This document shows positions 1 through 64,000 of a stretch of 64,000 nt of DNA, piece after piece (position 1 is the first letter of the stretch; the number at the start of each line of letters is the position of its first letter). Made by a program: the position numbers and the translations under genes. The stretch comes from Bacteroidota bacterium (lineage in GTDB: Bacteria; Bacteroidota; Bacteroidia; B-17B0; Aurantibacillaceae): contig JAJNDK010000002.1 of the NCBI GenBank assembly GCA_021156365.1, forward strand, positions 62,001 through 126,000. The letters run 5' to 3'. The notes under the pieces are model-generated. The model worked only from the letters and a program-made list of their open reading frames with translations. It did no database searches and was not told where the DNA came from.

Positions 1-2100
1 TCACCTTTTACGTCGATCGCCACTGTTTTGGTCAGGTTACCGGATGCCACCGCTTTTGTTACCTCGGCGATGTTACGTACCTGTGCTGTTAAGTTACCCG
101 TCATCTGGTTTACAGAATCCGTCAAATCTTTCCAGGTTCCGGCAACACCCGGTACGAAAGCCTGTCCGCCTAATTTACCATCCGTACCTACCTCACGGGC
201 AACACGTGTTACCTCCGAAGCGAAGGCACGCAGCTGATCCACCATCGTATTCAGTGTTTCTTTCAGCTGTAAGATCTCCCCACGTACATCTACCGTAATT
301 TTTTTCGACATATCGCCGTTTGCCACAGCAATCGCCACCTCTGCAATGTTACGTACCTGCGCCGTTAAGTTACCGGCCATCTGATTCACGGAATCCGTTA
401 AATCTTTCCAGGTTCCTGCCACACCCGGCACATTGGCCTGTCCGCCCAATTTACCTTCCGTACCTACCTCACGGGCAACACGCGTTACCTCGGAAGCAAA
501 ACCACGGAGCTGATCAACCATTGTGTTGATCGTATTTTTTAATTCAAGAATCTCACCTTTCACATCCACCCCAATTTTACGCGACAAGTCACCATTCGCC
601 ACCGCCGTTGTTACCTCTGCGATGTTACGTACCTGCGATGTTAAGTTGGATGCCATTTTATTTACAGAATCGGTCAAATCTTTCCAGGTTCCACCGACAC
701 CCGGTACATCGGCCTGTCCACCAAGTTTACCTTCGGAACCTACCTCACGGGCAACACGTGTTACCTCCGAACCGAATGAGTTCAGCTGATCCACCATCGT
801 GTTGATCGTATTCTTCAGCTCAAGGATCTCTCCTTTTACATCCACTGTAATTTTACGCGACAAGTCACCTTTCGCTACGGCTGTTGTTACCTCGGCAATG
901 TTACGTACCTGCGCAGTTAAGTTGGAGCCCATCTGGTTTACAGAATCTGTCAGATCTTTCCACACACCACCAACACCCTCTACCGTTGCCTGCCCACCGA
1001 GCTTACCTTCCGAACCTACTTCCCTTGCCACACGTGTTACCTCCGAACCGAATGAGTTCAGCACAGAATCCGTCAGATCTTTCCATGTACCACCTACACC
1101 GGTTACTTTCGCCTGTCCACCGAGCTTACCTTCCGTCCCTACCTCTAAGGCAACACGCGTTACCTCCGATGCAAAAGAGTTCAGCTGATCCACCATTGTG
1201 TTGATCGTTTTCTTCAGCTCCAGGATCTCTCCTTTCACATCCACCGTAATTTTACGCGATAAGTCGCCTTTTGCAACCGCCGTTGTTACCTCGGCAATGT
1301 TACGTACCTGCGCAGTTAAGTTCGATCCCATCTGGTTTACGGAATCCGTTAAATCCTTCCATACACCACCAACACCTTTCACCGCAGCCTGTCCTCCTAA
1401 TTTACCTTCGGAACCTACCTCACGGGCAACACGTGTTACCTCCGATGCGAAAGAGTTCAGCTGATCCACCATCGTGTTAATTGTATTCTTAAGCTCAAGG
1501 ATCTCTCCTTTTACATCCACTGTAATTTTACGCGATAAGTCACCTTTCGCCACCGCCGTTGTTACTTCGGCAATGTTACGTACCTGCGCAGTTAAGTTGG
1601 AGCCCATCTGATTCACGGAATCTGTAAGATCTTTCCATACACCACCAACACCCTCTACCGTTGCCTGCCCACCGAGCTTACCTTCCGAACCTACTTCCCT
1701 TGCCACACGTGTTACCTCCGAACCGAATGAGTTCAGCCCTGCAACTCCTCTTACCTGTGCCTGTCCACCGAGCTTACCTTCCGTACCCACCTCTAAGGCA
1801 ACACGCGTTACCTCGGAAGAGAAGGAATTCAGCTGATCCACCATCGTGTTGATCGTATTCTTAAGCTCAAGGATCTCTCCTTTCACATCCACCGTAATTT
1901 TTTTGGATAAGTCGCCTTTCGCCACCGCTGTTGTTACCTCGGCAATGTTACGTACCTGTGCCGTTAAGTTGGAGCCCATCTGGTTTACGGAATCCGTCAA
2001 ATCTTTCCATACTCCGGCAACACCTTTTACCTTGGCCTGTCCTCCTAATTTACCTTCGGAACCTACCTCACGGGCAACACGCGTTACCTCCATAGAGAAG
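1..2100 (-). repeat. 276-bp tandem coding repeat (HAMP units)
   Basis: The same landmark (GCCACCGC.GTTGTTACCTC or close variants) recurs near 46, 322, 598, 874, 1273, 1549 and 1921. Spacing is 276 bp, except 399 bp (874 to 1273) and 372 bp (1549 to 1921). Those two intervals contain one full unit plus an in-frame partial unit of 123 bp (41 codons) or 96 bp (32 codons). Confidence 0.9.
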
Positions 2101-2723
2101 AGGTTGAGCTGCTTCACCATGTCGTTCACCTCTTTGGCAATTCGTGCGAACTCTCCCTGCAAAGCGTGATCACCGATCTTCTCCGACATCTGCTGCGAAA
2201 GATTTCCTTTGGCAACGGAACTGATTACGTGAGCGATCTCGATAGTCGGATGCACCAAATCGGAAATAAGCGTATTCAGGGAATCGATCCCTGTGTGCCA
2301 GGCACCGCGTGCAACGGGCACTTCAATACGCTGCGTGAGCTTACCCTGTTTACCGATCGTATTTCCGGCGCGGGTAAATTCATGCATCATTTTTTCATTC
2401 ATCCCGATTATTTCGTTGAGTGTATCGCATATTTTCCCACTCAGGCCGACATGATCGATCGGCATACGTGCACCGAAATTTCCGTTCTTGACTTCTGTCA
2501 ATACGCGCAGTAATTCTTTCTTATCAAGCGTTCCGGACAATTGCTCAATCGGATCAATGTGTATGTCCGCCTTTCGCACTACGTTTTTCCGGGTGTTCGT
2601 TTTTGCTTTATTCATCACAAGTGTGTCTTCCTGTGCGTGATATCCATTCCCGTTAGCCGACACTTTTCCGTTAGCAGTCTTTCCGTTTGTCGGTTTTACT
2701 GCCTTTGCCTTTTTGCTACTCAT
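1..2723 (-). CDS. poly-HAMP sensor kinase, N-terminal part (runs off window)
   Basis: The reverse strand is open from an ATG at 2723 to the window edge, giving 907 visible residues. After a Lys/Asn/Gly-rich leader and a variable section of about 200 residues, the protein is a tandem series of nearly identical 92-residue HAMP-type units with recurring motifs [42 protein letters not shown] and GDLS.KI.VDV. No membrane segment is visible, so this is probably a soluble poly-HAMP kinase like group III hybrid kinases. The kinase domains would lie beyond position 1; that is inference from family architecture. Two units are shortened in frame. Several plus-strand open frames here are shadows of the repeats. 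Confidence 0.85.
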
Positions 2724-3047
2724 AATCCCTGAATGATTAAAAATTTTCTGATGAAAAAACGAATAAATTGTTAGAAACTTTTCAGCTCCTTCGAATAAAC
2801 AAATGACGAGAAATATCTTTTATTTCCCAAATAAAAGTCGCGCAAAACAAGGATTTCAGGTAAAATTGTAGAATATCTTCCTCACAATCGGATGGCTCAA
2901 TTTTTGTAAAAAATGCCCTTTGGGAAAAGGGACAATATTCTCGCCATCCGGAAGCTGTTGAGGCATTTCGGGGAATTTCTTTCCGAAAAGTACTTTTGCC
3001 GGATACCGGTTCATCTATATAGCAGTAGTTTCTCTTTGGCATGATTC

Positions 3048-3075
3048 TTTTAACTATGGTTCAGAATAGTTAAAA
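3048..3075. promoter_or_regulatory. inverted repeat upstream of 3093 gene
   Basis: TTTTAACTA (3048-3056) and TAGTTAAAA (3067-3075) form a perfect 9-bp inverted repeat about 20 bp before the ATG at 3093, placed like an operator. A TGGCAT at 3037-3042 may be a sigma-54-like half-site. The rest of the 2724-3092 gap holds only a doubtful 86-codon minus-strand frame. Confidence 0.35.
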
Positions 3076-3092
3076 ACTAAAACATAAACGTT

Positions 3093-3431
3093 ATGACACC
3101 ATCAGAAAAAATAAACATGACCACCATGGTCGGCTGCATGAATAAGCTACATGCTGATGGCTATACCGAAAATTTTGTGGCAAAAGAAAAAGGGCTGGAA
3201 GCGCCCACCAACCAAAAAGTTTACGGGCCAACAGAAGTAAAGATCGCCAATTTCTACCGTTTTGAAGGAGAAAGTGATCCTGCAGATAATGCGATCGTAT
3301 ACGCGATCGAAACAAACGATGGTATAAAAGGGATGCTCGTTGATTCATACGGCGGACCATATGCTAATCGCAAAATTTCTCAGTTTATTACGGAAGTAGA
3401 AGATATCACAAAAAAAGAACCACACACTTAG
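3093..3431 (+). CDS. small conserved protein of unknown function
   Basis: A 112-residue soluble acidic protein with no signal peptide or membrane segment. I recognise the general look of a short Bacteroidota family (MTTMVGCMNKLHADGYTENF opening, then an alpha/beta fold ending in a basic tail) but cannot assign a function. It stands alone, with an operator-like inverted repeat upstream and a terminator hairpin downstream. The ATG at 3093 follows an A-rich leader typical of the phylum; an internal ATG at 3117 is a weaker alternative. Confidence 0.7.
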   Translation: MTPSEKINMTTMVGCMNKLHADGYTENFVAKEKGLEAPTNQKVYGPTEVKIANFYRFEGESDPADNAIVYAIETNDGIKGMLVDSYGGPYANRKISQFITEVEDITKKEPHT

Positions 3432-3450
3432 TACTTTGAACATACTAAGT

Positions 3451-3485
3451 AAAATCCGGGGTCATCAGGCTCCGGATTTTTTTTG
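3451..3485 (+). terminator. rho-independent terminator
   Basis: AAATCCGG (3452-3459) pairs with CCGGATTT (3472-3479) and is followed by a T run, just after the stop of the 3093-3431 gene. Confidence 0.75.
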
Positions 3486-3554
3486 TCATACCCGATGCAG
3501 GCATCTTCCAATGGAATTAAAGCCATATCCGATCTTATTTTAAGGAGTACGGAC

Positions 3555-3968
3555 CGGATCTATACCCGTTGAGCTCCATCACTTAAGAGGTATACATTAT
3601 TTTTATACCCGTTAAGAAGCATGCATTAAGCTATATGAAACGGATCTATACCCGTTGAGTTCCATCACTTAAGAGGTATACATTGTTTTTATACCCGTTA
3701 AGAAGCATGCATTAAGCTATATGAAACGGATCTACACCCGTTGAGTACCATTACTTAAGAGGTATACATTGTTTTTATACCCGTTAAGAAGCATGCATTA
3801 AGCTATATGAAACGGATCTATACCCGTTGAGTGCCATCACTTAAGAGGTATATATTGCTTTTATACCCGTTAAGAAGCATGCATTAAACTACATGAACCG
3901 GATTTATTTCCGTTGAGTAATTACCACTTAAGAGGTATAAATTGAACCTATACCCGTCAACAAGGGAT
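3555..3968. repeat. 86-bp intergenic tandem repeat with 43-bp half-units
   Basis: CGGATCTATACCCGTTGA recurs with small changes at 3555, 3641, 3727, 3813 and 3899, exactly 86 bp apart. Inside each unit TATACCCGTT occurs twice, 43 bp apart, once followed by GAG and once by AAG, so the 86-bp unit is itself a diverged dimer. Copies stay AT-rich and contain GCATGC, GTATAC and CTTAAG palindromes. Degenerate pieces, including an inverted TATAAACGGG, continue to about 4090. No credible gene lies in 3486-4160. Confidence 0.9.
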
Positions 3969-4162
3969 TTGCGGGGGTACAAAGCGAAAATATACCTGTT
4001 ACAATGAAAATGTGCAGAGTATAAATTTGAGCTGCATTCTTTAAAAACCGATGTGTACTTAATTTAATTGCCGGCGGATAGGTATAAACGGGAAACACTC
4101 CCCACCGAAGAGACATATATAACTCACAAAGACCTAATACATTATTCTGATTTCCTCAATTA

Positions 4163-4849
4163 TTAATCTTTGTCTTTATCCTTTTTCTTCTTCTTTTTGA
4201 AGGCACCGCGCAATAAAAAACTTTTCTTCGCTGCATTCATGTTTTCTTCGAAGCCCTGGGTTCCCTGTTTCAGATTTGTGATTGTCTGGTCAAGTGTGTT
4301 GGCCATAGTGGTGTCCATAAACAATTTACCGATCGTTCCTTTTCCCGCACTGATATTATGCATGATCACCGCCAGGTCCCCGGAAATAGATGCTGCATTA
4401 TCCGTTGTTGATTTCAGTTTTGCCAGGATCTCATCCGTATCGATCGGCTGGCCCGTAAGGATAAGTCCGTTGTCTTCTATTGGTTTTTGCCCCGGAGATC
4501 CGTGACTGATATTGATCGTTTTGTTTCCCATCAGTCCTTCAGAACCTATCAGGGCTGTTGCATCCTTCTTAATGAAACGACGGGTGTCTTCATCAATGAT
4601 CATGTCCACTTTTACCGACGTGTCATTCAGGATCTCAATATTATCCACTGTTCCGACATTTATTCCCGAAAAACGGACATTGTTCCCGATCTGCAATCCA
4701 CTTACATTCCGGAACACTCCGCTTACCTTAAAAACATTACTGAATAAGCGTTGTCTTTTCCCGATCACATAAATACCTCCTATAAAAAAAAGGAGTCCGA
4801 GTGTTATAAACACTCCAAGCTTCAATGTATTTCCGGTTCTCTTTTTCAT
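4163..4849 (-). CDS. mlaD: MlaD-family lipid-binding protein
   Basis: A 228-residue protein with one N-terminal membrane anchor (about residues 11-30, GVFITLGLLFFIGGIYVIG) and an MCE/MlaD domain (about 38-115, with VSGLQIGNNVRFSGINVGTV). The C-terminal half is helical and ends in a Lys/Asp-rich tail. MlaD proteins form a periplasmic ring on the MlaE permease and bind phospholipid in transport between inner and outer membranes. It is the last gene of an mlaE-mlaF-mlaD run, 18 bp after mlaF, which supports the assignment. Confidence 0.9.
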   Translation of the reverse strand: MKKRTGNTLKLGVFITLGLLFFIGGIYVIGKRQRLFSNVFKVSGVFRNVSGLQIGNNVRFSGINVGTVDNIEILNDTSVKVDMIIDEDTRRFIKKDATALIGSEGLMGNKTINISHGSPGQKPIEDNGLILTGQPIDTDEILAKLKSTTDNAASISGDLAVIMHNISAGKGTIGKLFMDTTMANTLDQTITNLKQGTQGFEENMNAAKKSFLLRGAFKKKKKKDKDKD

Positions 4850-4867
4850 TTTTGCAATTTTAATTAT

Positions 4868-5650
4868 TTAAGTAAAAAACGATCGTACCAGATCATCCTT
4901 CGAATTCTTTAATTCCTCAAAGGTTCCTTCCGCCACAAAAGCTCCCTGGTCCAGCACCATGATCCGGTCAGCCGTTATTTTTGCGCATTTGATATCATGG
5001 GTTATAATGATGGATGCGGTTTTATACTTTTTCTGCACTTCGAGGATGAGCTCGCTGATCTCCTGGGAAGTAATAGGATCGAGGCCTGTAGTGGGCTCAT
5101 CATATAACAGTAGTTCGGGTTTCAGTATAATGGTACGCGCGAGGCTGATCCGCTTCCGCATACCTCCGGATAATTCGGAGGGCATTTTGTCCGCTGTATC
5201 TTCCAATCCAACATTGGCCAGTGCTTCCTCCACGAGGGTATCAATTTCTTCCTGGGGTTTGGATTTGTATTTTCTCAATACCGGGAATTCCAGGTTTTCA
5301 CGGACCGTCATCGAATCATACAAAGCCCCGCTCTGAAAAAGAAAACCTGCCTTCGTTCTTACTTCCGACAGATCCTTGTCGTTCATCGTGAGAACGTCTT
5401 TGCCAAAAACGTTGAGCACACCACCATCCGGATCTATCAGCCCTACGATACATTTGATCAGTACCGATTTCCCGGTTCCGGACTTCCCAAGCACCACTAC
5501 ATTCTCTCCCTTTTTAATTGTGAAATTTATATCCTTTAGTACGTGATTATCACCGAAAGATTTTTTCACACCCTTCATCTCCACAAGGTTTTCATTGAGA
5601 TCGTTGGCCGGCTCATTCGTACCTGCCTGTATTTCCTGCGTGTGTATCAT
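4868..5650 (-). CDS. mlaF: MlaF-type ABC transporter ATPase
   Basis: A 260-residue ABC ATPase. Walker A is GKSGTGKS at 55-62, the Q-loop glutamine is near 106, the signature LSGGM at 160-164, Walker B LLLYDEP at 180-186 and the switch His near 218 (ITHD). It would power the MlaE permease on the cytoplasmic face. Its start overlaps the end of mlaE by 4 bp, which indicates translational coupling. The first 20 residues are an unusual polar extension compared with typical MlaF. Confidence 0.93.
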   Translation of the reverse strand: MIHTQEIQAGTNEPANDLNENLVEMKGVKKSFGDNHVLKDINFTIKKGENVVVLGKSGTGKSVLIKCIVGLIDPDGGVLNVFGKDVLTMNDKDLSEVRTKAGFLFQSGALYDSMTVRENLEFPVLRKYKSKPQEEIDTLVEEALANVGLEDTADKMPSELSGGMRKRISLARTIILKPELLLYDEPTTGLDPITSQEISELILEVQKKYKTASIIITHDIKCAKITADRIMVLDQGAFVAEGTFEELKNSKDDLVRSFFT

Positions 5651-6483
5651 GTAAATAATGTGGTTAACTGAACAGCGATCATATCTATTATAAACACCAT
5701 TAAGGAGGCAATAACTACAGCCGAATTAGATGCCTGCCCTACGCCTTCGGTTCCTTTATTGGAATTGTATCCTTTATAACAACCGATCAGGCCAATAATA
5801 AAACCAAAGAAAAAGCATTTTATAAATGCAGGTAATACATCGCTGAAATCAAGTGATTCGAATGCTTTGGTAAAAAAAAGTGTAAGGCTGACTTTACCCT
5901 CAAGATTTACACCGATATACGAACCGAATAAGGCGATCGTATCAGAGAACACCACTAAAATAGGCACCATCAGTGTGGTAGCCAATACGCGTGTAACTAC
6001 GAGATATTTAAACGGATTGGTTCCCGAAACTTCCATCGCATCGATCTGTTCGGTCACCTTCATAGATCCGAGCTCAGCACCCATACCCGAACCCACTTTT
6101 CCTGCGCAGATAAGCGCTGTGATCACCGGGCCTATTTCGCGAACGATGGAAACAGCTATCATGCCGGGGATCCAGGCTTCGGCTCCAAACTCGGCCATCA
6201 CGGGACGCGATTGAATAGTCAATACAAGCCCCATGATAAAACCGGTAATACCGACCAGGGCCAGTGATTTATACCCGGTAAGATGCATTTGCTTTACCAG
6301 CTCCCTGAATTCATAAGGCGGTTTTACGAGCTCCCTGAAATACTGAAATGCAAATTTGGAAATAGCTCCTACTTCCATCACAAAAGCTTTCAAGGCCCCT
6401 ATCAGAGGGTATTGAGGTGGTGTCTCATCAGATGCCACTTCTTTCTTTTTTACCTCTGCAGCCTGCGTGTCTTTGTTTTCCAT
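5647..6483 (-). CDS. mlaE: MlaE-type ABC transporter permease
   Basis: Multi-spanning permease with the MlaE hallmarks GxGMGAELGSMKVTEQ and DAMEV. The longest open frame begins at 6582 (311 aa), but its first 33 residues look unlike the family. The ATG at 6483 is preceded by AGGAG with 8-nt spacing and gives 278 residues starting MENKDTQ, closer to the usual size, so I prefer it. MlaE forms the inner-membrane channel of the phospholipid transport complex. First gene of the mlaEFD operon. Confidence 0.9.
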   Translation of the reverse strand: MENKDTQAAEVKKKEVASDETPPQYPLIGALKAFVMEVGAISKFAFQYFRELVKPPYEFRELVKQMHLTGYKSLALVGITGFIMGLVLTIQSRPVMAEFGAEAWIPGMIAVSIVREIGPVITALICAGKVGSGMGAELGSMKVTEQIDAMEVSGTNPFKYLVVTRVLATTLMVPILVVFSDTIALFGSYIGVNLEGKVSLTLFFTKAFESLDFSDVLPAFIKCFFFGFIIGLIGCYKGYNSNKGTEGVGQASNSAVVIASLMVFIIDMIAVQLTTLFT

Positions 6484-6648
6484 AGTCAATGCTCCTGTTT
6501 GTGCGATCATCGCGGATCTGCACATAGCTATTAGATAATCCAATGCCTGTTGTAAACCGGACCTTTTGATAGACGGAAGCACATTGCAGCTTTAGATTCC
6601 GTACATTTCATGTTTCCACACTAAAAATATCTACGGGGAAAAGACTTC

Positions 6649-7566
6649 TCAATTCGGGGATTTTTCTTTTTTCAGTTCCATCGTTCCTTCCGCTTTTACC
6701 TCTGCAGGGGAGGCGAATGAATTCTCCGACATGTTCTCCGTGATCATTCCTTTGATGCTCAGTTTATAAGGGAGTCTGTCGTTGTCCGTTTTGATGAGCC
6801 AGAGGGTTTTTAAGGGATGAAACACTTCGATCTCCATTGGAAGTACAAGAGTGACGCTCGACTTAGGTTTTATAACAACCTCTTGCTTTATGACCCCTTC
6901 CGAGTGAAGTGTATTCTTTACATCGAGTTCATAATGTACACCACTGAGCCGGAGATCAAGGTTTTTTCCCTCGTTGATGATCTCAATAATTGCGTTTACA
7001 CTCAGCACCTTATCTTTGAGCCGGAAGCTCTTACGTTCCATTCTCACTATTTTGATTTTGGGAGGGACCGGAACCTGTATCCTTGATTTCCTGTTGAAAT
7101 CGAATTTCACACGGCCAAAGATGGTCTCGTACACTACGTATCCCACTGCTTCTATATCAGTGGAATCCTGAGACTGCAAATTTTTTATAATACGACGGAT
7201 CTTTTTTGCATCAAGGTTCAGCGGAAGGCTCACCGTGTCTTTAGCAAAACCTGACTGATCCAGCCGCAGCGGAATTACTTCATAGGCGATACTGGTATCA
7301 TTGAGCTTTACATCAAAAGCCACTGTATCAATGATCAGCTTGTACGGATTTTTATTTTCAAGCACCAGCAAAACATCAGTATAAACCGAATCATTCTTAA
7401 TAACAGCGTCGATATATCTGACTTTGCTGAGATCCGGGAATACAAGTGTCAACGCCCTTTTCGGATTGTACACATAATACACCACAAGACCTCCGATCGA
7501 TACAATAATGATCGACGCTACCCACACAAAAAACTTCCGTCGACTCTTTTTAGTATCTTTTTCCAA
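6649..7566 (-). CDS. membrane-anchored LEA_2-like protein
   Basis: A 305-residue protein with an N-terminal membrane segment (about 12-30, VWVASIIIVSIGGLVVYYVY) and two similar beta-rich sections (about 45-160 and 170-285). Phrases such as VLLVLENKNPYKLIIDTVAF and NAIIEIINEGKNLDLRLSGV resemble LEA14/WHy-type domains. The start appears to be TTG at 7566, 5 bp after the stop of the upstream 7572-8780 gene. Shared anchoring and close spacing suggest an envelope operon. The biological role is unknown. Confidence 0.7.
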   Translation of the reverse strand: MEKDTKKSRRKFFVWVASIIIVSIGGLVVYYVYNPKRALTLVFPDLSKVRYIDAVIKNDSVYTDVLLVLENKNPYKLIIDTVAFDVKLNDTSIAYEVIPLRLDQSGFAKDTVSLPLNLDAKKIRRIIKNLQSQDSTDIEAVGYVVYETIFGRVKFDFNRKSRIQVPVPPKIKIVRMERKSFRLKDKVLSVNAIIEIINEGKNLDLRLSGVHYELDVKNTLHSEGVIKQEVVIKPKSSVTLVLPMEIEVFHPLKTLWLIKTDNDRLPYKLSIKGMITENMSENSFASPAEVKAEGTMELKKEKSPN

Positions 7567-7571
7567 GGTGT

Positions 7572-8780
7572 TTATTTTTTTCTCTTTTCCCTACGTTCCT
7601 TCTTCTTCTCCTTTTTATCCTTGTCTTTGTTGCCAAATATTTTCTCAAGGAATGTTTTGTCCTTTGCATCATCCAGCCTGTTGATGCTGATGGTATTGTC
7701 TACAGAAGGTTTCAGGGCATGCACAAATGCGTTGCGCAAAACAAAGCTGATCGCACGCCAGATGTTGATGTTCGGATCATCGAACCGTCCATTCACATTT
7801 ACTTTTGTCGCTAACTGATCTTCTTTCCTGTTTTCCAGTATCTCGGCTGTACTTCCAATCAGCGTTTCCCAAAGTATCTGTTTGAAGTCTCCTTCTTCCT
7901 TATTCCATTGTACAATATCGAGGTCTTTCAACACTGGTTTTACATAGCCACCAAAACCGCCTTCTTTTGCTGCAAATTCAGTATATACGCTCAGGCTTCC
8001 TTTCTTTACATCGAAGTTCCCGTATGCGCGTAAAAAATCATTCAACTGTGTAAGGTTCAGATCTGTCAATTCCGCGCTCATATCAAATGTCGGTGTTTTG
8101 TTCAGTGCATCGAAATCAACTTTCAGGTGGAAACTGCCTCCGTATCCCCTGGCAGTAGCAACTGCATGTGCCGGAAGCAGCTTGGTACTGTCATTTGCGT
8201 TGGTTAGATTCGTTGCCACAATATCCAGTTCTTTTATAGCTACATCCAAACGTGGCGAAGAAAAAGGATCAATGTAATGGATCTCCCCCCTCGCTATTTC
8301 AAAATGGTTCACCGTGAGTGGCATCAGGTCTCTGATCAGTTGCCGGAAATCAGCTGTATCTGCTTTGGCGTCTTCACCTTTGTGCTTCCCTTTTACAAAA
8401 TTCAGTACGGGATCCTCCACATAGATCTCCCCTACTATCGATCCTTTGAAGATCGCCTTCCATTCCACGGAAAGATCAATAACCGGGCATTTGAAAAACG
8501 GGATCGTATCCTTTGTTCCCTGGTCATTGCCGATCTTTTCCAGCTTAATGTCTTTTATGACATACGCTCCGCGGATCAATGCAATATCAATATCTTCCAC
8601 GTGCCCGTAATACTCTTTCAGCTCTCCTAATTTTTTGTTAACGTAACGCAGTACGATATACGGCAGACACAATCTAAGGATGATCAGCAGTACAACCACT
8701 GAGATCAATATGTTCCTTAGTCTTTTGCGTTTATGCTTTATGGGAGTCGGGTTCGCTGTTTTGTCTTTATCCGGATCCAT
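7572..8780 (-). CDS. DUF748/AsmA-like membrane-anchored protein
   Basis: 402 residues: a basic cytoplasmic start, one membrane helix (about 24-48), then a long beta-rich periplasmic part with DUF748/AsmA-like phrases (IRGAYVIKDIKLEK, AELTDLNLTQLNDFLRAYGN, KKGSLSVYTEFAA) and a very basic Lys/Arg/Glu tail. AsmA-like proteins are linked to envelope biogenesis and possibly lipid transfer, which fits the neighbouring mla operon, though that link is inferred. TGGCAC lies 35 nt upstream on this strand. Confidence 0.75.
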   Translation of the reverse strand: MDPDKDKTANPTPIKHKRKRLRNILISVVVLLIILRLCLPYIVLRYVNKKLGELKEYYGHVEDIDIALIRGAYVIKDIKLEKIGNDQGTKDTIPFFKCPVIDLSVEWKAIFKGSIVGEIYVEDPVLNFVKGKHKGEDAKADTADFRQLIRDLMPLTVNHFEIARGEIHYIDPFSSPRLDVAIKELDIVATNLTNANDSTKLLPAHAVATARGYGGSFHLKVDFDALNKTPTFDMSAELTDLNLTQLNDFLRAYGNFDVKKGSLSVYTEFAAKEGGFGGYVKPVLKDLDIVQWNKEEGDFKQILWETLIGSTAEILENRKEDQLATKVNVNGRFDDPNINIWRAISFVLRNAFVHALKPSVDNTISINRLDDAKDKTFLEKIFGNKDKDKKEKKKERREKRKK

Positions 8781-8816
8781 ACATTGTTTTTGTACGGTAT
8801 TTCAATTCTGTGCCAC

Positions 8817-8832
8817 TGGAACGGGTTTTGCA
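8817..8832 (+). promoter_or_regulatory. sigma-54-type promoter of the BrkB gene
   Basis: TGGAACGGGTTTTGCA has GG and GC separated as in -24/-12 promoters, with one mismatch from TGGCAC. The predicted start (about 8843) leaves a 17-nt leader to the ATG at 8860. A minus-strand TGGCAC (8810-8815) lies back-to-back, in front of the DUF748 gene. Confidence 0.55.
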
Positions 8833-8859
8833 AAAATCAGTTTCCGGACATAACTAACT

Positions 8860-9840
8860 ATGAACAAAACCAAAAAAGGATTTTTTCCCACTTCATGGTC
8901 TATCCTGAAAGATTGCTTTCATGAATTCTCCGAAGACAAAGTACTTAAACTCAGCGCTGCACTGGCGTATTACACCATATTTTCCCTCCCCTCCATGCTC
9001 ATTGTCATCATTGGACTGTGTAGCATCTTCTATGGACGGGACGCGGTGCAGGGACGGATATTCACCGACATGAGCGCTTTCATCGGGCCAGAAGCTGCAT
9101 TACAGATCCAGGATGTACTAACAAAAACCACACTGCACCACGACAATTTTTTAGCAACGATGATCGGATTGATAACATTACTGTTAGCAGCCACAGGAAT
9201 GTTCGGTGAGATCCAGGATTCGATCAATTCGATCTGGGGCTTAAAAGCCAAACCCAAAAGAGGCTTGATAAAAATGCTGCTGAACCGGGTCATGTCTTTT
9301 TCGATGGTGCTTGTATTGGGTTTTATATTTATTGTATCGCTTATTCTCAATGCCCTGCTGGAAGGATTCTTACACCGCCTCGAACGCTTCTTTTCGGCTG
9401 AAGTCATCAATTACTTCTTCGTTTTTGATTATGCTCTCATGATCGTTGTTATCACACTTTTATTCGCCTGCATACTGAAGGTGTTGCCGGACGCAAAGAT
9501 CCTGTGGAAGGATGTGCTTGTAGGCGCTTTTGCAACCACCCTGCTTTTTTTGCTTGGTAAATTCCTGATCGGGTATTATTTGAAACACAATGCAAGTATT
9601 ACCGCATATGGGGCGGCCGGTTCCATTATAATTATCCTGTTATGGGTATATTATTCCGCTATCATCCTGTACTTTGGGGCAGAATTTACCCAGGTGTATG
9701 TGAGACACCGGCACAGGAAAATAGAGCCGAATAAGTATGCAGTATGGGTAGAAAAGAATATCGTAGAGAAAAAATTCAACACGCAGATAAACGATCATAC
9801 GACTCCTATTGATCCAAAAGTGCCGGGTCCGTCTGCATAG
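8860..9840 (+). CDS. YihY/BrkB family membrane protein
   Basis: 326 residues with about six hydrophobic segments and the family signatures ALAYYTIFSLPSMLIVIIG, NSIWGLK and ITAYGAAGSIIIILLWVYYS. YihY/BrkB proteins are inner-membrane proteins once called ribonuclease BN; their substrate is uncertain. The hydrophilic C-terminal tail is followed by a 35-bp convergent overlap with the kinase gene on the other strand. A sigma-54-type promoter sits directly upstream. Confidence 0.88.
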   Translation: MNKTKKGFFPTSWSILKDCFHEFSEDKVLKLSAALAYYTIFSLPSMLIVIIGLCSIFYGRDAVQGRIFTDMSAFIGPEAALQIQDVLTKTTLHHDNFLATMIGLITLLLAATGMFGEIQDSINSIWGLKAKPKRGLIKMLLNRVMSFSMVLVLGFIFIVSLILNALLEGFLHRLERFFSAEVINYFFVFDYALMIVVITLLFACILKVLPDAKILWKDVLVGAFATTLLFLLGKFLIGYYLKHNASITAYGAAGSIIIILLWVYYSAIILYFGAEFTQVYVRHRHRKIEPNKYAVWVEKNIVEKKFNTQINDHTTPIDPKVPGPSA

Positions 9841-11266
9841 CCGGTTTCAACGGAAGTGTGATAATAAAAGAAGTCCCCTGGTCTACCTGGCTTTGTACTT
9901 TAATGCTACCGTCGTGTTTGGTAATGATCGTATAGCTGGCTGTAAGACCAAGTCCGGTACCGCCCTGTTTGGAAGTAAAGAATGGCTCAAACAGTTTGTT
10001 CAGACTTTGTGGCGGGATCCCTTTTCCATTGTCTGTTATTGTGAGTGTAACGTGTTCACCTTGCGCAGATGCACTGATCTTCAGGGTACCATTCGAATCA
10101 CTGATCGCCTCCACTGCATTCACTAATATATTCAACAGCGCTATCGATAATTTTTCCTTATCGCCCCTGATCAGGATATTTTCCTGCACTTCCTGCTCCA
10201 CGCTGATCTCTTTCAGCTTGATCCGGTCCTGCACAAGCACAAAGGTCTCCGCCAGCAATTCGTGTACATATAACTCACCGATGTTCATACTATCGAAACG
10301 GGTAGCATTCAACAGATCTTCTATCAGCATGTTGATACGGTTACTGTTCCGGTCAATGATATCCATGAATTCTTCGGGGTCTTCGGTTGAGTCCTTTTCT
10401 TTTAATATGGCCCGGAGCTCCGTGAGTGAAAGGCGGATATTAGTAAGTGGATTTTTGATCTCATGTGCAATTACCCTCGCTACTTTCCCGGTAAGGGTTT
10501 GTTTTTCGAGCAATTTTTCCCGCTGTTCGTTGGACTTCCTTTCCGTGATATCATGCAACACGAGCTGATACGATCTTTTGCCTTCGTCCACTACGGAAAG
10601 ATTGTAAATACAATACCGCTTCTTGTTCTGCTCCGGCAGTATAAATTCTATTTCCAGTGAGGGATTCGAGTGTTTTTCTGCTTCAAAGATCTTCGGAAAA
10701 AAATAATCCGAAATACTTTCTCCTACGATCTGCTCCTTGGATTCATATTCGAACAGCTTCAGAGCTGCTTTATTCGCATCCATTACATGCAGGTCCACAT
10801 CCACAATGAATACATATTCAACGGCGTTCTCAAACAGGTTCTTGAATTTATTCTCACTTTCTTTTAAAGATCTAAGCACATTCGATTTCTCGATGGCATA
10901 GCGGATACTCCGGTCAATATCTTCCGATGTATACTGCCCTTTTACAAGATAGTCGTATACCCCTGATCTCAGGGCCTGTTCATCAATAGCAAGCGCCTGC
11001 AAGCCCGTCATCAGTATCGTGGGAGTAAAAGGATATTCTTCGTTTATATAACTAACGAGCTCCAGACCTGTATGCACACCTAAACGATAATCTACTACAA
11101 CAAGATCGATCGATTGTGTTTTTAAGATCTCCTTTGCCTTGTTGAATGTTTCGGCCCAGATGATCGTTTTATTGAAAGAGGTTTTTTTCAGGCTGCTTTC
11201 CAACAGGAAAAAATCGTCTTCGTCGTCTTCTACGATTAACAAGTGTATTGATTTAGCTGAGCTCAT
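9806..11266 (-). CDS. receiver-PAS-histidine kinase
   Basis: 486 residues. An N-terminal receiver domain (about 6-125) has acidic EDDEDD, phospho-acceptor Asp in VVVDYRLG and a late Lys in LVKGQ. A PAS domain follows (about 140-245), then HisKA with ARVIAHEIKNPLTNI and a HATPase with LVNAVEAI, DNGKGIPP and GGTGLGL. There is no membrane segment, so it is cytosolic. The receiver at the N-terminus suggests it acts inside a phosphorelay with the two genes upstream, which overlap it by 4 bp in turn. Confidence 0.93.
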   Translation of the reverse strand: MSSAKSIHLLIVEDDEDDFFLLESSLKKTSFNKTIIWAETFNKAKEILKTQSIDLVVVDYRLGVHTGLELVSYINEEYPFTPTILMTGLQALAIDEQALRSGVYDYLVKGQYTSEDIDRSIRYAIEKSNVLRSLKESENKFKNLFENAVEYVFIVDVDLHVMDANKAALKLFEYESKEQIVGESISDYFFPKIFEAEKHSNPSLEIEFILPEQNKKRYCIYNLSVVDEGKRSYQLVLHDITERKSNEQREKLLEKQTLTGKVARVIAHEIKNPLTNIRLSLTELRAILKEKDSTEDPEEFMDIIDRNSNRINMLIEDLLNATRFDSMNIGELYVHELLAETFVLVQDRIKLKEISVEQEVQENILIRGDKEKLSIALLNILVNAVEAISDSNGTLKISASAQGEHVTLTITDNGKGIPPQSLNKLFEPFFTSKQGGTGLGLTASYTIITKHDGSIKVQSQVDQGTSFIITLPLKPAMQTDPALLDQ

Positions 11267-11721
11267 AGGCCAATTTGAGAAGTTTTTACTACATTAAACC
11301 AGTATTGTTTGAAGACATCCATGATCTTCACCAATTCCTGGTATGAATAGGGTTTTGTGATATAGCTGCTTGCTCCGTGCCCGTATGCATACGAAATATC
11401 ATCCGGGTTGCTGCTGGTACTGTATATGATGATAGGGATACTGCTGAGTTTTGGGTTCGATTTGATCTCTTTCAAACATTCTCTTCCGTCCTTTTTCGGC
11501 ATATTCAGATCCAGCAAAATAATCTTCGGAGGAAGGATATCAGCATCCTTGTATTTTCCTTTCCTATACAGGTAATCCAATAATTCCATGCCATCGCTTA
11601 CCGTATGTATATACTCATCCAGTTCAATGCTTGTGAAGGCCTGCCTGATCATGTACTGATCATCTATATCATCATCCGCAATGAGGATGCAATACCCTTT
11701 TCCTTTTTTAGCTGTGCTCAT
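11263..11721 (-). CDS. single-domain response regulator (Rcp1-like)
   Basis: 152 residues consisting of one receiver domain: acidic pocket ADDDIDD, phospho-acceptor Asp in ILLDLNMPKKDG, Thr/Ser switch near IYSTSS and Lys in TKPYS. No output domain. It overlaps the kinases on both sides by 4 bp, so the three proteins are made together. It probably shuttles phosphate between the CHASE3 kinase and the receiver-kinase. Confidence 0.93.
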   Translation of the reverse strand: MSTAKKGKGYCILIADDDIDDQYMIRQAFTSIELDEYIHTVSDGMELLDYLYRKGKYKDADILPPKIILLDLNMPKKDGRECLKEIKSNPKLSSIPIIIYSTSSNPDDISYAYGHGASSYITKPYSYQELVKIMDVFKQYWFNVVKTSQIGL

Positions 11722-13169
11722 AGTATATCGTTTACCGGTAAAAGTACAATAAACCTGGTTCCTTTCCCCACTTCACTTTCTGCGGTAATATATCCTTCAT
11801 GATTCTCAACGATCCGCTCGCAAATGGCCAGGCCTATTCCTGTCCCTTCGTATTCCGAACGCCCATGCAGGCGTTGAAAAATAATAAATATCTGTTTCAG
11901 GTACTGCAGTTCAAAACCGATCCCGTTATCCTCTACAAAAATACAATAATATCTTTTGTGCTTGATCGTGAAATCTTTCAGCCATGGAGTCTTCAGTAAT
12001 TCTTCCTTTGTGTAATACGTTCCATACACCTTTATTTCAGGAACCGGTTTATCACAGAATTTCAATGCATTGCTCAGCAGGTTCTGGAATAATTGCCTGA
12101 TCTGAGTATTATTTCCTTCTATTTGTTCCAATGGCCCCACATCTACAATGGCGTTTTTCGCAGCGAGTGTGATCTCCAGGTCTTCGAGGATCAGCTTAAA
12201 AACTGCACTCAGATCTATCTTTTCATGAATATCCAGCGCCCGGGTTACCCGCGAGTAATTCAGCAGGTCGCTGATAAGAACACGCATTCGTGCAACCGAA
12301 TTATTCAGCCGCTTTAAGCTATCCATTACTTCCTCGTCCGGATAGCCTGCGAGTTTCTGTTGTATTTTATCACTGAACGAGCTGATCTTCCGAAGTGGCT
12401 CTTCCATATCATGAGAAGCCACGTATGCAAAGCGTTCCAATTCCTTATTCGAAATATTCAGCATGTGTACCTGTTGCTGCAGGCGGTGTTCGGAAGTTTT
12501 CAATTTTTTTTCTATCAGGGCGCGCGAAGCATGCTCACGACGAAGCGCGATCAGGATGCTGATCAGCAGGAGAATGGATATCCCGGAAGTAATGGCAATC
12601 AAAAGGATCGAAAGGGCCGACTTCGTAAATGTTCTTTCACGAAGGCCTGAGAAACGCTTGTATTCAATGCGTTTCATGATGGAGATCGTTTCCCTTGTTT
12701 TGTCCATGATGTAATCTCCGCGCAACAGGATCTTTTTCAATGAATCGGTTATCAATGTGTCCGACTCAAGATACTCTTCTCCCCTCTTCAGTATCTTCAT
12801 TTTCCGGTCGATCTCTATCCGCAAAGCCACCAGGTTCTTTTCCTGCTCTTCTTCATCCTTCAATATGTTGTACAATTCGCTGTATTCAGCATTCAGCTCT
12901 TTTTGTGCGATATCATGCGTTTTTTCGAGATTCACCTTATCGGTGATCAGGTAAGCCCTTTGTTGTTTTTCAGCATATTTAAGAACAGAGTAGAGCCGGT
13001 CGATCCGCGCACTTGTCCCATAAGCCTTGTCGAGATAAGAAAGTGAACGGTAATTGTCGGTAATAGTATATAGCGCCAGTAAAATAGCCACCAGTATGAT
13101 AGTTATTGAAAAGCCTGCTATTAAGAAGAAATAATTCCTGTTAGATATTTTCACGTGGATACCGGACAT
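11718..13169 (-). CDS. CHASE3-domain sensor histidine kinase
   Basis: Two membrane segments (near the N-terminus and about residues 190-215) flank a CHASE3-like helical sensor (AEKQQRAYLITDK). HisKA follows with FAYVASHDMEEPLRKI and a HATPase with NALKFC, DNGIGF and GTGIGL. The open frame extends to an ATG at 13205, but a well-formed sigma-54-type promoter overlaps that codon and predicts transcription from about 13183. I therefore prefer the ATG at 13169 (MSGIHVKISN), giving 483 residues. First gene of a three-gene phosphorelay operon. Confidence 0.88.
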   Translation of the reverse strand: MSGIHVKISNRNYFFLIAGFSITIILVAILLALYTITDNYRSLSYLDKAYGTSARIDRLYSVLKYAEKQQRAYLITDKVNLEKTHDIAQKELNAEYSELYNILKDEEEQEKNLVALRIEIDRKMKILKRGEEYLESDTLITDSLKKILLRGDYIMDKTRETISIMKRIEYKRFSGLRERTFTKSALSILLIAITSGISILLLISILIALRREHASRALIEKKLKTSEHRLQQQVHMLNISNKELERFAYVASHDMEEPLRKISSFSDKIQQKLAGYPDEEVMDSLKRLNNSVARMRVLISDLLNYSRVTRALDIHEKIDLSAVFKLILEDLEITLAAKNAIVDVGPLEQIEGNNTQIRQLFQNLLSNALKFCDKPVPEIKVYGTYYTKEELLKTPWLKDFTIKHKRYYCIFVEDNGIGFELQYLKQIFIIFQRLHGRSEYEGTGIGLAICERIVENHEGYITAESEVGKGTRFIVLLPVNDIL

Positions 13170-13193
13170 ATTTGCCTGAGCAAACAAAAATAG

Positions 13194-13209
13194 CGCAGTA
13201 ATCATGCCA
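13194..13209 (-). promoter_or_regulatory. sigma-54-type promoter of the kinase operon
   Basis: On the minus strand TGGCATGATTACTGCG has exact -24/-12 spacing. The predicted start is about 13183, 14 nt before the preferred ATG at 13169. Confidence 0.6.
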
Positions 13210-13264
13210 CAGGTGCTTTTTTACTGGGGTATTTTCTCCACAATTTTTCCTTGTAGATTTCGAA

Positions 13265-13280
13265 TGGCATTTATTTCGCT
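13265..13280 (+). promoter_or_regulatory. sigma-54-type promoter of the NHEJ operon
   Basis: TGGCATTTATTTCGCT matches the -24/-12 pattern with exact spacing, including the TTTCGCT form of -12 known from glnA promoters. The predicted start is about 13291, 12 nt before the GTG at 13303. It is divergent from the kinase-operon promoter about 55 bp away. Confidence 0.65.
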
Positions 13281-13302
13281 CCATTTATAAAAAAAACTTA
13301 TT

Positions 13303-14499
13303 GTGGAGCTGAAATCGGGATACCCTTACTATCTGATAAAAAATGGGTTGTACCAGGAGTATGAAACCCTGCGATCCGACCTCGTTAGCGATATCATTAT
13401 ACTGGGCGGAGGAATAAGCGGTGCACTCATGGCGTATGAACTGGTAAAAAAGGGACTACAGTGCACCATCATTGATAAACGGGCGATCGGGCTCGGTAGC
13501 ACCTGTGCAAGTACCTCGCTTCTGCAATATGAAATTGATATTCCGCTGATCCGTCTTCAAAAACAGATCGGCAAAAAAAATGCAACAGAAGCATACAGGC
13601 GGTGCAGTGATGCCATAGATTCCGTCCGTATAATAAGCGATCAGATCGGTTTCAAGGCTTTCGAATATTGCGACAGCCTGCATTTTTCGCATGTACCGGA
13701 CAAAACTATTTATCTGAAGAAAGAGTTCATGGAGCGAAAGCAAAACGGCTTTGATGTAAAATATCTTGAGCAGGAAGAGATCCGGCGTAAGTTCGGCTTC
13801 GATTGCAGGGAAGCGATCCTGTCTGCACAGGCTGCTAAAATAGATGCTTACGCTTTTACACACTGCCTCCATACATTTATCCGAAAAAAAGGTGTTGCGG
13901 TTTTCGAGAATACATGTGCGAAAACGATCCGTCATACAAAAGACGGAGTAGAGCTGATCACAGAAAAAGGACATGTCATCCGTGCAAAGAAACTAATCTA
14001 TGCCACCGGCTATGAATCAACCAGCCGGCTGGCTAAGAAGATCGTCAAACTCCGGTCTACCTACGCCTGCGTAAGCCAACGAATCGCTGAACTACCGGCC
14101 TTCTTTCACAACACCCTGCTCTGGAACACTGCCGATCCGTATCTCTACATGAAAGAAGACGATGGACGGATCATTATTGGCGGAAGGGATGTGAATTTTT
14201 ACAGCTCGTCAAACAGGGAGCAACTACTGCGTAAAAAAGCGGAGAGCCTGAAGCAGGATTTTCTGAAGCTTTTCCCCACTATAGAATTTACTACCCAATT
14301 CGCCTGGGCAGGAACATTCGGCTCTACCAAAGACGGACTTCCCTATATAGGGACCGATGGCAAAGAACCGAACGCTTTTTACGCGTTAGGCTTTGGGGGC
14401 AATGGCATAACATTTAGTGCAATAGCCGCAGAACTGATAGCCGGGCTTTTGAAGAACGGAAAAAACAAAATCCCGGGCATGTTCAGTTTCAACCGTTAA
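13303..14499 (+). CDS. FAD-dependent oxidoreductase (DAO family)
   Basis: 398 residues with an N-terminal dinucleotide fold, DIIILGGGISGALMAYEL (Gly residues about 35-40), the acidic end of beta-2 in TIIDKRAIGLG and the C-terminal FAD contact LPYIGTDG followed by FGGNGITFSA. This is the DAO/glycine oxidase-like fold; the substrate cannot be told. The start is GTG at 13303, chosen because the sigma-54-type promoter ends 23 bp upstream. It is the first gene of a six-gene run ending in ligase D. Confidence 0.85.
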   Translation: MELKSGYPYYLIKNGLYQEYETLRSDLVSDIIILGGGISGALMAYELVKKGLQCTIIDKRAIGLGSTCASTSLLQYEIDIPLIRLQKQIGKKNATEAYRRCSDAIDSVRIISDQIGFKAFEYCDSLHFSHVPDKTIYLKKEFMERKQNGFDVKYLEQEEIRRKFGFDCREAILSAQAAKIDAYAFTHCLHTFIRKKGVAVFENTCAKTIRHTKDGVELITEKGHVIRAKKLIYATGYESTSRLAKKIVKLRSTYACVSQRIAELPAFFHNTLLWNTADPYLYMKEDDGRIIIGGRDVNFYSSSNREQLLRKKAESLKQDFLKLFPTIEFTTQFAWAGTFGSTKDGLPYIGTDGKEPNAFYALGFGGNGITFSAIAAELIAGLLKNGKNKIPGMFSFNR

Positions 14500-14513
14500 A
14501 ATACTGTTGTCTT

Positions 14514-15380
14514 ATGCAAAAATCCAATCCAAAAAAAAGACTAAGAACACCACAAAAACAAAACAGGCCCGGTGCGGAATATAAAATGCACCCTGCTCCT
14601 GTGTCGGATATAAAAAGTATCAGGGGAAGTGGCAAGCTGAACGGAAAAGTGGCATTGATCACCGGCGGCGACAGTGGGATCGGAAAAGCAACTGCCATAC
14701 TTTTTGCCAAAGAAGGCGCTGATGTAGCTATCGTCTATTTCAACGAGCACCAGGATGCAGAAGATACCAAAGCGAAAGTGGAAGAGTATGGACAAAAATG
14801 TTTATTGATCCCAACTGATATCAGCAAAGAAAAGAACTGCATAAACGCTGTTCTTAAAACACATAAAGTATATAAGCAGATCAATATTCTTGTGAACAAT
14901 GCTGCGATCCACTATGAGAGTGAAGGTCTGGAAGACATCTCAACAGAACACTTACTTAAAACATTTCAAACCAATATCTTTTCCTTTTTCTGGATCACAA
15001 AAAAAGCGCTGCATTACCTGCAGAAAGGATCCAGTATCATTAACACCACTTCTGTTACGGCATATCGTGGCAGCGGCGGGCTTATTGATTATGCATCCAC
15101 GAAAGGAGCCATTGTTTCTTTCACGCGCAGCCTTTCTGCTAACCTGGCTAACAGGGGGATTCGTGTAAATGCAGTAGCGCCCGGACCTATCTGGACCCCG
15201 CTTATTGTATCGAGCTTCAACCCCGAAAAAGTAGCGAATTTCGGAAGTGAAGTTCCCATGAAAAGAGCAGGTCAACCTGCCGAAGTAGCCAATTGTTTTC
15301 TATTCCTTGCCTGCGACGATTCTTCTTATATAACGGGGCAGGTGTTGCATCCAAACGGAGGTGAAATTGTAAATGCCTAA
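14514..15380 (+). CDS. SDR family oxidoreductase
   Basis: 288 residues. A polar N-terminal extension of about 40 residues precedes the NAD(P)-binding TGGDSGIG (about 50-57), NNAA in LVNNAAIHYES, the catalytic Ser in NTTSVTAY and the YxxxK pair in YASTKGA. The extension and PAPVSDIK.IRGSGKL phrase fit the YghA/general-stress-protein-39 type of SDR, which is associated with stress and stationary phase. The gene lies 14 bp after the FAD enzyme and overlaps the topoisomerase gene by 8 bp. Confidence 0.9.
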   Translation: MQKSNPKKRLRTPQKQNRPGAEYKMHPAPVSDIKSIRGSGKLNGKVALITGGDSGIGKATAILFAKEGADVAIVYFNEHQDAEDTKAKVEEYGQKCLLIPTDISKEKNCINAVLKTHKVYKQINILVNNAAIHYESEGLEDISTEHLLKTFQTNIFSFFWITKKALHYLQKGSSIINTTSVTAYRGSGGLIDYASTKGAIVSFTRSLSANLANRGIRVNAVAPGPIWTPLIVSSFNPEKVANFGSEVPMKRAGQPAEVANCFLFLACDDSSYITGQVLHPNGGEIVNA

Positions 15381-16494
15381 AAAAACCACTATGCAATTTG
15401 CCACCACTGAAATAAAACTAAGCGCACGGAAGATCAACTCCATATTGAAAGACGGAGCGAAAAGCGCCGAAGCTGTAAATCTTGTTTACGTAAAAGACGC
15501 TGATCCCGGAATACAACGGGTAAAGAAAGGTCCTGATTTTTCTTATGTTTTAAAGAATAGAAAAATAAACAGCAAAAAAGAGCTCGAACGCATAAAAAAA
15601 CTGGTGATACCACCTGCCTGGGAAAATGTCTGGATCTGCCTTTTGGAGAACGGCCATTTGCAGGCAACAGGAGTTGACATCAAACGGCGGAAACAATACC
15701 GGTATCATCCCTTATGGAATTCACTGCGCAACCATACCAAATTTTATCGCCTGTTTGAGTTTGGGACTATACTGCCAAAAATACGGCAACAGGTAGAGAA
15801 AGATCTTTCACTGCCCGGGCTCCCACCGGAAAAAGTACTGGCATTGGTCGTAAGTCTTATGGAACGCACCAATATCCGGATCGGGAACAACCTCTACGAA
15901 AAACTATACGGATCATACGGATTGACCACGATGAAAGACAAACATGTGAAATTTTCCGGCAGTGGAGTACAGTTTACGTTCAAGGGTAAGAAAGGGATCC
16001 AACATACGATCAGTATCAAAAACAAACGTTTTGCCAATCTTGTAAAAAAATGCAGAGATATCCCCGGCAAAGAGTTGTTCCAATACGTAGACGAAAACAA
16101 AAAACACAGAAGCATTGATTCGGGAATGGTGAATGAGTACATAAAAAAAATAAGCGCGGGGGATTTTTCGGCAAAAGATTTCAGGACCTGGTCGGGGACC
16201 ATACATTCCCTGCTGGCATTCAAATCGCTGGGATGTGCTGAAACGCAGACAGAAACAAAACGTAAGGTCGTTGAAGCACTTGACATGGTGGCCAAACAAT
16301 TGGGTAATACGCGCACGGTTTGTAAAAAGTATTATGTGCATCCGGCTATCATTTCTTTGTTTGAAGACAAAAGGCTGGAAAACTATTTTACCGAACTGGA
16401 AAAAACAGCAACGGATACCAAAGCAGGGCTTACTACCGAAGAAAAAGTACTGATGAAAATACTGAAAAAGGAATCACAACATATAAAAGTATAA
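15373..16494 (+). CDS. DNA topoisomerase IB
   Basis: 373 residues of the small bacterial/poxvirus type IB class. Recognisable parts are [39 protein letters not shown], the active-site RTWSGT region and the catalytic tyrosine region [10 protein letters not shown] near residue 322. These enzymes relax supercoils through a 3'-phosphotyrosyl intermediate. Bacterial copies often sit next to Ku/LigD genes, as here (5 bp before ku), which suggests a role in break repair. Confidence 0.93.
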
Positions 16495-16498
16495 AATC

Positions 16499-17275
16499 AT
16501 GAGATCAATCTGGACAGGCGCAATCGGCTTCGGGCTGGTAAACATCCCGGTAAAATTATACAGTGCAACCGAATCGAGCACCCTCGACCTGGATATGCTG
16601 GATAAAAAAGACCATTCGAACATCCGTTTTCTTCGTGTAAATGAAAAAACCGGGAAAGAAGTAGAGTGGGCTAATATCGTGAAGGGCTACAAATTGCCGA
16701 ATGATGATTATGTCGTGCTTTCGGACAAAGACTTCGAAGCGGCCAGCGCAAAAAAAACGAAGACCATTGAAATAACCGACTTTGTAAAAGAAACGGAGAT
16801 CGACAGTGTGTATTACGAAACACCTTATTACCTCGAACCGGAAAAATCGGGTGCGCGGGCATATGCGCTGCTTCGTGAAGCCCTGGTGAAAACCGGAAAA
16901 GTAGGTGTTGCGTCATTCGTACTGCGCAACAAGGAAGGCCTTGCCATTTTGCGTGCGACGGATGATGTGATCATACTGAACAGGATCCGTTTTCATGAAG
17001 AGATACGGGACACAGCAGACCTAAACCTTCCTGCAAAAACAGCAGTGAAAGCCAATGAACTGAAAATGGCGGTTTCGCTTATCAGTCAGCTTACCGATAA
17101 ATTTGACATCTCCCGTTACAAAGACACTTACAGTGCAGATCTGATGAAGCTGATCAAAGCAAAATCAAAAGGGAAACCTGTGAAAACCACCAAACTGAAG
17201 GTAGTACACAACAAATCCAAAGATCTGATGAGCCAGTTAAAAGCCAGTTTGACCAAACGTAGAAAAGCATCCTGA
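16499..17275 (+). CDS. ku: Ku protein, non-homologous end joining
   Basis: 258 residues, normal length for bacterial Ku. Hallmarks are [21 protein letters not shown] at the start, [20 protein letters not shown] and the core ending DRYKDTY-like ([12 protein letters not shown]). The lysine-rich C-terminal tail is typical of bacterial Ku and binds DNA. Homodimers load on broken ends and recruit LigD. Its stop shares 1 base with the start of the next gene, indicating coupled translation. Confidence 0.96.
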
Positions 17276-17973
17276 TGAGCTTAAAAAAATACAATACAAA
17301 ACGTAATTTTAAAGAAACGCCGGAGCCTTCGGGAAAACCGAAAAAAGCAGGATCCAAACTGATCTTTACGGTGCAACGGCACAAAGCATCTCACCTGCAT
17401 TACGATCTCCGGTTGGAAATGGATGGCGTGCTGAAAAGCTGGGCTGTGCCTAAAGGTCCTTCCCTGAACCCACAGGACAAACGTCTCGCTATGATGGTGG
17501 AAGATCACCCATACAGTTACAGGGATTTTGCAGGCATTATTCCTGAAGGCAACTACGGTGCAGGCATTGTGGAAGTGTGGGACCACGGCACACTTTCCGA
17601 CATCGACAATTCGGATACCGATACGGCTGAACGAAAACTGAAAGCCGGATTGCGGGCAGGCAATCTGAAATTTACCCTGCACGGAAAAAAGCTAAAAGGA
17701 GAATTTGCCCTCGTGAAATTAAAAGCGCGGGAAAGCTCCGACAGCAACCAGAACTCCTGGCTGCTGATCAAGCACAGGGATAAATATGCAGTAGATGAGC
17801 CCTACAACAGCGAAGAAAAAACACCTAAAAGCTCGCCCATCAATAAGTGGCTCGCACAACATGGAAAGGCTGCAGGAGCAAAAGTTCCGGCCAAAAAACC
17901 GATAGCTAAAAAGGCCATCCCTTCTGCAAAGAAGGAAGCTCCGATAGCTATCGGGGTAAAAAAAAAAGAGTAA
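17275..17973 (+). CDS. LigD 3'-phosphoesterase domain protein
   Basis: 232 residues. The phosphoesterase domain of LigD is clear: HKASHLHYDLRLEMDGVLKS, WAVPKGPSLNP, MMVEDHPYSY and IPEGNYGAG. It trims 3' ends during end joining. The C-terminus is an Ala/Lys/Pro-rich linker that ends at TAA just after a run of ten A. In most bacteria this domain is fused to the ligase and polymerase domains; here they follow in the -1 frame, so this may be the N-terminal part of a split or frameshifted LigD. Confidence 0.9.
   Translation: MSLKKYNTKRNFKETPEPSGKPKKAGSKLIFTVQRHKASHLHYDLRLEMDGVLKSWAVPKGPSLNPQDKRLAMMVEDHPYSYRDFAGIIPEGNYGAGIVEVWDHGTLSDIDNSDTDTAERKLKAGLRAGNLKFTLHGKKLKGEFALVKLKARESSDSNQNSWLLIKHRDKYAVDEPYNSEEKTPKSSPINKWLAQHGKAAGAKVPAKKPIAKKAIPSAKKEAPIAIGVKKKE
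17956..17973 (+). other. A10 run and stop between LigD halves (candidate slip site)
   Basis: The phosphoesterase frame reads GTA AAA AAA AAA GAG TAA. The downstream ligase frame is open across the same run. A -1 slip, or one extra A in DNA or mRNA, would join the two frames through the linker KKKRVRALPGKT. Confidence 0.6.
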
Positions 17974-17978
17974 GAGCT

Positions 17979-19949
17979 TTGCCGGGAAAAACCAGGAAAC
18001 TTGAACACTATATCCACCCAATGCTGGCAAAGGAAACGGATATCGTTTTCAGCGACAAAGACTGGATCTATGAGATCAAATGGGACGGTTACCGTGCCAT
18101 TGCGGAAGTGAATAAAACAAAGATCAGCCTGTACTCAAGGAACGGGAATACCTTTAATGATTCCTATCCGATAGTAGTGGAGGCATTAAAAAAACAAAAC
18201 ATCCGTGCAGTGCTCGACGGAGAGATTGTAGTGCTAACCGAGAATGGTGATCCGAGCTTTCAACTACTGCAGCATTATGACAGCGATCCGGAGCATCCGA
18301 TTCAATATTATGTCTTCGATGTATTGTCTATCAACGGCACAGATACCTGTGATCTTCCGCTTACCGAACGGAAAGCCCTGCTGAAAAAGCTCCTGAAGAA
18401 AAGCAACACTGTCAACTATTCGGATCACATTGAAGCAGAAGGAGAGGCATTCTTCGACGCAGCAAAAAAACGCAATCTCGAAGGTATTATGGCAAAGCTT
18501 GCTGATTCCTTATACCATCCAGGCACACGAACAAATGAATGGCTCAAGATCAAGCATCATCAATCGCAGGAGGCGATCATTGCCGGTTTTACCGAGCCGA
18601 CCGGATCAAGAAAATATTTCGGGGCTTTGGTATTAGGTATTAAAGAAAAAGGAATATTAAAATACGTGGGACATACAGGATCCGGTTTCACGCATGAAAG
18701 TCTCAGGGAAATGAGCGCACTGTTAAACCCGTTGATACAGACTCAATCGCCCTTTAAAGAATCCGTGAAAACAAACATGCCGGTAACCTGGGTAAAACCT
18801 GTTCTGGTGTGCGAGATAAAATACACAGAGCTCACAAGGGATGGACAGATGCGGCATCCGATCTTCCTTCGATTAAGAGATGACAAAAAAGCAAGTGAAG
18901 TAACCATGGAAAATACAAAAAAGATCAAAAAAGCACCTGGAACCGGCAAGACGAAGGCAAAAAACACTCAAGGTGCAGCCCTTAAGAAAAGCCCTGTCAA
19001 AAAAATAAAAGCAGGGATTCCAAAAAAAACGGCCAAAGAAGGTGGGAGCGAAATGGTCTTTGGAAGAACAAAAGTGCAGCTCACCAATCTCAATAAAATA
19101 TTCTGGCCGAAAGAGGGCCTTACCAAAGGCGATGTGATAAACTATTATCAAAGCATCAGCGACTACCTGATGCCTTACCTGAAAAACCGGCCACAGTCCC
19201 TTTTCCGTACTCCGAATGGAGTTGGTAAACCGGGCTTTTATCATAAAGATGCAGGAGAAGAAGCGCCCGAATGGGTGGAAAGCATTCCGCTGTTTTCCGA
19301 ATCGGCCAACAAGGACATTGATTATATTTTGTGCAACAACAAAGCCACACTGGCGTATCTGAACAACCTGGGTTGCATTGAGATCAATCCCTGGCATTCT
19401 ACGGTGAAAGCGCTCGACAAACCGGATTATCTCATTATTGACCTCGATCCTTCCGTAAAAAACACCTTCGAACAGGTGATCGAAACGGCGGGAGTGGTAA
19501 AAGAAGTGCTCGATAAAGCAGGTGCCGATTGCTACTGCAAAACTTCCGGAGCAACCGGTCTGCATATTTATATCCCTATGCAGAAAAAATACACGTATGA
19601 TGAAGTAAAAGACTTTGCACAACTGATCTGCATGTTCACAAATGAGCAGTTGCCCAAATTTACCAGCATGGAACGCAACCTGAAAAAACGGGGCATCAGC
19701 AAAATATACCTGGATCATTTACAGAACCGAAGGGGGCAGACCATTGCTTGCGCCTACAGCCTGAGACCGAAAGAAGGTGCTACCGTTTCGATGCCCCTGC
19801 TGTGGAAGGAAGTAAAATCAGGACTTAGCCCGCATGATTTCACCATTCACAACGCCCTTCAACGCATAAAAAAAACCGGCGATATTTTCACCGGTATTTT
19901 AGGAAAAGGCATCGATCTTATGAAATGCCTGAAGAATCTTGAAAAATAA
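17979..19949 (+). CDS. ligD: DNA ligase D, ligase and polymerase domains
   Basis: 656 residues. The ATP-dependent ligase domain comes first: adenylated Lys in YEIKWDGYRA, then DGEIVVL, EGIMAKLADS and WLKIKHH. A Lys/Ala/Gly linker (about 310-355) follows, then the archaeo-eukaryotic primase-type polymerase domain: LTNLNKIFWPKEGLTKGDVI, the DLDP metal motif and GATGLHIYIPM. With the preceding phosphoesterase this makes the order PE-LIG-POL. As a separate gene it has only a TTG start 5 bp after the upstream stop; the next ATG (18021) would cut into the conserved PMLA. Confidence 0.93.
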   Translation: MPGKTRKLEHYIHPMLAKETDIVFSDKDWIYEIKWDGYRAIAEVNKTKISLYSRNGNTFNDSYPIVVEALKKQNIRAVLDGEIVVLTENGDPSFQLLQHYDSDPEHPIQYYVFDVLSINGTDTCDLPLTERKALLKKLLKKSNTVNYSDHIEAEGEAFFDAAKKRNLEGIMAKLADSLYHPGTRTNEWLKIKHHQSQEAIIAGFTEPTGSRKYFGALVLGIKEKGILKYVGHTGSGFTHESLREMSALLNPLIQTQSPFKESVKTNMPVTWVKPVLVCEIKYTELTRDGQMRHPIFLRLRDDKKASEVTMENTKKIKKAPGTGKTKAKNTQGAALKKSPVKKIKAGIPKKTAKEGGSEMVFGRTKVQLTNLNKIFWPKEGLTKGDVINYYQSISDYLMPYLKNRPQSLFRTPNGVGKPGFYHKDAGEEAPEWVESIPLFSESANKDIDYILCNNKATLAYLNNLGCIEINPWHSTVKALDKPDYLIIDLDPSVKNTFEQVIETAGVVKEVLDKAGADCYCKTSGATGLHIYIPMQKKYTYDEVKDFAQLICMFTNEQLPKFTSMERNLKKRGISKIYLDHLQNRRGQTIACAYSLRPKEGATVSMPLLWKEVKSGLSPHDFTIHNALQRIKKTGDIFTGILGKGIDLMKCLKNLEK

Positions 19950-19980
19950 AACCGTCAGGGTTTTGAAAACTCTGAAGGTT
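19950..19980 (-). terminator. hairpin between ligD and cupin gene
   Basis: AACCGTCAGGGTTTT (19950-19964) pairs with AAAACTCTGAAGGTT (19966-19980) with two mismatches. On the minus strand it is followed by TTTTATTTTT, so it mainly ends the cupin gene. Confidence 0.55.
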
Positions 19981-20001
19981 TATAGTATATCTATAGTACA
20001 A

Positions 20002-20943
20002 TTAATGTCCGGTACGAAGCTGCGTGTTATAATACGATTTTTCTTCGCGTGATCTCTTCAGAGAGACAGCTCTTGGCAGTTTTCTTTCCATCGCTTTGTT
20101 CGCACGTACTTCAGCCATTTGCTCTTTTTTCGCCAGCCATTTAGCTCCCATCAGTTTATTCATCAGCTTATCGAAAGGCATGTAAAACGCAAGATATAAC
20201 AAACCGAGAAATTTCATTTTCAGACTCTGTGCAATTTTTCTATAGCTTACTGCAAAACCACCATCAAGGTAAGTGATGTAATGCCAGTACCCGCTTGGCA
20301 TGTAGAGTGAATCGCCCGGTTCGAGAATAAACTCATCGGCTTTTACGTATCTCAATCCCGGGTATTTTATGTAGTCCGGGTTATCGAGATCTACAAGTGA
20401 ATAGGTATTGAATGGCAGACGGTACAGAAAATCAGAGTATTCCGGTGATATCAATACCACTCTTTTTCTCCCGTAAAACTGCGTCAGTAATACATTGGAC
20501 ATGTCGATGTCCTGGTGAATACGTACTTTGGTATTCTCACATCCAAAAAACATATATCCGATCTTGCCCAGTATCCCTTTGAATAAGTATGGACACGGAA
20601 AATCATCTCTTAGTCCCGGTTTGCGTTTGAACATATTGAATAAGAACATCCGCAGGTTGGAGGATCCGCCGGTAGTGATCGTATCCACATACTCGCTGAA
20701 TTTCATTTCCATATCCGGTTTTGTGTAAGCTGAGGCGCTGCTGCCGGTCTTATTATTGTCGAAGATGCCAACGCTTACATCACCGCAGTATTCTTTTAAA
20801 AAATCGATTGTCCATTTATCTCCCGCAGGGTAGTGTTTTCCCAAACCTTTTATCAAAACAGGTCTTTGCGGTTTCAAGTACCGTTCATTAAAATCACGAG
20901 CGCTGATAGGATCGATGATTTCTACGTTTTTATTTAGTTTCAT
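20002..20943 (-). CDS. cupin-like/JmjC-type protein
   Basis: 313 residues from the ATG at 20943 (an in-frame TTG lies two codons earlier). The fold is that of Cupin_8/JmjC-like Fe(II)/2-oxoglutarate oxygenases: RPVLIKGLGKHYPA near the start, an HxD pair in RIHQDIDMSN, then LEPGDSLYMPSGYWHY with the distal His. The substrate is unknown. The C-terminal third is basic and helical. TGGCAG with TTTTTTATA lies 44 nt upstream, similar to other genes nearby. Confidence 0.8.
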   Translation of the reverse strand: MKLNKNVEIIDPISARDFNERYLKPQRPVLIKGLGKHYPAGDKWTIDFLKEYCGDVSVGIFDNNKTGSSASAYTKPDMEMKFSEYVDTITTGGSSNLRMFLFNMFKRKPGLRDDFPCPYLFKGILGKIGYMFFGCENTKVRIHQDIDMSNVLLTQFYGRKRVVLISPEYSDFLYRLPFNTYSLVDLDNPDYIKYPGLRYVKADEFILEPGDSLYMPSGYWHYITYLDGGFAVSYRKIAQSLKMKFLGLLYLAFYMPFDKLMNKLMGAKWLAKKEQMAEVRANKAMERKLPRAVSLKRSREEKSYYNTQLRTGH

Positions 20944-21057
20944 AAACAAAGGTTTTTATTCCGTTCCTTCTATAAAAAATCCTGCCAAATTTCCACCTCC
21001 CGGTTTTCATTCTGATACAAGGCGGTTATAGACCCTTTTGAAGTGTGATGCGGGATG

Positions 21058-21094
21058 CCTAAAAAAACAAAATGTGGAAGTGATTCCACATTTT
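21058..21094 (-). terminator. terminator of lipoprotein gene
   Basis: AAAATGTGGAA and TTCCACATTTT form a perfect 11-bp stem around GTGA. On the minus strand it is followed by TGTTTTTTT, after the stop at 21119. Confidence 0.85.
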
Positions 21095-21118
21095 GTCCTG
21101 TTTCTATTGAAATTATTC

Positions 21119-21559
21119 CTATTTTTTATTGTCTTGACCAAAGGATTTCAAGCCGGCTCCTAATTCGTCCATATCATGTTTGAATTCTGCTTTGAATGAT
21201 TCCCAATTGTCCTGTCTTTTTTCTTTCTCGTACTGGTTCATTTTAGTACGAAGAGCAGTATTTCTTGTTTCCAGCTCATCTATACGTGTCCTGTACTTAT
21301 TGCTCCAGCTTTGATCGGCTTTTTCCATTGCACGGTAATTCGCGATCTCATTTTCGTTGTACTGGATCTGTTGTTCGTTCTCCAGTCTGAACTTTTCCCA
21401 CTCTTCCGCAAATTTAGTCTCAGCTTCATTCAGGTCTTCCCGGGCATCCGCTACATTCTCAGCAGCATTTTCTACTTTTTCTGCAGAGTTGTTGCAGGCC
21501 GTAAATACAGTTCCTGCCATCAGGCCGGTAACTGCAAGGATTAAAAACTTTTTTTTCAT
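21119..21559 (-). CDS. small lipoprotein, coiled coil
   Basis: 146 residues. A lipoprotein signal with lipobox ending VFTAC (Cys near 21) is followed by an Ala/Asn/Glu-rich helical stretch (NAAENVADAREDLNEAETKF) and a long charged coiled coil. Probably anchored in the membrane facing the periplasm. It lies 20 bp downstream of the DUF2383 gene on the same strand and is likely co-transcribed as part of an envelope-stress set. The exact function is unknown. Confidence 0.75.
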   Translation of the reverse strand: MKKKFLILAVTGLMAGTVFTACNNSAEKVENAAENVADAREDLNEAETKFAEEWEKFRLENEQQIQYNENEIANYRAMEKADQSWSNKYRTRIDELETRNTALRTKMNQYEKEKRQDNWESFKAEFKHDMDELGAGLKSFGQDNKK

Positions 21560-21579
21560 CTTTAGTTTTGATTTTTTAG

Positions 21580-22056
21580 TTATAGATTTTTTTGAATGTC
21601 GCGAATGGTTTTTATACGATCATGATCCTGCTGCAATTCGTTCTTTTGCGTCTGGATCATTTTGCGCTGGCTTTCCGTAAGCACGCGATCTTCGTCTTCC
21701 AACACTTTTTCATAGGTTTCCAACGCTGCATCTTCACCAAACTCGCAGGAGTTCAGGATCAGTTTTCTGTCTTTACCGGTAAGTGCCGCTTTTATGTCCA
21801 TCCATGCACGGAAAAGCTTCCCTGAATTTTTTGTGCCTTCTGTTGCTTCTCCTCCAAGAGTGCTGATCTCGCGGCTCAGGTCTCCTTTAAAAGCCCTGCT
21901 GTGAGCTGCCATATTGGTAAAAAGGCCGATCAGATCTGCGTCCTCTGTTTCAGAGATCGCTCTCTCATACCCCTGCATGCGGTCGTTATTGATCTCAACG
22001 AGCTCATTCAGGCGGGCAATAATTTTTTCATTTTTCTCTTTTATTGTGGTTTCCAT
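21580..22056 (-). CDS. DUF2383/PA2169-like four-helix bundle protein
   Basis: 158 residues, all-helical and ferritin-like. Phrases such as LNELVEINNDRMQGYERAIS, HSRAFKGDLSREISTLGGE and GEDAALETYEKVLED match the DUF2383/PA2169 family, found in stress-induced gene sets. TGGCAT lies 45 nt before the start. Confidence 0.85.
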   Translation of the reverse strand: METTIKEKNEKIIARLNELVEINNDRMQGYERAISETEDADLIGLFTNMAAHSRAFKGDLSREISTLGGEATEGTKNSGKLFRAWMDIKAALTGKDRKLILNSCEFGEDAALETYEKVLEDEDRVLTESQRKMIQTQKNELQQDHDRIKTIRDIQKNL

Positions 22057-22385
22057 AATAGTATGTTTTTAGTTGTATTGATCACTATTAAATGCATGCC
22101 AGCAGGAACAGGCCTATAGAGATAAAACAAAGCAGAAATACGCCTCAGTTTGGGAAATTAAACGAACAGGAGTTTTGTTTTCATTAAATTCCCCAAAATC
22201 GCTGTTTTTTATTGATTGTATTTCCTCAAATTGGGTAAATTATTACTCAGTTGAAATTTATCTTGTTTTTCATAAGGGTTCAAATCTATGATTTCCAATA
22301 CATTGAATGGATCCCAAAAATGGCACAATCTTGCTTATAGATAGAGCATTAAATAAATTAAATTAAACCTTAAAAACTAATAATC
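22057..22385. promoter_or_regulatory. divergent promoter region with TGGCA half-sites
   Basis: This 329-bp AT-rich gap separates the divergent DUF2383 and YtxH genes. It holds minus-strand TGGCAT (22096-22101) and plus-strand TGGCACAATCTTGC (22321-22334), the latter one base shorter than standard -24/-12 spacing. No gene or stable hairpin is seen. Confidence 0.35.
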
Positions 22386-22622
22386 ATGGAAAATTCTGGA
22401 AAATTGATCGGGGCACTGGTACTGGGTGCAATCACAGGTGCAGCCCTTGGAATCTTATTCGCGCCGGACAAAGGAAGCGAAACACGCAAAAAATTATTTA
22501 AAGGCGCACAAGACCTGGCTGAAGACGTTAAAGACAAAGTAGAAGACTTTGCTAAAACAGCAAAAAGCAAAATGGACGGACAATATCGTGCTGCCGAAAA
22601 AGCAAAAACTGATTTAGCTTAA
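22386..22622 (+). CDS. YtxH domain protein
   Basis: 78 residues. One glycine-rich membrane segment (LIGALVLGAITGAALGILFAP) followed by DKGSETRKKLFKGAQDLAED and a charged helical tail: the YtxH pattern. These small membrane proteins appear in general stress gene sets. First of three genes encoding small membrane-associated proteins. Confidence 0.9.
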   Translation: MENSGKLIGALVLGAITGAALGILFAPDKGSETRKKLFKGAQDLAEDVKDKVEDFAKTAKSKMDGQYRAAEKAKTDLA

Positions 22623-22650
22623 AAATTTCTAAAAACTAATCCGAGGATTT

Positions 22651-23004
22651 ATGCAAGAGCAATCGAAACTGGAAGAAACAGTTGATAGTATAAAAGACTA
22701 TCTGAACACACGCTATGAGCTGGCGGTACTGAAGGGCTCAGATAAAGTGGCCCATGCAGGATCCAACTTCATTTCCTATTTGCCTATTATATTATTCACT
22801 CTGCTCACAGCTTTTATGCTCAGCTTTGCACTTGCATTTTACCTGAATACGGTTTTTCAAAACCAATATTGCGGATTTCTTATTGTTGGAGGAGGATATT
22901 TTGTCATTGGCCTGATTCTCATTCTTGTGAGAAAAAAACTACTGGCAAAACCTCTTCGCAATAAGATCATTAAAGAACTCTTCAAAAATCATCCTATAAA
23001 CTGA
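22651..23004 (+). CDS. holin-like/superfamily III membrane protein
   Basis: 117 residues with two membrane segments (about 45-68 and 75-97) between charged helical ends. It resembles the proteins annotated as phage holin family that accompany YtxH in Bacteroidota; nothing here suggests a real phage holin. It is 28 bp after ytxH and 5 bp before the next gene, so operon membership is likely. Confidence 0.75.
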   Translation: MQEQSKLEETVDSIKDYLNTRYELAVLKGSDKVAHAGSNFISYLPIILFTLLTAFMLSFALAFYLNTVFQNQYCGFLIVGGGYFVIGLILILVRKKLLAKPLRNKIIKELFKNHPIN

Positions 23005-23009
23005 CGTAC

Positions 23010-23417
23010 ATGAGCCAGCCAACATTTATTACGAATGATACGGAATTGCATCAGCGTATTATGAAGCTTAATTACCTGAAAGAAGAACAGGAGCTGATCA
23101 TCAAAAGAAATGTAAGAGAGATCGGTTATTCTTTACATCCGTCGGTTATGCTGAAAAATTTTATCAGCAAATTCACAGATGACTCTGAAACGAATACCAG
23201 TCTCAAATCACTTGGATTGAACATCGGGAAGGACTTCCTGCTTTCAAAACTATTTGGTAAAGGCCAATCGTTTAAAGGTTTTCTCATGTCTCTTGTTCTA
23301 AGAAAGGTGTCGGATTATGTTGTAAACAAACATCCGGAACTGATAACCAACGGCATACAAAAAATACAGAGCTTTGTGAGCAAGCATCTTACACATTCTG
23401 AGCACACCAATGAGTAG
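23010..23417 (+). CDS. hypothetical protein of YtxH operon
   Basis: 135 residues, mostly helical and basic, with a moderately hydrophobic central segment (LGLNIGKDFLLSKLFGKG) and a Lys/His-rich end. I do not recognise a named family. The tight spacing after the YtxH and holin-like genes suggests a shared role at the membrane. Confidence 0.7.
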   Translation: MSQPTFITNDTELHQRIMKLNYLKEEQELIIKRNVREIGYSLHPSVMLKNFISKFTDDSETNTSLKSLGLNIGKDFLLSKLFGKGQSFKGFLMSLVLRKVSDYVVNKHPELITNGIQKIQSFVSKHLTHSEHTNE

Positions 23418-23492
23418 AAAGAACCATGTGTCGAATTTTATCACTAAATTTAATAGCGCTTTTACCGAAATTCCATTTTTTATTTCGATCAA

Positions 23493-23864
23493 ATGAATAA
23501 AAAAATTTTGATTATTGATGATGAAGCTGATATCAGGTTTCTTTTAAAAAGAGCTCTGAGTTCTCACAATTATACTGTTTCCGAAGCGGAAAATCTTAAA
23601 AAGGGCCTGGATGTATTCAATCAGACAAAACCGGACATTGTTGTTTTAGATGTGAACCTTCCGGATGGAAGCGGTACCTACTATGCGCGGAAATTCAAAA
23701 ACGAAAATAATATTGTAATATTCATCAGTGCGGACCATGATAAATTAGCGGACAGCTTCAGAGAAGCGGGAGCCGATGGTTTTCTCAAAAAACCGTTTAT
23801 TATCGACCAGCTGTTAGAAGTGATCACAAGGCTACACACCAATACCACATCAACCCTCAATTAA
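23493..23864 (+). CDS. single-domain response regulator
   Basis: 123 residues forming one receiver domain: acidic pair in IIDDEADIR, phospho-acceptor Asp in VVLDVNLPDGSG and Lys in KKPFIIDQ. It has no output domain. It is 7 bp before the sigma-54 activator gene, so phosphate transfer between the two is plausible. Confidence 0.92.
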   Translation: MNKKILIIDDEADIRFLLKRALSSHNYTVSEAENLKKGLDVFNQTKPDIVVLDVNLPDGSGTYYARKFKNENNIVIFISADHDKLADSFREAGADGFLKKPFIIDQLLEVITRLHTNTTSTLN

Positions 23865-23871
23865 AAAAGTT

Positions 23872-25296
23872 ATGGCTAAAATTCTGATTATTGACGACGA
23901 CACTGATATTTGCCAGTTACTCGACAGATTTCTTAAAAGAAAGGGACATGATACATTTTATGTTTCCAGTGGTAAAAATGCCCTGACGTATCTGAAAGAA
24001 AACGAAGTAGATATTGCTTTCTGTGATTTCCGCCTGCCTGACACTGATGGGAAAGAGCTGCTGCTAAATATAAAAGAGCTGAATCCTAAAACGCAGGTGA
24101 TCATCATCACCGGCTATTCGGATATTAAGATCGCCGTGGATGTAATAAAAAACGGAGCATTTGATTTCATTACCAAACCTCTTTTACCGGAAGAGATCCT
24201 GATGCTGGTAGACAAAGCCCTGCTGCAGAAAAACGAAAAAGTGAAACAGGCAGATGCCGACAACGACCAGGATGGAAAAATAGAGGCCATCCCGCACAAA
24301 AAGATCTCTGTAAACAATCATAAAAACCTGGTAATAGGTAAAAGCAAAGAAGCAGAAAAACTTCACACGCAGATCAAACTGGTGGCTCCTACCAATTATT
24401 CCGTGATCATATACGGAGAAAGCGGAACCGGGAAAGAATCTGTTGCCTACAGCATTCATTGCCAGAGTACCCGCAAAGATAAACCATTCATTGCAGTAGA
24501 CTGTGGTTCCCTTACCAAAGAATTAGCCGGAAGTGAATTATTCGGACATGAGAAAGGATCTTTTACCGGGGCGATGAATACCAAAGTGGGTCAGTTTGAG
24601 CTTGCCAACGGAGGAACTATTTTTCTCGATGAGATCGGTAATCTTACGTACGACATTCAGGTATCTTTGCTACGTGTGATCCAGGAACGGAAGATCCGCA
24701 GGATCGGTTCGCAAAAAGAAACAAATATTGATGTACGGATCATCGTTGCATCGAATGAAAAACTAAACGAAGTAACGGCCAAAGGCAAATTCAGGGAGGA
24801 TCTCTATCATCGCTTCAATGAGTTTTCCATCGACCTTCCGCCCCTGCGCGAACGAAATAAAGATATCATGCTCTTTGCAGAGTTCTTTTTGAAGAACGCC
24901 AATGCGGAATTAGCAAAAAATATTGAAGGTTTTGTTCCGGAAGTAGAGAAAATATTCCTGGATTATAACTGGCCCGGCAATTTGCGGGAGATGAACAACG
25001 TTATCAAAAGAGCAGCCCTATTGACCAGCAAAGAAATGATCACGCTTGAAACCTTACCACAGGAGATCATTTTCCAGTCGAAGTTCACATTGATGGAAGA
25101 CAATAAAGAAAATTCAATGTCAACCAAAGACATTCCGGATCTGAAATCGGCCGCTTTACATGCCGAGTATGAAAAGATCCTGGAAGTATTGCGCAAGGTC
25201 AACTTCAATAAATCAAAAGCAGCTTTAATTTTGAATATCGACAGGAAAACCCTGTATAATAAAATGAAGACGTTCAACCTGCTTGTGAATAGTTGA
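23872..25296 (+). CDS. sigma-54-dependent response regulator (NtrC family)
   Basis: 474 residues. The receiver domain (1-120) has Asp in FCDFRLPDTDG. The AAA+ domain (about 155-390) has Walker A GESGTGKE, the sigma-54 contact loop GSFTGA (usual GAFTGA with Ser) and arginine-finger region FREDLYHR. A Fis-type HTH ends the protein (AALILNIDRKTLYNKM). It opens sigma-54 promoters after phosphorylation. This is consistent with the sigma-54-type promoters seen elsewhere in the window. Its stop abuts that of the kinase on the other strand. Confidence 0.95.
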   Translation: MAKILIIDDDTDICQLLDRFLKRKGHDTFYVSSGKNALTYLKENEVDIAFCDFRLPDTDGKELLLNIKELNPKTQVIIITGYSDIKIAVDVIKNGAFDFITKPLLPEEILMLVDKALLQKNEKVKQADADNDQDGKIEAIPHKKISVNNHKNLVIGKSKEAEKLHTQIKLVAPTNYSVIIYGESGTGKESVAYSIHCQSTRKDKPFIAVDCGSLTKELAGSELFGHEKGSFTGAMNTKVGQFELANGGTIFLDEIGNLTYDIQVSLLRVIQERKIRRIGSQKETNIDVRIIVASNEKLNEVTAKGKFREDLYHRFNEFSIDLPPLRERNKDIMLFAEFFLKNANAELAKNIEGFVPEVEKIFLDYNWPGNLREMNNVIKRAALLTSKEMITLETLPQEIIFQSKFTLMEDNKENSMSTKDIPDLKSAALHAEYEKILEVLRKVNFNKSKAALILNIDRKTLYNKMKTFNLLVNS

Positions 25297-27348
25297 TCAG
25301 GAAGGGAAATAAATCTCAAAAACAGCCCCTTCGTCCTGTACACCGCGTGCGCTTATATGACCGCGATGGTTTTCCACTATCTTTTTACATATAGATAAGC
25401 CTATGCCTGTGCCGCTGTATTCGCTTTTTCCGTGTAGCCGCTGAAAGATCTCGAATATTTTTTCCGAATACCTCTGATCGAAGCCGATACCGTTATCGGC
25501 AATACTGATCCTGTAATATTTTCTGTTATTTTCCTTCAAACTGAACCAGGGGAGCTGCTTTGCATCTACCTGTTCGGAATGTATCCTCACTTCTGTCTTT
25601 TTATCGGGCCTGCTGTATTTGATGGAATTACCGATAATGTTCTCCATCAGCTGCTGGATCTGGAAAGGAATAGCATGGATCACCGGCAGCCGGTCATAAC
25701 TTATCGCAACACGTCCTTCGATTATCGATTCCCTGTAAAAAGAGTTTATTTCGGAGAATACCTGGTTAAGATCAACAGCCATCTGAACATTTTCATATAC
25801 CTGCGTACGCGAGAATGAAAGCAGGTCATCGATCAGCTTTTGCATACGGCCGGCACTGGTGATGATCCTGTTGAAACAATCTTTTCCTTCCTCCGAAAGA
25901 TCCGGTTCCTTTTCGAGGATAAGATTACTGAACGTTCTTATTTTACGGATGGGTTCCTGCAGATCGTGGCTGGCGACATAACTGAAAGAGGTTAGCTCTT
26001 TGTTCGTCCGCTCAAGCGCTATGTTTTTCTGCTCAAGCGACAGGTTCAGTTCTTCCAGGGCTGCTTCTCTTTCCCTGAGCTCTTTGGCGAGTGACACCTC
26101 CTTCGTAATATCCTGACCGGTACCAACAACTTTGTATGGTTTGTTTTCCTCATCTGTATGCACTTCGGCGATCCTACGGATAAAACGTGTATCGCCTTCC
26201 TGCCTGCGTATAATCCTGAAATCAAGCTCATGCCCTTCTCTGTTCTTAATAGAGTCGTCCAGCTTTTTCAGCACTATTTCTTTGTCTTCAGGATGTACGA
26301 TAGTGAGCAATAATTCAAAAGTGACTTCCTCGCCTGCTTCTATGCCGTATATCCTTCGCAGTTCCTCCGAGAATTCTATCTTTCCAGTTGCGAGATCCAC
26401 GGTCCAGTTGCCGATATGTGTAAGTTTCTGGGCCTGCTTGTATAATTCCTCATTTCGTTCAAGCCGTTTCAGGATAAAATAACGGTCTGTGATATCCATC
26501 ACGGTCCCTTTCATATTTACCGGCTTACTATCTTCAAATGTCACCACTCCTTTTGACCACAATACTTTTTCTTTGCCATTGCGGTTATAGCGATATTCAC
26601 ATTGATACTCTTTTCCCTCGTGTATAGCTTCATGTAGAGTCTTCCGGAGCTTTTCCCGGTCGGCGGGATGAACAAATTCCATAAATTCCGGAAGGGTGGA
26701 TGTCTTTTCCATTTCAAAGATCCTGTATACCTGTGGTGTATATTTTGATTTTCCTCCACCCGTCAGATCCCATTCAAAACTTCCGAGTCCCGCTATTTCC
26801 TGTGCACTCAATAGTTCACTTTCATGCGCCCTGAGTGTTTTGTTTATTTCATCAATTTGCTCATGGTGGATGCGGATGTAAGCGTGAAAAGCTTTTGAAT
26901 TGGCAAGCAGGGAGTAATCGTCGATCTCCTTTACCAGGTTCATTGCTTTCTCCACATCCATAGTAAACGCAGGGATAAATTTGGAAAGCCCGCTTTTGCG
27001 GACATAAGTCGCCAGGATAATATCTTCCACTACTAATTGATCGCGTGTGATCTCCGGTAATTGATTGGTTTCCCAGGTCTTTATGGATTTATCGATAAAC
27101 TGTGAAAGCCTGTTTTCTATGGCAGCCGTGAGAAAATCCGTATAAGAAGGTAGAGACAGATCTATGAGCTGCTCCTTTGTATAGATGCTCAGATCATATT
27201 TTTTCAAAATGGGGAGGTCGACATCGAACATTAGATCCAATTGCACTTTACTGAATTCCCTCACTTTATTCTTCAACAGGAATTCTGCAAAAGCAGGCAG
27301 GTGCTCAAATTGAAGTTCCCCGGCAGTCAGCTCTTCTTTATTTGACAT
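25297..27348 (-). CDS. PAS-PAS sensor histidine kinase
   Basis: 683 residues without membrane segments. An N-terminal helical part of about 190 residues resembles an RsbR-N/globin-like sensor. Two PAS domains with PAC motifs follow, then HisKA with FSYVASHDLQEPIRKI and HATPase with NIIGNSIKYS, DNGIGFD and GTGIGLS. It is convergent with, and ends directly against, the NtrC-type regulator, making it a good candidate partner kinase. Confidence 0.9.
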   Translation of the reverse strand: MSNKEELTAGELQFEHLPAFAEFLLKNKVREFSKVQLDLMFDVDLPILKKYDLSIYTKEQLIDLSLPSYTDFLTAAIENRLSQFIDKSIKTWETNQLPEITRDQLVVEDIILATYVRKSGLSKFIPAFTMDVEKAMNLVKEIDDYSLLANSKAFHAYIRIHHEQIDEINKTLRAHESELLSAQEIAGLGSFEWDLTGGGKSKYTPQVYRIFEMEKTSTLPEFMEFVHPADREKLRKTLHEAIHEGKEYQCEYRYNRNGKEKVLWSKGVVTFEDSKPVNMKGTVMDITDRYFILKRLERNEELYKQAQKLTHIGNWTVDLATGKIEFSEELRRIYGIEAGEEVTFELLLTIVHPEDKEIVLKKLDDSIKNREGHELDFRIIRRQEGDTRFIRRIAEVHTDEENKPYKVVGTGQDITKEVSLAKELREREAALEELNLSLEQKNIALERTNKELTSFSYVASHDLQEPIRKIRTFSNLILEKEPDLSEEGKDCFNRIITSAGRMQKLIDDLLSFSRTQVYENVQMAVDLNQVFSEINSFYRESIIEGRVAISYDRLPVIHAIPFQIQQLMENIIGNSIKYSRPDKKTEVRIHSEQVDAKQLPWFSLKENNRKYYRISIADNGIGFDQRYSEKIFEIFQRLHGKSEYSGTGIGLSICKKIVENHRGHISARGVQDEGAVFEIYFPS

Positions 27349-27525
27349 GGATTTGATTTGCTGTGACTAATGTACTAATAATACACATATTATCTGTCTT
27401 CTGCCCGAGGAAGTATTTCCCCAGGAAGGGCGAAAAGCAGGCTCTCCGTACATACTTCCACCGGTAACAGACTGGCATATGATTCTCACATGCAGGATAA
27501 TATTAACAATTTAAAATTTACAATT

Positions 27526-27696
27526 ATGTTACGTTGGTCAGTTATATTTTTAGTGATCGCTTTAGTAGCGGCACTATTCGGATTTACAGGTATAGCTGCA
27601 GGTGCAGCCAGTATCGCAAAAATCCTATTTTTCGTTTTCCTTGTATTGTTTATCCTTGCCTTGATCGGTGGGGCTTTTCTCGTAGGAAAAAAATAG
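27526..27696 (+). CDS. DUF1328 small membrane protein
   Basis: 56 residues: [20 protein letters not shown], then [15 protein letters not shown] and a second membrane segment. This is the DUF1328 pattern. An in-frame ATG at 27490 would add 12 residues, but the family starts with MLRW, so 27526 is preferred. TGGCAT lies 53 nt upstream. Stress-linked in several phyla; function unknown. Confidence 0.88.
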
Positions 27697-27718
27697 ATTT
27701 TTTTACCCTTTTATATTT

Positions 27719-27753
27719 AAACGCTTCTGCAAAACAGGGGCGTTTATTTTTTT
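27719..27753 (+). terminator. terminator of DUF1328 gene
   Basis: AAACGC (27719-27724) pairs with GCGTTT (27740-27745) and is followed by a T run. Confidence 0.7.
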
Positions 27754-27777
27754 GTATATGTTACCTATAAATCACAA

Positions 27778-27817
27778 AAAAGGCCTTCCGTTTTCACGAA
27801 AGGCCTTTCCTTTTTAT
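27778..27817 (-). terminator. bidirectional terminator 3' of T9SS gene
   Basis: AAAGGCCTTCCG and CGAAAGGCCTTT form a 12-bp stem with one mismatch. A and T runs lie on both sides, so it can end the minus-strand T9SS gene at 27830. Confidence 0.75.
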
Positions 27818-27829
27818 TATAGTGTCGTA

Positions 27830-30130
27830 TTATTCTTTAATGAATTTCTTAACAGCGCTTTCATTTGTATTCAGATTGGTGATCCGGACGAAATAATAGC
27901 CCGCATCCAGTCCCTGTACATCAAAGCTGTGTGTGTTTCCTGCTTCGTTTGCAGAAATAAGTCTGCCGCTCAGGTCTGTTAGCTCATACTTGAAATTGTC
28001 TTTTGAACCGATCGCTTCAATAGTTACGATCGCACCGGAAGGATTCGGATACAGGTCGAAACCTGCAGCACCTGCAACCTCGTTGATATTGATCGGTTGT
28101 CCATCTTCAGTAACTGCAAAAGCAGGATTTAAAGAAGTAATGCCCATCCGCGTCAATTCATAGGTGTTGTTTAAACCGGTACCTGCGGCCGAAGGTGTGA
28201 TCACATCCCAGGCAGATCCGCCATAATTCATAATGTAGGCATTGCTTCTGTCAAAACCATTCACTTCCGAACCGGCCATCCAGCCTAATTTAAGATTGGA
28301 GTTGAGAACCGGAACTGTTGTATTAATGAACCAGGTTTTGTCTACCATTTTCGCAAAGTCGGAAGAAACTATACCGGAGGTTGCATTGCTCAGTACTGTG
28401 TTCATCGCATTTACACTGAAGTATCCTGTAGAAGAGCCCGGCTCCTGTTGGATTTGTGCAGGAGCGTAACTTGTAGAAGTTCCTACCGGGAAAGTCACAT
28501 AGGTAGAACCTGCAATAACATTCATTGCAAGCGATCCCGAAATATTTCCATCGGTAATAATATACCTGTTCTCATTGTAACCGATAATAGATGCAGAAGG
28601 TGTGATGGTAAGGTTGCTGTTGTTTGTCAGCTCTACGCTGCCGCTTAACATTCTCATTTCAGTGCCTATAAACATATTCGATCCGATCACAAGGTGGCCT
28701 GTTCCTGCCGTATTGATCACTAATTTATCCATCAGATTAAAACCGGTACCCTGGTCGAAAAACAAAGTATCATTGGTAACCGAAGTTAAATTCAAATGGA
28801 GCTCAGAGCCTGTTCCACCACTGAAGGTCGACATATGATTTTGAGACAATGTTCCGTTTAACATTAATACCTGTGCGTTCATAACGATAGTACCGGATAT
28901 TAAATTCATATGTCCGCCAACGCTCGTAGAATCCGTTAGCATAACGCTGTAAGGACCGGGGGCGGTATAGTTAACGGTAAGATTGTTCAGTCCAGAGCCG
29001 CTTAGTTCAATTCCTGCTGCTGCATTTGTAGTTCCTAAATATTCCACATTATAAGCCGCCGTTCCATCAAAAGAACCAGTGTTCATTACGATTCCGCCTT
29101 CTTCAATACGGATAGTGCTCCCTGCGTTCATGGTCAGGTCGCCGCCATTTTCAATGCTGAATGCTCCTTCTGTCAGATGAAGCTCTCCTGCTACATTCAA
29201 TGCGCTTCCCAATTTTACCATTCCTGAACCTGTACGGTTGATCACCAGGCTATTGATAGAAGATCCGCCTGTAAACATCAGCATACTGCTCATCATACCT
29301 GAACCTTCAATAACGATGTCAGATGCAGCCGTGCTTGTCAGCGAGCTACCCATGGCTGTCATCAAATCGCCTCTCAGCGTAAGTTTATTGCCATTCAGTG
29401 CGATTTTTCCGGAGCTCATGTCCGCATTGCCGTTCACAATCACATCCCCGTTTAATGTGAGGATTTGGTTGTTATCGTCCAATCGCAGGTATATTTGCTG
29501 CATGGTAGTTGCATTCATTTCTATCCCGGTCGTTTTCGAACTTCCCACATACATTGTGTGATAATTATTGTTCAGGTTGAGAACACCACCGCTGATAGCC
29601 ATGCTTCCATCCTCTACCTTGATGGTAGAATTCGTTGCCATGGTCAGATTTCCATTGGTACCCAAGGTTAAGGCGCCGGCTTCAAGGAACAGCGTGTCTC
29701 CCACATTCGCCACAGCCGAAATAGTTAAAGACAATGCCCTGTTCACCATTTTACTTACCAGTAGATCCCCTGAAAATGTACAAGAGGACAAGGTGTTGAA
29801 AGTTAGTGTGCGAATGCTCACTGTTCCATCCCCTGTCATTTGCCCGGATGACATTTCCACCCAATTGCTGCTGGTACTGGACAAAGTACCATCAACTGTA
29901 AAGCTGCTGATCAGTCCTGAAAAAGTAACATCCTGATCCAGGGTCACCGTAATCCCAACGGGGATAATGATGTCCTGGTTAGAAACAGTTGTTCCCGGAG
30001 CAATTCCGCCCCAGGTTGTAGTACTACTCCAGTTACCTGAAGTAACAGCCGTAAAAGCTTTCGCGGATGTTGAGAAGAAGATTCCCAGAACAAAGACCGC
30101 TATTTTTAATATAAATAGATGTTTTTTCAT
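27830..30130 (-). CDS. T9SS type A sorting domain surface protein
   Basis: 766 residues. A signal peptide (about 1-25) is followed by a long Gly/Asn/Ser/Thr-rich beta-solenoid-like body with recurring LNG, MNAG and GGSL phrases. The end is a type IX secretion tail (about 690-766): FDLYPNPSGAIVTIEA, LTDLSGRLI and GYYFVRITN. Such proteins are exported by the Por system and may act as adhesins. Single gene with a TGGTAT half-site 63 nt upstream. Confidence 0.9.
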   Translation of the reverse strand: MKKHLFILKIAVFVLGIFFSTSAKAFTAVTSGNWSSTTTWGGIAPGTTVSNQDIIIPVGITVTLDQDVTFSGLISSFTVDGTLSSTSSNWVEMSSGQMTGDGTVSIRTLTFNTLSSCTFSGDLLVSKMVNRALSLTISAVANVGDTLFLEAGALTLGTNGNLTMATNSTIKVEDGSMAISGGVLNLNNNYHTMYVGSSKTTGIEMNATTMQQIYLRLDDNNQILTLNGDVIVNGNADMSSGKIALNGNKLTLRGDLMTAMGSSLTSTAASDIVIEGSGMMSSMLMFTGGSSINSLVINRTGSGMVKLGSALNVAGELHLTEGAFSIENGGDLTMNAGSTIRIEEGGIVMNTGSFDGTAAYNVEYLGTTNAAAGIELSGSGLNNLTVNYTAPGPYSVMLTDSTSVGGHMNLISGTIVMNAQVLMLNGTLSQNHMSTFSGGTGSELHLNLTSVTNDTLFFDQGTGFNLMDKLVINTAGTGHLVIGSNMFIGTEMRMLSGSVELTNNSNLTITPSASIIGYNENRYIITDGNISGSLAMNVIAGSTYVTFPVGTSTSYAPAQIQQEPGSSTGYFSVNAMNTVLSNATSGIVSSDFAKMVDKTWFINTTVPVLNSNLKLGWMAGSEVNGFDRSNAYIMNYGGSAWDVITPSAAGTGLNNTYELTRMGITSLNPAFAVTEDGQPININEVAGAAGFDLYPNPSGAIVTIEAIGSKDNFKYELTDLSGRLISANEAGNTHSFDVQGLDAGYYFVRITNLNTNESAVKKFIKE

Positions 30131-30289
30131 GTTGTTGTTTTTTTATTTTGAATTTTAGTTTATTGTACCTGTGGCTATCAAAAAGCCATACCAGTAGGGA
30201 AATGACTGTAAACATTGATTTTTTTACGTATCCATTGTATTGTAGCTGAGTACTTCTTTACTCATTTAGGCTTTCCCACTCAACAACAA

Positions 30290-30321
30290 AAAAACGGGCT
30301 GCCTTTCGGACAGCCCGTTTA
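30290..30321 (-). terminator. terminator 3' of 30340 gene
   Basis: AAACGGGCTG and CAGCCCGTTT form a perfect 10-bp stem. On the minus strand it is followed by a T run. Confidence 0.9.
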
Positions 30322-30339
30322 CAAGTTCTATTGAACAGA

Positions 30340-30768
30340 TTATTTTTCGTCGGTATTTGTTTTAAGTCCCCAGATCTCGACATTAGCTTTTACATCTTTA
30401 CGGTTCGGAAGTGTTTTGTAAACAAATACGATCTTCTTAATACTGCGCTCTCCGCCATTCAGATCGATCTCTTTACTTTGTCCCGGAGCTTTTACCGGGT
30501 AGCCCACTTTTATTTTCTGATTGTCGCCGCTTTCGTAATACACTTCAAGCTCAACCAGGTCAATAGGTGCATCTTCCACTTTAAATATCAAAGCTGCGAA
30601 ACGATCAGCGCCTACCACTTTAACTTCGTCGCGGTCTTTGGAAAAATCCACAGTAGTTTGACCTATTTTGTGCCAGCCTTTTTTATCACTGATCACTACT
30701 TTTGTTTGTGCTACTGCTGTATTCACAGTTGCTATGGCAATTGCCAGGATACAAATTATCTTTTTCAT
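30340..30768 (-). CDS. secreted beta-rich protein, unknown function
   Basis: 142 residues with a signal peptide (MKKIICILAIAIATVNTAVAQ) and a mature beta-rich part (WHKIGQTTVDFSKDRDEVKV, GADRFAALIFKVEDAPIDL, YYESGD). Probably periplasmic. I do not recognise a named domain. TGGCACAGGATTTTGTT lies about 55 nt upstream and resembles a sigma-54 promoter shifted by one base at -12. Confidence 0.75.
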   Translation of the reverse strand: MKKIICILAIAIATVNTAVAQTKVVISDKKGWHKIGQTTVDFSKDRDEVKVVGADRFAALIFKVEDAPIDLVELEVYYESGDNQKIKVGYPVKAPGQSKEIDLNGGERSIKKIVFVYKTLPNRKDVKANVEIWGLKTNTDEK

Positions 30769-30984
30769 GTTGTTGTTTTTTTAGTTTATTAAATATGTGT
30801 TGAGTTAACAAAATCCTGTGCCAGCAGGTGTGTACCAAAGAAAAATACTTATTTCCAAAAACCACAGAGCATTAAAATACACGCTGTCTATCACGCTCGT
30901 GGAACAATTACTCAAAGCGGGGTAAAAAGAACCCACATCTACGGTAAAAAAACAGTACATGCATAAATTGAGGAAATAATGCCC

Positions 30985-32058
30985 TTAGATCAGCTTTCGA
31001 AGAATGCGGGTAATGATCCCCGCTTGTTGTATTTTTATTTCCACCTTGGCTACCGGCCGGTTTACCGAATATTCTATGTAGAACAATTTGATCAGGAGTA
31101 AAAAGTAAGAGATCAGCAAAGGTCCGAATACCAGGCCTGGCAATCCGAAAAATTTTAATCCGAGTATCACGCCAAGTACTGTTACCACCGGATGTACATC
31201 CCCTATTCTTTTCGAAACGACCATGCGGATCAGATTATCCACATTGGCAAGCGCAACTGCCGAAAACAAAATAATGAACACACCCTGCCATACTTTACCG
31301 TCTGCCAACAGGAACACAGAAACCGGAAGCCATATAATAGCTGTTCCTACTAATGGAATGATAGAGGCGCAACCCGTGAGAATAGCCCACAGACCTGCTT
31401 CCGGTACGCCTGCCAGCAGGTAGGCTCCATATGCAAAAGCACCCTGCGCAAGGGCAACCGCCGGAACCCCAATGGCATTGCTATACGTCTGATCGACAAG
31501 CTCTTTGCCAAACAACAGTATTTTGGATTTTTTGAACGGAAGGTAGTACACAATACGGGCTTCAATAGAATGAGTGTTGATCAACAGGAAATAAAGGAAA
31601 AAGTACATCATTAATAAGCTACCTAACATGTTCAGTGAACTCGCTAAAACATCGCCTATATGCTCAGTTACAAAAGCAGTGGCCTTTTCGCCAAAGTTCT
31701 TTGTTGTGATCTTAACAGGGAGGCTGTCCAGCTTAGAAGTAAGCTTATCGATGAATTCCTTGATCTGCTGCGGATCATCCGCTATAGCAGTTGCTTTATT
31801 TAAAAGCATACCTATAACAAAGCCAACCGGCAATACAACAATGATAAACGAGATCAGGATGATTATGACGGCCGCAAGAGACTTATGTATTCTCCAATGT
31901 TTCGCCATTTTGTACATAAAGTTCTTGAACAGGACATAAAATACAACAGCCCCGAGAAAAGCTGCAAAAAACTCATTCACACCACAAAACAGGAAAACCC
32001 CGAGGATGAGAATAAAAAAAGCAAATAAGTATTTTTGAATTAAAGATTCCTGTTGCAC
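30985..32058 (-). CDS. AI-2E family transporter
   Basis: 357 residues with about seven or eight membrane segments and the family motif LVGTAIIWLPV...LADG, followed by DNLIRMVVSKRIGDVHPVVTVLGVILGLKFFGLPGLVFGP. Members export small solutes; the substrate is not evident. The start is GTG at 32058. CGGCATATAAATTGAA lies 39 nt upstream. Confidence 0.88.
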   Translation of the reverse strand: MQQESLIQKYLFAFFILILGVFLFCGVNEFFAAFLGAVVFYVLFKNFMYKMAKHWRIHKSLAAVIIILISFIIVVLPVGFVIGMLLNKATAIADDPQQIKEFIDKLTSKLDSLPVKITTKNFGEKATAFVTEHIGDVLASSLNMLGSLLMMYFFLYFLLINTHSIEARIVYYLPFKKSKILLFGKELVDQTYSNAIGVPAVALAQGAFAYGAYLLAGVPEAGLWAILTGCASIIPLVGTAIIWLPVSVFLLADGKVWQGVFIILFSAVALANVDNLIRMVVSKRIGDVHPVVTVLGVILGLKFFGLPGLVFGPLLISYFLLLIKLFYIEYSVNRPVAKVEIKIQQAGIITRILRKLI

Positions 32059-32262
32059 GGTTGTGTTTTTTATTCACAGAATTCAATTTATATGCCGGGC
32101 GATCCAAAAATAGAATTTGCGCAAAATTTCACAAAATAATATGGGGAGTAGCTTTTTCTACATATTCCCGCAGTTTTAGAATTGAAATTCCCTGAAAAGC
32201 CGAAAGAAGGCTGGCATAGGTTTTTTATACTATATGCAGATAACCATTAAAAATAAAATATT

Positions 32263-32616
32263 ATGAAAAATCAAGGCCCAAATCCTCAGAAAAAAGACGA
32301 AAACGTTGGAAAAAATCCAACGCAAACGCCTACGCAAAAAACAACTCCTAATCAAAAATCTGAAAAAGAATACGACACATTGGATCCGGAAAATGAACTG
32401 ACAGAAACAAAAAAACAGAACAACGGAAAAAATGATGCACGTACTCCTGAAACCCGCAGAAATGAAAAAGACACTGTAGATGAAAACGAGGTTTATGACG
32501 AGGAACAAGATGAAACTGAACAACCGCGTAATGATAAACCACGCAACGAACAATCACGCGATGAAAAACCCATTGGAAACAAATCCATGGATACAGAAAG
32601 AGAAGAAGAAGTTTAA
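32263..32616 (+). CDS. hydrophilic low-complexity protein
   Basis: 117 residues, almost wholly charged or polar (Lys, Glu, Asn, Asp, Thr, Gln), without hydrophobic core; probably disordered. Repeated RNDKPRNEQSRDEKP-like phrases occur near the end. The ATG follows TTAAAAATAAAATATT, TGGCAT is 51 nt upstream, and a strong terminator follows, so it looks like a real single-gene unit. Possibly a stress-related hydrophilin; that is speculation. Confidence 0.65.
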   Translation: MKNQGPNPQKKDENVGKNPTQTPTQKTTPNQKSEKEYDTLDPENELTETKKQNNGKNDARTPETRRNEKDTVDENEVYDEEQDETEQPRNDKPRNEQSRDEKPIGNKSMDTEREEEV

Positions 32617-32648
32617 ACTCTGAAACCACACTGAAACCCGAAAAATTT

Positions 32649-32678
32649 AAAGGGCCCTGTTTTGCAGGGTCCTTTTTT
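32649..32678 (+). terminator. terminator of 32263 gene
   Basis: AAAGGGCCCTG and CAGGGTCCTTTT pair around a TTTTG loop, and the right arm runs into a T run. Confidence 0.8.
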
Positions 32679-32704
32679 CGTTTATAGGATCTCAGGGGAT
32701 GTGA

Positions 32705-34993
32705 CTACAGGCGAATACCTATAATGCAAACGTCATCGACTTGCTCCAGGTTACCCTTCCAGGCTTTGAATTTTTGATCCAGGCTTTCTGATTGTTTTTC
32801 GAGTGGCAGTGTTTGGTTGGCAAGAAGAAATTCTTTCAACTGTTTGTGCTTGAATTTTTTGCCACCTGCCTGACGGATCAACTGATCATCCCCGCCAAAC
32901 TGATCTGCATAACCGTCCGTAAACAGGTAAAATGCTGTCCCCGGAATGTATCCGATCTTGTGAGTGGTAAATGGTTTCGGATTGTCGGTTTTGCCTATCG
33001 GTTGTTTATTGGCTTTGACTTCGACAAGCTCAGCCACCGCCATATCCGCTACAGCGCTCACATACCACAAGGGATTGTTGGCTCCACTCCAATACACCTG
33101 TTCGTTTGTTTTATCAATACATAAAAGTGAAATATCCATTCCATCTTTCACTTCACTTTCGCTTTTCTCAAATGTTTCCAGTACAAGCTCGCGGGTTTTG
33201 TCCAATATTCTGCCCGTTTCTGTTTCACCGAACTCTTTCACCGCCCGGTTGAGTGCATTGGAGCAAACAACAGAAACCATTGCCCCCGGAACACCATGAC
33301 CTGTGCTATCTGCTGCGGCAATATACACTTTACCATCCACTACCTCCATAAAATAAAAATCGCCGGCCACCAGATCTTTCGGGCGATACAAAATGAAATT
33401 CCCGGGCAGATGTTTGCTTACAAACTCCTGGGGAGGTAAAATAGCCTCCTGAAGTCGTTTGGCATAGCTGATACTTTCTATGATCTCTTTCTGCTTTTCT
33501 TCTATTATCTGCTTCTGCGCTTCGGCTTCTTTGCGTTTATTCTCCACCAGCTCCTTTTGCAGGGTGATCGTTTCCTTCTGCCTTTGCGTGAGCTTGAAAC
33601 GGTTATAGATAAAACCTGCAAACACCAGGATCAATATAAGCCCGATTATCAATGCATACCGAAGCGTTGATTCCTGTTTCAGGGCAAGTTCTTTTTGCGC
33701 TATCTGCGAAAGATGAAGCTGCCTTTCATTCTCCTTTTTTTCTTCTTCAAAGTGTTCCTGTAATTGCTGCACCTGCTGAAATTCCTCTTCTTTCGATTCG
33801 TACACGCTATCGCTTAGCGAAGTGCGCAGCTTCTGGAATTCGTAGGCCGATTTGTAGTCCTGGGTTTTTAAAGCCAGCTCTGTCAGCCGTTGGTAGGACA
33901 TTCCCAGTATGCGTTCGTTCTTCAGCTTTTTTGCCAGCATCACCGTCTTCTTCAAATACATAACGGCCTTATCGGGTTCTCCGGTATGCACAAACACATT
34001 GCTCAACGAAAAATAAATATCGGCAGTGAGCACATCGCTATCGGGCAATTGCTCAGTAATCTGAAGTGCCGACAAATGATGTTCAAGCGCTTTCACCGGC
34101 TGATCAAGGTCCATATAAATTTGTCCTACGATCATGTTCGACTGGGCAATGGTGGCGGGATCGGCGCATCTCATGTAGAGGTCCAAGGCCAGCAGGTTAT
34201 TCTCCAAAGCCTCTTTGAATTTATTCTCTGCCAAATAGATGTTGCCCAGATCGGAATAAGAATCCGCAACACCTTTGTCGTCTTTCAGTTTTCTTGACAC
34301 CCCAAGCGACAGTTTGTGGTATTCAAGCGCTTTCTGATAGTTTTTCCGGGTGATATAGAAATTGCCAAGCTGTTCGTACAATATACCTACATACCGATCG
34401 TCGTTGGCAGAAGCAGCAAGACGGATCCCTTCTAAAAAATGCTTTTCCACCAGTTCCGGTTTCCCCATAAGATCATACACACTGGCCAGACTGTGGTGCT
34501 GGACTGCCATGTTCTTCAGATCATCCAGTTCCTGGTACATGGCCAGCGCTTTGTTGGTATAATCAAGACTTTTATCTTCATTACCTTCCAGGGCATACAT
34601 TTCACCGATTCGCTGATAGGATGCCGCTATATCTATACGGTCGCCCGTTTCTTCCGCTATTTTCAAGGCTTTCAAATGGTATTCGAGCGCTTTTGGATAG
34701 TTATCATTGAAATAAGCTCCTCTGCCAAGAGCGCTGTACGAACGTATGATCCCTTTTTTAAAATCCAGTTTTTTACTCAGGTCGAGCGCCTGCTGCGCAC
34801 TATTCTGTGCCTTGCTTATCTCGTTCTCCAGGCGGTATTCGCGGCTCAACTCGAGCAATGCTTTTACCCCGATTGTGTCTTCCGTACTGTTTTTCAGGAT
34901 TGTGTTCAACGAATCTATTTTCCGGTTCTGCGCAAAGCTGGCAGTAGGAAAAAGAATACCGAGGGTTAGTACTAAAACGATGATCCGTTTCAC
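32705..34993 (-). CDS. TPR-containing SpoIIE-type protein phosphatase
   Basis: 762 residues. A signal peptide (about 1-21) is followed by about eight TPR repeats (about 30-400; KALEYHLKALKIAEETGD and variants), a coiled coil, one membrane helix (YALIIGLILILVFAGFIY, about 443-462) and a second coiled coil. The C-terminal PP2C/SpoIIE domain has metal-binding motifs AGDFYF and DSTGHGVPGA. The TPR part would sense a signal outside the cytoplasm and the phosphatase act inside. GTG start. Confidence 0.92.
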   Translation of the reverse strand: MKRIIVLVLTLGILFPTASFAQNRKIDSLNTILKNSTEDTIGVKALLELSREYRLENEISKAQNSAQQALDLSKKLDFKKGIIRSYSALGRGAYFNDNYPKALEYHLKALKIAEETGDRIDIAASYQRIGEMYALEGNEDKSLDYTNKALAMYQELDDLKNMAVQHHSLASVYDLMGKPELVEKHFLEGIRLAASANDDRYVGILYEQLGNFYITRKNYQKALEYHKLSLGVSRKLKDDKGVADSYSDLGNIYLAENKFKEALENNLLALDLYMRCADPATIAQSNMIVGQIYMDLDQPVKALEHHLSALQITEQLPDSDVLTADIYFSLSNVFVHTGEPDKAVMYLKKTVMLAKKLKNERILGMSYQRLTELALKTQDYKSAYEFQKLRTSLSDSVYESKEEEFQQVQQLQEHFEEEKKENERQLHLSQIAQKELALKQESTLRYALIIGLILILVFAGFIYNRFKLTQRQKETITLQKELVENKRKEAEAQKQIIEEKQKEIIESISYAKRLQEAILPPQEFVSKHLPGNFILYRPKDLVAGDFYFMEVVDGKVYIAAADSTGHGVPGAMVSVVCSNALNRAVKEFGETETGRILDKTRELVLETFEKSESEVKDGMDISLLCIDKTNEQVYWSGANNPLWYVSAVADMAVAELVEVKANKQPIGKTDNPKPFTTHKIGYIPGTAFYLFTDGYADQFGGDDQLIRQAGGKKFKHKQLKEFLLANQTLPLEKQSESLDQKFKAWKGNLEQVDDVCIIGIRL

Positions 34994-35083
34994 AAAATAA
35001 CTGTTTGCACTAAGATACTAATCTTTTGGAAAATATATTTCGGTAAACCGTTGGTGTATATACCGCTGACCGAATGAAAACAA

Positions 35084-35109
35084 AAAAGGAGATCAATAGA
35101 TCTCCTTTT
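35084..35109 (-). terminator. probable native tRNA-Lys terminator, now separated from its gene
   Basis: AAAAGGAGATC and GATCTCCTTTT form a perfect 11-bp stem with a minus-strand T run. It lies on the chromosome side of attL, where sequence 3' of the tRNA would have been before insertion. Confidence 0.65.
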
Positions 35110-35132
35110 GTTCCGAATATTTCTTTGGCTAA

Positions 35133-35148
35133 TGTGATCCCGCTGGGA
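35133..35148. other. attL core
   Basis: TGTGATCCCGCTGGGA, identical to the tRNA-Lys 3' end at 60390-60405; the flanking bases differ. Confidence 0.88.
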
Positions 35149-35230
35149 AATTCAAAAATTTATTTCAAACTCTTGAAAGGCCCTTGTGGCAATGAGTTTG
35201 GGAGGCTATATCAATTAGATTATCAAATCT

Positions 35231-35249
35231 GTTCGCTGATAAGTTCGCT
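35231..35249 (+). other. left arm-type integrase site pair
   Basis: GTTCGCTGATAAGTTCGCTA: two GTTCGCT copies 12 bp apart, about 85 bp inside attL. The same pair with the same spacing occurs near the right end. Confidence 0.6.
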
Positions 35250-35357
35250 AACTATACTATTCTTAAATGATTCTAAAGAACGAAACAATACAATAAAGAT
35301 AAAGAATATTTGATAACAATTTGCATGAACAGGGTAGTTTTTTAGTTAAATTTTTCC

Positions 35358-35555
35358 TCAGTCAATTAAGTATTTTTCGACTGTTTCCAAGGTGAGCCCG
35401 GTATATTTGCAAAATTCTTCGACGGTTATAAACTGGTCTGTTGATTTATTTAACGCTTTCCGGATCTTGCTTAACAGATCACGGGAATAGCGCTCACTTT
35501 TTCCGGTTATTCTTTGTACGTCTTTGGAGTAGACACAGGCTCTTTTTGGTTCCAT
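35358..35555 (-). CDS. small HTH-like protein
   Basis: 65 residues from the ATG at 35555 (MEPKRACVYSKDVQRITG); the open frame reaches 35735 but its extra 60 residues look non-coding. Contains YSKDVQRITGKSERYSRDLLSKIR and FITVEEFCKYTGLTLETVEKYL, two helix-turn-helix-like stretches. Possibly a regulator of the element's left end. Confidence 0.55.
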   Translation of the reverse strand: MEPKRACVYSKDVQRITGKSERYSRDLLSKIRKALNKSTDQFITVEEFCKYTGLTLETVEKYLID

Positions 35556-35834
35556 TTGATAGGGTATGTATGATTTATCTATAGGGATGCTATGGGGCAT
35601 CCATCTATTTCGGCTAAAGTATTTCCTATTTCCATTCGCGCAAACGGCTAAATCGGCATAATTGGTAGTTATTGACTTGTTGCGGCAGGCCTGCTTTGTG
35701 GGGCTGCCCGTATTGAAATAGTTTTGCTTTGTCAAATGATTTCTATTCGCGATATGAATGAGTTGGCCGTATTAAAAGAGCTACTGCAGGGCTTTGAGGT
35801 ACGAATACAAATCAAATTTAAAATCTCAAAGAAA

Positions 35835-36596
35835 ATGGCAAGGCAAAAAGGTATAATCAAACTGAAAGGGACCATCGGGGATGTGTCCTTTTATAAAACG
35901 CAGGACGGTGATCTTGCGCGCGCAAAAGGGGGCGTAGATGCGAGCAGGATCGCAAGCGACCCGGCTTTTGTACGAACACGGGAGAATAATACGGAGTTCG
36001 GATCATCTGCCAACTCAGGCAAAACGCTCCGGGATGCTGTACGCCCGCTAATGATGAGGGCGAGCGATAATCGGGTGGTTTCACGGCTAACTAAGCTGAT
36101 GACGGGTATCAAAAACATGGATACAGCTTCAGCACGTGGTGAGCGCACTGTAGGCTTAGCCATTGCCACTCCCGCAGCTAAAGCACTGATAAAAGGCTTT
36201 AATTTCAATATCAAGGCTGTATTAGGGGCTGTGTTGTTTAAGCCTTATCAGGTAACACCGGCAACCGGTGAGATCAGAATAAACAACCTTATTCCTCTAA
36301 ACGATATTGCTTATCCAACGGGTGCAACGCATGTGACGATACGGGGCGGTCTGGCAAAAATTGATTTTGCTAACGGTACTTACAACCTGCAACTAAGCAA
36401 TGAGGAAAATCTGCCGATCGATGCAGCTGTAAATAACGTGGTATTGACGCCTGCACCTGGTTCTCCGGGTGTTCCTTCGGTGGTGGGTACTGATCTGTAT
36501 TTACTCCAGGTTGAGTTTTATCAGGAAGTGAACGGGGTGCAGTACGCAATGAAAAATGGCGCCTACAATGCGCTGGCAATTGTTGAGGTGCAGTAA
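35835..36596 (+). CDS. unknown protein, MARQKG family
   Basis: 253 residues from the ATG at 35835; the open frame starts at 35724 but the added 37 residues look non-coding, and MARQKGIIKLKGTIGDVSFY is the conserved-looking beginning. No signal peptide or membrane segment. The N-terminal half has basic repeats (FVRTRENNTEFG, LRDAVRPLMMRASDNRVVSRL); the C-terminal half is beta-rich and ends in an Ig-like fold. I recall similar Bacteroidota proteins without function. First of three plus-strand genes. Confidence 0.75.
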   Translation: MARQKGIIKLKGTIGDVSFYKTQDGDLARAKGGVDASRIASDPAFVRTRENNTEFGSSANSGKTLRDAVRPLMMRASDNRVVSRLTKLMTGIKNMDTASARGERTVGLAIATPAAKALIKGFNFNIKAVLGAVLFKPYQVTPATGEIRINNLIPLNDIAYPTGATHVTIRGGLAKIDFANGTYNLQLSNEENLPIDAAVNNVVLTPAPGSPGVPSVVGTDLYLLQVEFYQEVNGVQYAMKNGAYNALAIVEVQ

Positions 36597-36636
36597 GATC
36601 AAAAAAACAAGTACTAACGATCAAAAATTATTCTCA

Positions 36637-36888
36637 ATGACAGACGCAACAGGAAATGTAACTACCACAATTGAATTTGAGGTAACTATGCAAAAACGCC
36701 ACAGCAACGGCGATGTAATTGACGCCAGTGTATCAGGCAGAAAGCTCAAAATCGGGGATGCCATTCTTCCGGCGCATAGCGCTGAAGAATGGCTGACTAT
36801 TACTGTAGAGCAGGGTGAAACAGACGGAACCTTACCAAAGGTAACGGTAAACTCGCACTCGAAGTTAACGAAAGCTGATGCCGGGTAG
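36637..36888 (+). CDS. small unknown protein of MARQKG cassette
   Basis: 83 residues from the ATG at 36637 (MTDATGNVTTTIEFEVTMQK), 40 bp after the preceding stop. Beta-rich with a Thr/Lys-rich end. The longer frame from 36556 overlaps the preceding gene and is less likely. No recognised family. Confidence 0.6.
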   Translation: MTDATGNVTTTIEFEVTMQKRHSNGDVIDASVSGRKLKIGDAILPAHSAEEWLTITVEQGETDGTLPKVTVNSHSKLTKADAG

Positions 36889-36961
36889 GCTTCGATGCTT
36901 CGACAAGCTCAGCATAAACTAGGCTCAGGGGGAGCCAACTCGCCACCAAAAAAATAAGATC

Positions 36962-37150
36962 ATGTCAACACACAATCACATAGAAAGCGGAACTATCCTG
37001 GGCACTGTTTCAGGAACGGCCTTAACCGTAGTGGTGAACATTGGTTCATCGGATATTATTAAAACAGCTGTGCTTGCAGCCATTGGGGCTGTGGTTAGTT
37101 TTTTTGTATCTGTGGGGTTGAAGTGGCTGGTTAAGAAGGTATGGCGTTAA
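36962..37150 (+). CDS. small two-TM holin-like protein
   Basis: 62 residues with two hydrophobic segments (TILGTVSGTALTVVVNIG and TAVLAAIGAVVSFFVSVGLK) and a basic end (VKKVWR), the shape of a small holin. The third gene of the cassette; the 73-bp gap before it contains CTTCGACAAGCTCAG, a sequence seen in many intergenic repeats. Confidence 0.55.
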   Translation: MSTHNHIESGTILGTVSGTALTVVVNIGSSDIIKTAVLAAIGAVVSFFVSVGLKWLVKKVWR

Positions 37151-37164
37151 GCCTCTCCCTAAAT

Positions 37165-37184
37165 CCCTCTCCCGTGGGAGAGGG
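37165..37184. repeat. REP-like palindrome
   Basis: CCCTCTCCC and GGGAGAGGG form a perfect 9-bp palindrome around GT, directly after the holin-like gene. Confidence 0.6.
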
Positions 37185-37190
37185 ACTTTA

Positions 37191-37222
37191 AAAGCCGTTC
37201 CGAGAGGAGCGGCTTTTTATTT
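37191..37222 (+). terminator. terminator of MARQKG cassette
   Basis: AAAGCCGTTCC pairs with GGAGCGGCTTT (one mismatch) around GAGA, followed by TTATTTT. Confidence 0.75.
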
Positions 37223-37306
37223 TGGAGATAACCCAAAAAAGCTGTGTTTTGGGTTATGTTGCGAAGATGTAACTCAAAATTTGCGAGTTCTGGGTTATGT
37301 TATAGA

Positions 37307-37828
37307 TTATGCAATAGTATCGAAGTTGCAGCCATCGGCTGCCTGGTTAACCTGGGGGTGAAGCTGGATGATCTGATCATTAGGCGCGGCAACCTGTGCG
37401 GGTTCTGGGTGCATCTGAAAGATACGACTATTGTTAGATTTGCGTTTTGCAAAGTCTCTTTCAATGCTGCTTTTGAATGCTTTTTCTTTCTTATTTCGCT
37501 TCCACTCTTTGACTGCTTCTATGTGTTTGCGATACTCTTCGGCATGTGTATTGAGCAACTGATAAATGGGGAGGTTTATCAACTCCGGCGGCAACTGCGG
37601 GCCTGCCTTTCTTTTCGGTTTTTTAATAACAGGCTTTATTTCTGCTTCGGGCAGAATGGTGATAGTGATGGTATTATCCTGCTGTGAAATGACCACGTGC
37701 CGGCCGCATTTAAATCCTAAATCCTGCAGCCATTTTCCGGCCAAACGAATTTCCGGAAATATAACATCCTTCCACCGGCGGGGAAAGAACTTTGGCAGGA
37801 TCTTCAATTTGCGTTCTTTATTTTGCAT
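37307..37828 (-). CDS. SymE-like toxin-family protein
   Basis: 173 residues. The N-terminal part has the SymE-type swapped-hairpin motif (IRLAGKWLQDLGFKCGRHVVIS, then NTITITIL). A basic linker and a helical C-terminal extension (LPIYQLLNTHAEEYRKHIEAVKEW) make it longer than classic SymE (about 110 aa). SymE is an endonuclease-like or DNA-binding toxin of the SOS response in E. coli. Its start overlaps the end of the next gene by 11 bp. Confidence 0.6.
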   Translation of the reverse strand: MQNKERKLKILPKFFPRRWKDVIFPEIRLAGKWLQDLGFKCGRHVVISQQDNTITITILPEAEIKPVIKKPKRKAGPQLPPELINLPIYQLLNTHAEEYRKHIEAVKEWKRNKKEKAFKSSIERDFAKRKSNNSRIFQMHPEPAQVAAPNDQIIQLHPQVNQAADGCNFDTIA

Positions 37829-38129
37829 TGTTCATCCTCCTTTCCAATTCGTTATAAATATCTTCGGCAAGGGCTTTAAAAGGCTCCCGGCTTGCAACAA
37901 GCAAGGGCAGATCCTTAACCTCGCGGCGGCGTTTTACATAGTACTCGAATTGATCGAACATTGATGCAGGAAAATCAAGCCCCATAGCTTCGATAACTAC
38001 TTCAATATTCCGGGAAGCATAACACCAGGCGGCGGGATTTATTTTTGCCACTTTGCTGATCATCCGCCAGTTGATCAGATCATCGGTGATCAGGTAGATG
38101 AGGTGTTTTTTATGGATCGCTGTTTTCAT
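37818..38129 (-). CDS. unknown protein upstream of SymE-like gene
   Basis: 103 residues from the ATG at 38129 (a TTG three codons earlier is possible). Contains KKHLIYLITDDLINWRMISKVAKIN and a basic helical C-terminus. Because it overlaps the SymE-like gene it could be its partner, but I know no family for it. Confidence 0.55.
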   Translation of the reverse strand: MKTAIHKKHLIYLITDDLINWRMISKVAKINPAAWCYASRNIEVVIEAMGLDFPASMFDQFEYYVKRRREVKDLPLLVASREPFKALAEDIYNELERRMNNAK

Positions 38130-38162
38130 ACCAAACAATAATTTCTTGCTACGAAAATACTA

Positions 38163-38266
38163 TTAATGATATTATAATGCAAATTAATGCGCATGAAAAT
38201 ATTATTAATTATGGTTTGATATTGATTTTCAAGGATTTAAAATTTCTAAATATTTACATAGAAATA
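38163..38266. promoter_or_regulatory. operator-like inverted repeats, divergent promoter
   Basis: ATTAATGATAT (38163-38173) and ATATTATTAAT (about 38202-38212) are near-perfect inverted copies. Closer to the Xre gene TTTCTA and TAGAAA form a second inverted repeat. They lie between divergent genes, as expected for autoregulation by the Xre protein. Confidence 0.4.
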
Positions 38267-38281
38267 TAATAAATTTGCGTC

Positions 38282-38491
38282 ATGTCTAAATTACTATTGA
38301 ATAGAATAAAAGCTGTTTTGGCGGAAACGGGTAAAAGCAGTAAAGACTTGGCCAAGCATTTGGATAAGACGGAATCTACTGTTTCAAGGTGGAGTACAAA
38401 TGAAGTTCAGCCATCAATTGAAACACTGTATGAGATCTCTAAATATTTAAAAGTAGATATTCGCGAATTACTTGTATCGACAAAAGGATAA
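38282..38491 (+). CDS. Xre-family helix-turn-helix regulator
   Basis: 69 residues, a single Cro/CI-type HTH: LLNRIKAVLAETGKSSKDLA, HLDKTESTVSRWSTNEVQPS and LYEISKYLKVDIRELL. Probably represses its own and the divergent SymE-like operon. Confidence 0.9.
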   Translation: MSKLLLNRIKAVLAETGKSSKDLAKHLDKTESTVSRWSTNEVQPSIETLYEISKYLKVDIRELLVSTKG

Positions 38492-38494
38492 TAA

Positions 38495-38520
38495 AAAAGC
38501 CACTCAATTGAGTGGCTTTT
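38495..38520. terminator. bidirectional terminator, perfect palindrome
   Basis: AAAAGCCACTCAA and TTGAGTGGCTTTT form a perfect 26-bp palindrome between convergent genes. Confidence 0.85.
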
Positions 38521-38538
38521 GATTTTATGAAATACCTA

Positions 38539-39054
38539 TTAAAAATTAAACGCTAATTTGTTTTTGACTTTTGCATATTCTTTTTTTTGCGTTTCCTTAT
38601 CATTAAGTAATGCAAACTCTACTGCTTTCTCTATTAATTTCCACCAAGTTAATGCCGGAATTAATTTAGCCGAGTGATATTCTAAACGATACACTAATTG
38701 CTTATTTGGCTCTTCTACATCTTTTAAGATTCGATTTAAACGAGTTTCGTGTAAGTCTATTTCTTTAGCAAAATCTTTCTGTTTTTTATTTAAGATACGC
38801 AAATATTCCATTAAAAAGTATCCGAATGTTAGCTTATGACTATATGCCTGGGTGTTTAGATAATCTTCTAACTTGTATTTTAGTTGCAGAACATCGGCAT
38901 ATAATTTTTGATCATCCGTTCGCTTGCTAAGCATTTGCATACGCAATGCTAAAAATTCCTTATCTGCTTTTTCCTTTTCAGTACCTGTGAGTACATTGGG
39001 AAATACATAAGACTCTGCTAATTCTCTATTTGTTAGTTTTTTTGACGTTTTCAT
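38539..39054 (-). CDS. HigA-like antitoxin with HTH
   Basis: 171 residues. The N-terminal helical part has LALRMQMLSKRTDDQKLYADVLQLKYKLEDYL, followed by a Cro-like HTH (FGYFLMEYLRILNKKQKDFAKEID, then LHETRLNRILKDVEEPN). The layout is that of antitoxins in Bacteroidota toxin-antitoxin pairs. Its start overlaps the end of the GNAT-like gene by 4 bp, the order toxin-then-antitoxin known from HigBA. Confidence 0.65.
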   Translation of the reverse strand: MKTSKKLTNRELAESYVFPNVLTGTEKEKADKEFLALRMQMLSKRTDDQKLYADVLQLKYKLEDYLNTQAYSHKLTFGYFLMEYLRILNKKQKDFAKEIDLHETRLNRILKDVEEPNKQLVYRLEYHSAKLIPALTWWKLIEKAVEFALLNDKETQKKEYAKVKNKLAFNF

Positions 39055-39527
39055 ATTATAGTTCCTCCTAAATATTTTTCAATTAATATTTCTGAATTTT
39101 CATCGTAAGTACAAACTTTTGTTCCCATTGGTTCGAAGCCATACACCTCGGTATAATGCTTTTTTAAAACTGTTTTGGGTGTAAGCGATACAAAACCACC
39201 ATAACCATTTAAAGAAGCCAAACGACAGGCGAAAGCAATTAAACAGCCCGCTATGCCTTCGTAGTTTTTTTGAGGACCAACGTTGTCTTTTGACGCTTCC
39301 AAGGCATTAATATCAATTCTTATTTCCTGCGGTATATCTTCGATTGCCATTAAGCCCAGAATCTCGCCGGTAACCTCCAATTGAAGTTTGTAAACTTCTT
39401 TTTTACTTTCGGCTTCCCAATTGAATTCGAAACGTCCACTTTTGTCAACCATTTTGAGATCAGCTGGTGAGGCTGGAAGTATCGTAGCTTTTTCTTGGTT
39501 TTTGGTATGCCTATTAGTTAAATACAC
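39051..39527 (-). CDS. GNAT-like putative toxin
   Basis: 158 residues from GTG at 39527 (ATG alternative at 39452). The C-terminal half resembles a GNAT acetyltransferase core: EGIAGCLIAFACRLASLNGYGGFVSL, then KKHYTEVYGFEPMGTKV. Paired with an HTH gene, it fits GNAT-type toxins that acetylate charged tRNA or other targets, but the classical acetyl-CoA loop is not obvious. Function is inferred from the context. Confidence 0.5.
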   Translation of the reverse strand: MYLTNRHTKNQEKATILPASPADLKMVDKSGRFEFNWEAESKKEVYKLQLEVTGEILGLMAIEDIPQEIRIDINALEASKDNVGPQKNYEGIAGCLIAFACRLASLNGYGGFVSLTPKTVLKKHYTEVYGFEPMGTKVCTYDENSEILIEKYLGGTII

Positions 39528-39596
39528 TATAACAAATATAGCGAAATATTCTTTACGAAAATCATCAATTTTGTTTATTTTTTATAAAATAACATT

Positions 39597-39779
39597 TTAC
39601 AGCTGATATTTAATAGTCAGCATTTGAGTTTTCAGCTTTTGTTCGGGAGTTCTTGTAGTTTGATGGGCTTTAATGAAAGCCCTTACATTGGCTAACTCCT
39701 GCTTGCTCCATTCTTTTGGGCGGATTTTAAACTCAAAATCGGAATCGTTTTTGCTTTTATTTTGTGTTCTTTTTGCCAT
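39597..39779 (-). pseudogene. truncated antitoxin-like fragment
   Basis: 60 residues; the end FIKAHQTTRTPEQKLKTQML and TIKYQL matches the pre-HTH segment of the antitoxin at 38539-39054 (RT..QKL...L.LKYKL) and stops just where the HTH part would begin. Probably the remnant of a second antitoxin, upstream of the toxin gene. Confidence 0.5.
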
Positions 39780-40640
39780 ACTTAAAGATAAGAAATTATA
39801 CGAATTTGGAATTCATTGGTGGGTAAAATAGGGCTCAAAAATGAGTTGATTTTAAGCTACTGGATTGAGGGAGCAAGTGAAGGAGCTATTGAAGGAGCAA
39901 AGTCAAAAAATGGCTCTCAAAACTCTCAGCAGTGCTGAGAGAAATGTTACTTCAGCAAGCCTAAAAAGGCAATGCTGAAAGCTGGCGGAGGCCGGAATAA
40001 TGAACCCAAACGAAGCAGCCACAGGGAAGACGATAGACCTGGAAACTGGATGAGGGAGCCCAAACGAAGGACGAGGGCCGCAAAAAGCGCTGAAACGCGC
40101 GCAATGGCAGCGGAACGGGCTGCAAACCAAGTGGAGAAAAAGGGCAAGCACCTGAGGGGCTGGCGGACGGAGAAGAGGGATGTTTTTGCATAGCTATAAA
40201 TTTTATGTGCTTCTCCTCAGCAGGCAGGGATGCAGGATGCAAGGCTTTTGGGAAAAATACTACCCTGAAAGGGTGGAGATTTTTTTCAAAACCGGAGGGC
40301 CTGGCCTTGTCAGCTGGCGTACCAGCCTGCTATCTTTGCAGATAAAATTTATTAGCGCAGAAACAGCTTTGCAGATTGGCTAACACAGCTATTGGGCCTG
40401 CTTCTTGTGCAACACTTGCCCTCGATTTTTATAGATAGATATTCGGCCGTGCGCCGGCTGGTGCGTATCTATCTATAAAAATGAGGAGCCAACCGTAGGG
40501 CGGCAGGGCGCGGAAGCCTGTGCGACTGAGTGGCGCGCATGGGAAATGTAACGCAATGCGGATGAAAGGAAGCCTTGTTGCTTAGTAGACGCATATCGTC
40601 AGTTTGTGCGGCCTCCTCAATTTGTGAACTTTTTTTGGTT
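39780..40640. other. palindrome-rich spacer without a clear gene
   Basis: An 860-bp GC-richer stretch. It includes CTCTCAGCA-G-TGCTGAGAG (39923-39941), TTCAGCA...TGCTGAA with an inner GCCT/AGGC stem (39951-39979) and the large hairpin at 40426-40481. Open frames here are short and overlap in several frames. Confidence 0.6.
40426..40481. repeat. large perfect hairpin
   Basis: TTTTTATAGATAGATA (40426-40441) and TATCTATCTATAAAAA (40466-40481) are perfect 16-bp inverted copies around a 24-nt GC-rich loop that itself has GGCCG/CCGGC complementarity. Confidence 0.85.
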
Positions 40641-40643
40641 TGA

Positions 40644-42794
40644 CTATTGTACTAAACTCAGGGATCCCCAATAATAAATAAGACTCAAGTCAATATCTTG
40701 TCTATTTTCTAATCTATCTATCACTTCTACATTTGTTGACACCTTTTTAATGAAAGAAATTATACTTTCCTTTCCCTTTAAAAATTCCAGAACCGTTCTT
40801 TTATACGCTTCAACGTATGAATCAGTTTCTGTTAAGTAATAAGCCAATATAATCCCATAGGTCATGCCTGCTAAATCGTCGATCGGCCATTGATGACTTA
40901 TCAAACTTTGATTTCTATTCACCATACTAGCACCTAATCCAATTGCCACTGGTGAACTGGTTAATGATGTGGTAGCACCATCACAGGCGTTTAAAACTAA
41001 AAGACGTCTATTATTTGACTTAAGGTCAGTTATTAACTCTCCATATGAGATAACGTTGGTATCATTAGTGGCCTCTTCCCGGTTGAGAACGAGAAAAGAA
41101 TTTTCAGGATAATAATGGTCAAATTCCCCATGACACGAAATCCAAACAATGTCATACTTGTCCTGCTGATATTCCGCAATAAATTCTGCTTTAGTTGCAT
41201 TGTGCCAATTAAATCTCGTTACGGTAACCCCTCTTTTCTCAAATATTTCTTGAACAACATCGCATTCTAATTCGCTAAGCATGCAGTCGCCTTGCCATAC
41301 AAGAACTCTTGTGACAGACGTTTCTTTTAAAGGATCCATAAAAGAAAGTGTTATGGGCAAAGCGATGGCTTGGTATTTAACAATTAACGCCTGTAGGGGA
41401 AATTGAAGGGCGCTGTAAAAATAAAAAGCATCTACACCAGAAAAGGTCGCACATTTGTTGATTTCAAAAATCTTAACTAGCAAAGCCTCAAGTTCGTTAC
41501 TAATTTTATAATTGGGAAAACCATAATCTTTATCAGGTTTAATTATACTAATGCTTAAGTCATCGTTTATTGCATGGGTCAATCTTAGAAATTTATTAAG
41601 AACTTCATTTAACGTAGGAAAATAAATGGTTGAATCATTTCCAAGTGTTGTTACTCTATTTTGTGCGGAATATAAAACTCCTTGTACAGAGTTAGGCACA
41701 ATCGCCAAATTTGTTGGCTTTATTAAGTCGGACGTGGGTATTCGAAAGTAATGGCCGATTAGGGCATTTACTCTTGTTAAGTCACCATTGAAAAGAAAAC
41801 GTACGATTGTTAAATCTAATATCGAAAAGATTCGAGATAACTCATATTTTAGTTCGTGGAAATTAAGATTCAAAGCTTCCAGGTCATGATGATAAGAACT
41901 AATTGCAAGCAGCAATTTGTCAAAGTTCACACATAGTAACTCGTAATTATTTTCGTATTTATTAATTAATAATTGCATTTTGTAATGGCCTCTTAACTTC
42001 GAGCCAAATTTATTCTGAACCACGTTACACCAATCCTGCCGCGATAATGGCGTGTCTTCAAATCCCATACACGAAAACTGAAATGCAATCAAAAAAGAAA
42101 TGTTTTCCGGAAGGTTTGGCAATGAATAGTAGTAATAAAGAATTTCCGAACTAAGCGTTGCCAAATGTTCTAATTTATTTTTTTTAGCAAATGATTGAAA
42201 TTCCATGAATGAGCCAACAAGATCTTGATATATAACTGTCCCATTGACGTCAGAAATCATGGGCTCAAGGTAGTTCTCAATATGAAATACGACTATCGCT
42301 TTGTGGCCGCCCGTTATACGACAATAGTAAAAAAGAAGTTTAGACCATCGATAGAAAATAGGCTTAAAATATTTGCAGACGAATGAATTGTCGCTTATTA
42401 CGAATTGATCAATTCTCCAGATTTCATACTCTCTTTCCGGAACTGACAATATTAAATTGGAAAGTGAATTTGCAATCCAGTCGAATTGAAGGTTGCTAAG
42501 CTTTTTAATATAAAGAATTTGAATAATGCTTGTACAGATTTGAAATTGTAAAAACAACAATACATCCATATATGCCGGCAATAGACCCCTAAGATCTATT
42601 AAGTCATTACAGAAAGATTTTGCAATAGCTAACTCCATTTCGGTATCGCTATTTGCTGCATCCACACTCTGGTCATATAACCCAAGTAGGCCTTCTATCG
42701 ATAGAACATCATCAAAAATAATTTCCTGACCCCATAAAGGATTGTGATTGCTGGCGATGGCAAAAAAATGTGGAAAAGCTGCTTGGGTAGTCAT
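40644..42794 (-). CDS. CHAT-domain caspase-like protease
   Basis: 716 residues from the ATG at 42794 (a TTG at 42812 adds six). About 430 residues of helical, repeat-like sequence precede a C-terminal CHAT domain. The catalytic His lies in WISCHGEFDHYY (about residue 555) and the Cys in LVLNACDGATTS (about 604), so the dyad is intact; SHQWPIDDLAGM follows as usual. CHAT proteases act as effectors in several immune systems. It stands alone between spacers, so it may be a single-gene defence protein. Confidence 0.85.
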   Translation of the reverse strand: MTTQAAFPHFFAIASNHNPLWGQEIIFDDVLSIEGLLGLYDQSVDAANSDTEMELAIAKSFCNDLIDLRGLLPAYMDVLLFLQFQICTSIIQILYIKKLSNLQFDWIANSLSNLILSVPEREYEIWRIDQFVISDNSFVCKYFKPIFYRWSKLLFYYCRITGGHKAIVVFHIENYLEPMISDVNGTVIYQDLVGSFMEFQSFAKKNKLEHLATLSSEILYYYYSLPNLPENISFLIAFQFSCMGFEDTPLSRQDWCNVVQNKFGSKLRGHYKMQLLINKYENNYELLCVNFDKLLLAISSYHHDLEALNLNFHELKYELSRIFSILDLTIVRFLFNGDLTRVNALIGHYFRIPTSDLIKPTNLAIVPNSVQGVLYSAQNRVTTLGNDSTIYFPTLNEVLNKFLRLTHAINDDLSISIIKPDKDYGFPNYKISNELEALLVKIFEINKCATFSGVDAFYFYSALQFPLQALIVKYQAIALPITLSFMDPLKETSVTRVLVWQGDCMLSELECDVVQEIFEKRGVTVTRFNWHNATKAEFIAEYQQDKYDIVWISCHGEFDHYYPENSFLVLNREEATNDTNVISYGELITDLKSNNRRLLVLNACDGATTSLTSSPVAIGLGASMVNRNQSLISHQWPIDDLAGMTYGIILAYYLTETDSYVEAYKRTVLEFLKGKESIISFIKKVSTNVEVIDRLENRQDIDLSLIYYWGSLSLVQ

Positions 42795-43446
42795 TCTCCT
42801 AACAAGATACAAAAATAATGGTAAAAGCGCCTGCGGCCAGCGTCAGCGAGTGGCTGCAAAAAGCGCAATGAAATGGAGCGGTTTGCGGACACTGTGCGGC
42901 GAGCCACCTGCGAGTGGAGCGAGGGTGGGAAGCCCGGGAGGCCTGACCTTTTCGGGCAGGACGGGGGCGACCTATGTTGAGTGCAGCAATAACAAAAAAT
43001 TGTTTCCGCTATTTATGCTGCACTAACAACACAAACATAAAGTAGATGCAACCGAGCTTTCATTTCATAAGTTGCATCACTTTATGTGCAGCCTGAGTGA
43101 CCCGCAGGCGAGCCATACTAAGGGCAGCCGGCGGCCTGAAAAGCGACTGGAATGAAATGAAGTGGCTTGAAAGGCCGAGGAGGCTGCCGCGGCGAAAGCT
43201 CGTGCAATTTGCAAAAGGCATGACAAACTTTTAACCCGAAGGGCAAAATAGCTTTAGCGAAATGCCTTAAAAAAACAGCACTGAAGCTAAGGCTATTTTG
43301 GTTTGGTGTGATCTTTTGCATTGCGCAAGCTAAGACGCACCGATTTACCTGGGTTGGAAGCGGGATCTTCTTGATCGAAGCCGTGAACTTCTATTGGAAC
43401 CGAAAATACGCAAAAAAGAAGCCGCACGCCTGTGGCCGCGCCTATG

Positions 43447-43580
43447 TTTGAGCGGAGCGAGCGGCGCAAAAGATTGCAAGGTTTGCTGCAAATCCTTCTT
43501 TGCGGCAAATCTTGCAGCCCTGAATTTTAAGGCAAAGCGAATAAAAACCGGGGCTGGCTATGCGCGATGTAGTTTTTATT
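43447..43580 (+). repeat. direct repeat, copy 1 (3' side of Gabija)
   Basis: Similar to 47639-47756 in the same orientation: GGCGCAAAA.ATTGCAAG, then a hairpin, then TGAATTTTAAGG and GAATAAAAACCGG...GTAGTTTTTAT. The hairpin centre reads AATCCTTCTTTG here. Confidence 0.8.
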
Positions 43581-43635
43581 GGCTTTGCCTTGCGTTAGGG
43601 ATTGCCGACATGTTGTTTATTGTTGTTTAATGGAG

Positions 43636-43731
43636 CCGTCGAATGCTTCGCATTTGTGGTGGAAGTCCCGGAGCTTTTCCTTCAGGGCCTGAGGACTTGA
43701 AATGAACAGTCCCTTTCGGTAGACTCGACGG
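43636..43731. ncRNA. possible structured RNA next to gajB
   Basis: CCGTCG/CGACGG (43636-43641, 43726-43731) encloses AATGC-TTC-GCATT and AAGTCC/GGACTT (43663-43668, 43693-43698), a branched fold of about 95 nt ending 8 bp from the gajB stop. RNA status is not proven. Confidence 0.3.
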
Positions 43732-43738
43732 AAACATT

Positions 43739-45469
43739 TTACTCGAGTACTATATTAAATCCTAAGGTTCCAAGTTTCGTAGTTGAAGCAGCTGATAAAC
43801 TAGGAACATTTATATAAAGATTTTCTCTTGCTCTACTTACTCCAACGTATCTTATTCTGTGCTCTTCATTATTTTGTAGATCAGGAGCGATCAAAAATCC
43901 CAAATCATCCTTCTCGTCAAATGTGCCAGCCCGATTCTTTTTATCAAGGATTAACAATACATTTTCAAACTCAGCACCTTTTGCCTTATGAATTGTTCTA
44001 TGATGACTTGTGTCGTCTTTTAGGTTCACACAAATTGCTAATTGTTCGTAGGTATTACTTTCGTAAAATGTTTTAATCGCTCCAGCTCGAAAATTAGAAA
44101 GGGTATTAGGATATATAGAATCTATTACTGATTTGTAGGCAAGTAGAGTCCCGTTTTTATATGTCCCATACTTAGACAAAAGATTTTTAAGGATTTTTAA
44201 TGCGATTTTTTGTATATCGTCTCTTTGCCCTTCTAGCTTCTTAAGTTCTTTTGAAATTTCTTTTAAGGCATCTTTATACCGATGTTGCTTTGCATACTCT
44301 GTAGCTTTGATACAGGCAATAATTGTATGCATCCTTGAAGGATTACTATCTGTTTCTCTTAGCTCTTCAATTAACTTTCTATGAGTAGCAATAAAATTTG
44401 ATCTGTCCCGCATAATATTGGAAGTTATATTATCTCTTGTTAGTGAGTGAATATCTCCAATTGCTAACTCTTCTGCTTTTGCCAATGCCCACATCTTTGT
44501 TCCAACCAATGCTGTAATTGGATTTCCTTCAACGTTTCTTTTGCCGTTTTGGGTGATGTCAGTACGAATTGAATTTAGAAGTGTAGTAATCATATTTGTA
44601 CACCTGTGATTATCTGCAATAGAATAGTGTATAATCTCCGATAAAGTAAAATCACGAAATTGGCTTGGATCAGCTCCTTGAAACTGGTAAATAGATTGAG
44701 CGATATCTCCTATAACTCCCACTTTAGTTTCTATTTCGGCTATCTTCTTTACGATAACAGTTTGAATGGGATTAGTGTCCTGAAACTCATCAATAAATAC
44801 ATACGGGAATTTGGCTCGCAATACACTCAACACTCTTGGATTTAAGGATATTAAAATATGACTGAAAAACAAAATGTCTTCGTGATCTAAAATTCCTTTT
44901 CTCCAATACATTTTTTTATACTCAATGTATGAATCATTTTTAATAGAGTAATTCCCTATCCTACCAGTATAAGGCTTTTTCGTCTTCAGAATCAGATTGC
45001 CAGTGTTGTTAAATTGCCAAGCAAGATCCTTAAAGGCTTCGATAATTTTTGCATCATCTGAAATATATGTTTGCCCTGTAGCTGTTTTCCATTCAAATAG
45101 CCATCCTTTGTATATAGGCATTTCATCGTGGCCGTCTACACGATTTATATCAAGTTCATATGATGCTGGGATTAAGAACAGAAAAGGTTTAATGACATTC
45201 TTATAAAGAAAACTGTGGAAGGTTGATACTTCGACACGATCACTATTATTTCCTAGTCTTTCTAAAACTGTTTCAGCTGCAACATTTGTATAAGTAATAC
45301 AAGCTACTTTTCTGTTATTGCCTAATCTGTCTGAATTATTAAGAACGTTCTTAATATGGTTAATAAGCCAACGCGTTTTACCTGCGCCTGGCCCTGCCGA
45401 CACTTTAAAGTGAGTTTCAAAATTGGTAATCTTATCGTCTGCAGTAATATTTATCATTGGAATAGGCAT
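43739..45469 (-). CDS. gajB: GajB, UvrD-like helicase of Gabija
   Basis: 576 residues of superfamily 1 helicase type: Walker A GPGAGKT (about 26-32), Walker B FIDEFQDTNPIQ, motif GDIAQSIYQFQGA, then HRTIHKAKGAEFENV and YVGVSRAREN. In Gabija, GajB senses DNA ends or nucleotide state and helps the GajA nuclease. It overlaps gajA by 16 bp downstream, the standard pair. Somewhat longer than the B. cereus protein (494 aa). Confidence 0.88.
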   Translation of the reverse strand: MPIPMINITADDKITNFETHFKVSAGPGAGKTRWLINHIKNVLNNSDRLGNNRKVACITYTNVAAETVLERLGNNSDRVEVSTFHSFLYKNVIKPFLFLIPASYELDINRVDGHDEMPIYKGWLFEWKTATGQTYISDDAKIIEAFKDLAWQFNNTGNLILKTKKPYTGRIGNYSIKNDSYIEYKKMYWRKGILDHEDILFFSHILISLNPRVLSVLRAKFPYVFIDEFQDTNPIQTVIVKKIAEIETKVGVIGDIAQSIYQFQGADPSQFRDFTLSEIIHYSIADNHRCTNMITTLLNSIRTDITQNGKRNVEGNPITALVGTKMWALAKAEELAIGDIHSLTRDNITSNIMRDRSNFIATHRKLIEELRETDSNPSRMHTIIACIKATEYAKQHRYKDALKEISKELKKLEGQRDDIQKIALKILKNLLSKYGTYKNGTLLAYKSVIDSIYPNTLSNFRAGAIKTFYESNTYEQLAICVNLKDDTSHHRTIHKAKGAEFENVLLILDKKNRAGTFDEKDDLGFLIAPDLQNNEEHRIRYVGVSRARENLYINVPSLSAASTTKLGTLGFNIVLE

Positions 45470-47505
45470 TCTATCGCATCTTTTAAATATTGGGGAACTA
45501 CGAATGTTGGTGTAGCACTATTAAGATCTTCTTCCAGTTTTACTGATAACTCCAATGCATTTTCCCCTTTTCCGACAGAATTAAGGTATCGGCTGGCTAT
45601 AATCGCTTTCTTCTTATCAATTTCATCCCAAGTGCAACTGTTTGAATTAATAGAGGTCGTTATGCGTGTGTTTTCATCGCTCTCGCGAAGAATAAATTCA
45701 CTTATGGCTTTTTCATCTGAAAAAGCTTTCATAAGTTCTTTGAGTTCATCCTGATTAGCGATAGAGTCCGTAAGTATCAATTCTAATGAAGGGTTACATA
45801 ACGCTATATTATATTCTAAGGTTTTCCCTTTTGGATCTTGGCTAAAAAAAGTAATATTTGGATGACTAGAATATTGGGTAATTTTTGCTGAAGCGTTATC
45901 CTGATATGTGTAAATTGTTGCATCCGTATTGTACTCGAATGGATAACATTTATTGAAAGAGTTGTTTGTTCCGGCAATTTGCTTTCTTACAGGATCCCGA
46001 TCAGTTATACAAACTACTTGTTTACCAATAGTGTTTGGCTTTGTGCTATCAAACAATTTCAAAAAATGTTCGAAATATCTACCCCCAATATTTGTGACTT
46101 CTATATGATGATCTTCTAATTGCTTATCCTTATTAACATGTCGGGCTATTGTGGGTAATAAAATTTGTTCTGCCAGTCCTTCTACCAATATTATTTTTTG
46201 AGCGAAGAGCATATTAGATTTTGTTGCATCTAAAAACCTTTCAATGTAAGCTTTTGAAACTTTATCTTCCTGACTATCGCTAAACACCTTTCCTGGATAT
46301 GCTACATTTAACACCCCTCCTTGACTATGTAAACAGATTATTTCGTCCAAAGAAACGGCAGAAGTAATATGGGTAGAATGGGAGGTTACGAAAATCTGCC
46401 GTACTTTACTTTTTTTATTCTCTTTCAAGAATTTCAAAAACTTGTATTGCATTGATGGATGCAAATGAGCTTCAGGTTCTTCAATAGCTAATAAAGGATA
46501 AACTTTTGCGTTACTACCATAATAGGAACCATCAGCATTAGCCTGCATTTTTGCAAGCAATAATGACATGTAAATTAAGTTATTGTATCCTAAACCATTA
46601 TGTGTGGCAGGTATTTTAATCCCCGTTTCGTGTTGAATTATTAATTTTAATGCGGACAATAATTCAAATTCTGTTATTCCTCCTTCAAATCCAGGACTTG
46701 CTTTATTAAATGCAGCGCCCGTTTTAGTTGCGTAATCTAAAATTTCTTTTTGTCCTTCGCTTATCCGTGCTAATAAATCGTCAATTACGGGCTTCGATTT
46801 CTGTTCAAATTCTTGTTGTCTTTGTTTTATTTCCGCTGTCTGGACACCGATCGTTTTTGTGGTATCTTTCTTTATTTCGTAATCCATGAAAAATTGAAGA
46901 ACATCTTTTAAAAGCGTGGTACGGCCTGTAAACATATCTCTTTCTACATCTCTAATGGCATTTAGAAATTGAAAATCGAACTTTTGTAAATTATCACTTT
47001 CAGCTTGATTTTGAAGGGCGGGATTTCCGCCAAAAATCTTGTAATTGTATTTTCGAACAAAATCTCTTTTTATTATGCGCCAAGCTACATCTATATCAGT
47101 AATTGTTTCCAGTGCTTTTGCATACTCTTCTTTTTTATCTTCTCCAAGAAAGAAACTATATGTTAATTGCGCTTCGTATGGGCTATCCAATCGAGTTATC
47201 CAATTCGAAACGGTTACTAAATCGTCGGTATGCAAATTTTCATCTTTACTTTCATTAATAATCAAAACAATTCTAATTTCTGGTGGATTAACCTTTAGGT
47301 GCGCTATATCAACTTGCTTATTAAAATCATCTACTTCTAATTTCTTGGAGGCTCCCGAGTTATCCAATATTAGGGAAAGTGCTTTTAACAAATTTGTTTT
47401 TCCTGCATTATTATGCCCTATAATTACGTTGATACCGTCATTAAACGAGATTTCATTGTCTTTAAAGTTCCGAAATCCCTGGATTTTTATCTTGGAGATA
47501 TACAT
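45454..47505 (-). CDS. gajA: GajA, OLD-type ATPase-TOPRIM nuclease of Gabija
   Basis: 683 residues. An SMC/ABC-like ATPase has Walker A GHNNAGKT (30-37) and Walker B LLAIEEPEAHLHPSMQ with the switch His in VTSHSTH. The TOPRIM domain (about 440-560) has the Glu in ILVEGLAEQILLP and the DxD in CITDRDP. GajA forms tetramers that nick phage DNA when nucleotide pools drop. Together with the overlapping UvrD gene this is a class 2 OLD system, i.e. Gabija. AT-rich compared with the host genes. Confidence 0.88.
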   Translation of the reverse strand: MYISKIKIQGFRNFKDNEISFNDGINVIIGHNNAGKTNLLKALSLILDNSGASKKLEVDDFNKQVDIAHLKVNPPEIRIVLIINESKDENLHTDDLVTVSNWITRLDSPYEAQLTYSFFLGEDKKEEYAKALETITDIDVAWRIIKRDFVRKYNYKIFGGNPALQNQAESDNLQKFDFQFLNAIRDVERDMFTGRTTLLKDVLQFFMDYEIKKDTTKTIGVQTAEIKQRQQEFEQKSKPVIDDLLARISEGQKEILDYATKTGAAFNKASPGFEGGITEFELLSALKLIIQHETGIKIPATHNGLGYNNLIYMSLLLAKMQANADGSYYGSNAKVYPLLAIEEPEAHLHPSMQYKFLKFLKENKKSKVRQIFVTSHSTHITSAVSLDEIICLHSQGGVLNVAYPGKVFSDSQEDKVSKAYIERFLDATKSNMLFAQKIILVEGLAEQILLPTIARHVNKDKQLEDHHIEVTNIGGRYFEHFLKLFDSTKPNTIGKQVVCITDRDPVRKQIAGTNNSFNKCYPFEYNTDATIYTYQDNASAKITQYSSHPNITFFSQDPKGKTLEYNIALCNPSLELILTDSIANQDELKELMKAFSDEKAISEFILRESDENTRITTSINSNSCTWDEIDKKKAIIASRYLNSVGKGENALELSVKLEEDLNSATPTFVVPQYLKDAIECLFQ

Positions 47506-47584
47506 ATCAATGTTTTAAAAGGGTGAATAACATATCAAATTTATCAAAAAACGTTTCATTATACTGGTTTTATGCAAAATGAGT

Positions 47585-47612
47585 AAAAAAGGGCGGTAAA
47601 CCGTCCTTTTTT
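47585..47612. terminator. bidirectional terminator between defence modules
   Basis: AAAAAAGGGCGG and CCGTCCTTTTTT pair around TAAA (one wobble). It ends the NTase-STAND operon before gajA. Confidence 0.8.
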
Positions 47613-47638
47613 GGTAGAATGTATAGCGTATATTAGTG

Positions 47639-47756
47639 TTTGAATCGATCGAATGGCGCAAAAAATTGCAAGATTTGCTGCAAAGAAGGATTTGCTTCAA
47701 ATCTTGCAACTATGAATTTTAAGGAAATCGAATAAAAACCGGTGTAGTTTTTATAG
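47639..47756 (+). repeat. direct repeat, copy 2 (5' side of Gabija)
   Basis: Aligns with 43447-43580, but the hairpin centre is the reverse complement (CAAAGAAGGATT). It runs into the last codons of the STAND gene. Confidence 0.8.
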
Positions 47757-50700
47757 TTTAAGTGAACCTAAATGCTGATTAATGTATTTGTCCACAAGTA
47801 ATAAATTTAGTATTCCGACATTTACAGAACAAATCTCCAAGCGTTTAACCCAACTACTAATTATATCGGCATTAAGTTCCGCTTCATACTCTACCTCATC
47901 CCCTTTTTCCGTTGGAAAAATATTATCTCTAATGCCAATTAGTGCCTGGCAATAGGCTCTTTCATATTCATCTGTTTCTAGTTTTGCTTCATCGTATGGA
48001 AATTCGTTTAGTAAGAACGCCAAAAAGTCTAATACGAACTGAAACGACTGCTGCATATCATCAGACGTACTCAAAAGTTGCGATTTAAGAATGCTCAAAC
48101 CAATTTCATCTAACTCCGAATCAAGAAAATATCTCAAGTCATTTTGATGTTGTACCAGCATTACTACTTTAGTAAATTCTTCCGTTAGATTTCTTAATTG
48201 CAATAATTTGGGTATTTCGGATTCCCAGGAAGATAACTTGAGATTAGCCTTGATTTCTGCGTCAATAGGACTTTGCACCCAATTATGAAATGCTAACTGT
48301 TCAAATTCTATGTCACGTATGGAATATAGCGGAAATTTAAGCCAGTGGTTGTTTACTGTATTTCCCTTAACCAAAGAAATAATATAAAAAACAGGAAAAT
48401 TGGTTTGTAACATTAGCTGCTTTAGGCTTGTATGTTCTGGCAGACCTACAGCGTCTTTTAAAATTGAAAACAAAGCCCCTACACTACTTAAAAATAAAGT
48501 GTAATTTTCTACAGCTACAGTGAAAACTGCCTTATTGTTGGTGGATTTGCTCCTGAGATATTTTATCTGATATTCTGTTGTTTTAGGAATCGCCTTACAT
48601 TTCTTTGATATTCGGGCTTCAAAATCCGACATGAGTTGGTTTATCAATTGTACACCTGATTTATCAGGTTTTGCGCCTGGGGAGCTAAGAAACTGCTTCA
48701 ATATTACTGACGTAGTAAGCAAATTGTCTTTTGTAATTGTTATATCCTTATTTGAGATGTATTTCCCGAAATTAGATTTTTTCTGGTCGATATAGGATTG
48801 GATATCTTCAATAGCCGAGAAAATATTTACCTGTGACATCCTTTCATTGTTAGAGTCGGGAGCGGCTGCATTGTCCTGTTTAGCTTTAATCCTCTCATAA
48901 ATAGTAGTACCAGATTGTCGTATAAAATTCTCAAGGGGTGTCCTGAAATCCCTATATGCTTTAAAAAACGGCTCGTATTTAGAAAATAGCCTTGCTCCTT
49001 TTTGGTCTAATTTTTCTCGATCCTTGATTTTCTTAAGACTTCTTGTCTGTATGCCAAATGGATCTGAAATTGATTGAGGTTCCTTCATAGACGTTCTGGA
49101 AATATGCTCTGCATTGCGGACAAGTTTATTTAATGGTGTAAGATCACTTGGTGATCGCAAAAACGAGGAAAGAGATGAATTGAAATCGATTATAATTTTA
49201 TTACATGAAGCTTCCCAAGAGTGTAATTGATCATAAAACTCAAGCCAAGTCGTAGGCCTTTTTTTATAAAGGTATAAGTTTCCGGTAATCACATTTAAAT
49301 CCACCCATTCATCTAAAGGTAATCTATCAACACTTATGCTTTTGTGCGCTTCATCATAGGGCAAACCCAATAAAGCTAATCGATGGCCATGGCCTTGGGC
49401 ATTGTATTTTTTCTTATCCGGATATGCATACCTTAATAAGTCGATAATCTCCATAATTTCGTCATTAGGGGACACTCCATCTGGTTTGTGAAGAATATCG
49501 ACAATATAATTTATAGTGGCCTCACTATCATCTATTCTTAACTCCGGTATCTTATATGATTTTCTTAATCTGTTTATGAAATAATCGGAAAACTTTTTGT
49601 GGATGGCATTAGTTTGACTACTATAATGGTATAATCCGAACATCAATTTTGACAAGCGATATAAATCTATGGATTGAAAAGCTGCTTCGAAATCATATCC
49701 GAGAAAATCTATTTCCCCTGCTGTATTTGGCATATTCCTAAACCAAAACATCATTTCCCCCAACGACTCCCACCCCAATTCTGAACTAGGGGGTGTTTTT
49801 GGCAATGATGCATTATTCAGGAAACTAATTGCATATTTATAGCAATTCGTCTTTGGTTGAATTTTAGCATTAACATCCTGGGCGAGCTGATTAAATTCTC
49901 CAGGAATCAATCGGTGAATCTCGCTCAAGTTAAGAGAGTTGCCGTGATATATATCAATTGCTATGGACCAACTATCACCGGCCCAACTATAACAATCGTC
50001 TAAAACCTCCATATTTTCCTCAATGTAGTCCCTGATCCCGACCCATAAGAGGCTTTTAAAGATTGATCTGTACGAGCTCCAATTAGGAATAGAATATTCC
50101 CTCAATGCCATTAGAAGGTCAGCAGGCTCGATAATTTTATGTAAAAAGCAATATAAAAGGAAATAATAAATGTCACCATCGTCTATTAAGGAGATGCTTT
50201 TTATCACGTAGTCCTTTTTGCAAACTAAAAATTCATCGAACAAAATTTCAGATATAATTGCTGATCGGACAGGGTGCAAACCGACTACATATTTTTTTTC
50301 ACTAACTTGCTTAATCAGATACTCTTTTTCAAATCTCTCGATTGCAGATAGCGCGTTGACATTCTGTTTTAGTTTAAAAGCATCGACTTTACTTCCATAG
50401 AAATCTGCAAGACTTACAATGCGTAGTATTTCGATTTGCTCCTGACTTATTGAAGAATCGTTTTTAATTTGGCCTATCTGCTGGTTTAACTTGTCCCTTA
50501 GCGGTTGCCCCTGGGTTATAGTGTACACGAATTCAAGTAAGGGGCCACGTTCCCCAAACTGGATCCAAGCTTCCTGAAAATCGGTGTACCCAATTATTTC
50601 GTTTTTACTGTTTAGAGAATTGTATATTTCTTTAGCTTCATTTTTCTCTAATGTTAATTCAAGATCCTTATATAAAAAATTTAACCCATTAAGTATAGCT

Positions 50701-51797
50701 GCGCGCCAGTCTTCGTGTCGTATTGTTACTAAAAACCGGACGAGCTCAGTGTCGGCAAACTCACGTACAATATTAATCCATTCTGTAGAATTTGGTAAGA
50801 CATTAATCAGGAACAGGACTGGGGAGTTCAAGCCTTTTGTTATACCTAAGATTGCCTGAATTGATTGTATAGAAATTAATGGTTCGTTAGGGATACGCAA
50901 CTCATAAATCAGGATTGATGGCTGATTATCGCGTATATATCTATATGCTAAGGTGGATTTTCCTTGTCCCGATGCGCCTTGAATAATAACAACGTTTGAT
51001 TGAGTGAAAAAATCCTTAATGTCTTTAAGCTGATCGATCCGTGGAATGTCGATGTCGTTTAGAATATGTTCATACCTGGCACTTACGCCGTAGTAGAATT
51101 CATTTTTAAGGATATTAATATCAAAATCTTCGGCATCGACCTGATGCAATGGTTTTATTACAGAATTATATAATTGCGTAATTGCACCTCGTTCGGATAA
51201 ATAGCTATCCATTGCTTCAATTTTTATAAATACGTCTTTCTGAGAAATAAGCCTCTGTTTTTCGGCTATGTTTGATATCCAAAAAAGAACGTAGTCAGCA
51301 GTAATGAACGGATCCATGGTCGAATATTTCTGTTTTAGCAGGGCTAAAATTTTCTTGCAGATATCGTCCTCATTCACTTCAATAAATTCAATGGAATTTT
51401 TAAGCGCTTGCCAGTCTTTTTCTGCTACAGAAAACTTCTGAAGATCTTTTTTTTCTTTTTGGGATGTTCCCTGGCTTTTATATAAGTTTTTTAGTTCTGT
51501 TGAGATAGATCCAAAAGAAACCAGAGACGGTATAACATTTGGATTTGTACTCTGAATTTTAATTGCACGCTTAAAGAAGGAAGTACCTTCTTTGGTAATT
51601 AAATCTGATTGAATAACTGGTGAAGACAAATTCTTCACTTGTATAATTTGTAACAGGTTGTCGTTTTCATCCAAAATGTCTAAATCTTCCTCCCCCTCTA
51701 ATCGGAATTTTTGCCTTTCAGAACTGCTAGATAGGATATGATAAAGCGAATACAAGAACTGCGTTCTGTATCCTTTCAGTGCTGCAATTGCTGACAT
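47751..51797 (-). CDS. DUF4297/Cap4-like nuclease fused to STAND NTPase (Avs-like)
   Basis: 1348 residues. The N-terminal part resembles the DUF4297/Cap4 dsDNA nuclease: GYRTQFLYSLYH, acidic GEEDLDILD (about 35-43) and QVK (53-55), a restriction-type E/D-QxK site. A P-loop NTPase follows (Walker A GASGQGKS at 274-281). The remaining 900 residues are helical and repeat-like, as in the sensor part of Avs/STAND proteins. It is 13 bp after a CD-NTase gene on the same strand. Nuclease activity and sensor role are inferred from family knowledge. Confidence 0.75.
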   Translation of the reverse strand: MSAIAALKGYRTQFLYSLYHILSSSSERQKFRLEGEEDLDILDENDNLLQIIQVKNLSSPVIQSDLITKEGTSFFKRAIKIQSTNPNVIPSLVSFGSISTELKNLYKSQGTSQKEKKDLQKFSVAEKDWQALKNSIEFIEVNEDDICKKILALLKQKYSTMDPFITADYVLFWISNIAEKQRLISQKDVFIKIEAMDSYLSERGAITQLYNSVIKPLHQVDAEDFDINILKNEFYYGVSARYEHILNDIDIPRIDQLKDIKDFFTQSNVVIIQGASGQGKSTLAYRYIRDNQPSILIYELRIPNEPLISIQSIQAILGITKGLNSPVLFLINVLPNSTEWINIVREFADTELVRFLVTIRHEDWRAAILNGLNFLYKDLELTLEKNEAKEIYNSLNSKNEIIGYTDFQEAWIQFGERGPLLEFVYTITQGQPLRDKLNQQIGQIKNDSSISQEQIEILRIVSLADFYGSKVDAFKLKQNVNALSAIERFEKEYLIKQVSEKKYVVGLHPVRSAIISEILFDEFLVCKKDYVIKSISLIDDGDIYYFLLYCFLHKIIEPADLLMALREYSIPNWSSYRSIFKSLLWVGIRDYIEENMEVLDDCYSWAGDSWSIAIDIYHGNSLNLSEIHRLIPGEFNQLAQDVNAKIQPKTNCYKYAISFLNNASLPKTPPSSELGWESLGEMMFWFRNMPNTAGEIDFLGYDFEAAFQSIDLYRLSKLMFGLYHYSSQTNAIHKKFSDYFINRLRKSYKIPELRIDDSEATINYIVDILHKPDGVSPNDEIMEIIDLLRYAYPDKKKYNAQGHGHRLALLGLPYDEAHKSISVDRLPLDEWVDLNVITGNLYLYKKRPTTWLEFYDQLHSWEASCNKIIIDFNSSLSSFLRSPSDLTPLNKLVRNAEHISRTSMKEPQSISDPFGIQTRSLKKIKDREKLDQKGARLFSKYEPFFKAYRDFRTPLENFIRQSGTTIYERIKAKQDNAAAPDSNNERMSQVNIFSAIEDIQSYIDQKKSNFGKYISNKDITITKDNLLTTSVILKQFLSSPGAKPDKSGVQLINQLMSDFEARISKKCKAIPKTTEYQIKYLRSKSTNNKAVFTVAVENYTLFLSSVGALFSILKDAVGLPEHTSLKQLMLQTNFPVFYIISLVKGNTVNNHWLKFPLYSIRDIEFEQLAFHNWVQSPIDAEIKANLKLSSWESEIPKLLQLRNLTEEFTKVVMLVQHQNDLRYFLDSELDEIGLSILKSQLLSTSDDMQQSFQFVLDFLAFLLNEFPYDEAKLETDEYERAYCQALIGIRDNIFPTEKGDEVEYEAELNADIISSWVKRLEICSVNVGILNLLLVDKYINQHLGSLKL

Positions 51798-51810
51798 ATG
51801 CGATAGTTAT

Positions 51811-52614
51811 TTATGATATGGGTAAAATTTTACGTAAGTATTTTCTTGCATTTGCTCTGCTTTCTTCTTTCAAGGCTTTGTACAAGTTTTTAGCATTTTC
51901 CTTTAGTGCTTCCACCTTCTCTCCTGTTTTCTCATAATTCCAATCGTCGGGCAAATGATCTATTGCATAGAAAAAACCACTTTCAATATTATCGCCGGAA
52001 AAATTCATATCAGCAACAATCTGTTCAAGATAATAAGAAGCGATAGGATAGTTAACTTTTGCATTCCAAGCTTTTAGAAGCCGAATAATGCGTCTTACAT
52101 TGTAGTTGTATTTTTTGTTTTTTATTTCGAGTTTTTCTGAAAATCCGTGAATATTAGTATTTCTCCATTCTGTATCATTTTTTGGGATATAGATTTCATT
52201 TGAAGTAAAAATCCAACCTTCTTCCCTGACATACGCAGGAACTAAGTCGTAGTTAATATGGTGTAGCTCTAATACTACCGAAGGCTTTGATTTGTATGAA
52301 ATTGAATTGGGATAGTATTGTTCTGCAAAATTGTGAAGGTGTTTTCTATACGTAGAAGGGTTTACATTGATGTTATCATGATCGAAAACGATCAAAAGAT
52401 CAATATCTGAACGGGGATCGTAATTACGTGGTAAGATTGTTTTACGTTTATAGGAGCCAAAAACTTCGATCGCAATTATTCTATTTCCGAATTCCAGAAC
52501 AAGTTTCTTTTTTATGTTACTTAATGAAGCTTCTATTTTAGGCCTTTCGGAACTATTCTTGCTGATATAAAACTCTTGCGCGTAATCTTTTAGATTCTGT
52601 TCAATTGTTAACAT
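51811..52614 (-). CDS. CD-NTase-like nucleotidyltransferase 1
   Basis: 267 residues of the SMODS/CD-NTase type: EVFGSYKRKTILPRNY with the GS motif, SDIDLLIVF with two Asp, and the third Asp in HINYDLVPA. An alpha-helical C-terminal half follows (RRIIRLLKAWNAK). Such enzymes make cyclic oligonucleotide signals in CBASS. The gene lies 12 bp after the four-TM gene and 13 bp before the STAND gene. It is clearly paralogous to the protein at 53569-54375. Confidence 0.85.
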   Translation of the reverse strand: MLTIEQNLKDYAQEFYISKNSSERPKIEASLSNIKKKLVLEFGNRIIAIEVFGSYKRKTILPRNYDPRSDIDLLIVFDHDNINVNPSTYRKHLHNFAEQYYPNSISYKSKPSVVLELHHINYDLVPAYVREEGWIFTSNEIYIPKNDTEWRNTNIHGFSEKLEIKNKKYNYNVRRIIRLLKAWNAKVNYPIASYYLEQIVADMNFSGDNIESGFFYAIDHLPDDWNYEKTGEKVEALKENAKNLYKALKEESRANARKYLRKILPIS

Positions 52615-52626
52615 ATTTACGCTATT

Positions 52627-53412
52627 CTAAATTTTATAACCCTGTTTCATATTCTCCCATTTCGCTGACAATGCAGGATTGAGTTCATCAAAAATATTAG
52701 TGTCAGTTAAAATAGTTCCCCAGGCTATTGTGGCTTCATAGTTCAGTACATTTTTGACCATCTCTCCTTCTGACTTAGATTTATCTGTTTCGTTTTCTAA
52801 CCGATTAAAGAGCGTCTTAAACTCCTCATGGATAGTCCCGATCCGGTTCGCAAATTGTTGTAGTCTTATTGCTTGTAGAACAAGTACGCCTGTAGCTGTA
52901 ACTTGCAAAAGATCGTTCACAAGATCCTTATTGCCGATGCAAGCCGAAACAATGAATAGAATAAAAATTACAGAGGTTATGATCCATTTTCTAAGTATCA
53001 TTTTCTTAGCAACCGTGCATGTGAACAAAGAATTTTCAAAACCTAACACAGCCAATTTATATACTCCTGGGCTTATTCCTCCCGGATTGAAATACCCGGT
53101 TGATCTTTCACCTGAAAAGTTTGTATCGAAAGCGTGATCAATAAGGTCCGTTCTTTTTTCTCTGCCTCCCACATAAAATCGGGTATTTATTAGTACGTCC
53201 AACACAATAAAAGCCACCGAGAAAAGGGTTGCTGTCGCGTTTGCCCAGGTAAGAAACCCAGGATGAGACTTTATGTATGTATTAGCTGCAAAGGCATTAA
53301 GTGCGAGCGACGCAATAGTTGATATAGTAGATAATATTAATACCCGAGTTTGCCATTTTTCCAATGTCCTTGCTTGATCTAAGATAGTTTGGTGGGGGAC
53401 GTTTCTTGTCAT
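52627..53412 (-). CDS. four-TM protein, candidate pore-forming effector (S-4TM-like)
   Basis: 261 residues from the ATG at 53412 (a TTG at 53436 is less likely). Four hydrophobic segments: LILSTISTIASLALNAFAA, TATLFSVAFIVLDVLI, ITSVIFILFIVSACIG and a weaker fourth, LLQVTATGVLVLQAI. A conserved-looking soluble loop between the second and third has LIDHAFDTNFSGERSTGYFN. S-4TM proteins accompany CD-NTases and are thought to permeabilise the inner membrane. The family assignment rests on topology and context more than on sequence. Confidence 0.6.
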   Translation of the reverse strand: MTRNVPHQTILDQARTLEKWQTRVLILSTISTIASLALNAFAANTYIKSHPGFLTWANATATLFSVAFIVLDVLINTRFYVGGREKRTDLIDHAFDTNFSGERSTGYFNPGGISPGVYKLAVLGFENSLFTCTVAKKMILRKWIITSVIFILFIVSACIGNKDLVNDLLQVTATGVLVLQAIRLQQFANRIGTIHEEFKTLFNRLENETDKSKSEGEMVKNVLNYEATIAWGTILTDTNIFDELNPALSAKWENMKQGYKI

Positions 53413-53568
53413 TTTGCGTATGATTTTGGTTATCAATAAGTAACAACTATCGCTCCAATTGATCCCAAAGAAGCATTGTCACCTTTTTAGCGTTAAAAAC
53501 TGTTAATTTGGCAGGTTTTACTATTTGGGGCAATGTTTGTATTCCATAAGTAACTTAAAAACAGTTGG

Positions 53569-54375
53569 ATGGAAAACAAAGATCAAATTGAATATCTAAA
53601 TCAGCTTGCTGCGAAATTGAAATTGGGGGTAACCGAAAAAGAAAGTATAGGAAATTCCGTAAAAAATATAAAAGACAAACTGGAATCATTCTTTGCAGAT
53701 GATGGTCTCAAAGAAGTTATCCCATTTGGTTCATATGACAGAGATACTTTACTCACCCGAAAAATTGATGAAGAATCGGATGTAGATATTCTTATTGTTT
53801 TTGATGAAAAAAGGTGGGAATCACAAACCTATCTAAATAAGCTAAAAAGATTTGCAGAAGAAAATTATCCAAGGTCTGAAAATTACCAGGATCATCCAAC
53901 CATCGCCATAGAATTGGTAAAAATTAAATTTGAACTCGTTCCTTGTATATATAAAGAAGGCAATTCTTGGGATAGCGGAAAGTATCTTATACCAAAAAAA
54001 GAAAATGCCGAACTGGAGTGGATAGAAACGAATCCTAATTCGTTGAAGAATGAAATTAATGAATACAAAAAAACGAAACCCGTACTGATGGATTTAATCC
54101 ATTTGTACAAATACTGGAATATAGATAATGGCCGCCTCTATTCTACATTCACTGTTGAAACGTTCTTGTTGAAGCACTTTGATTATGAAAGAGATCTATA
54201 CTACAACTTCTACAATATAATTGGCGAATTACATTTTACGAATCCGAAAAAAGAGCAAAATGAGTTAAGTGAAAAAACAAAGCAGTATAAAACTAATATA
54301 GATTTATTAATAGCCAAAGGCATGCGCGATTATGCGTTAACTGAGCTTCAGAAAATATTACCTGACATTAATTAA
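53569..54375 (+). CDS. CD-NTase-like nucleotidyltransferase 2
   Basis: 268 residues, divergent from the four-TM gene. PFGSYDRDTLLTRK, then ESDVDILIVFDEK gives the GS and DxD motifs; the third acidic residue is Glu (KIKFELVPC) where paralogue 1 has Asp. The two align along most of their length (RFAEENYPRSENY, KYLIPKK, LQKILPDIN), but this copy is diverged. The altered third metal ligand may lower or change activity. Confidence 0.82.
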   Translation: MENKDQIEYLNQLAAKLKLGVTEKESIGNSVKNIKDKLESFFADDGLKEVIPFGSYDRDTLLTRKIDEESDVDILIVFDEKRWESQTYLNKLKRFAEENYPRSENYQDHPTIAIELVKIKFELVPCIYKEGNSWDSGKYLIPKKENAELEWIETNPNSLKNEINEYKKTKPVLMDLIHLYKYWNIDNGRLYSTFTVETFLLKHFDYERDLYYNFYNIIGELHFTNPKKEQNELSEKTKQYKTNIDLLIAKGMRDYALTELQKILPDIN

Positions 54376-55036
54376 ACAGATCCTCCGGATTAGGTATGAT
54401 ACCTGCCCGAACAGCGTACAATGCGAGACCAGCTAAGCTCCTGGAGTGTGTTTTTTCAAAAACATTTTTTTTATGCCATTCAACGGTCCGGATACTGATA
54501 AAAAGCTTGTCACTAATTTCACCGATACTTTTCTCGTCGCATAAAAGCCTGATGATCTCCAGTTCCCTGGCCGTTAGCGTAGAGTTTTCGGCGCTTATGT
54601 CTGTGTTCTTTGTTTTAACAAGTTTTGTTATGATTTTGGTAATGTGTGTATCATAGTAATAGCCTTGCTGGTACACTGCAAAAATTGCGTCGATCAATTT
54701 TCCGGGTGGGCAGTTTTTGGGCAGGAAGCTGCAAGCACCGGCTGAAAGAAATTCTGCGATATAGGCGTCAGAATAATGCATGCTTAGGATAATTACTTTG
54801 ACTTCGGGATAGTTTTGCTGAATGATACGGAGCGCTTCTCTGCCATCCAGAACGGGCATACGGACATCCAGCAGAATGATGTGAGGACGCCGGAATTTGA
54901 GTTTTTCAATTAACTCCTGCCCGTTATCCACTTCAAAAATGATATTGATACCTGGTTCGTCGCTAAGAAACGAAACTATACCTTGCCGAAATAACAAATA
55001 GTCTTCGGCTATAGCAACATCGACAGTATAGTTCAT
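54368..55036 (-). CDS. LuxR/NarL-family response regulator
   Basis: 222 residues: a receiver domain (Asp in ILLDVRMPVLDG, Lys in LPKNCPP) and a LuxR-type HTH (LTARELEIIRLLCDEKSIGE, then ISIRTVEWHKKNVFEKT). No kinase gene is present in the element, so a host kinase may phosphorylate it. Its end overlaps NTase 2 by 8 bp on the opposite strand. Repeated CGTAATTTCC-like sites lie upstream. Confidence 0.92.
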   Translation of the reverse strand: MNYTVDVAIAEDYLLFRQGIVSFLSDEPGINIIFEVDNGQELIEKLKFRRPHIILLDVRMPVLDGREALRIIQQNYPEVKVIILSMHYSDAYIAEFLSAGACSFLPKNCPPGKLIDAIFAVYQQGYYYDTHITKIITKLVKTKNTDISAENSTLTARELEIIRLLCDEKSIGEISDKLFISIRTVEWHKKNVFEKTHSRSLAGLALYAVRAGIIPNPEDLFN

Positions 55037-55164
55037 AAGGGGGTAGAAAATTGGTGCGTTACATTATTTTTACGCAAATTTTAAGATAAGGTTAAGCAAT
55101 GCCACTCTTTTTTTGATATCTGCCATTAGGCCGACCGCTTGGATCGCCTTTCTTTAGGGATGTC

Positions 55165-55226
55165 CCCGTAATTTCCGCAGGCAGACAGCCCGTAATTCCC
55201 CCAGTATAAAATACACGGAATTTACG
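55165..55226. promoter_or_regulatory. repeated CGTAATT sites between divergent genes
   Basis: CCCGTAATTTCC (55165-55176), CCCGTAATTCCC (55189-55200) and the inverted GGAATTTACG (55217-55226) lie between the response regulator and the 55299 gene. They could bind the LuxR-type regulator. Confidence 0.5.
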
Positions 55227-55298
55227 AGGTCTAAACTGAAAAAAATTTACATAAGTTCGCACCATACACAACCACCGACCGCAGTAATTACGTGATGT

Positions 55299-56819
55299 AT
55301 GGAATATGAGCTGCATTTATTTGAAGCCCTTGTGAATGGCCCGATGCCTTCCATTTTACCGATCGAAGAAGGTACAAGCTACCGAAGTGTTTTGAACAAG
55401 AAACACGGGAGCTGTGAACATGTTACGGTGGCGACCTTCGGCCGAAGCGGTCGCAAATTTGTATTAAAGGAAAAAAGTATAATTAATTCGTTAAATCCCT
55501 CTTATGAAGATATAAGCAGTCAAACCAACTTGTTTGAGAATGTTCCTGCGGATCATTTAGCGCGGGAGGTACTGGCTCTTCTGCATATAGACAAGAGCAA
55601 TGTAAAAAGTGTAGAGGTTGAGAACAAGCAGGGTAAATCCATTGTCAGAATAAGACAGAAAATTCAGTGTGAAAGTCTGCCTGAAGTAGAGGCGCGGTAT
55701 TATTATTACTGCGACGTGATGCGGAATGAAATACTACGTATTAAAAGACACATACAGACCGCTGTATTTGAGTTCAGGACTCCAAAAGAAATAGAATTGT
55801 ACGTACACAATATGCAGCAATCTCTGATTAGTCTTTGTTTCAGGGCTCTTCGGCAATTGTTACCAGGGGACCAAAGCACTATTTATAAAACGTCAACGGA
55901 ATTTACAGATACGGATATTCTGAAAAGCTGCTTTATTTCTCTTGAACGGATATTGCGATTCCTGGAGAAGCATTATCTGAAGTATGTTGATGAGAATATA
56001 CAGATCCCTTTCCGCTCTTCGCTGATAAAAACTTACCGGATAGCCGAGAAGCTGGAGTTGGTAAAATCAGCTTTGCTGAGCTGTGGGATCGATCTGGCCT
56101 TGCTCCGGATCATTTATGTACCGCTGCTTAAACTTAATTCTATTTCGCTGAAGGATCGCATTACTTATCATGAACTCATTTATGCCAATACTTACCTGGA
56201 TGCTTTTTATCATGAAATAAAAGGGAGCGGATCGGGTCTCGGGCTCAAACAAATAACGGATGTTCTTTACCTGATAAATTACAATTCTCTGGATTTGCAA
56301 TTATACGAGGTTGCTGCAATAAAGAGTTCTTTGGATGCCGTTTCAGGAGTAACTGAGAAAATTGATTATTTGTATCACCGGTTGAAATTGATTAATCAAC
56401 GCAGCTGCAGGATAAACATAAAATTTGATCCTGGCTTGCCCTCCTTAAAAGAGCAGCTGAGCACCTGGATAGAGGAAGAAATCACTTACCTGAACAAACA
56501 TTTATTACTGGAGGCGAAACAGGCGCCGATTAACTTGTTTACGGAAACGGAGAAGCCAAAGCTTCAATCTGTTTATACGGTGGCGCAACTGGCGTTATTT
56601 TATCGCCTGCAAGCTGATGCGGGGATCATTACGAATAAACTACAAACGGATATTTTTAAACACATTGCGGATAACTACAAAACGTCGCGAACAATGGACA
56701 TTTCGCCAGACAGCGTTAAAAACAGGTTCTACAACATCGATCATACGGCCATAGAGGCGGTAAAGGAAAAAACCATTGAACTGCTTAACCAATTGCAGAT
56801 CGTGCAGCCAGACGTTTAA
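55299..56819 (+). CDS. RteC-like/unknown element protein
   Basis: 506 residues, mainly helical and soluble. The C-terminal 120 residues (VAQLALFYRLQADAGIITNK, then HIADNYKTSRTMDISPDSVKNRFYN) have the look of the RteC family and related proteins of Bacteroidota mobile elements; the N-terminal 250 residues are not recognised. The start at 55299 gives MEYELHLFEALVNGPMPSI. A regulator of excision is possible. Confidence 0.55.
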   Translation: MEYELHLFEALVNGPMPSILPIEEGTSYRSVLNKKHGSCEHVTVATFGRSGRKFVLKEKSIINSLNPSYEDISSQTNLFENVPADHLAREVLALLHIDKSNVKSVEVENKQGKSIVRIRQKIQCESLPEVEARYYYYCDVMRNEILRIKRHIQTAVFEFRTPKEIELYVHNMQQSLISLCFRALRQLLPGDQSTIYKTSTEFTDTDILKSCFISLERILRFLEKHYLKYVDENIQIPFRSSLIKTYRIAEKLELVKSALLSCGIDLALLRIIYVPLLKLNSISLKDRITYHELIYANTYLDAFYHEIKGSGSGLGLKQITDVLYLINYNSLDLQLYEVAAIKSSLDAVSGVTEKIDYLYHRLKLINQRSCRINIKFDPGLPSLKEQLSTWIEEEITYLNKHLLLEAKQAPINLFTETEKPKLQSVYTVAQLALFYRLQADAGIITNKLQTDIFKHIADNYKTSRTMDISPDSVKNRFYNIDHTAIEAVKEKTIELLNQLQIVQPDV

Positions 56820-56911
56820 TATGCCTCTTCATCACTATAGCCAAAACGGATCAATTGAGTTGTGCTATAAAACTTTTTTCTAATAATTTCCTTACAATCA
56901 GCTTATTAACG

Positions 56912-56927
56912 AGGGTTGCGCAACCCT
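56912..56927. promoter_or_regulatory. palindrome upstream of HTH gene
   Basis: AGGGTTGCGCAACCCT is a perfect 16-bp palindrome about 60 bp before the excisionase-like gene. It is followed by GCAACCCTGAATTTTAA, which resembles part of the Gabija-flanking repeat. Confidence 0.5.
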
Positions 56928-56986
56928 AGCAACCCTGAATTTTAAAAGCCAATATAGTTCTTTGTGGAAACACAAAATAATCTACT

Positions 56987-57301
56987 ATGGCATTAGAAGT
57001 ATTAACACGAGATGATCTGAACATCTTTAAAAGTGAGTTGTTCGCAGAGCTGAACAAGCTGCTGGCGGATAAGAAAACAAAGGAAACCCGGGAGTATTTA
57101 AAGACCTGGGAAGTAATGAAAGCCTTTAATATTTCGAAAGGCACTTTGCAAACTATGCGCGCCAATGGCTTATTGCCCTTTACCCGTATTGGCAAATGCA
57201 TTTATTTTAAGTACGATGATATAAAAAGAGTGCTTGATGAAAACAGGATACAGCACCATGCAGTGGGCCAGGGCAAAAACCGTTTCTCTATACGCCCCTA
57301 G
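56987..57301 (+). CDS. excisionase-like HTH protein
   Basis: 104 residues with a MerR/HTH_17-type fold: LKTWEVMKAFNISKGTLQTM, then NGLLPFTRIGKCIYFKYDDI. Such proteins in Bacteroidota elements act as excision or replication regulators. It is 2 bp before the next gene. Confidence 0.8.
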   Translation: MALEVLTRDDLNIFKSELFAELNKLLADKKTKETREYLKTWEVMKAFNISKGTLQTMRANGLLPFTRIGKCIYFKYDDIKRVLDENRIQHHAVGQGKNRFSIRP

Positions 57302-57303
57302 GT

Positions 57304-58170
57304 ATGCAGCAAAAGGTAAATTATATCCTTCACCTCAACAGGGTGTTTGAGCAAATTATTTCTGATCAGCGTCTTACGCCGTTTCATGTAAGCCTCTACT
57401 TTTCTCTTTTTCAGTACTGGAATATTGCGAAGTTCAGAAACCCGATCTCTATTAGCCGCGACGATCAAATGAACGCTTCGAAGATCGGCTCTGTGAATAC
57501 TTACCTGCGTTGCCTGAAGGAGCTTGACCAATGGGGCTATATCCGTTATGAGCCTTCGCATAATCCAATGAAGGGAAGCCTTGTTTACTTGTTCACATTT
57601 GATACTGGTACTCATACAAGCAATGATACAACTCAACCTATAACCTCTAATACAACTCAAACCCATGGCAATTATACTACTGCTGATACAAGCACTGAAA
57701 CAACTCTTAAAGAAGTGGTGAGACCTTCTATAAACAGTTTAAACAATACAAACAAATCAAATAAAAAAAACGAGCATGAACACACGCGAAAAAAAAGTAG
57801 TCAGGAATCTTCTTTCGTTATTACAAAGCTCTTTAATGACCCAGGAGCAGAAAGAAAAAAAGTTGCGCGAAAAAAAGAAAGCGCAGATGCGGGATTCAAA
57901 CGGCCGGTTTTGCAAGCCGTCAGCAAACATTTTAGTGCCAATGAATGGCCAGCTATTGAAGCTGAAAAGTTCTTCAATTACTATCAGAGTAACGGTTGGC
58001 TGGTAGGTGGCAAAACACCGATGCGCAGCTGGAAAGCTGCTGCATCGAATTGGATGATCAACTCAAAAACATTTAATCATGAAAAAGACCAGGCTAAAAA
58101 CAAATCCCCAGCAGGAAGAGCCCGATCGCTCAGTACAGAACCAGGTAAAGATTATTCGGAGCCCCTTTGA
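57304..58170 (+). CDS. replication initiator-like protein
   Basis: 288 residues. The N-terminal winged-helix part (VSLYFSLFQYWNIAKFRNPI, then YLRCLKELDQWGYIRYEPS) resembles replication initiators and phage O-like proteins. A Thr/Asn/Ser-rich linker follows, then a C-terminal FFNYYQSNGWLVGGKTPM/W.AAASNWM element typical of DnaD-like replisome organisers. It overlaps the DnaC-like gene by 92 bp, so the pair probably loads a helicase. Confidence 0.7.
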   Translation: MQQKVNYILHLNRVFEQIISDQRLTPFHVSLYFSLFQYWNIAKFRNPISISRDDQMNASKIGSVNTYLRCLKELDQWGYIRYEPSHNPMKGSLVYLFTFDTGTHTSNDTTQPITSNTTQTHGNYTTADTSTETTLKEVVRPSINSLNNTNKSNKKNEHEHTRKKSSQESSFVITKLFNDPGAERKKVARKKESADAGFKRPVLQAVSKHFSANEWPAIEAEKFFNYYQSNGWLVGGKTPMRSWKAAASNWMINSKTFNHEKDQAKNKSPAGRARSLSTEPGKDYSEPL

Positions 58171-58783
58171 TTATAACAAGGCAATTGGTTTCCTGGAGGA
58201 AAAAGGCCGGCGAGAGTTTGGTGAACATTTTTCTATTCCGGAGAGGGATCACCCGATTGTAAAGAAGATCTCCGCTTATTTCCTGAAAGATGAATTTACA
58301 TGCGCTCAGGAGAACCTTCAGCTAGAGAAAGGGATTTTGCTGACGGGTCCCATAGGATGCGGCAAAACGAGCGTAATGGCTTTAATGAAGTACTTTTGTA
58401 ACAGCACGGAGGCGCTGTATATCGTAAAGTCCTGTCGCGATGTCAGTTTTGAGTTTATTAAGGATGGTTACGAAGTTGTGCACCGCTACGGCCAAAACAG
58501 CTTCTACAATAGAGGTAATACCAGTATTCCGAGGCATTATTGCTTCGATGACCTGGGAGCGGAGAACAATCTGAAGTATTTCGGGAATGAATGCAATGTA
58601 ATGGCGGAGATCCTGTTATCGCGCTATGACTTGTTTGTTTCTAAGAAGCTGATCACGCATGTTACTACGAACCTTTCTGCTTCGGAAATTGAAAAATATT
58701 ATGGAGATCGGGTCCGCTCCCGCATGCGGGAGCAGTTTAACCTGATTTCTTTTGACGGGCAAAGCCCGGATAAAAGGAAATAA
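58079..58783 (+). CDS. DnaC-like ATPase
   Basis: 234 residues with Walker A GPIGCGKTS and Walker B HYCFDDLGAE, followed by THVTTNLSASEIEKYYGDRV and RSRMREQFN with the arginine finger: the DnaC/IstB AAA+ pattern. It probably loads the host helicase at the element's origin. Confidence 0.85.
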   Translation: MKKTRLKTNPQQEEPDRSVQNQVKIIRSPFDYNKAIGFLEEKGRREFGEHFSIPERDHPIVKKISAYFLKDEFTCAQENLQLEKGILLTGPIGCGKTSVMALMKYFCNSTEALYIVKSCRDVSFEFIKDGYEVVHRYGQNSFYNRGNTSIPRHYCFDDLGAENNLKYFGNECNVMAEILLSRYDLFVSKKLITHVTTNLSASEIEKYYGDRVRSRMREQFNLISFDGQSPDKRK

Positions 58784-58784
58784 A

Positions 58785-58806
58785 AAAGGCGCCGAAAGGC
58801 GCCTTT
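58785..58806. terminator. bidirectional terminator
   Basis: AAAGGCGCC and GGCGCCTTT form a perfect stem around GAAA, between the convergent DnaC-like and integrase genes. Confidence 0.9.
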
Positions 58807-58812
58807 AATTTT

Positions 58813-60075
58813 TTAAACAGCCTGGCGCTGTAATTCCCCGATATTCTGACCGGCAATGATTGACAGCTTGCTCCGCAACTCCTGCATATTATTGGTTAGT
58901 TTCTTCTTCGTTACTTTGGCATAGCGCTGGGTAGTACGAATAGATTTATGCCCCATCATTTTACTAACGCTTTCTATTGGTACATCGTTTTCTAACGTAA
59001 CTGTTGTAGCGAAAGTAAACCGCGCAGTATGGGAGGTTAGTTCTTTATTTACTCCGCAAATGGTGGCAATCTCTTTTAAATAGCCATTGTAGTTCTGCAA
59101 TGAAATCTGAGGTAATAAATAACCCTCCAACCTGCATGGATGATCATTGTATTTTTCAATTACTTGCTTTGGAACTGGCAAAAGCATTACGTTTTCGGCA
59201 GTATCCGTTTTCGTTCTATCCTTACAGAGCCAAAGTTCACTATCAATGCTCATGATAATATTATCCATTGTGAGGCTCATAACGTCGGTAAAGGCATAGG
59301 CGGTATAACAGCAGAATATATATGCATCTCGAACCTGCTCTAATCTTTTAATTGGCATGGGATGGCTCCAGATCGTATCTATTTCGTGCTGCTCTAACAA
59401 GATAATTTTTGGCTCGATGTACGCACATTTGAAGGCCTTAAAGGGGTTCTTATCTAATTGGCACTTTTTTACTGCAAAATCCAGTACCTGCTTTACGTTT
59501 TTGATGTGTTTCATGTAGGTATTATGTGACTGATCGCATTGAATGGAGAGGTAATGTTCAAAGTCATAGCAATAGGATAAATTGAGTTTATTCAATAAAA
59601 CGTCTGATATTTTCTTCTCGACTTCTAAAAATTTAAAAAAGAATGCCTGTGAGATTTCATGCCGGGTTAATGTTTTATCTGATCTAAGACCTTTAGTGAC
59701 TTTATCCTGAAATTCTTTGTTCATCAGTTTAGTCATTTCTGAAAAGGACTTTTTTCGCTCTGCTTCGTTTTCAATGCCCAGGATTGAGTTTTTTAAAGTC
59801 TCGGCGGTGATCTCTTCTTCTACCGAAAGAAGTACGTTGAAATGCTTTAGTACGTTACTTTTGAACAGGGCCATGTAATCACTAAGATCCTTGGCCTGGG
59901 GAGTTCTGCCAATTACGTTCCCTTTATGCCATTGTTCTTTTGGAATGGTTCGCTGTAGGGAAATTTCTGTTGGCTTTCCTGCTACTGTTAGTTTGCAGTA
60001 AACAGTTCCTTCTCCATTCACCATACGGCGGGAGTTAAGTGAGAAGGATACGTGAAGTGTTGGAATTTTTTTCAT
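58813..60075 (-). CDS. tyrosine-type site-specific integrase
   Basis: 420 residues: N-terminal arm-binding and SAM-like core-binding domains, then the catalytic domain with HTAR in SHTARFTFATTV, GHKS and the nucleophile Tyr in TQRYAKV (about 385). The usual first Arg (TGLR context) is absent; the sequence is TAYAFTDV, as in some Bacteroidota integrases such as IntDOT. It lies beside tRNA-Lys, the attachment site. It would carry out integration and excision. Confidence 0.93.
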   Translation of the reverse strand: MKKIPTLHVSFSLNSRRMVNGEGTVYCKLTVAGKPTEISLQRTIPKEQWHKGNVIGRTPQAKDLSDYMALFKSNVLKHFNVLLSVEEEITAETLKNSILGIENEAERKKSFSEMTKLMNKEFQDKVTKGLRSDKTLTRHEISQAFFFKFLEVEKKISDVLLNKLNLSYCYDFEHYLSIQCDQSHNTYMKHIKNVKQVLDFAVKKCQLDKNPFKAFKCAYIEPKIILLEQHEIDTIWSHPMPIKRLEQVRDAYIFCCYTAYAFTDVMSLTMDNIIMSIDSELWLCKDRTKTDTAENVMLLPVPKQVIEKYNDHPCRLEGYLLPQISLQNYNGYLKEIATICGVNKELTSHTARFTFATTVTLENDVPIESVSKMMGHKSIRTTQRYAKVTKKKLTNNMQELRSKLSIIAGQNIGELQRQAV

Positions 60076-60177
60076 TTTTGTTCGTTTAAAAGGTTAACAA
60101 ATAGCTGGTTTTTGTTAGGTTCTATTGGAATCAAATAGGGCAAAAAGGCTTGATTTTCAAGGCTTTCAAAGATAGTC

Positions 60178-60222
60178 AGCGAACAAGTTTACGACAAGAT
60201 TTTGTTCGCTGAATGGTTCGCT
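60178..60222 (+). other. right arm-type integrase sites
   Basis: GTTCGCT at 60204-60210 and 60216-60222 (12 bp apart), plus an inverted AGCGAAC at 60178-60184 forming AGCGAACAA/TTGTTCGCT. These match the left-end pair. Confidence 0.6.
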
Positions 60223-60331
60223 AAAGAACTATCCCAAATTGATCTGAAATGATCAATTGAAATATCAACGAGAAATTAAATATAATTGAATGCCCGGCTG
60301 AAAGCCTTTGTTTGCAAGGGGTACAAACAAA

Positions 60332-60359
60332 AAAAGGGAGACCGTTAAGCCTCCCTTTT
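60332..60359 (-). terminator. element-borne terminator 3' of tRNA-Lys
   Basis: AAAAGGGAG and CTCCCTTTT form a stem with a minus-strand T run. It lies inside attR and replaces the native terminator left beyond attL. Confidence 0.75.
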
Positions 60360-60389
60360 ACCCGAATTGTTCTTTGTCAAAACAATCAT

Positions 60390-60405
60390 TGTGATCCCGC
60401 TGGGA
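60390..60405. other. attR core
   Basis: TGTGATCCCGCTGGGA, identical to attL, made of the last 14 bases of the tRNA gene plus two. Confidence 0.88.
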
Positions 60406-60464
60406 TTCGAACCCAGGACCCCTACATTAAAAGTGTAATGCTCTACCAGCTGAGCTACGGAATC
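60392..60464 (-). tRNA. tRNA-Lys (TTT)
   Basis: 73 nt. Acceptor GATTCCG pairs with CGGGATC (one wobble), the D-arm is GCTC..GAGC, the anticodon loop is CTTTTAA (TTT) and the T-arm is CTGGG-TTCGAAT-CCCAG. CCA is not encoded. The 3' end is the integration site of the element. Confidence 0.95.
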
Positions 60465-60646
60465 GTTACCTATCACTTTTTATATAAGTATTGATCTTTA
60501 AAAGATCACCTGCCAAAGAACGTTTTCCTTAATTCGGGGTGCAAATATATATACAATATTCAGGATAACAAATTTTTTTTAGCCCATTTTGATATTTTTT
60601 TTTGATCGGTAGATTGCATAAAATATTTACTTTTCGGACTGAAAAT

Positions 60647-61102
60647 ATGAACTTTCAATTGTTCCCTCTTAAAGGCTTTAATGAGCTGTTGTTTGGCTGC
60701 ACGCCAAAGGAATTCATTGCTGTTTTCGGTAAGCCCGACGAAACAGAAGAGCTTAATGATGAGATATTTAACGATCAATCCGTTGTTTACCATTACTGGG
60801 ACATGGGCTTTTCCGCTTTTTTCACTAAAAAAGCCCAAGAGGTGTTTACCAGCATCGAAATTGACGCAGAAAACACCGTTTTGTTTGGAAAACAAGTGTT
60901 TAAGATGAATGAAAAGGAGCTCATCGAACTATTTAAACAGCATTCCTTTGTATTATCGGAAAGCGAAAAACACGATTGGGGTGAAAAACGGCTAAGCTTT
61001 GATGAGGCGGGCGTGGATCTTTATTTTGCCAACAACAAGCTGTCTTCGATCAACTATGGTATAAATACCGAAAGTGATGGTTTTCATTACTTCCCTAACT
61101 GA
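60647..61102 (+). CDS. small unknown protein
   Basis: 151 residues from the ATG at 60647; a TTG at 60602 could add 15 codons but has no support. Soluble alpha/beta protein with no signal peptide (FNELLFGCTPKEFIAVFGKP, then EKELIELFKQHSFVLSE). No family recognised. Its stop shares 1 base with the next start (TGATG), so it is coupled to the hydroxylase gene. Confidence 0.7.
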   Translation: MNFQLFPLKGFNELLFGCTPKEFIAVFGKPDETEELNDEIFNDQSVVYHYWDMGFSAFFTKKAQEVFTSIEIDAENTVLFGKQVFKMNEKELIELFKQHSFVLSESEKHDWGEKRLSFDEAGVDLYFANNKLSSINYGINTESDGFHYFPN

Positions 61103-61836
61103 TGCCTGAATTTCTACACACACTGCCACCGGTCCTTGCCTTCTTTATTTTTCTTGCCGAAAATATGCTGATCGTCAGTGGGGTGATCGGCCTTGGGTAT
61201 TTCATTCAAAAACGTATAGATAAGAACGCAGTTTTCTTTATAAGTACAAAAGAATATGTGACTGCTTTTATCACGCTTTTTATCAATACCTGGATAACTT
61301 TTGCCGGGTTTTTGCTGTGGCAGGGTGGGTTCATCCGGTTCACGACGGACTTTTCCTTCCGCATTCTCCTTGATTTTTTTATCCTTCTCCTCGTTATGGA
61401 CCTGGTCATGTATGTGCTCCACCTGATCATCCATCATTCGGTGTTTTACAAACCCGTTCATGCCTTCCATCATGTGTATGAAAAACCTTCCCCGATCGAT
61501 CTTTTTGTGCTCAGTCCCTTCGAAGCCTTTGCCTTTGGTGTACTGTGGCTTATCCTGATCTTTTTTTATACCTGCAATATATATGCGGTCATTGCTTACC
61601 TCGTTACCAATGTTGTGTTCGGTATGCTCGGGCATCTCAGCATCGAGCCCTTTCCACGCTATTGGTTGCGAATTCCGGGACTTAAGCTAATATGCACTTC
61701 CACTTTCCATTATATCCATCATCAGAACGGTAATTATAATTTCGGATTCTATACCACTATCTGGGACCGCATTGGCAATACACTGGCACCCGATTATAAA
61801 GAACAGTTCTTAAAAAACAAGGAGAAGCAGACATGA
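61102..61836 (+). CDS. fatty acid hydroxylase/sterol desaturase family protein
   Basis: 244 residues with about four membrane segments and the di-iron His clusters HLIIHH, HAFHH and HYIHHQN. The family adds a hydroxyl or desaturates membrane lipids. It is coupled to genes on both sides (1-bp and 4-bp overlaps). Confidence 0.9.
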   Translation: MPEFLHTLPPVLAFFIFLAENMLIVSGVIGLGYFIQKRIDKNAVFFISTKEYVTAFITLFINTWITFAGFLLWQGGFIRFTTDFSFRILLDFFILLLVMDLVMYVLHLIIHHSVFYKPVHAFHHVYEKPSPIDLFVLSPFEAFAFGVLWLILIFFYTCNIYAVIAYLVTNVVFGMLGHLSIEPFPRYWLRIPGLKLICTSTFHYIHHQNGNYNFGFYTTIWDRIGNTLAPDYKEQFLKNKEKQT

Positions 61837-62351
61837 AAAAAATCTACTTTTTAGGGATGCCAGGGTGCGGAAAATCTACGATCGGCAAAAGAGTAGCCAA
61901 AGAGCTGGGATACTCCTTCATTGATCTTGATACGTATATCGAAAAAAAAGAAAACTGTTCGATCAAGGATATTTTCAATTACCAGGGCGAAGAGTATTTC
62001 CGACAAACCGAAGCCTTGCATTTGAAAGACCTCAGCATACTTGAAAAAGATTGTGTGATCTCACTTGGAGGTGGCACTCCCTGTTTTTATAATAATATGG
62101 ATATCGTACGCCGGACCGGTTTTTCCATTTATATAAAAGCCAACGAAAAAATATTGCTGAACCGCCTCGAAAATGCCCGGTCGAAACGGCCCCTGTTTTG
62201 GGGACTTACTCAAAAAGAGATCGAACAAAAACTTATAAAGCTGATCGAAACCCGGAGTCCCTATTATGAAAAAGCTGAGTTAACAGTAAATGCAGCCAAC
62301 CTGAATGAAAAAGAGATCGTTGTGCTGATCCGCAGGCATCAGGCTTCATAG
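61833..62351 (+). CDS. aroK: shikimate kinase
   Basis: 172 residues of normal length. Walker A GMPGCGKST (about 8-16), shikimate-binding Asp in DLDTYIEKKE and Arg in FRQTEALHL, SLGGGTPC and the lid ENARSKRPLF. It phosphorylates shikimate in the aromatic amino acid pathway. Convergent with nadD, overlapping it by 13 bp. Confidence 0.95.
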   Translation: MKKIYFLGMPGCGKSTIGKRVAKELGYSFIDLDTYIEKKENCSIKDIFNYQGEEYFRQTEALHLKDLSILEKDCVISLGGGTPCFYNNMDIVRRTGFSIYIKANEKILLNRLENARSKRPLFWGLTQKEIEQKLIKLIETRSPYYEKAELTVNAANLNEKEIVVLIRRHQAS

Positions 62352-62911
62352 AAATGCATTTCTTCGATATACTTCCACACTGCTTTCGGTAAAAAATAGC
62401 CGGGCTTTTTATTCTCTTTTATGGTATTCCGTATAAAAGAAGAAGAAATTTCCATCACAGGAGCATCCGTTTGCCTTACGGAAGGATGTGCCGCCAGCTT
62501 TCCGCCATCAAAGCCAGGCCGGGGATAGATCAGTAGCTTATACCGGGCAAGGATCTCCTCGTAGTTCTTCCATTTATGAAAGGTTTGCAGGTTGTCCGAT
62601 CCCATGATCAGTGCAAATTTCTTCCGGGGATATTTTTCCTTCAGGTAGGCCAGTGTATTCACCGTATACGATGGCTGAGGCAGGTTAAATTCGATATCAC
62701 TGGCTTTCATACGCGGATCGTCATCGATAGCGAGATTCACCATATGCAGGCGTTGACGGTAATTGAGCAGGGAAGCTTTTTCTTTCAGTGGATTGTGTGG
62801 CGATACAACAAACCACAATTCTTTGAGCCCTTCATATTCCAGCATGTAATTAGCCAGCACCATATGGCCGATATGTACGGGATTAAACGAACCAAAGAAT
62901 AATCCAACCAT
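62339..62911 (-). CDS. nadD: nicotinate-nucleotide adenylyltransferase
   Basis: 190 residues from the ATG at 62911, chosen because GLFFGSFNPVHIGHM is the family start; the frame runs to a TTG at 62956. Motifs GSFNPVHIGH and ISSSFIRNTI (ISSTxIR type) bind ATP. It makes deamido-NAD from nicotinate mononucleotide. 1 bp after the S41 peptidase stop. Confidence 0.95.
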   Translation of the reverse strand: MVGLFFGSFNPVHIGHMVLANYMLEYEGLKELWFVVSPHNPLKEKASLLNYRQRLHMVNLAIDDDPRMKASDIEFNLPQPSYTVNTLAYLKEKYPRKKFALIMGSDNLQTFHKWKNYEEILARYKLLIYPRPGFDGGKLAAHPSVRQTDAPVMEISSSFIRNTIKENKKPGYFLPKAVWKYIEEMHFYEA

Positions 62912-62912
62912 G

Positions 62913-64000
62913 TTAGAATTTTTTGTTCTGATTAAAAGGCCTTGTCGGCTTTTCAATCTTCAATAGTATGGTTTTTATACGTTCATTATCTGCTGCAAGT
63001 TTCAGGGCTTCGGCAATTTCCGGATCATATTTTATACCTGCCTCCAGTCTGCCGCTCTCATAATGAAACCTGGAAACGATCTCCTGTTCCAATAATCGTT
63101 TTATTTCGGTCCTGAATTTATTGAAATCGTCCTTTTTGCTTTCCTGCATCTTACTCTTCAGGGCTTCATACTGCATTTTGATATCGTCGAATTGTTTGTC
63201 CTTTTCTGCGCTTTTTTTCAGCTCGTCCAGGTCGTGTTCCGTTTCTGTTTCATACGAATAGTCCTTTTGTTTTGCATAAGCCACGAAGTCTTCGTATTCT
63301 TTATCGGTAAGGGAAAAATCGCGGGGTGTGGAACGGAGTGTCCCATTCTTCAAAACGAACATATTTGCGTATTCAAAAATATGGTTTTTGATCAAAAGCG
63401 TATAAGCGATGTTACTCATGCTTTCGTTGGGGATCTGCACATCCGGCATAATACCTGCTCCATCATACACGATCCGGCCGCCTTTGGTCTTAAAAGCGGT
63501 CGTGAGCGAATCCGGAACTTTCAATACACTGCCATCCTGCTCCTTGTTTGAATAATCCAGGGCCTGGATGCATCTCCCGCTTGGGATGTAATACTTGGCA
63601 ACGGTTACTTTCATTGCAGAATTGTAGGAAAGATTACGTGTTTGCTGCACCAGTCCTTTGCCATAAGTACGTTCCCCGATGATCACCGCACGATCCAGGT
63701 CCTGCAAGGCGCCGGAAACAACCTCCGAAGCCGAGGCAGAATTCCTGTCTACCAACACTACTAGTGGAATAGCGAGGTCCTGCGGATTATTAACTCCTTT
63801 GAAGGTAGCATCCCATTCTTTTATCTTTCCTTTGGTAGTAGCCACGATCTGGCCTTTCTCCGTAAAAAGATTTACAATATCCACCGCCTGCTGAAGCAAT
63901 CCACCGCCGTTTCCGCGAAGGTCGAGTACAATGGATTTGCAGTTCTTCTCCGTTTTCATTTTCAGGAAAGCTTCCTTCACTTCCTTCGCTGCTTCCTGTG
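62913..64000 (-). CDS. S41-family C-terminal processing peptidase, partial
   Basis: The last 360 or so residues; the frame stays open through the window edge, where the first visible GTG at 63980 is internal. The visible part is the peptidase core: LDLRGNGGG, the catalytic Ser in DRNSASASEVVSGAL and the Lys in ERTYGKGLVQQ. The C-terminal half is helical and charged. The PDZ domain expected upstream is outside the window. CTP-type proteases trim exported or periplasmic proteins. Confidence 0.92.
   Translation of the reverse strand, partial: QEAAKEVKEAFLKMKTEKNCKSIVLDLRGNGGGLLQQAVDIVNLFTEKGQIVATTKGKIKEWDATFKGVNNPQDLAIPLVVLVDRNSASASEVVSGALQDLDRAVIIGERTYGKGLVQQTRNLSYNSAMKVTVAKYYIPSGRCIQALDYSNKEQDGSVLKVPDSLTTAFKTKGGRIVYDGAGIMPDVQIPNESMSNIAYTLLIKNHIFEYANMFVLKNGTLRSTPRDFSLTDKEYEDFVAYAKQKDYSYETETEHDLDELKKSAEKDKQFDDIKMQYEALKSKMQESKKDDFNKFRTEIKRLLEQEIVSRFHYESGRLEAGIKYDPEIAEALKLAADNERIKTILLKIEKPTRPFNQNKKF

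Follow-up and report, generated by a model that had tools for sequence, protein, structure and literature searches.

How are defense operons inserted into mobile islands, and how are they replaced there? The process is poorly understood, and the locus described here raises the question in concrete form, as a clean repeat pair lies at the edge of its cargo, and a sibling element has other genes next to a noncoding block that the two elements share. It lies in a stretch of 64,000 nucleotides from a Bacteroidota bacterium (GenBank assembly GCA_021156365.1, contig JAJNDK010000002.1, positions 62,001 to 126,000), hereafter the window, whose numbering is used throughout. An initial annotation of this DNA proposed that the repeats flanking a Gabija module could allow its loss or exchange by recombination, and that a hairpin center flipped between the two copies pointed to the processing of an extruded hairpin. 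Are these repeats sites at which Gabija moves, or boundaries of another kind?

Results

Gabija belongs to the cargo of an element integrated at tRNA-Lys

The region is cargo of an integrated element of 25.3 kb (25,273 bp) that ends at a tRNA-Lys gene (60391-60464, minus strand) and encodes a tyrosine integrase (58813-60075, minus strand). The att site at the 3' end of the tRNA gene (60390-60405) is matched at 16 of 16 nucleotides by a direct copy at the other element end (35133-35148), the two ends are alike at 70% over 81 bp, and the tyrosine integrase together with direct att copies at a tRNA 3' end marks a tRNA-integrated element. An excisionase-like protein, whose score falls short of the NCBIfam cut-off, is also encoded on the island, as is a DnaC-like helicase loader. 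With its integrase, excisionase-like and DnaC-like proteins, 16-bp att site and several defense systems, it resembles known tRNA-integrated defense islands, from which it differs in that no transfer genes were found among the island ORFs searched and in the conserved noncoding blocks that lie beside its cargo.

The two Gabija genes are intact, lie between the repeats and overlap by 16 bp. The gajA gene (45454-47505, minus strand) encodes a 683-aa OLD-like ATPase with a TOPRIM domain (PADLOC GajA, E 2.3e-294), and the adjoining gajB (43739-45469, minus strand) a 576-aa UvrD-like helicase (PADLOC GajB, E 4.4e-212). This domain content is that of Gabija, and both genes match their models over nearly the whole length; the genes themselves are ordinary, the flanking repeats alone being unusual. 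Upstream of gajAB and on the same strand are a 4TM effector gene (52627-53436), a CBASS-type cyclase gene (51811-52614) and a gene for a 1348-aa protein (47751-51797) with weak matches to an nSTAND NTPase and a Cap4 nuclease, both below curated cut-offs. The cyclase and effector genes, by their shared direction and close spacing, probably form an operon, and the 1348-aa gene is the last of the operon that ends in the second repeat copy. Among 395 class genomes, one other has a relative of the 1348-aa protein, at 27% identity. A second CBASS-type cyclase gene (53569-54375, plus strand) has the same best PADLOC model as that at 51811-52614 and is opposed to it, with the effector gene between them. 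On the other side of Gabija, a CHAT-domain protein (PADLOC BovA; 40644-42812, minus strand) is cargo between two conserved noncoding blocks.

Among the 87 genomes of the family, GajA was found only in its own genome (E <=1e-60), and in 395 genomes of the phylum relatives occurred in 3 others (E <=1e-100). Viral contigs held none, and 2247 of 72,556 plasmid records did (E <=1e-5), the best from Persicobacter at 54% identity. Flanking direct repeats were examined at five loci with Gabija relatives (L025-L029): two (L026, L027) had none, two (L025, L029) had a single pair confined to one flank of Gabija, and the Persicobacter locus (L028) had dispersed repeats on both sides that are unrelated to the present ones. 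Two of these loci carry palindromes of their own. At L027, a near-perfect 50-nt palindrome (8007-8056) stands ~55 bp upstream of gajA, and this locus gave no blastn match to the copies at E <=0.05. At L028 (Persicobacter sp. JZB09), gajB is followed by a large imperfect palindrome (11915-12060), close behind which the next ORF begins, a layout that we take to resemble integron attC sites. The DNA folding of this palindrome is unexceptional (z -0.75 and -1.53), no second copy of it was found in the plasmid collection, and by blastn it is unrelated to the present repeats.

A single pair of diverged direct repeats brackets gajA-gajB

Copy 1 (43445-43580) lies 3' of gajB and ends 158 bp past its stop, and copy 2 (47637-47756) lies between the 1348-aa gene and gajA, its outer edge holding the stop codon of the former (47751-47753). 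Both copies have the same orientation, start 4192 bp apart, and each sits 3' of a minus-strand defense operon. Between 42500 and 48700, a repeat finder returned a single long direct pair (43445-43535 and 47637-47727, 78% over 91 nt). In a gapped alignment, 43445-43582 and 47637-47757 agree at 99 columns and differ at 22, with two gaps, one of 1 bp and one of 16 bp, the longer falling in the loop of the second hairpin; identity is thus 99 of 121 ungapped columns (82%), and the longest run common to the copies is 14 bp. When copy 2 was used as a blastn query against the 5.31-Mb genome, copy 1 was recovered at E 9.1e-21, and among the 22 places at E <=10 the best one beyond the copies and their own self-complementary hairpins had E 0.097. 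A covariance model built on both copies likewise found two loci only, the copies themselves, and by neither method was a third full copy found in the genome. The same-orientation repeats of 120 to 130 bp described in the initial annotation are therefore borne out, with a similarity of ~120 bp well beyond chance (99/121 identical, E 9e-21), and the full pair, which lies beside defense operons, occurs only here in the genome.

With copy 1 and its flanks as the query, the genome yielded one extra piece of 31 bp (94%, E 1.5e-5) alone on another contig (G000:C1:70669-70699; L015 1501-1531), in the spacer that precedes a presumably trmB-like gene. The 19-nt core of this piece, at up to one mismatch, occurred among 296 genomes only there and in copy 1. 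The repeat pair is real and local, its copies homologous and forming the sole full pair in the genome. The substitutions between them are biased, with G/C in copy 1 against A/T in copy 2 at 17 positions and the reverse at 3; this would be expected of old duplicates drifting in spacers of different composition (GC 0.50 for copy 1 and 0.31 for copy 2).

The hairpins are conserved and the loop of one is inverted

Each copy contains a hairpin, here called B, with 19-nt arms in copy 1 (43474-43517, loop TCCTTC at 43493-43498) and the loop GAAGGA in copy 2 (47666-47709, loop at 47685-47690). Copy 1 also holds most of an extended hairpin C (43529-43591), whose 20-nt arms are 95% complementary and separated by 23 nt, 16 bp of which are missing from copy 2. 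The arms of hairpin B match between the copies at 34 of 38 positions, in agreement with the conserved arms first noticed, and the linker between B and C is conserved to the same degree. The 6-nt loops agree at none of six positions in direct register and at all six after reverse complementing, for which base composition gives a chance of p ~2e-4. The reverse-complement center reported earlier was thus real; the 12-nt centers quoted were exact, though offset by two columns and including six arm bases, and the informative part is the 6-nt loop. Since the arms match nearly equally well both ways (34/38 direct, 33/38 inverted), a turn of the loop only and a turn of the whole hairpin cannot be told apart.

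Both copies fold better than shuffled sequences, copy 1 with z -4.11 on the plus and -4.09 on the minus strand, and copy 2 with -2.36 and -6.23, respectively. Read on the minus strand, copy 2 has T6 after its hairpin B. In copy 1 the T-tract is interrupted, and the hairpin, when folded in isolation, is weak (z -1.53). A further short hairpin with T-runs (47585-47612) lies beside a candidate gajA promoter (47587-47558, minus strand). A terminator scan listed neither hairpin B nor this short hairpin, the omission of the hairpins B probably being due to their internal stem mismatches. None of the 19 pairs had a compensatory change, with both sides altered, a count that comes from two sequences only. 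In Rfam (E <=1, 39500-48000), four matches were obtained, all under the gathering score and taken as chance; in another scan, the only family at gathering score was tRNA.

The full repeat was not found in the other genomes, plasmids, phages and viral contigs searched

Searches with copy 2 (E <=0.001, at most 8 candidates scored per genome) did not find the repeat in 99 other relatives, nor did the covariance model with strict filters in 394 other class genomes, partly overlapping the 99. The exact hairpin pattern occurred in 84,980 species in 3 stretches, all without the remainder of the repeat and judged to be chance matches; the DNA around them resembles, as we take it, ParA-type ATPase genes. 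There was no match in plasmids with both copies as queries, in phages with copy 1 and its flanks, or in viral contigs with exact patterns. A locus with a single full copy and no Gabija, the check suggested at the outset, was found neither in the 99 relatives or 394 class genomes nor, by exact pattern, in the 84,980 species, and could yet exist in unsampled strains, the genus being represented here by only two other genomes. Among literature titles and abstract openings, repeats of this kind around Gabija were not found described.

In a sibling element, the shared noncoding blocks adjoin other genes

A 506-aa island protein (55299-56819) has counterparts in five other genomes (87 searched, including its own), and related integrases adjoin tRNA-Lys in G115 and tRNA-Pro in G023. 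The G023 sibling element, at tRNA-Pro, has 85-bp att copies at 93%. It keeps a noncoding block (42820-43334) in five pieces at 73-78%, which ends 110 bp before copy 1, and a second block (39962-40642) in five pieces at 77-90%, ~230 bp in total. At the place of Gabija it has a 499-aa ORF, and DUF2441 and DUF1643 ORFs replace the CHAT gene; PADLOC gave no match for any of the three, and its 35 kb contain neither a GajA/GajB match nor a copy of the repeat. This one comparison shows that the gene set at a shared block can differ, here without the repeats. Neither block was seen in the stretches fetched from the other four siblings, two of which are short (13 and 16 kb).

These GC-rich noncoding blocks are thus conserved between elements that occupy different tRNA genes, and their neighboring genes are not the same (L058). 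A plasmid of Parabacteroides distasonis also has 74 bp of one block (83%), past its tra region (L064 8001-8074). A conserved 19-nt piece of a noncoding block was not found in viral contigs, nor was that block found in plasmids.

Copy 1 shares a stretch with a palindrome that precedes the excisionase-like gene

A palindrome with a direct half-site (GGGTTGC.GCAACCC..GCAACCC, 56913-56936) stands upstream of the excisionase-like gene, and the last 17 nt of the wider site (56913-56945, plus strand) match copy 1 at 16; GCARCCCTGAATTTTAA is common to both. The best local score of this site against copy 1 is 16, as against at most 14.5 in 2953 random windows of this sequence. When written with R codes, the motif has only two exact matches in 87 genomes, copy 1 and 56913-56945, each just 3' of a palindrome. 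The palindrome is kept in three of the five siblings (G032, G124 and, by eye, G115; loci L054, L056 and L060), upstream of the excisionase-like gene or of an ORF in its place. G036 (L055) has a variant, its half-site reading GTCACCC while the arrangement is kept, and in G023 no such palindrome was noticed. The changed half-site of G036 behaves as an operator coevolving with its protein would. Regarding the shared stretch, its TGAATTTTAA part follows the palindrome in none of the five siblings, and one-mismatch matches to the motif occurred in relatives at 10 places, compared with 6 for the reversed control. Two of them still appeared in a later blastn (L038, L043) and had no hairpin on inspection, the former lying in an open frame.

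Discussion

The loss or exchange of Gabija through recombination between the copies, as first proposed, is not supported, given the 14-bp longest run, the failure to find a single-copy locus in the genomes searched and the lack of attC boxes. Efficient RecA-dependent recombination needs ~20 to 30 bp of identity, and copies with 82% identity and no identical run above 14 bp, short of the long uninterrupted identity of a RecA substrate, would be poor substrates for homologous recombination. The repeats could nonetheless be the scar or substrate of an event by which Gabija entered at this spacer, through homologous exchange or the integration of a circular molecule by one crossover, and by which it may leave likewise. 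The direct orientation, the placement around gajAB, the position of copy 1 near the edge of a conserved backbone block and the different genes that the sibling has at that block all fit such an event, which we nevertheless regard as unlikely, given the shortness of the identical run, the absence of a single-copy locus from the 99 other relatives and 394 other class genomes, and a sibling that has other genes and no repeat. Gabija, as cargo of an integrase-bearing element, already has a mover. Still less probable is that the hairpins, related to the palindrome by the excisionase-like gene, are cis-acting sites of the mobile element, either bound by Xis or Rep or forming a small structured RNA. 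The 16 of 17 identical nucleotides, a local score above those of all 2953 random windows and the sole two exact motif matches, each just 3' of a palindrome, would be in line with this, but siblings keep the palindrome and not TGAATTTTAA, the one-mismatch matches look like chance when set against the reversed control, and besides tRNA no Rfam family reached its gathering score.

Strong hairpins in direct orientation with a flipped loop also recall structure-recognized sites, of the integron attC or IS200/IS605-REP kind, that would move Gabija as single-stranded DNA, and the genome has three Y1 transposase-like genes at other places. These genes are, however, on contigs C7 and C10, while the window is on C16, and just two full copies of the repeat are present. 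In attC sites, R boxes (RYYYAAC / GTTRRRY) frame the palindrome; here neither box occurs on either strand in 43401-43740 or 47506-47800, and the island integrase scores 36.2 on the integron-integrase model, whose cut-off is 265, and is by this score not of the integron type. The locus thus shares with an integron cassette a hairpin 3' of each operon, in direct orientation, and differs in both box and integrase. The attC identity was rejected for want of R boxes, and the REP/IS605 identity for the two full copies only and no Y1 transposase beside the hairpins, which leaves single-strand mobility a very slim prospect. We would give hardly more than conjectural weight to a bolder scheme, in which a hairpin bounds each defense operon of the element family on its 3' side, marking a slot for cargo and being recognized by a putative element-encoded enzyme, operons such as Gabija being added or replaced at the hairpins and the loop inversion being a trace of hairpin opening. 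As for chance or convergence between two ordinary terminators, which are palindromic and simple in sequence, it is barely credible, as the similarity extends over ~120 bp including unpaired flanks (E 9e-21) and is already refuted by this flanking homology.

Altogether, the best reading of the repeats would be a relic duplication of a hairpin that is a terminator-like operon boundary. We propose that the copies are diverged descendants of one intergenic hairpin spacer, forming the 3' boundary of the CBASS/nSTAND-like operon and of the gajAB operon, and that an old duplication gave rise to the pair as Gabija came to lie next to the first of these operons. The minus-strand hairpin with its T-tract, clear in copy 2 and interrupted in copy 1, would serve as a terminator or operon insulator, a role that we consider likely. 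Template switching from one hairpin arm to the other would have turned the loop, and Gabija would move with the whole island via the integrase and the tRNA-Lys att sites rather than via the repeats. This explanation is favored because there are exactly two full copies, both 3' of operons, and because of the folding, the 14-bp run, the base bias, the documented loop inversions, the element ends and integrase, and the sibling with different genes; taken whole, we give it about an even chance of being correct.

The flipped center had been read as a sign of extruded-hairpin processing, but it does not require an enzyme, template switching being able to invert loops, if rarely. A bacterial rRNA survey ascribes loop inversion to template switching between hairpin arms and describes it as rare, with complete inversions uncommon and most inverted loops of four nucleotides and partly self-complementary (PMC8794818). 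A similar mechanism is given for yeast coding hairpins with arms >9 bp (PMC8604942), and hairpin-associated inversions are reported from chloroplast spacers in PMC2903610, which cites Kelchner and Wendel 1996. As in the cases described there (PMC8604942, PMC8794818), the present inversion is exact, lies between near-perfect arms and keeps the loop length; it differs in being seen between paralogous copies, not strains.

Several observations weigh against the duplicated-boundary explanation. The terminator scan lists neither hairpin B, and in copy 1 the T-tract is interrupted and the isolated fold weak (z -1.53). The linker is as conserved as the arms, which a bare terminator would not explain, and copy 2 already has a neighboring hairpin with T-runs (47585-47612). 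Complete loop inversions are rare in the rRNA survey (PMC8794818), and ours is a single case. The pre-duplication state was seen in no relative, the explanation does not account for the 31-bp piece of copy 1 that recurs alone in the chromosome, and changes on both sides of a pair are lacking (0 of 19, two sequences only).

Even on this ordinary reading, the locus holds two cautions for the study of defense islands: hairpin repeats that flank a defense module need not be recombination sites, and replication alone can flip the center of a hairpin. Repeats of another kind occur outside the island, where positions 1-4000 of the window contain direct repeats with spacings mostly of 276 bp and also of 86 bp.
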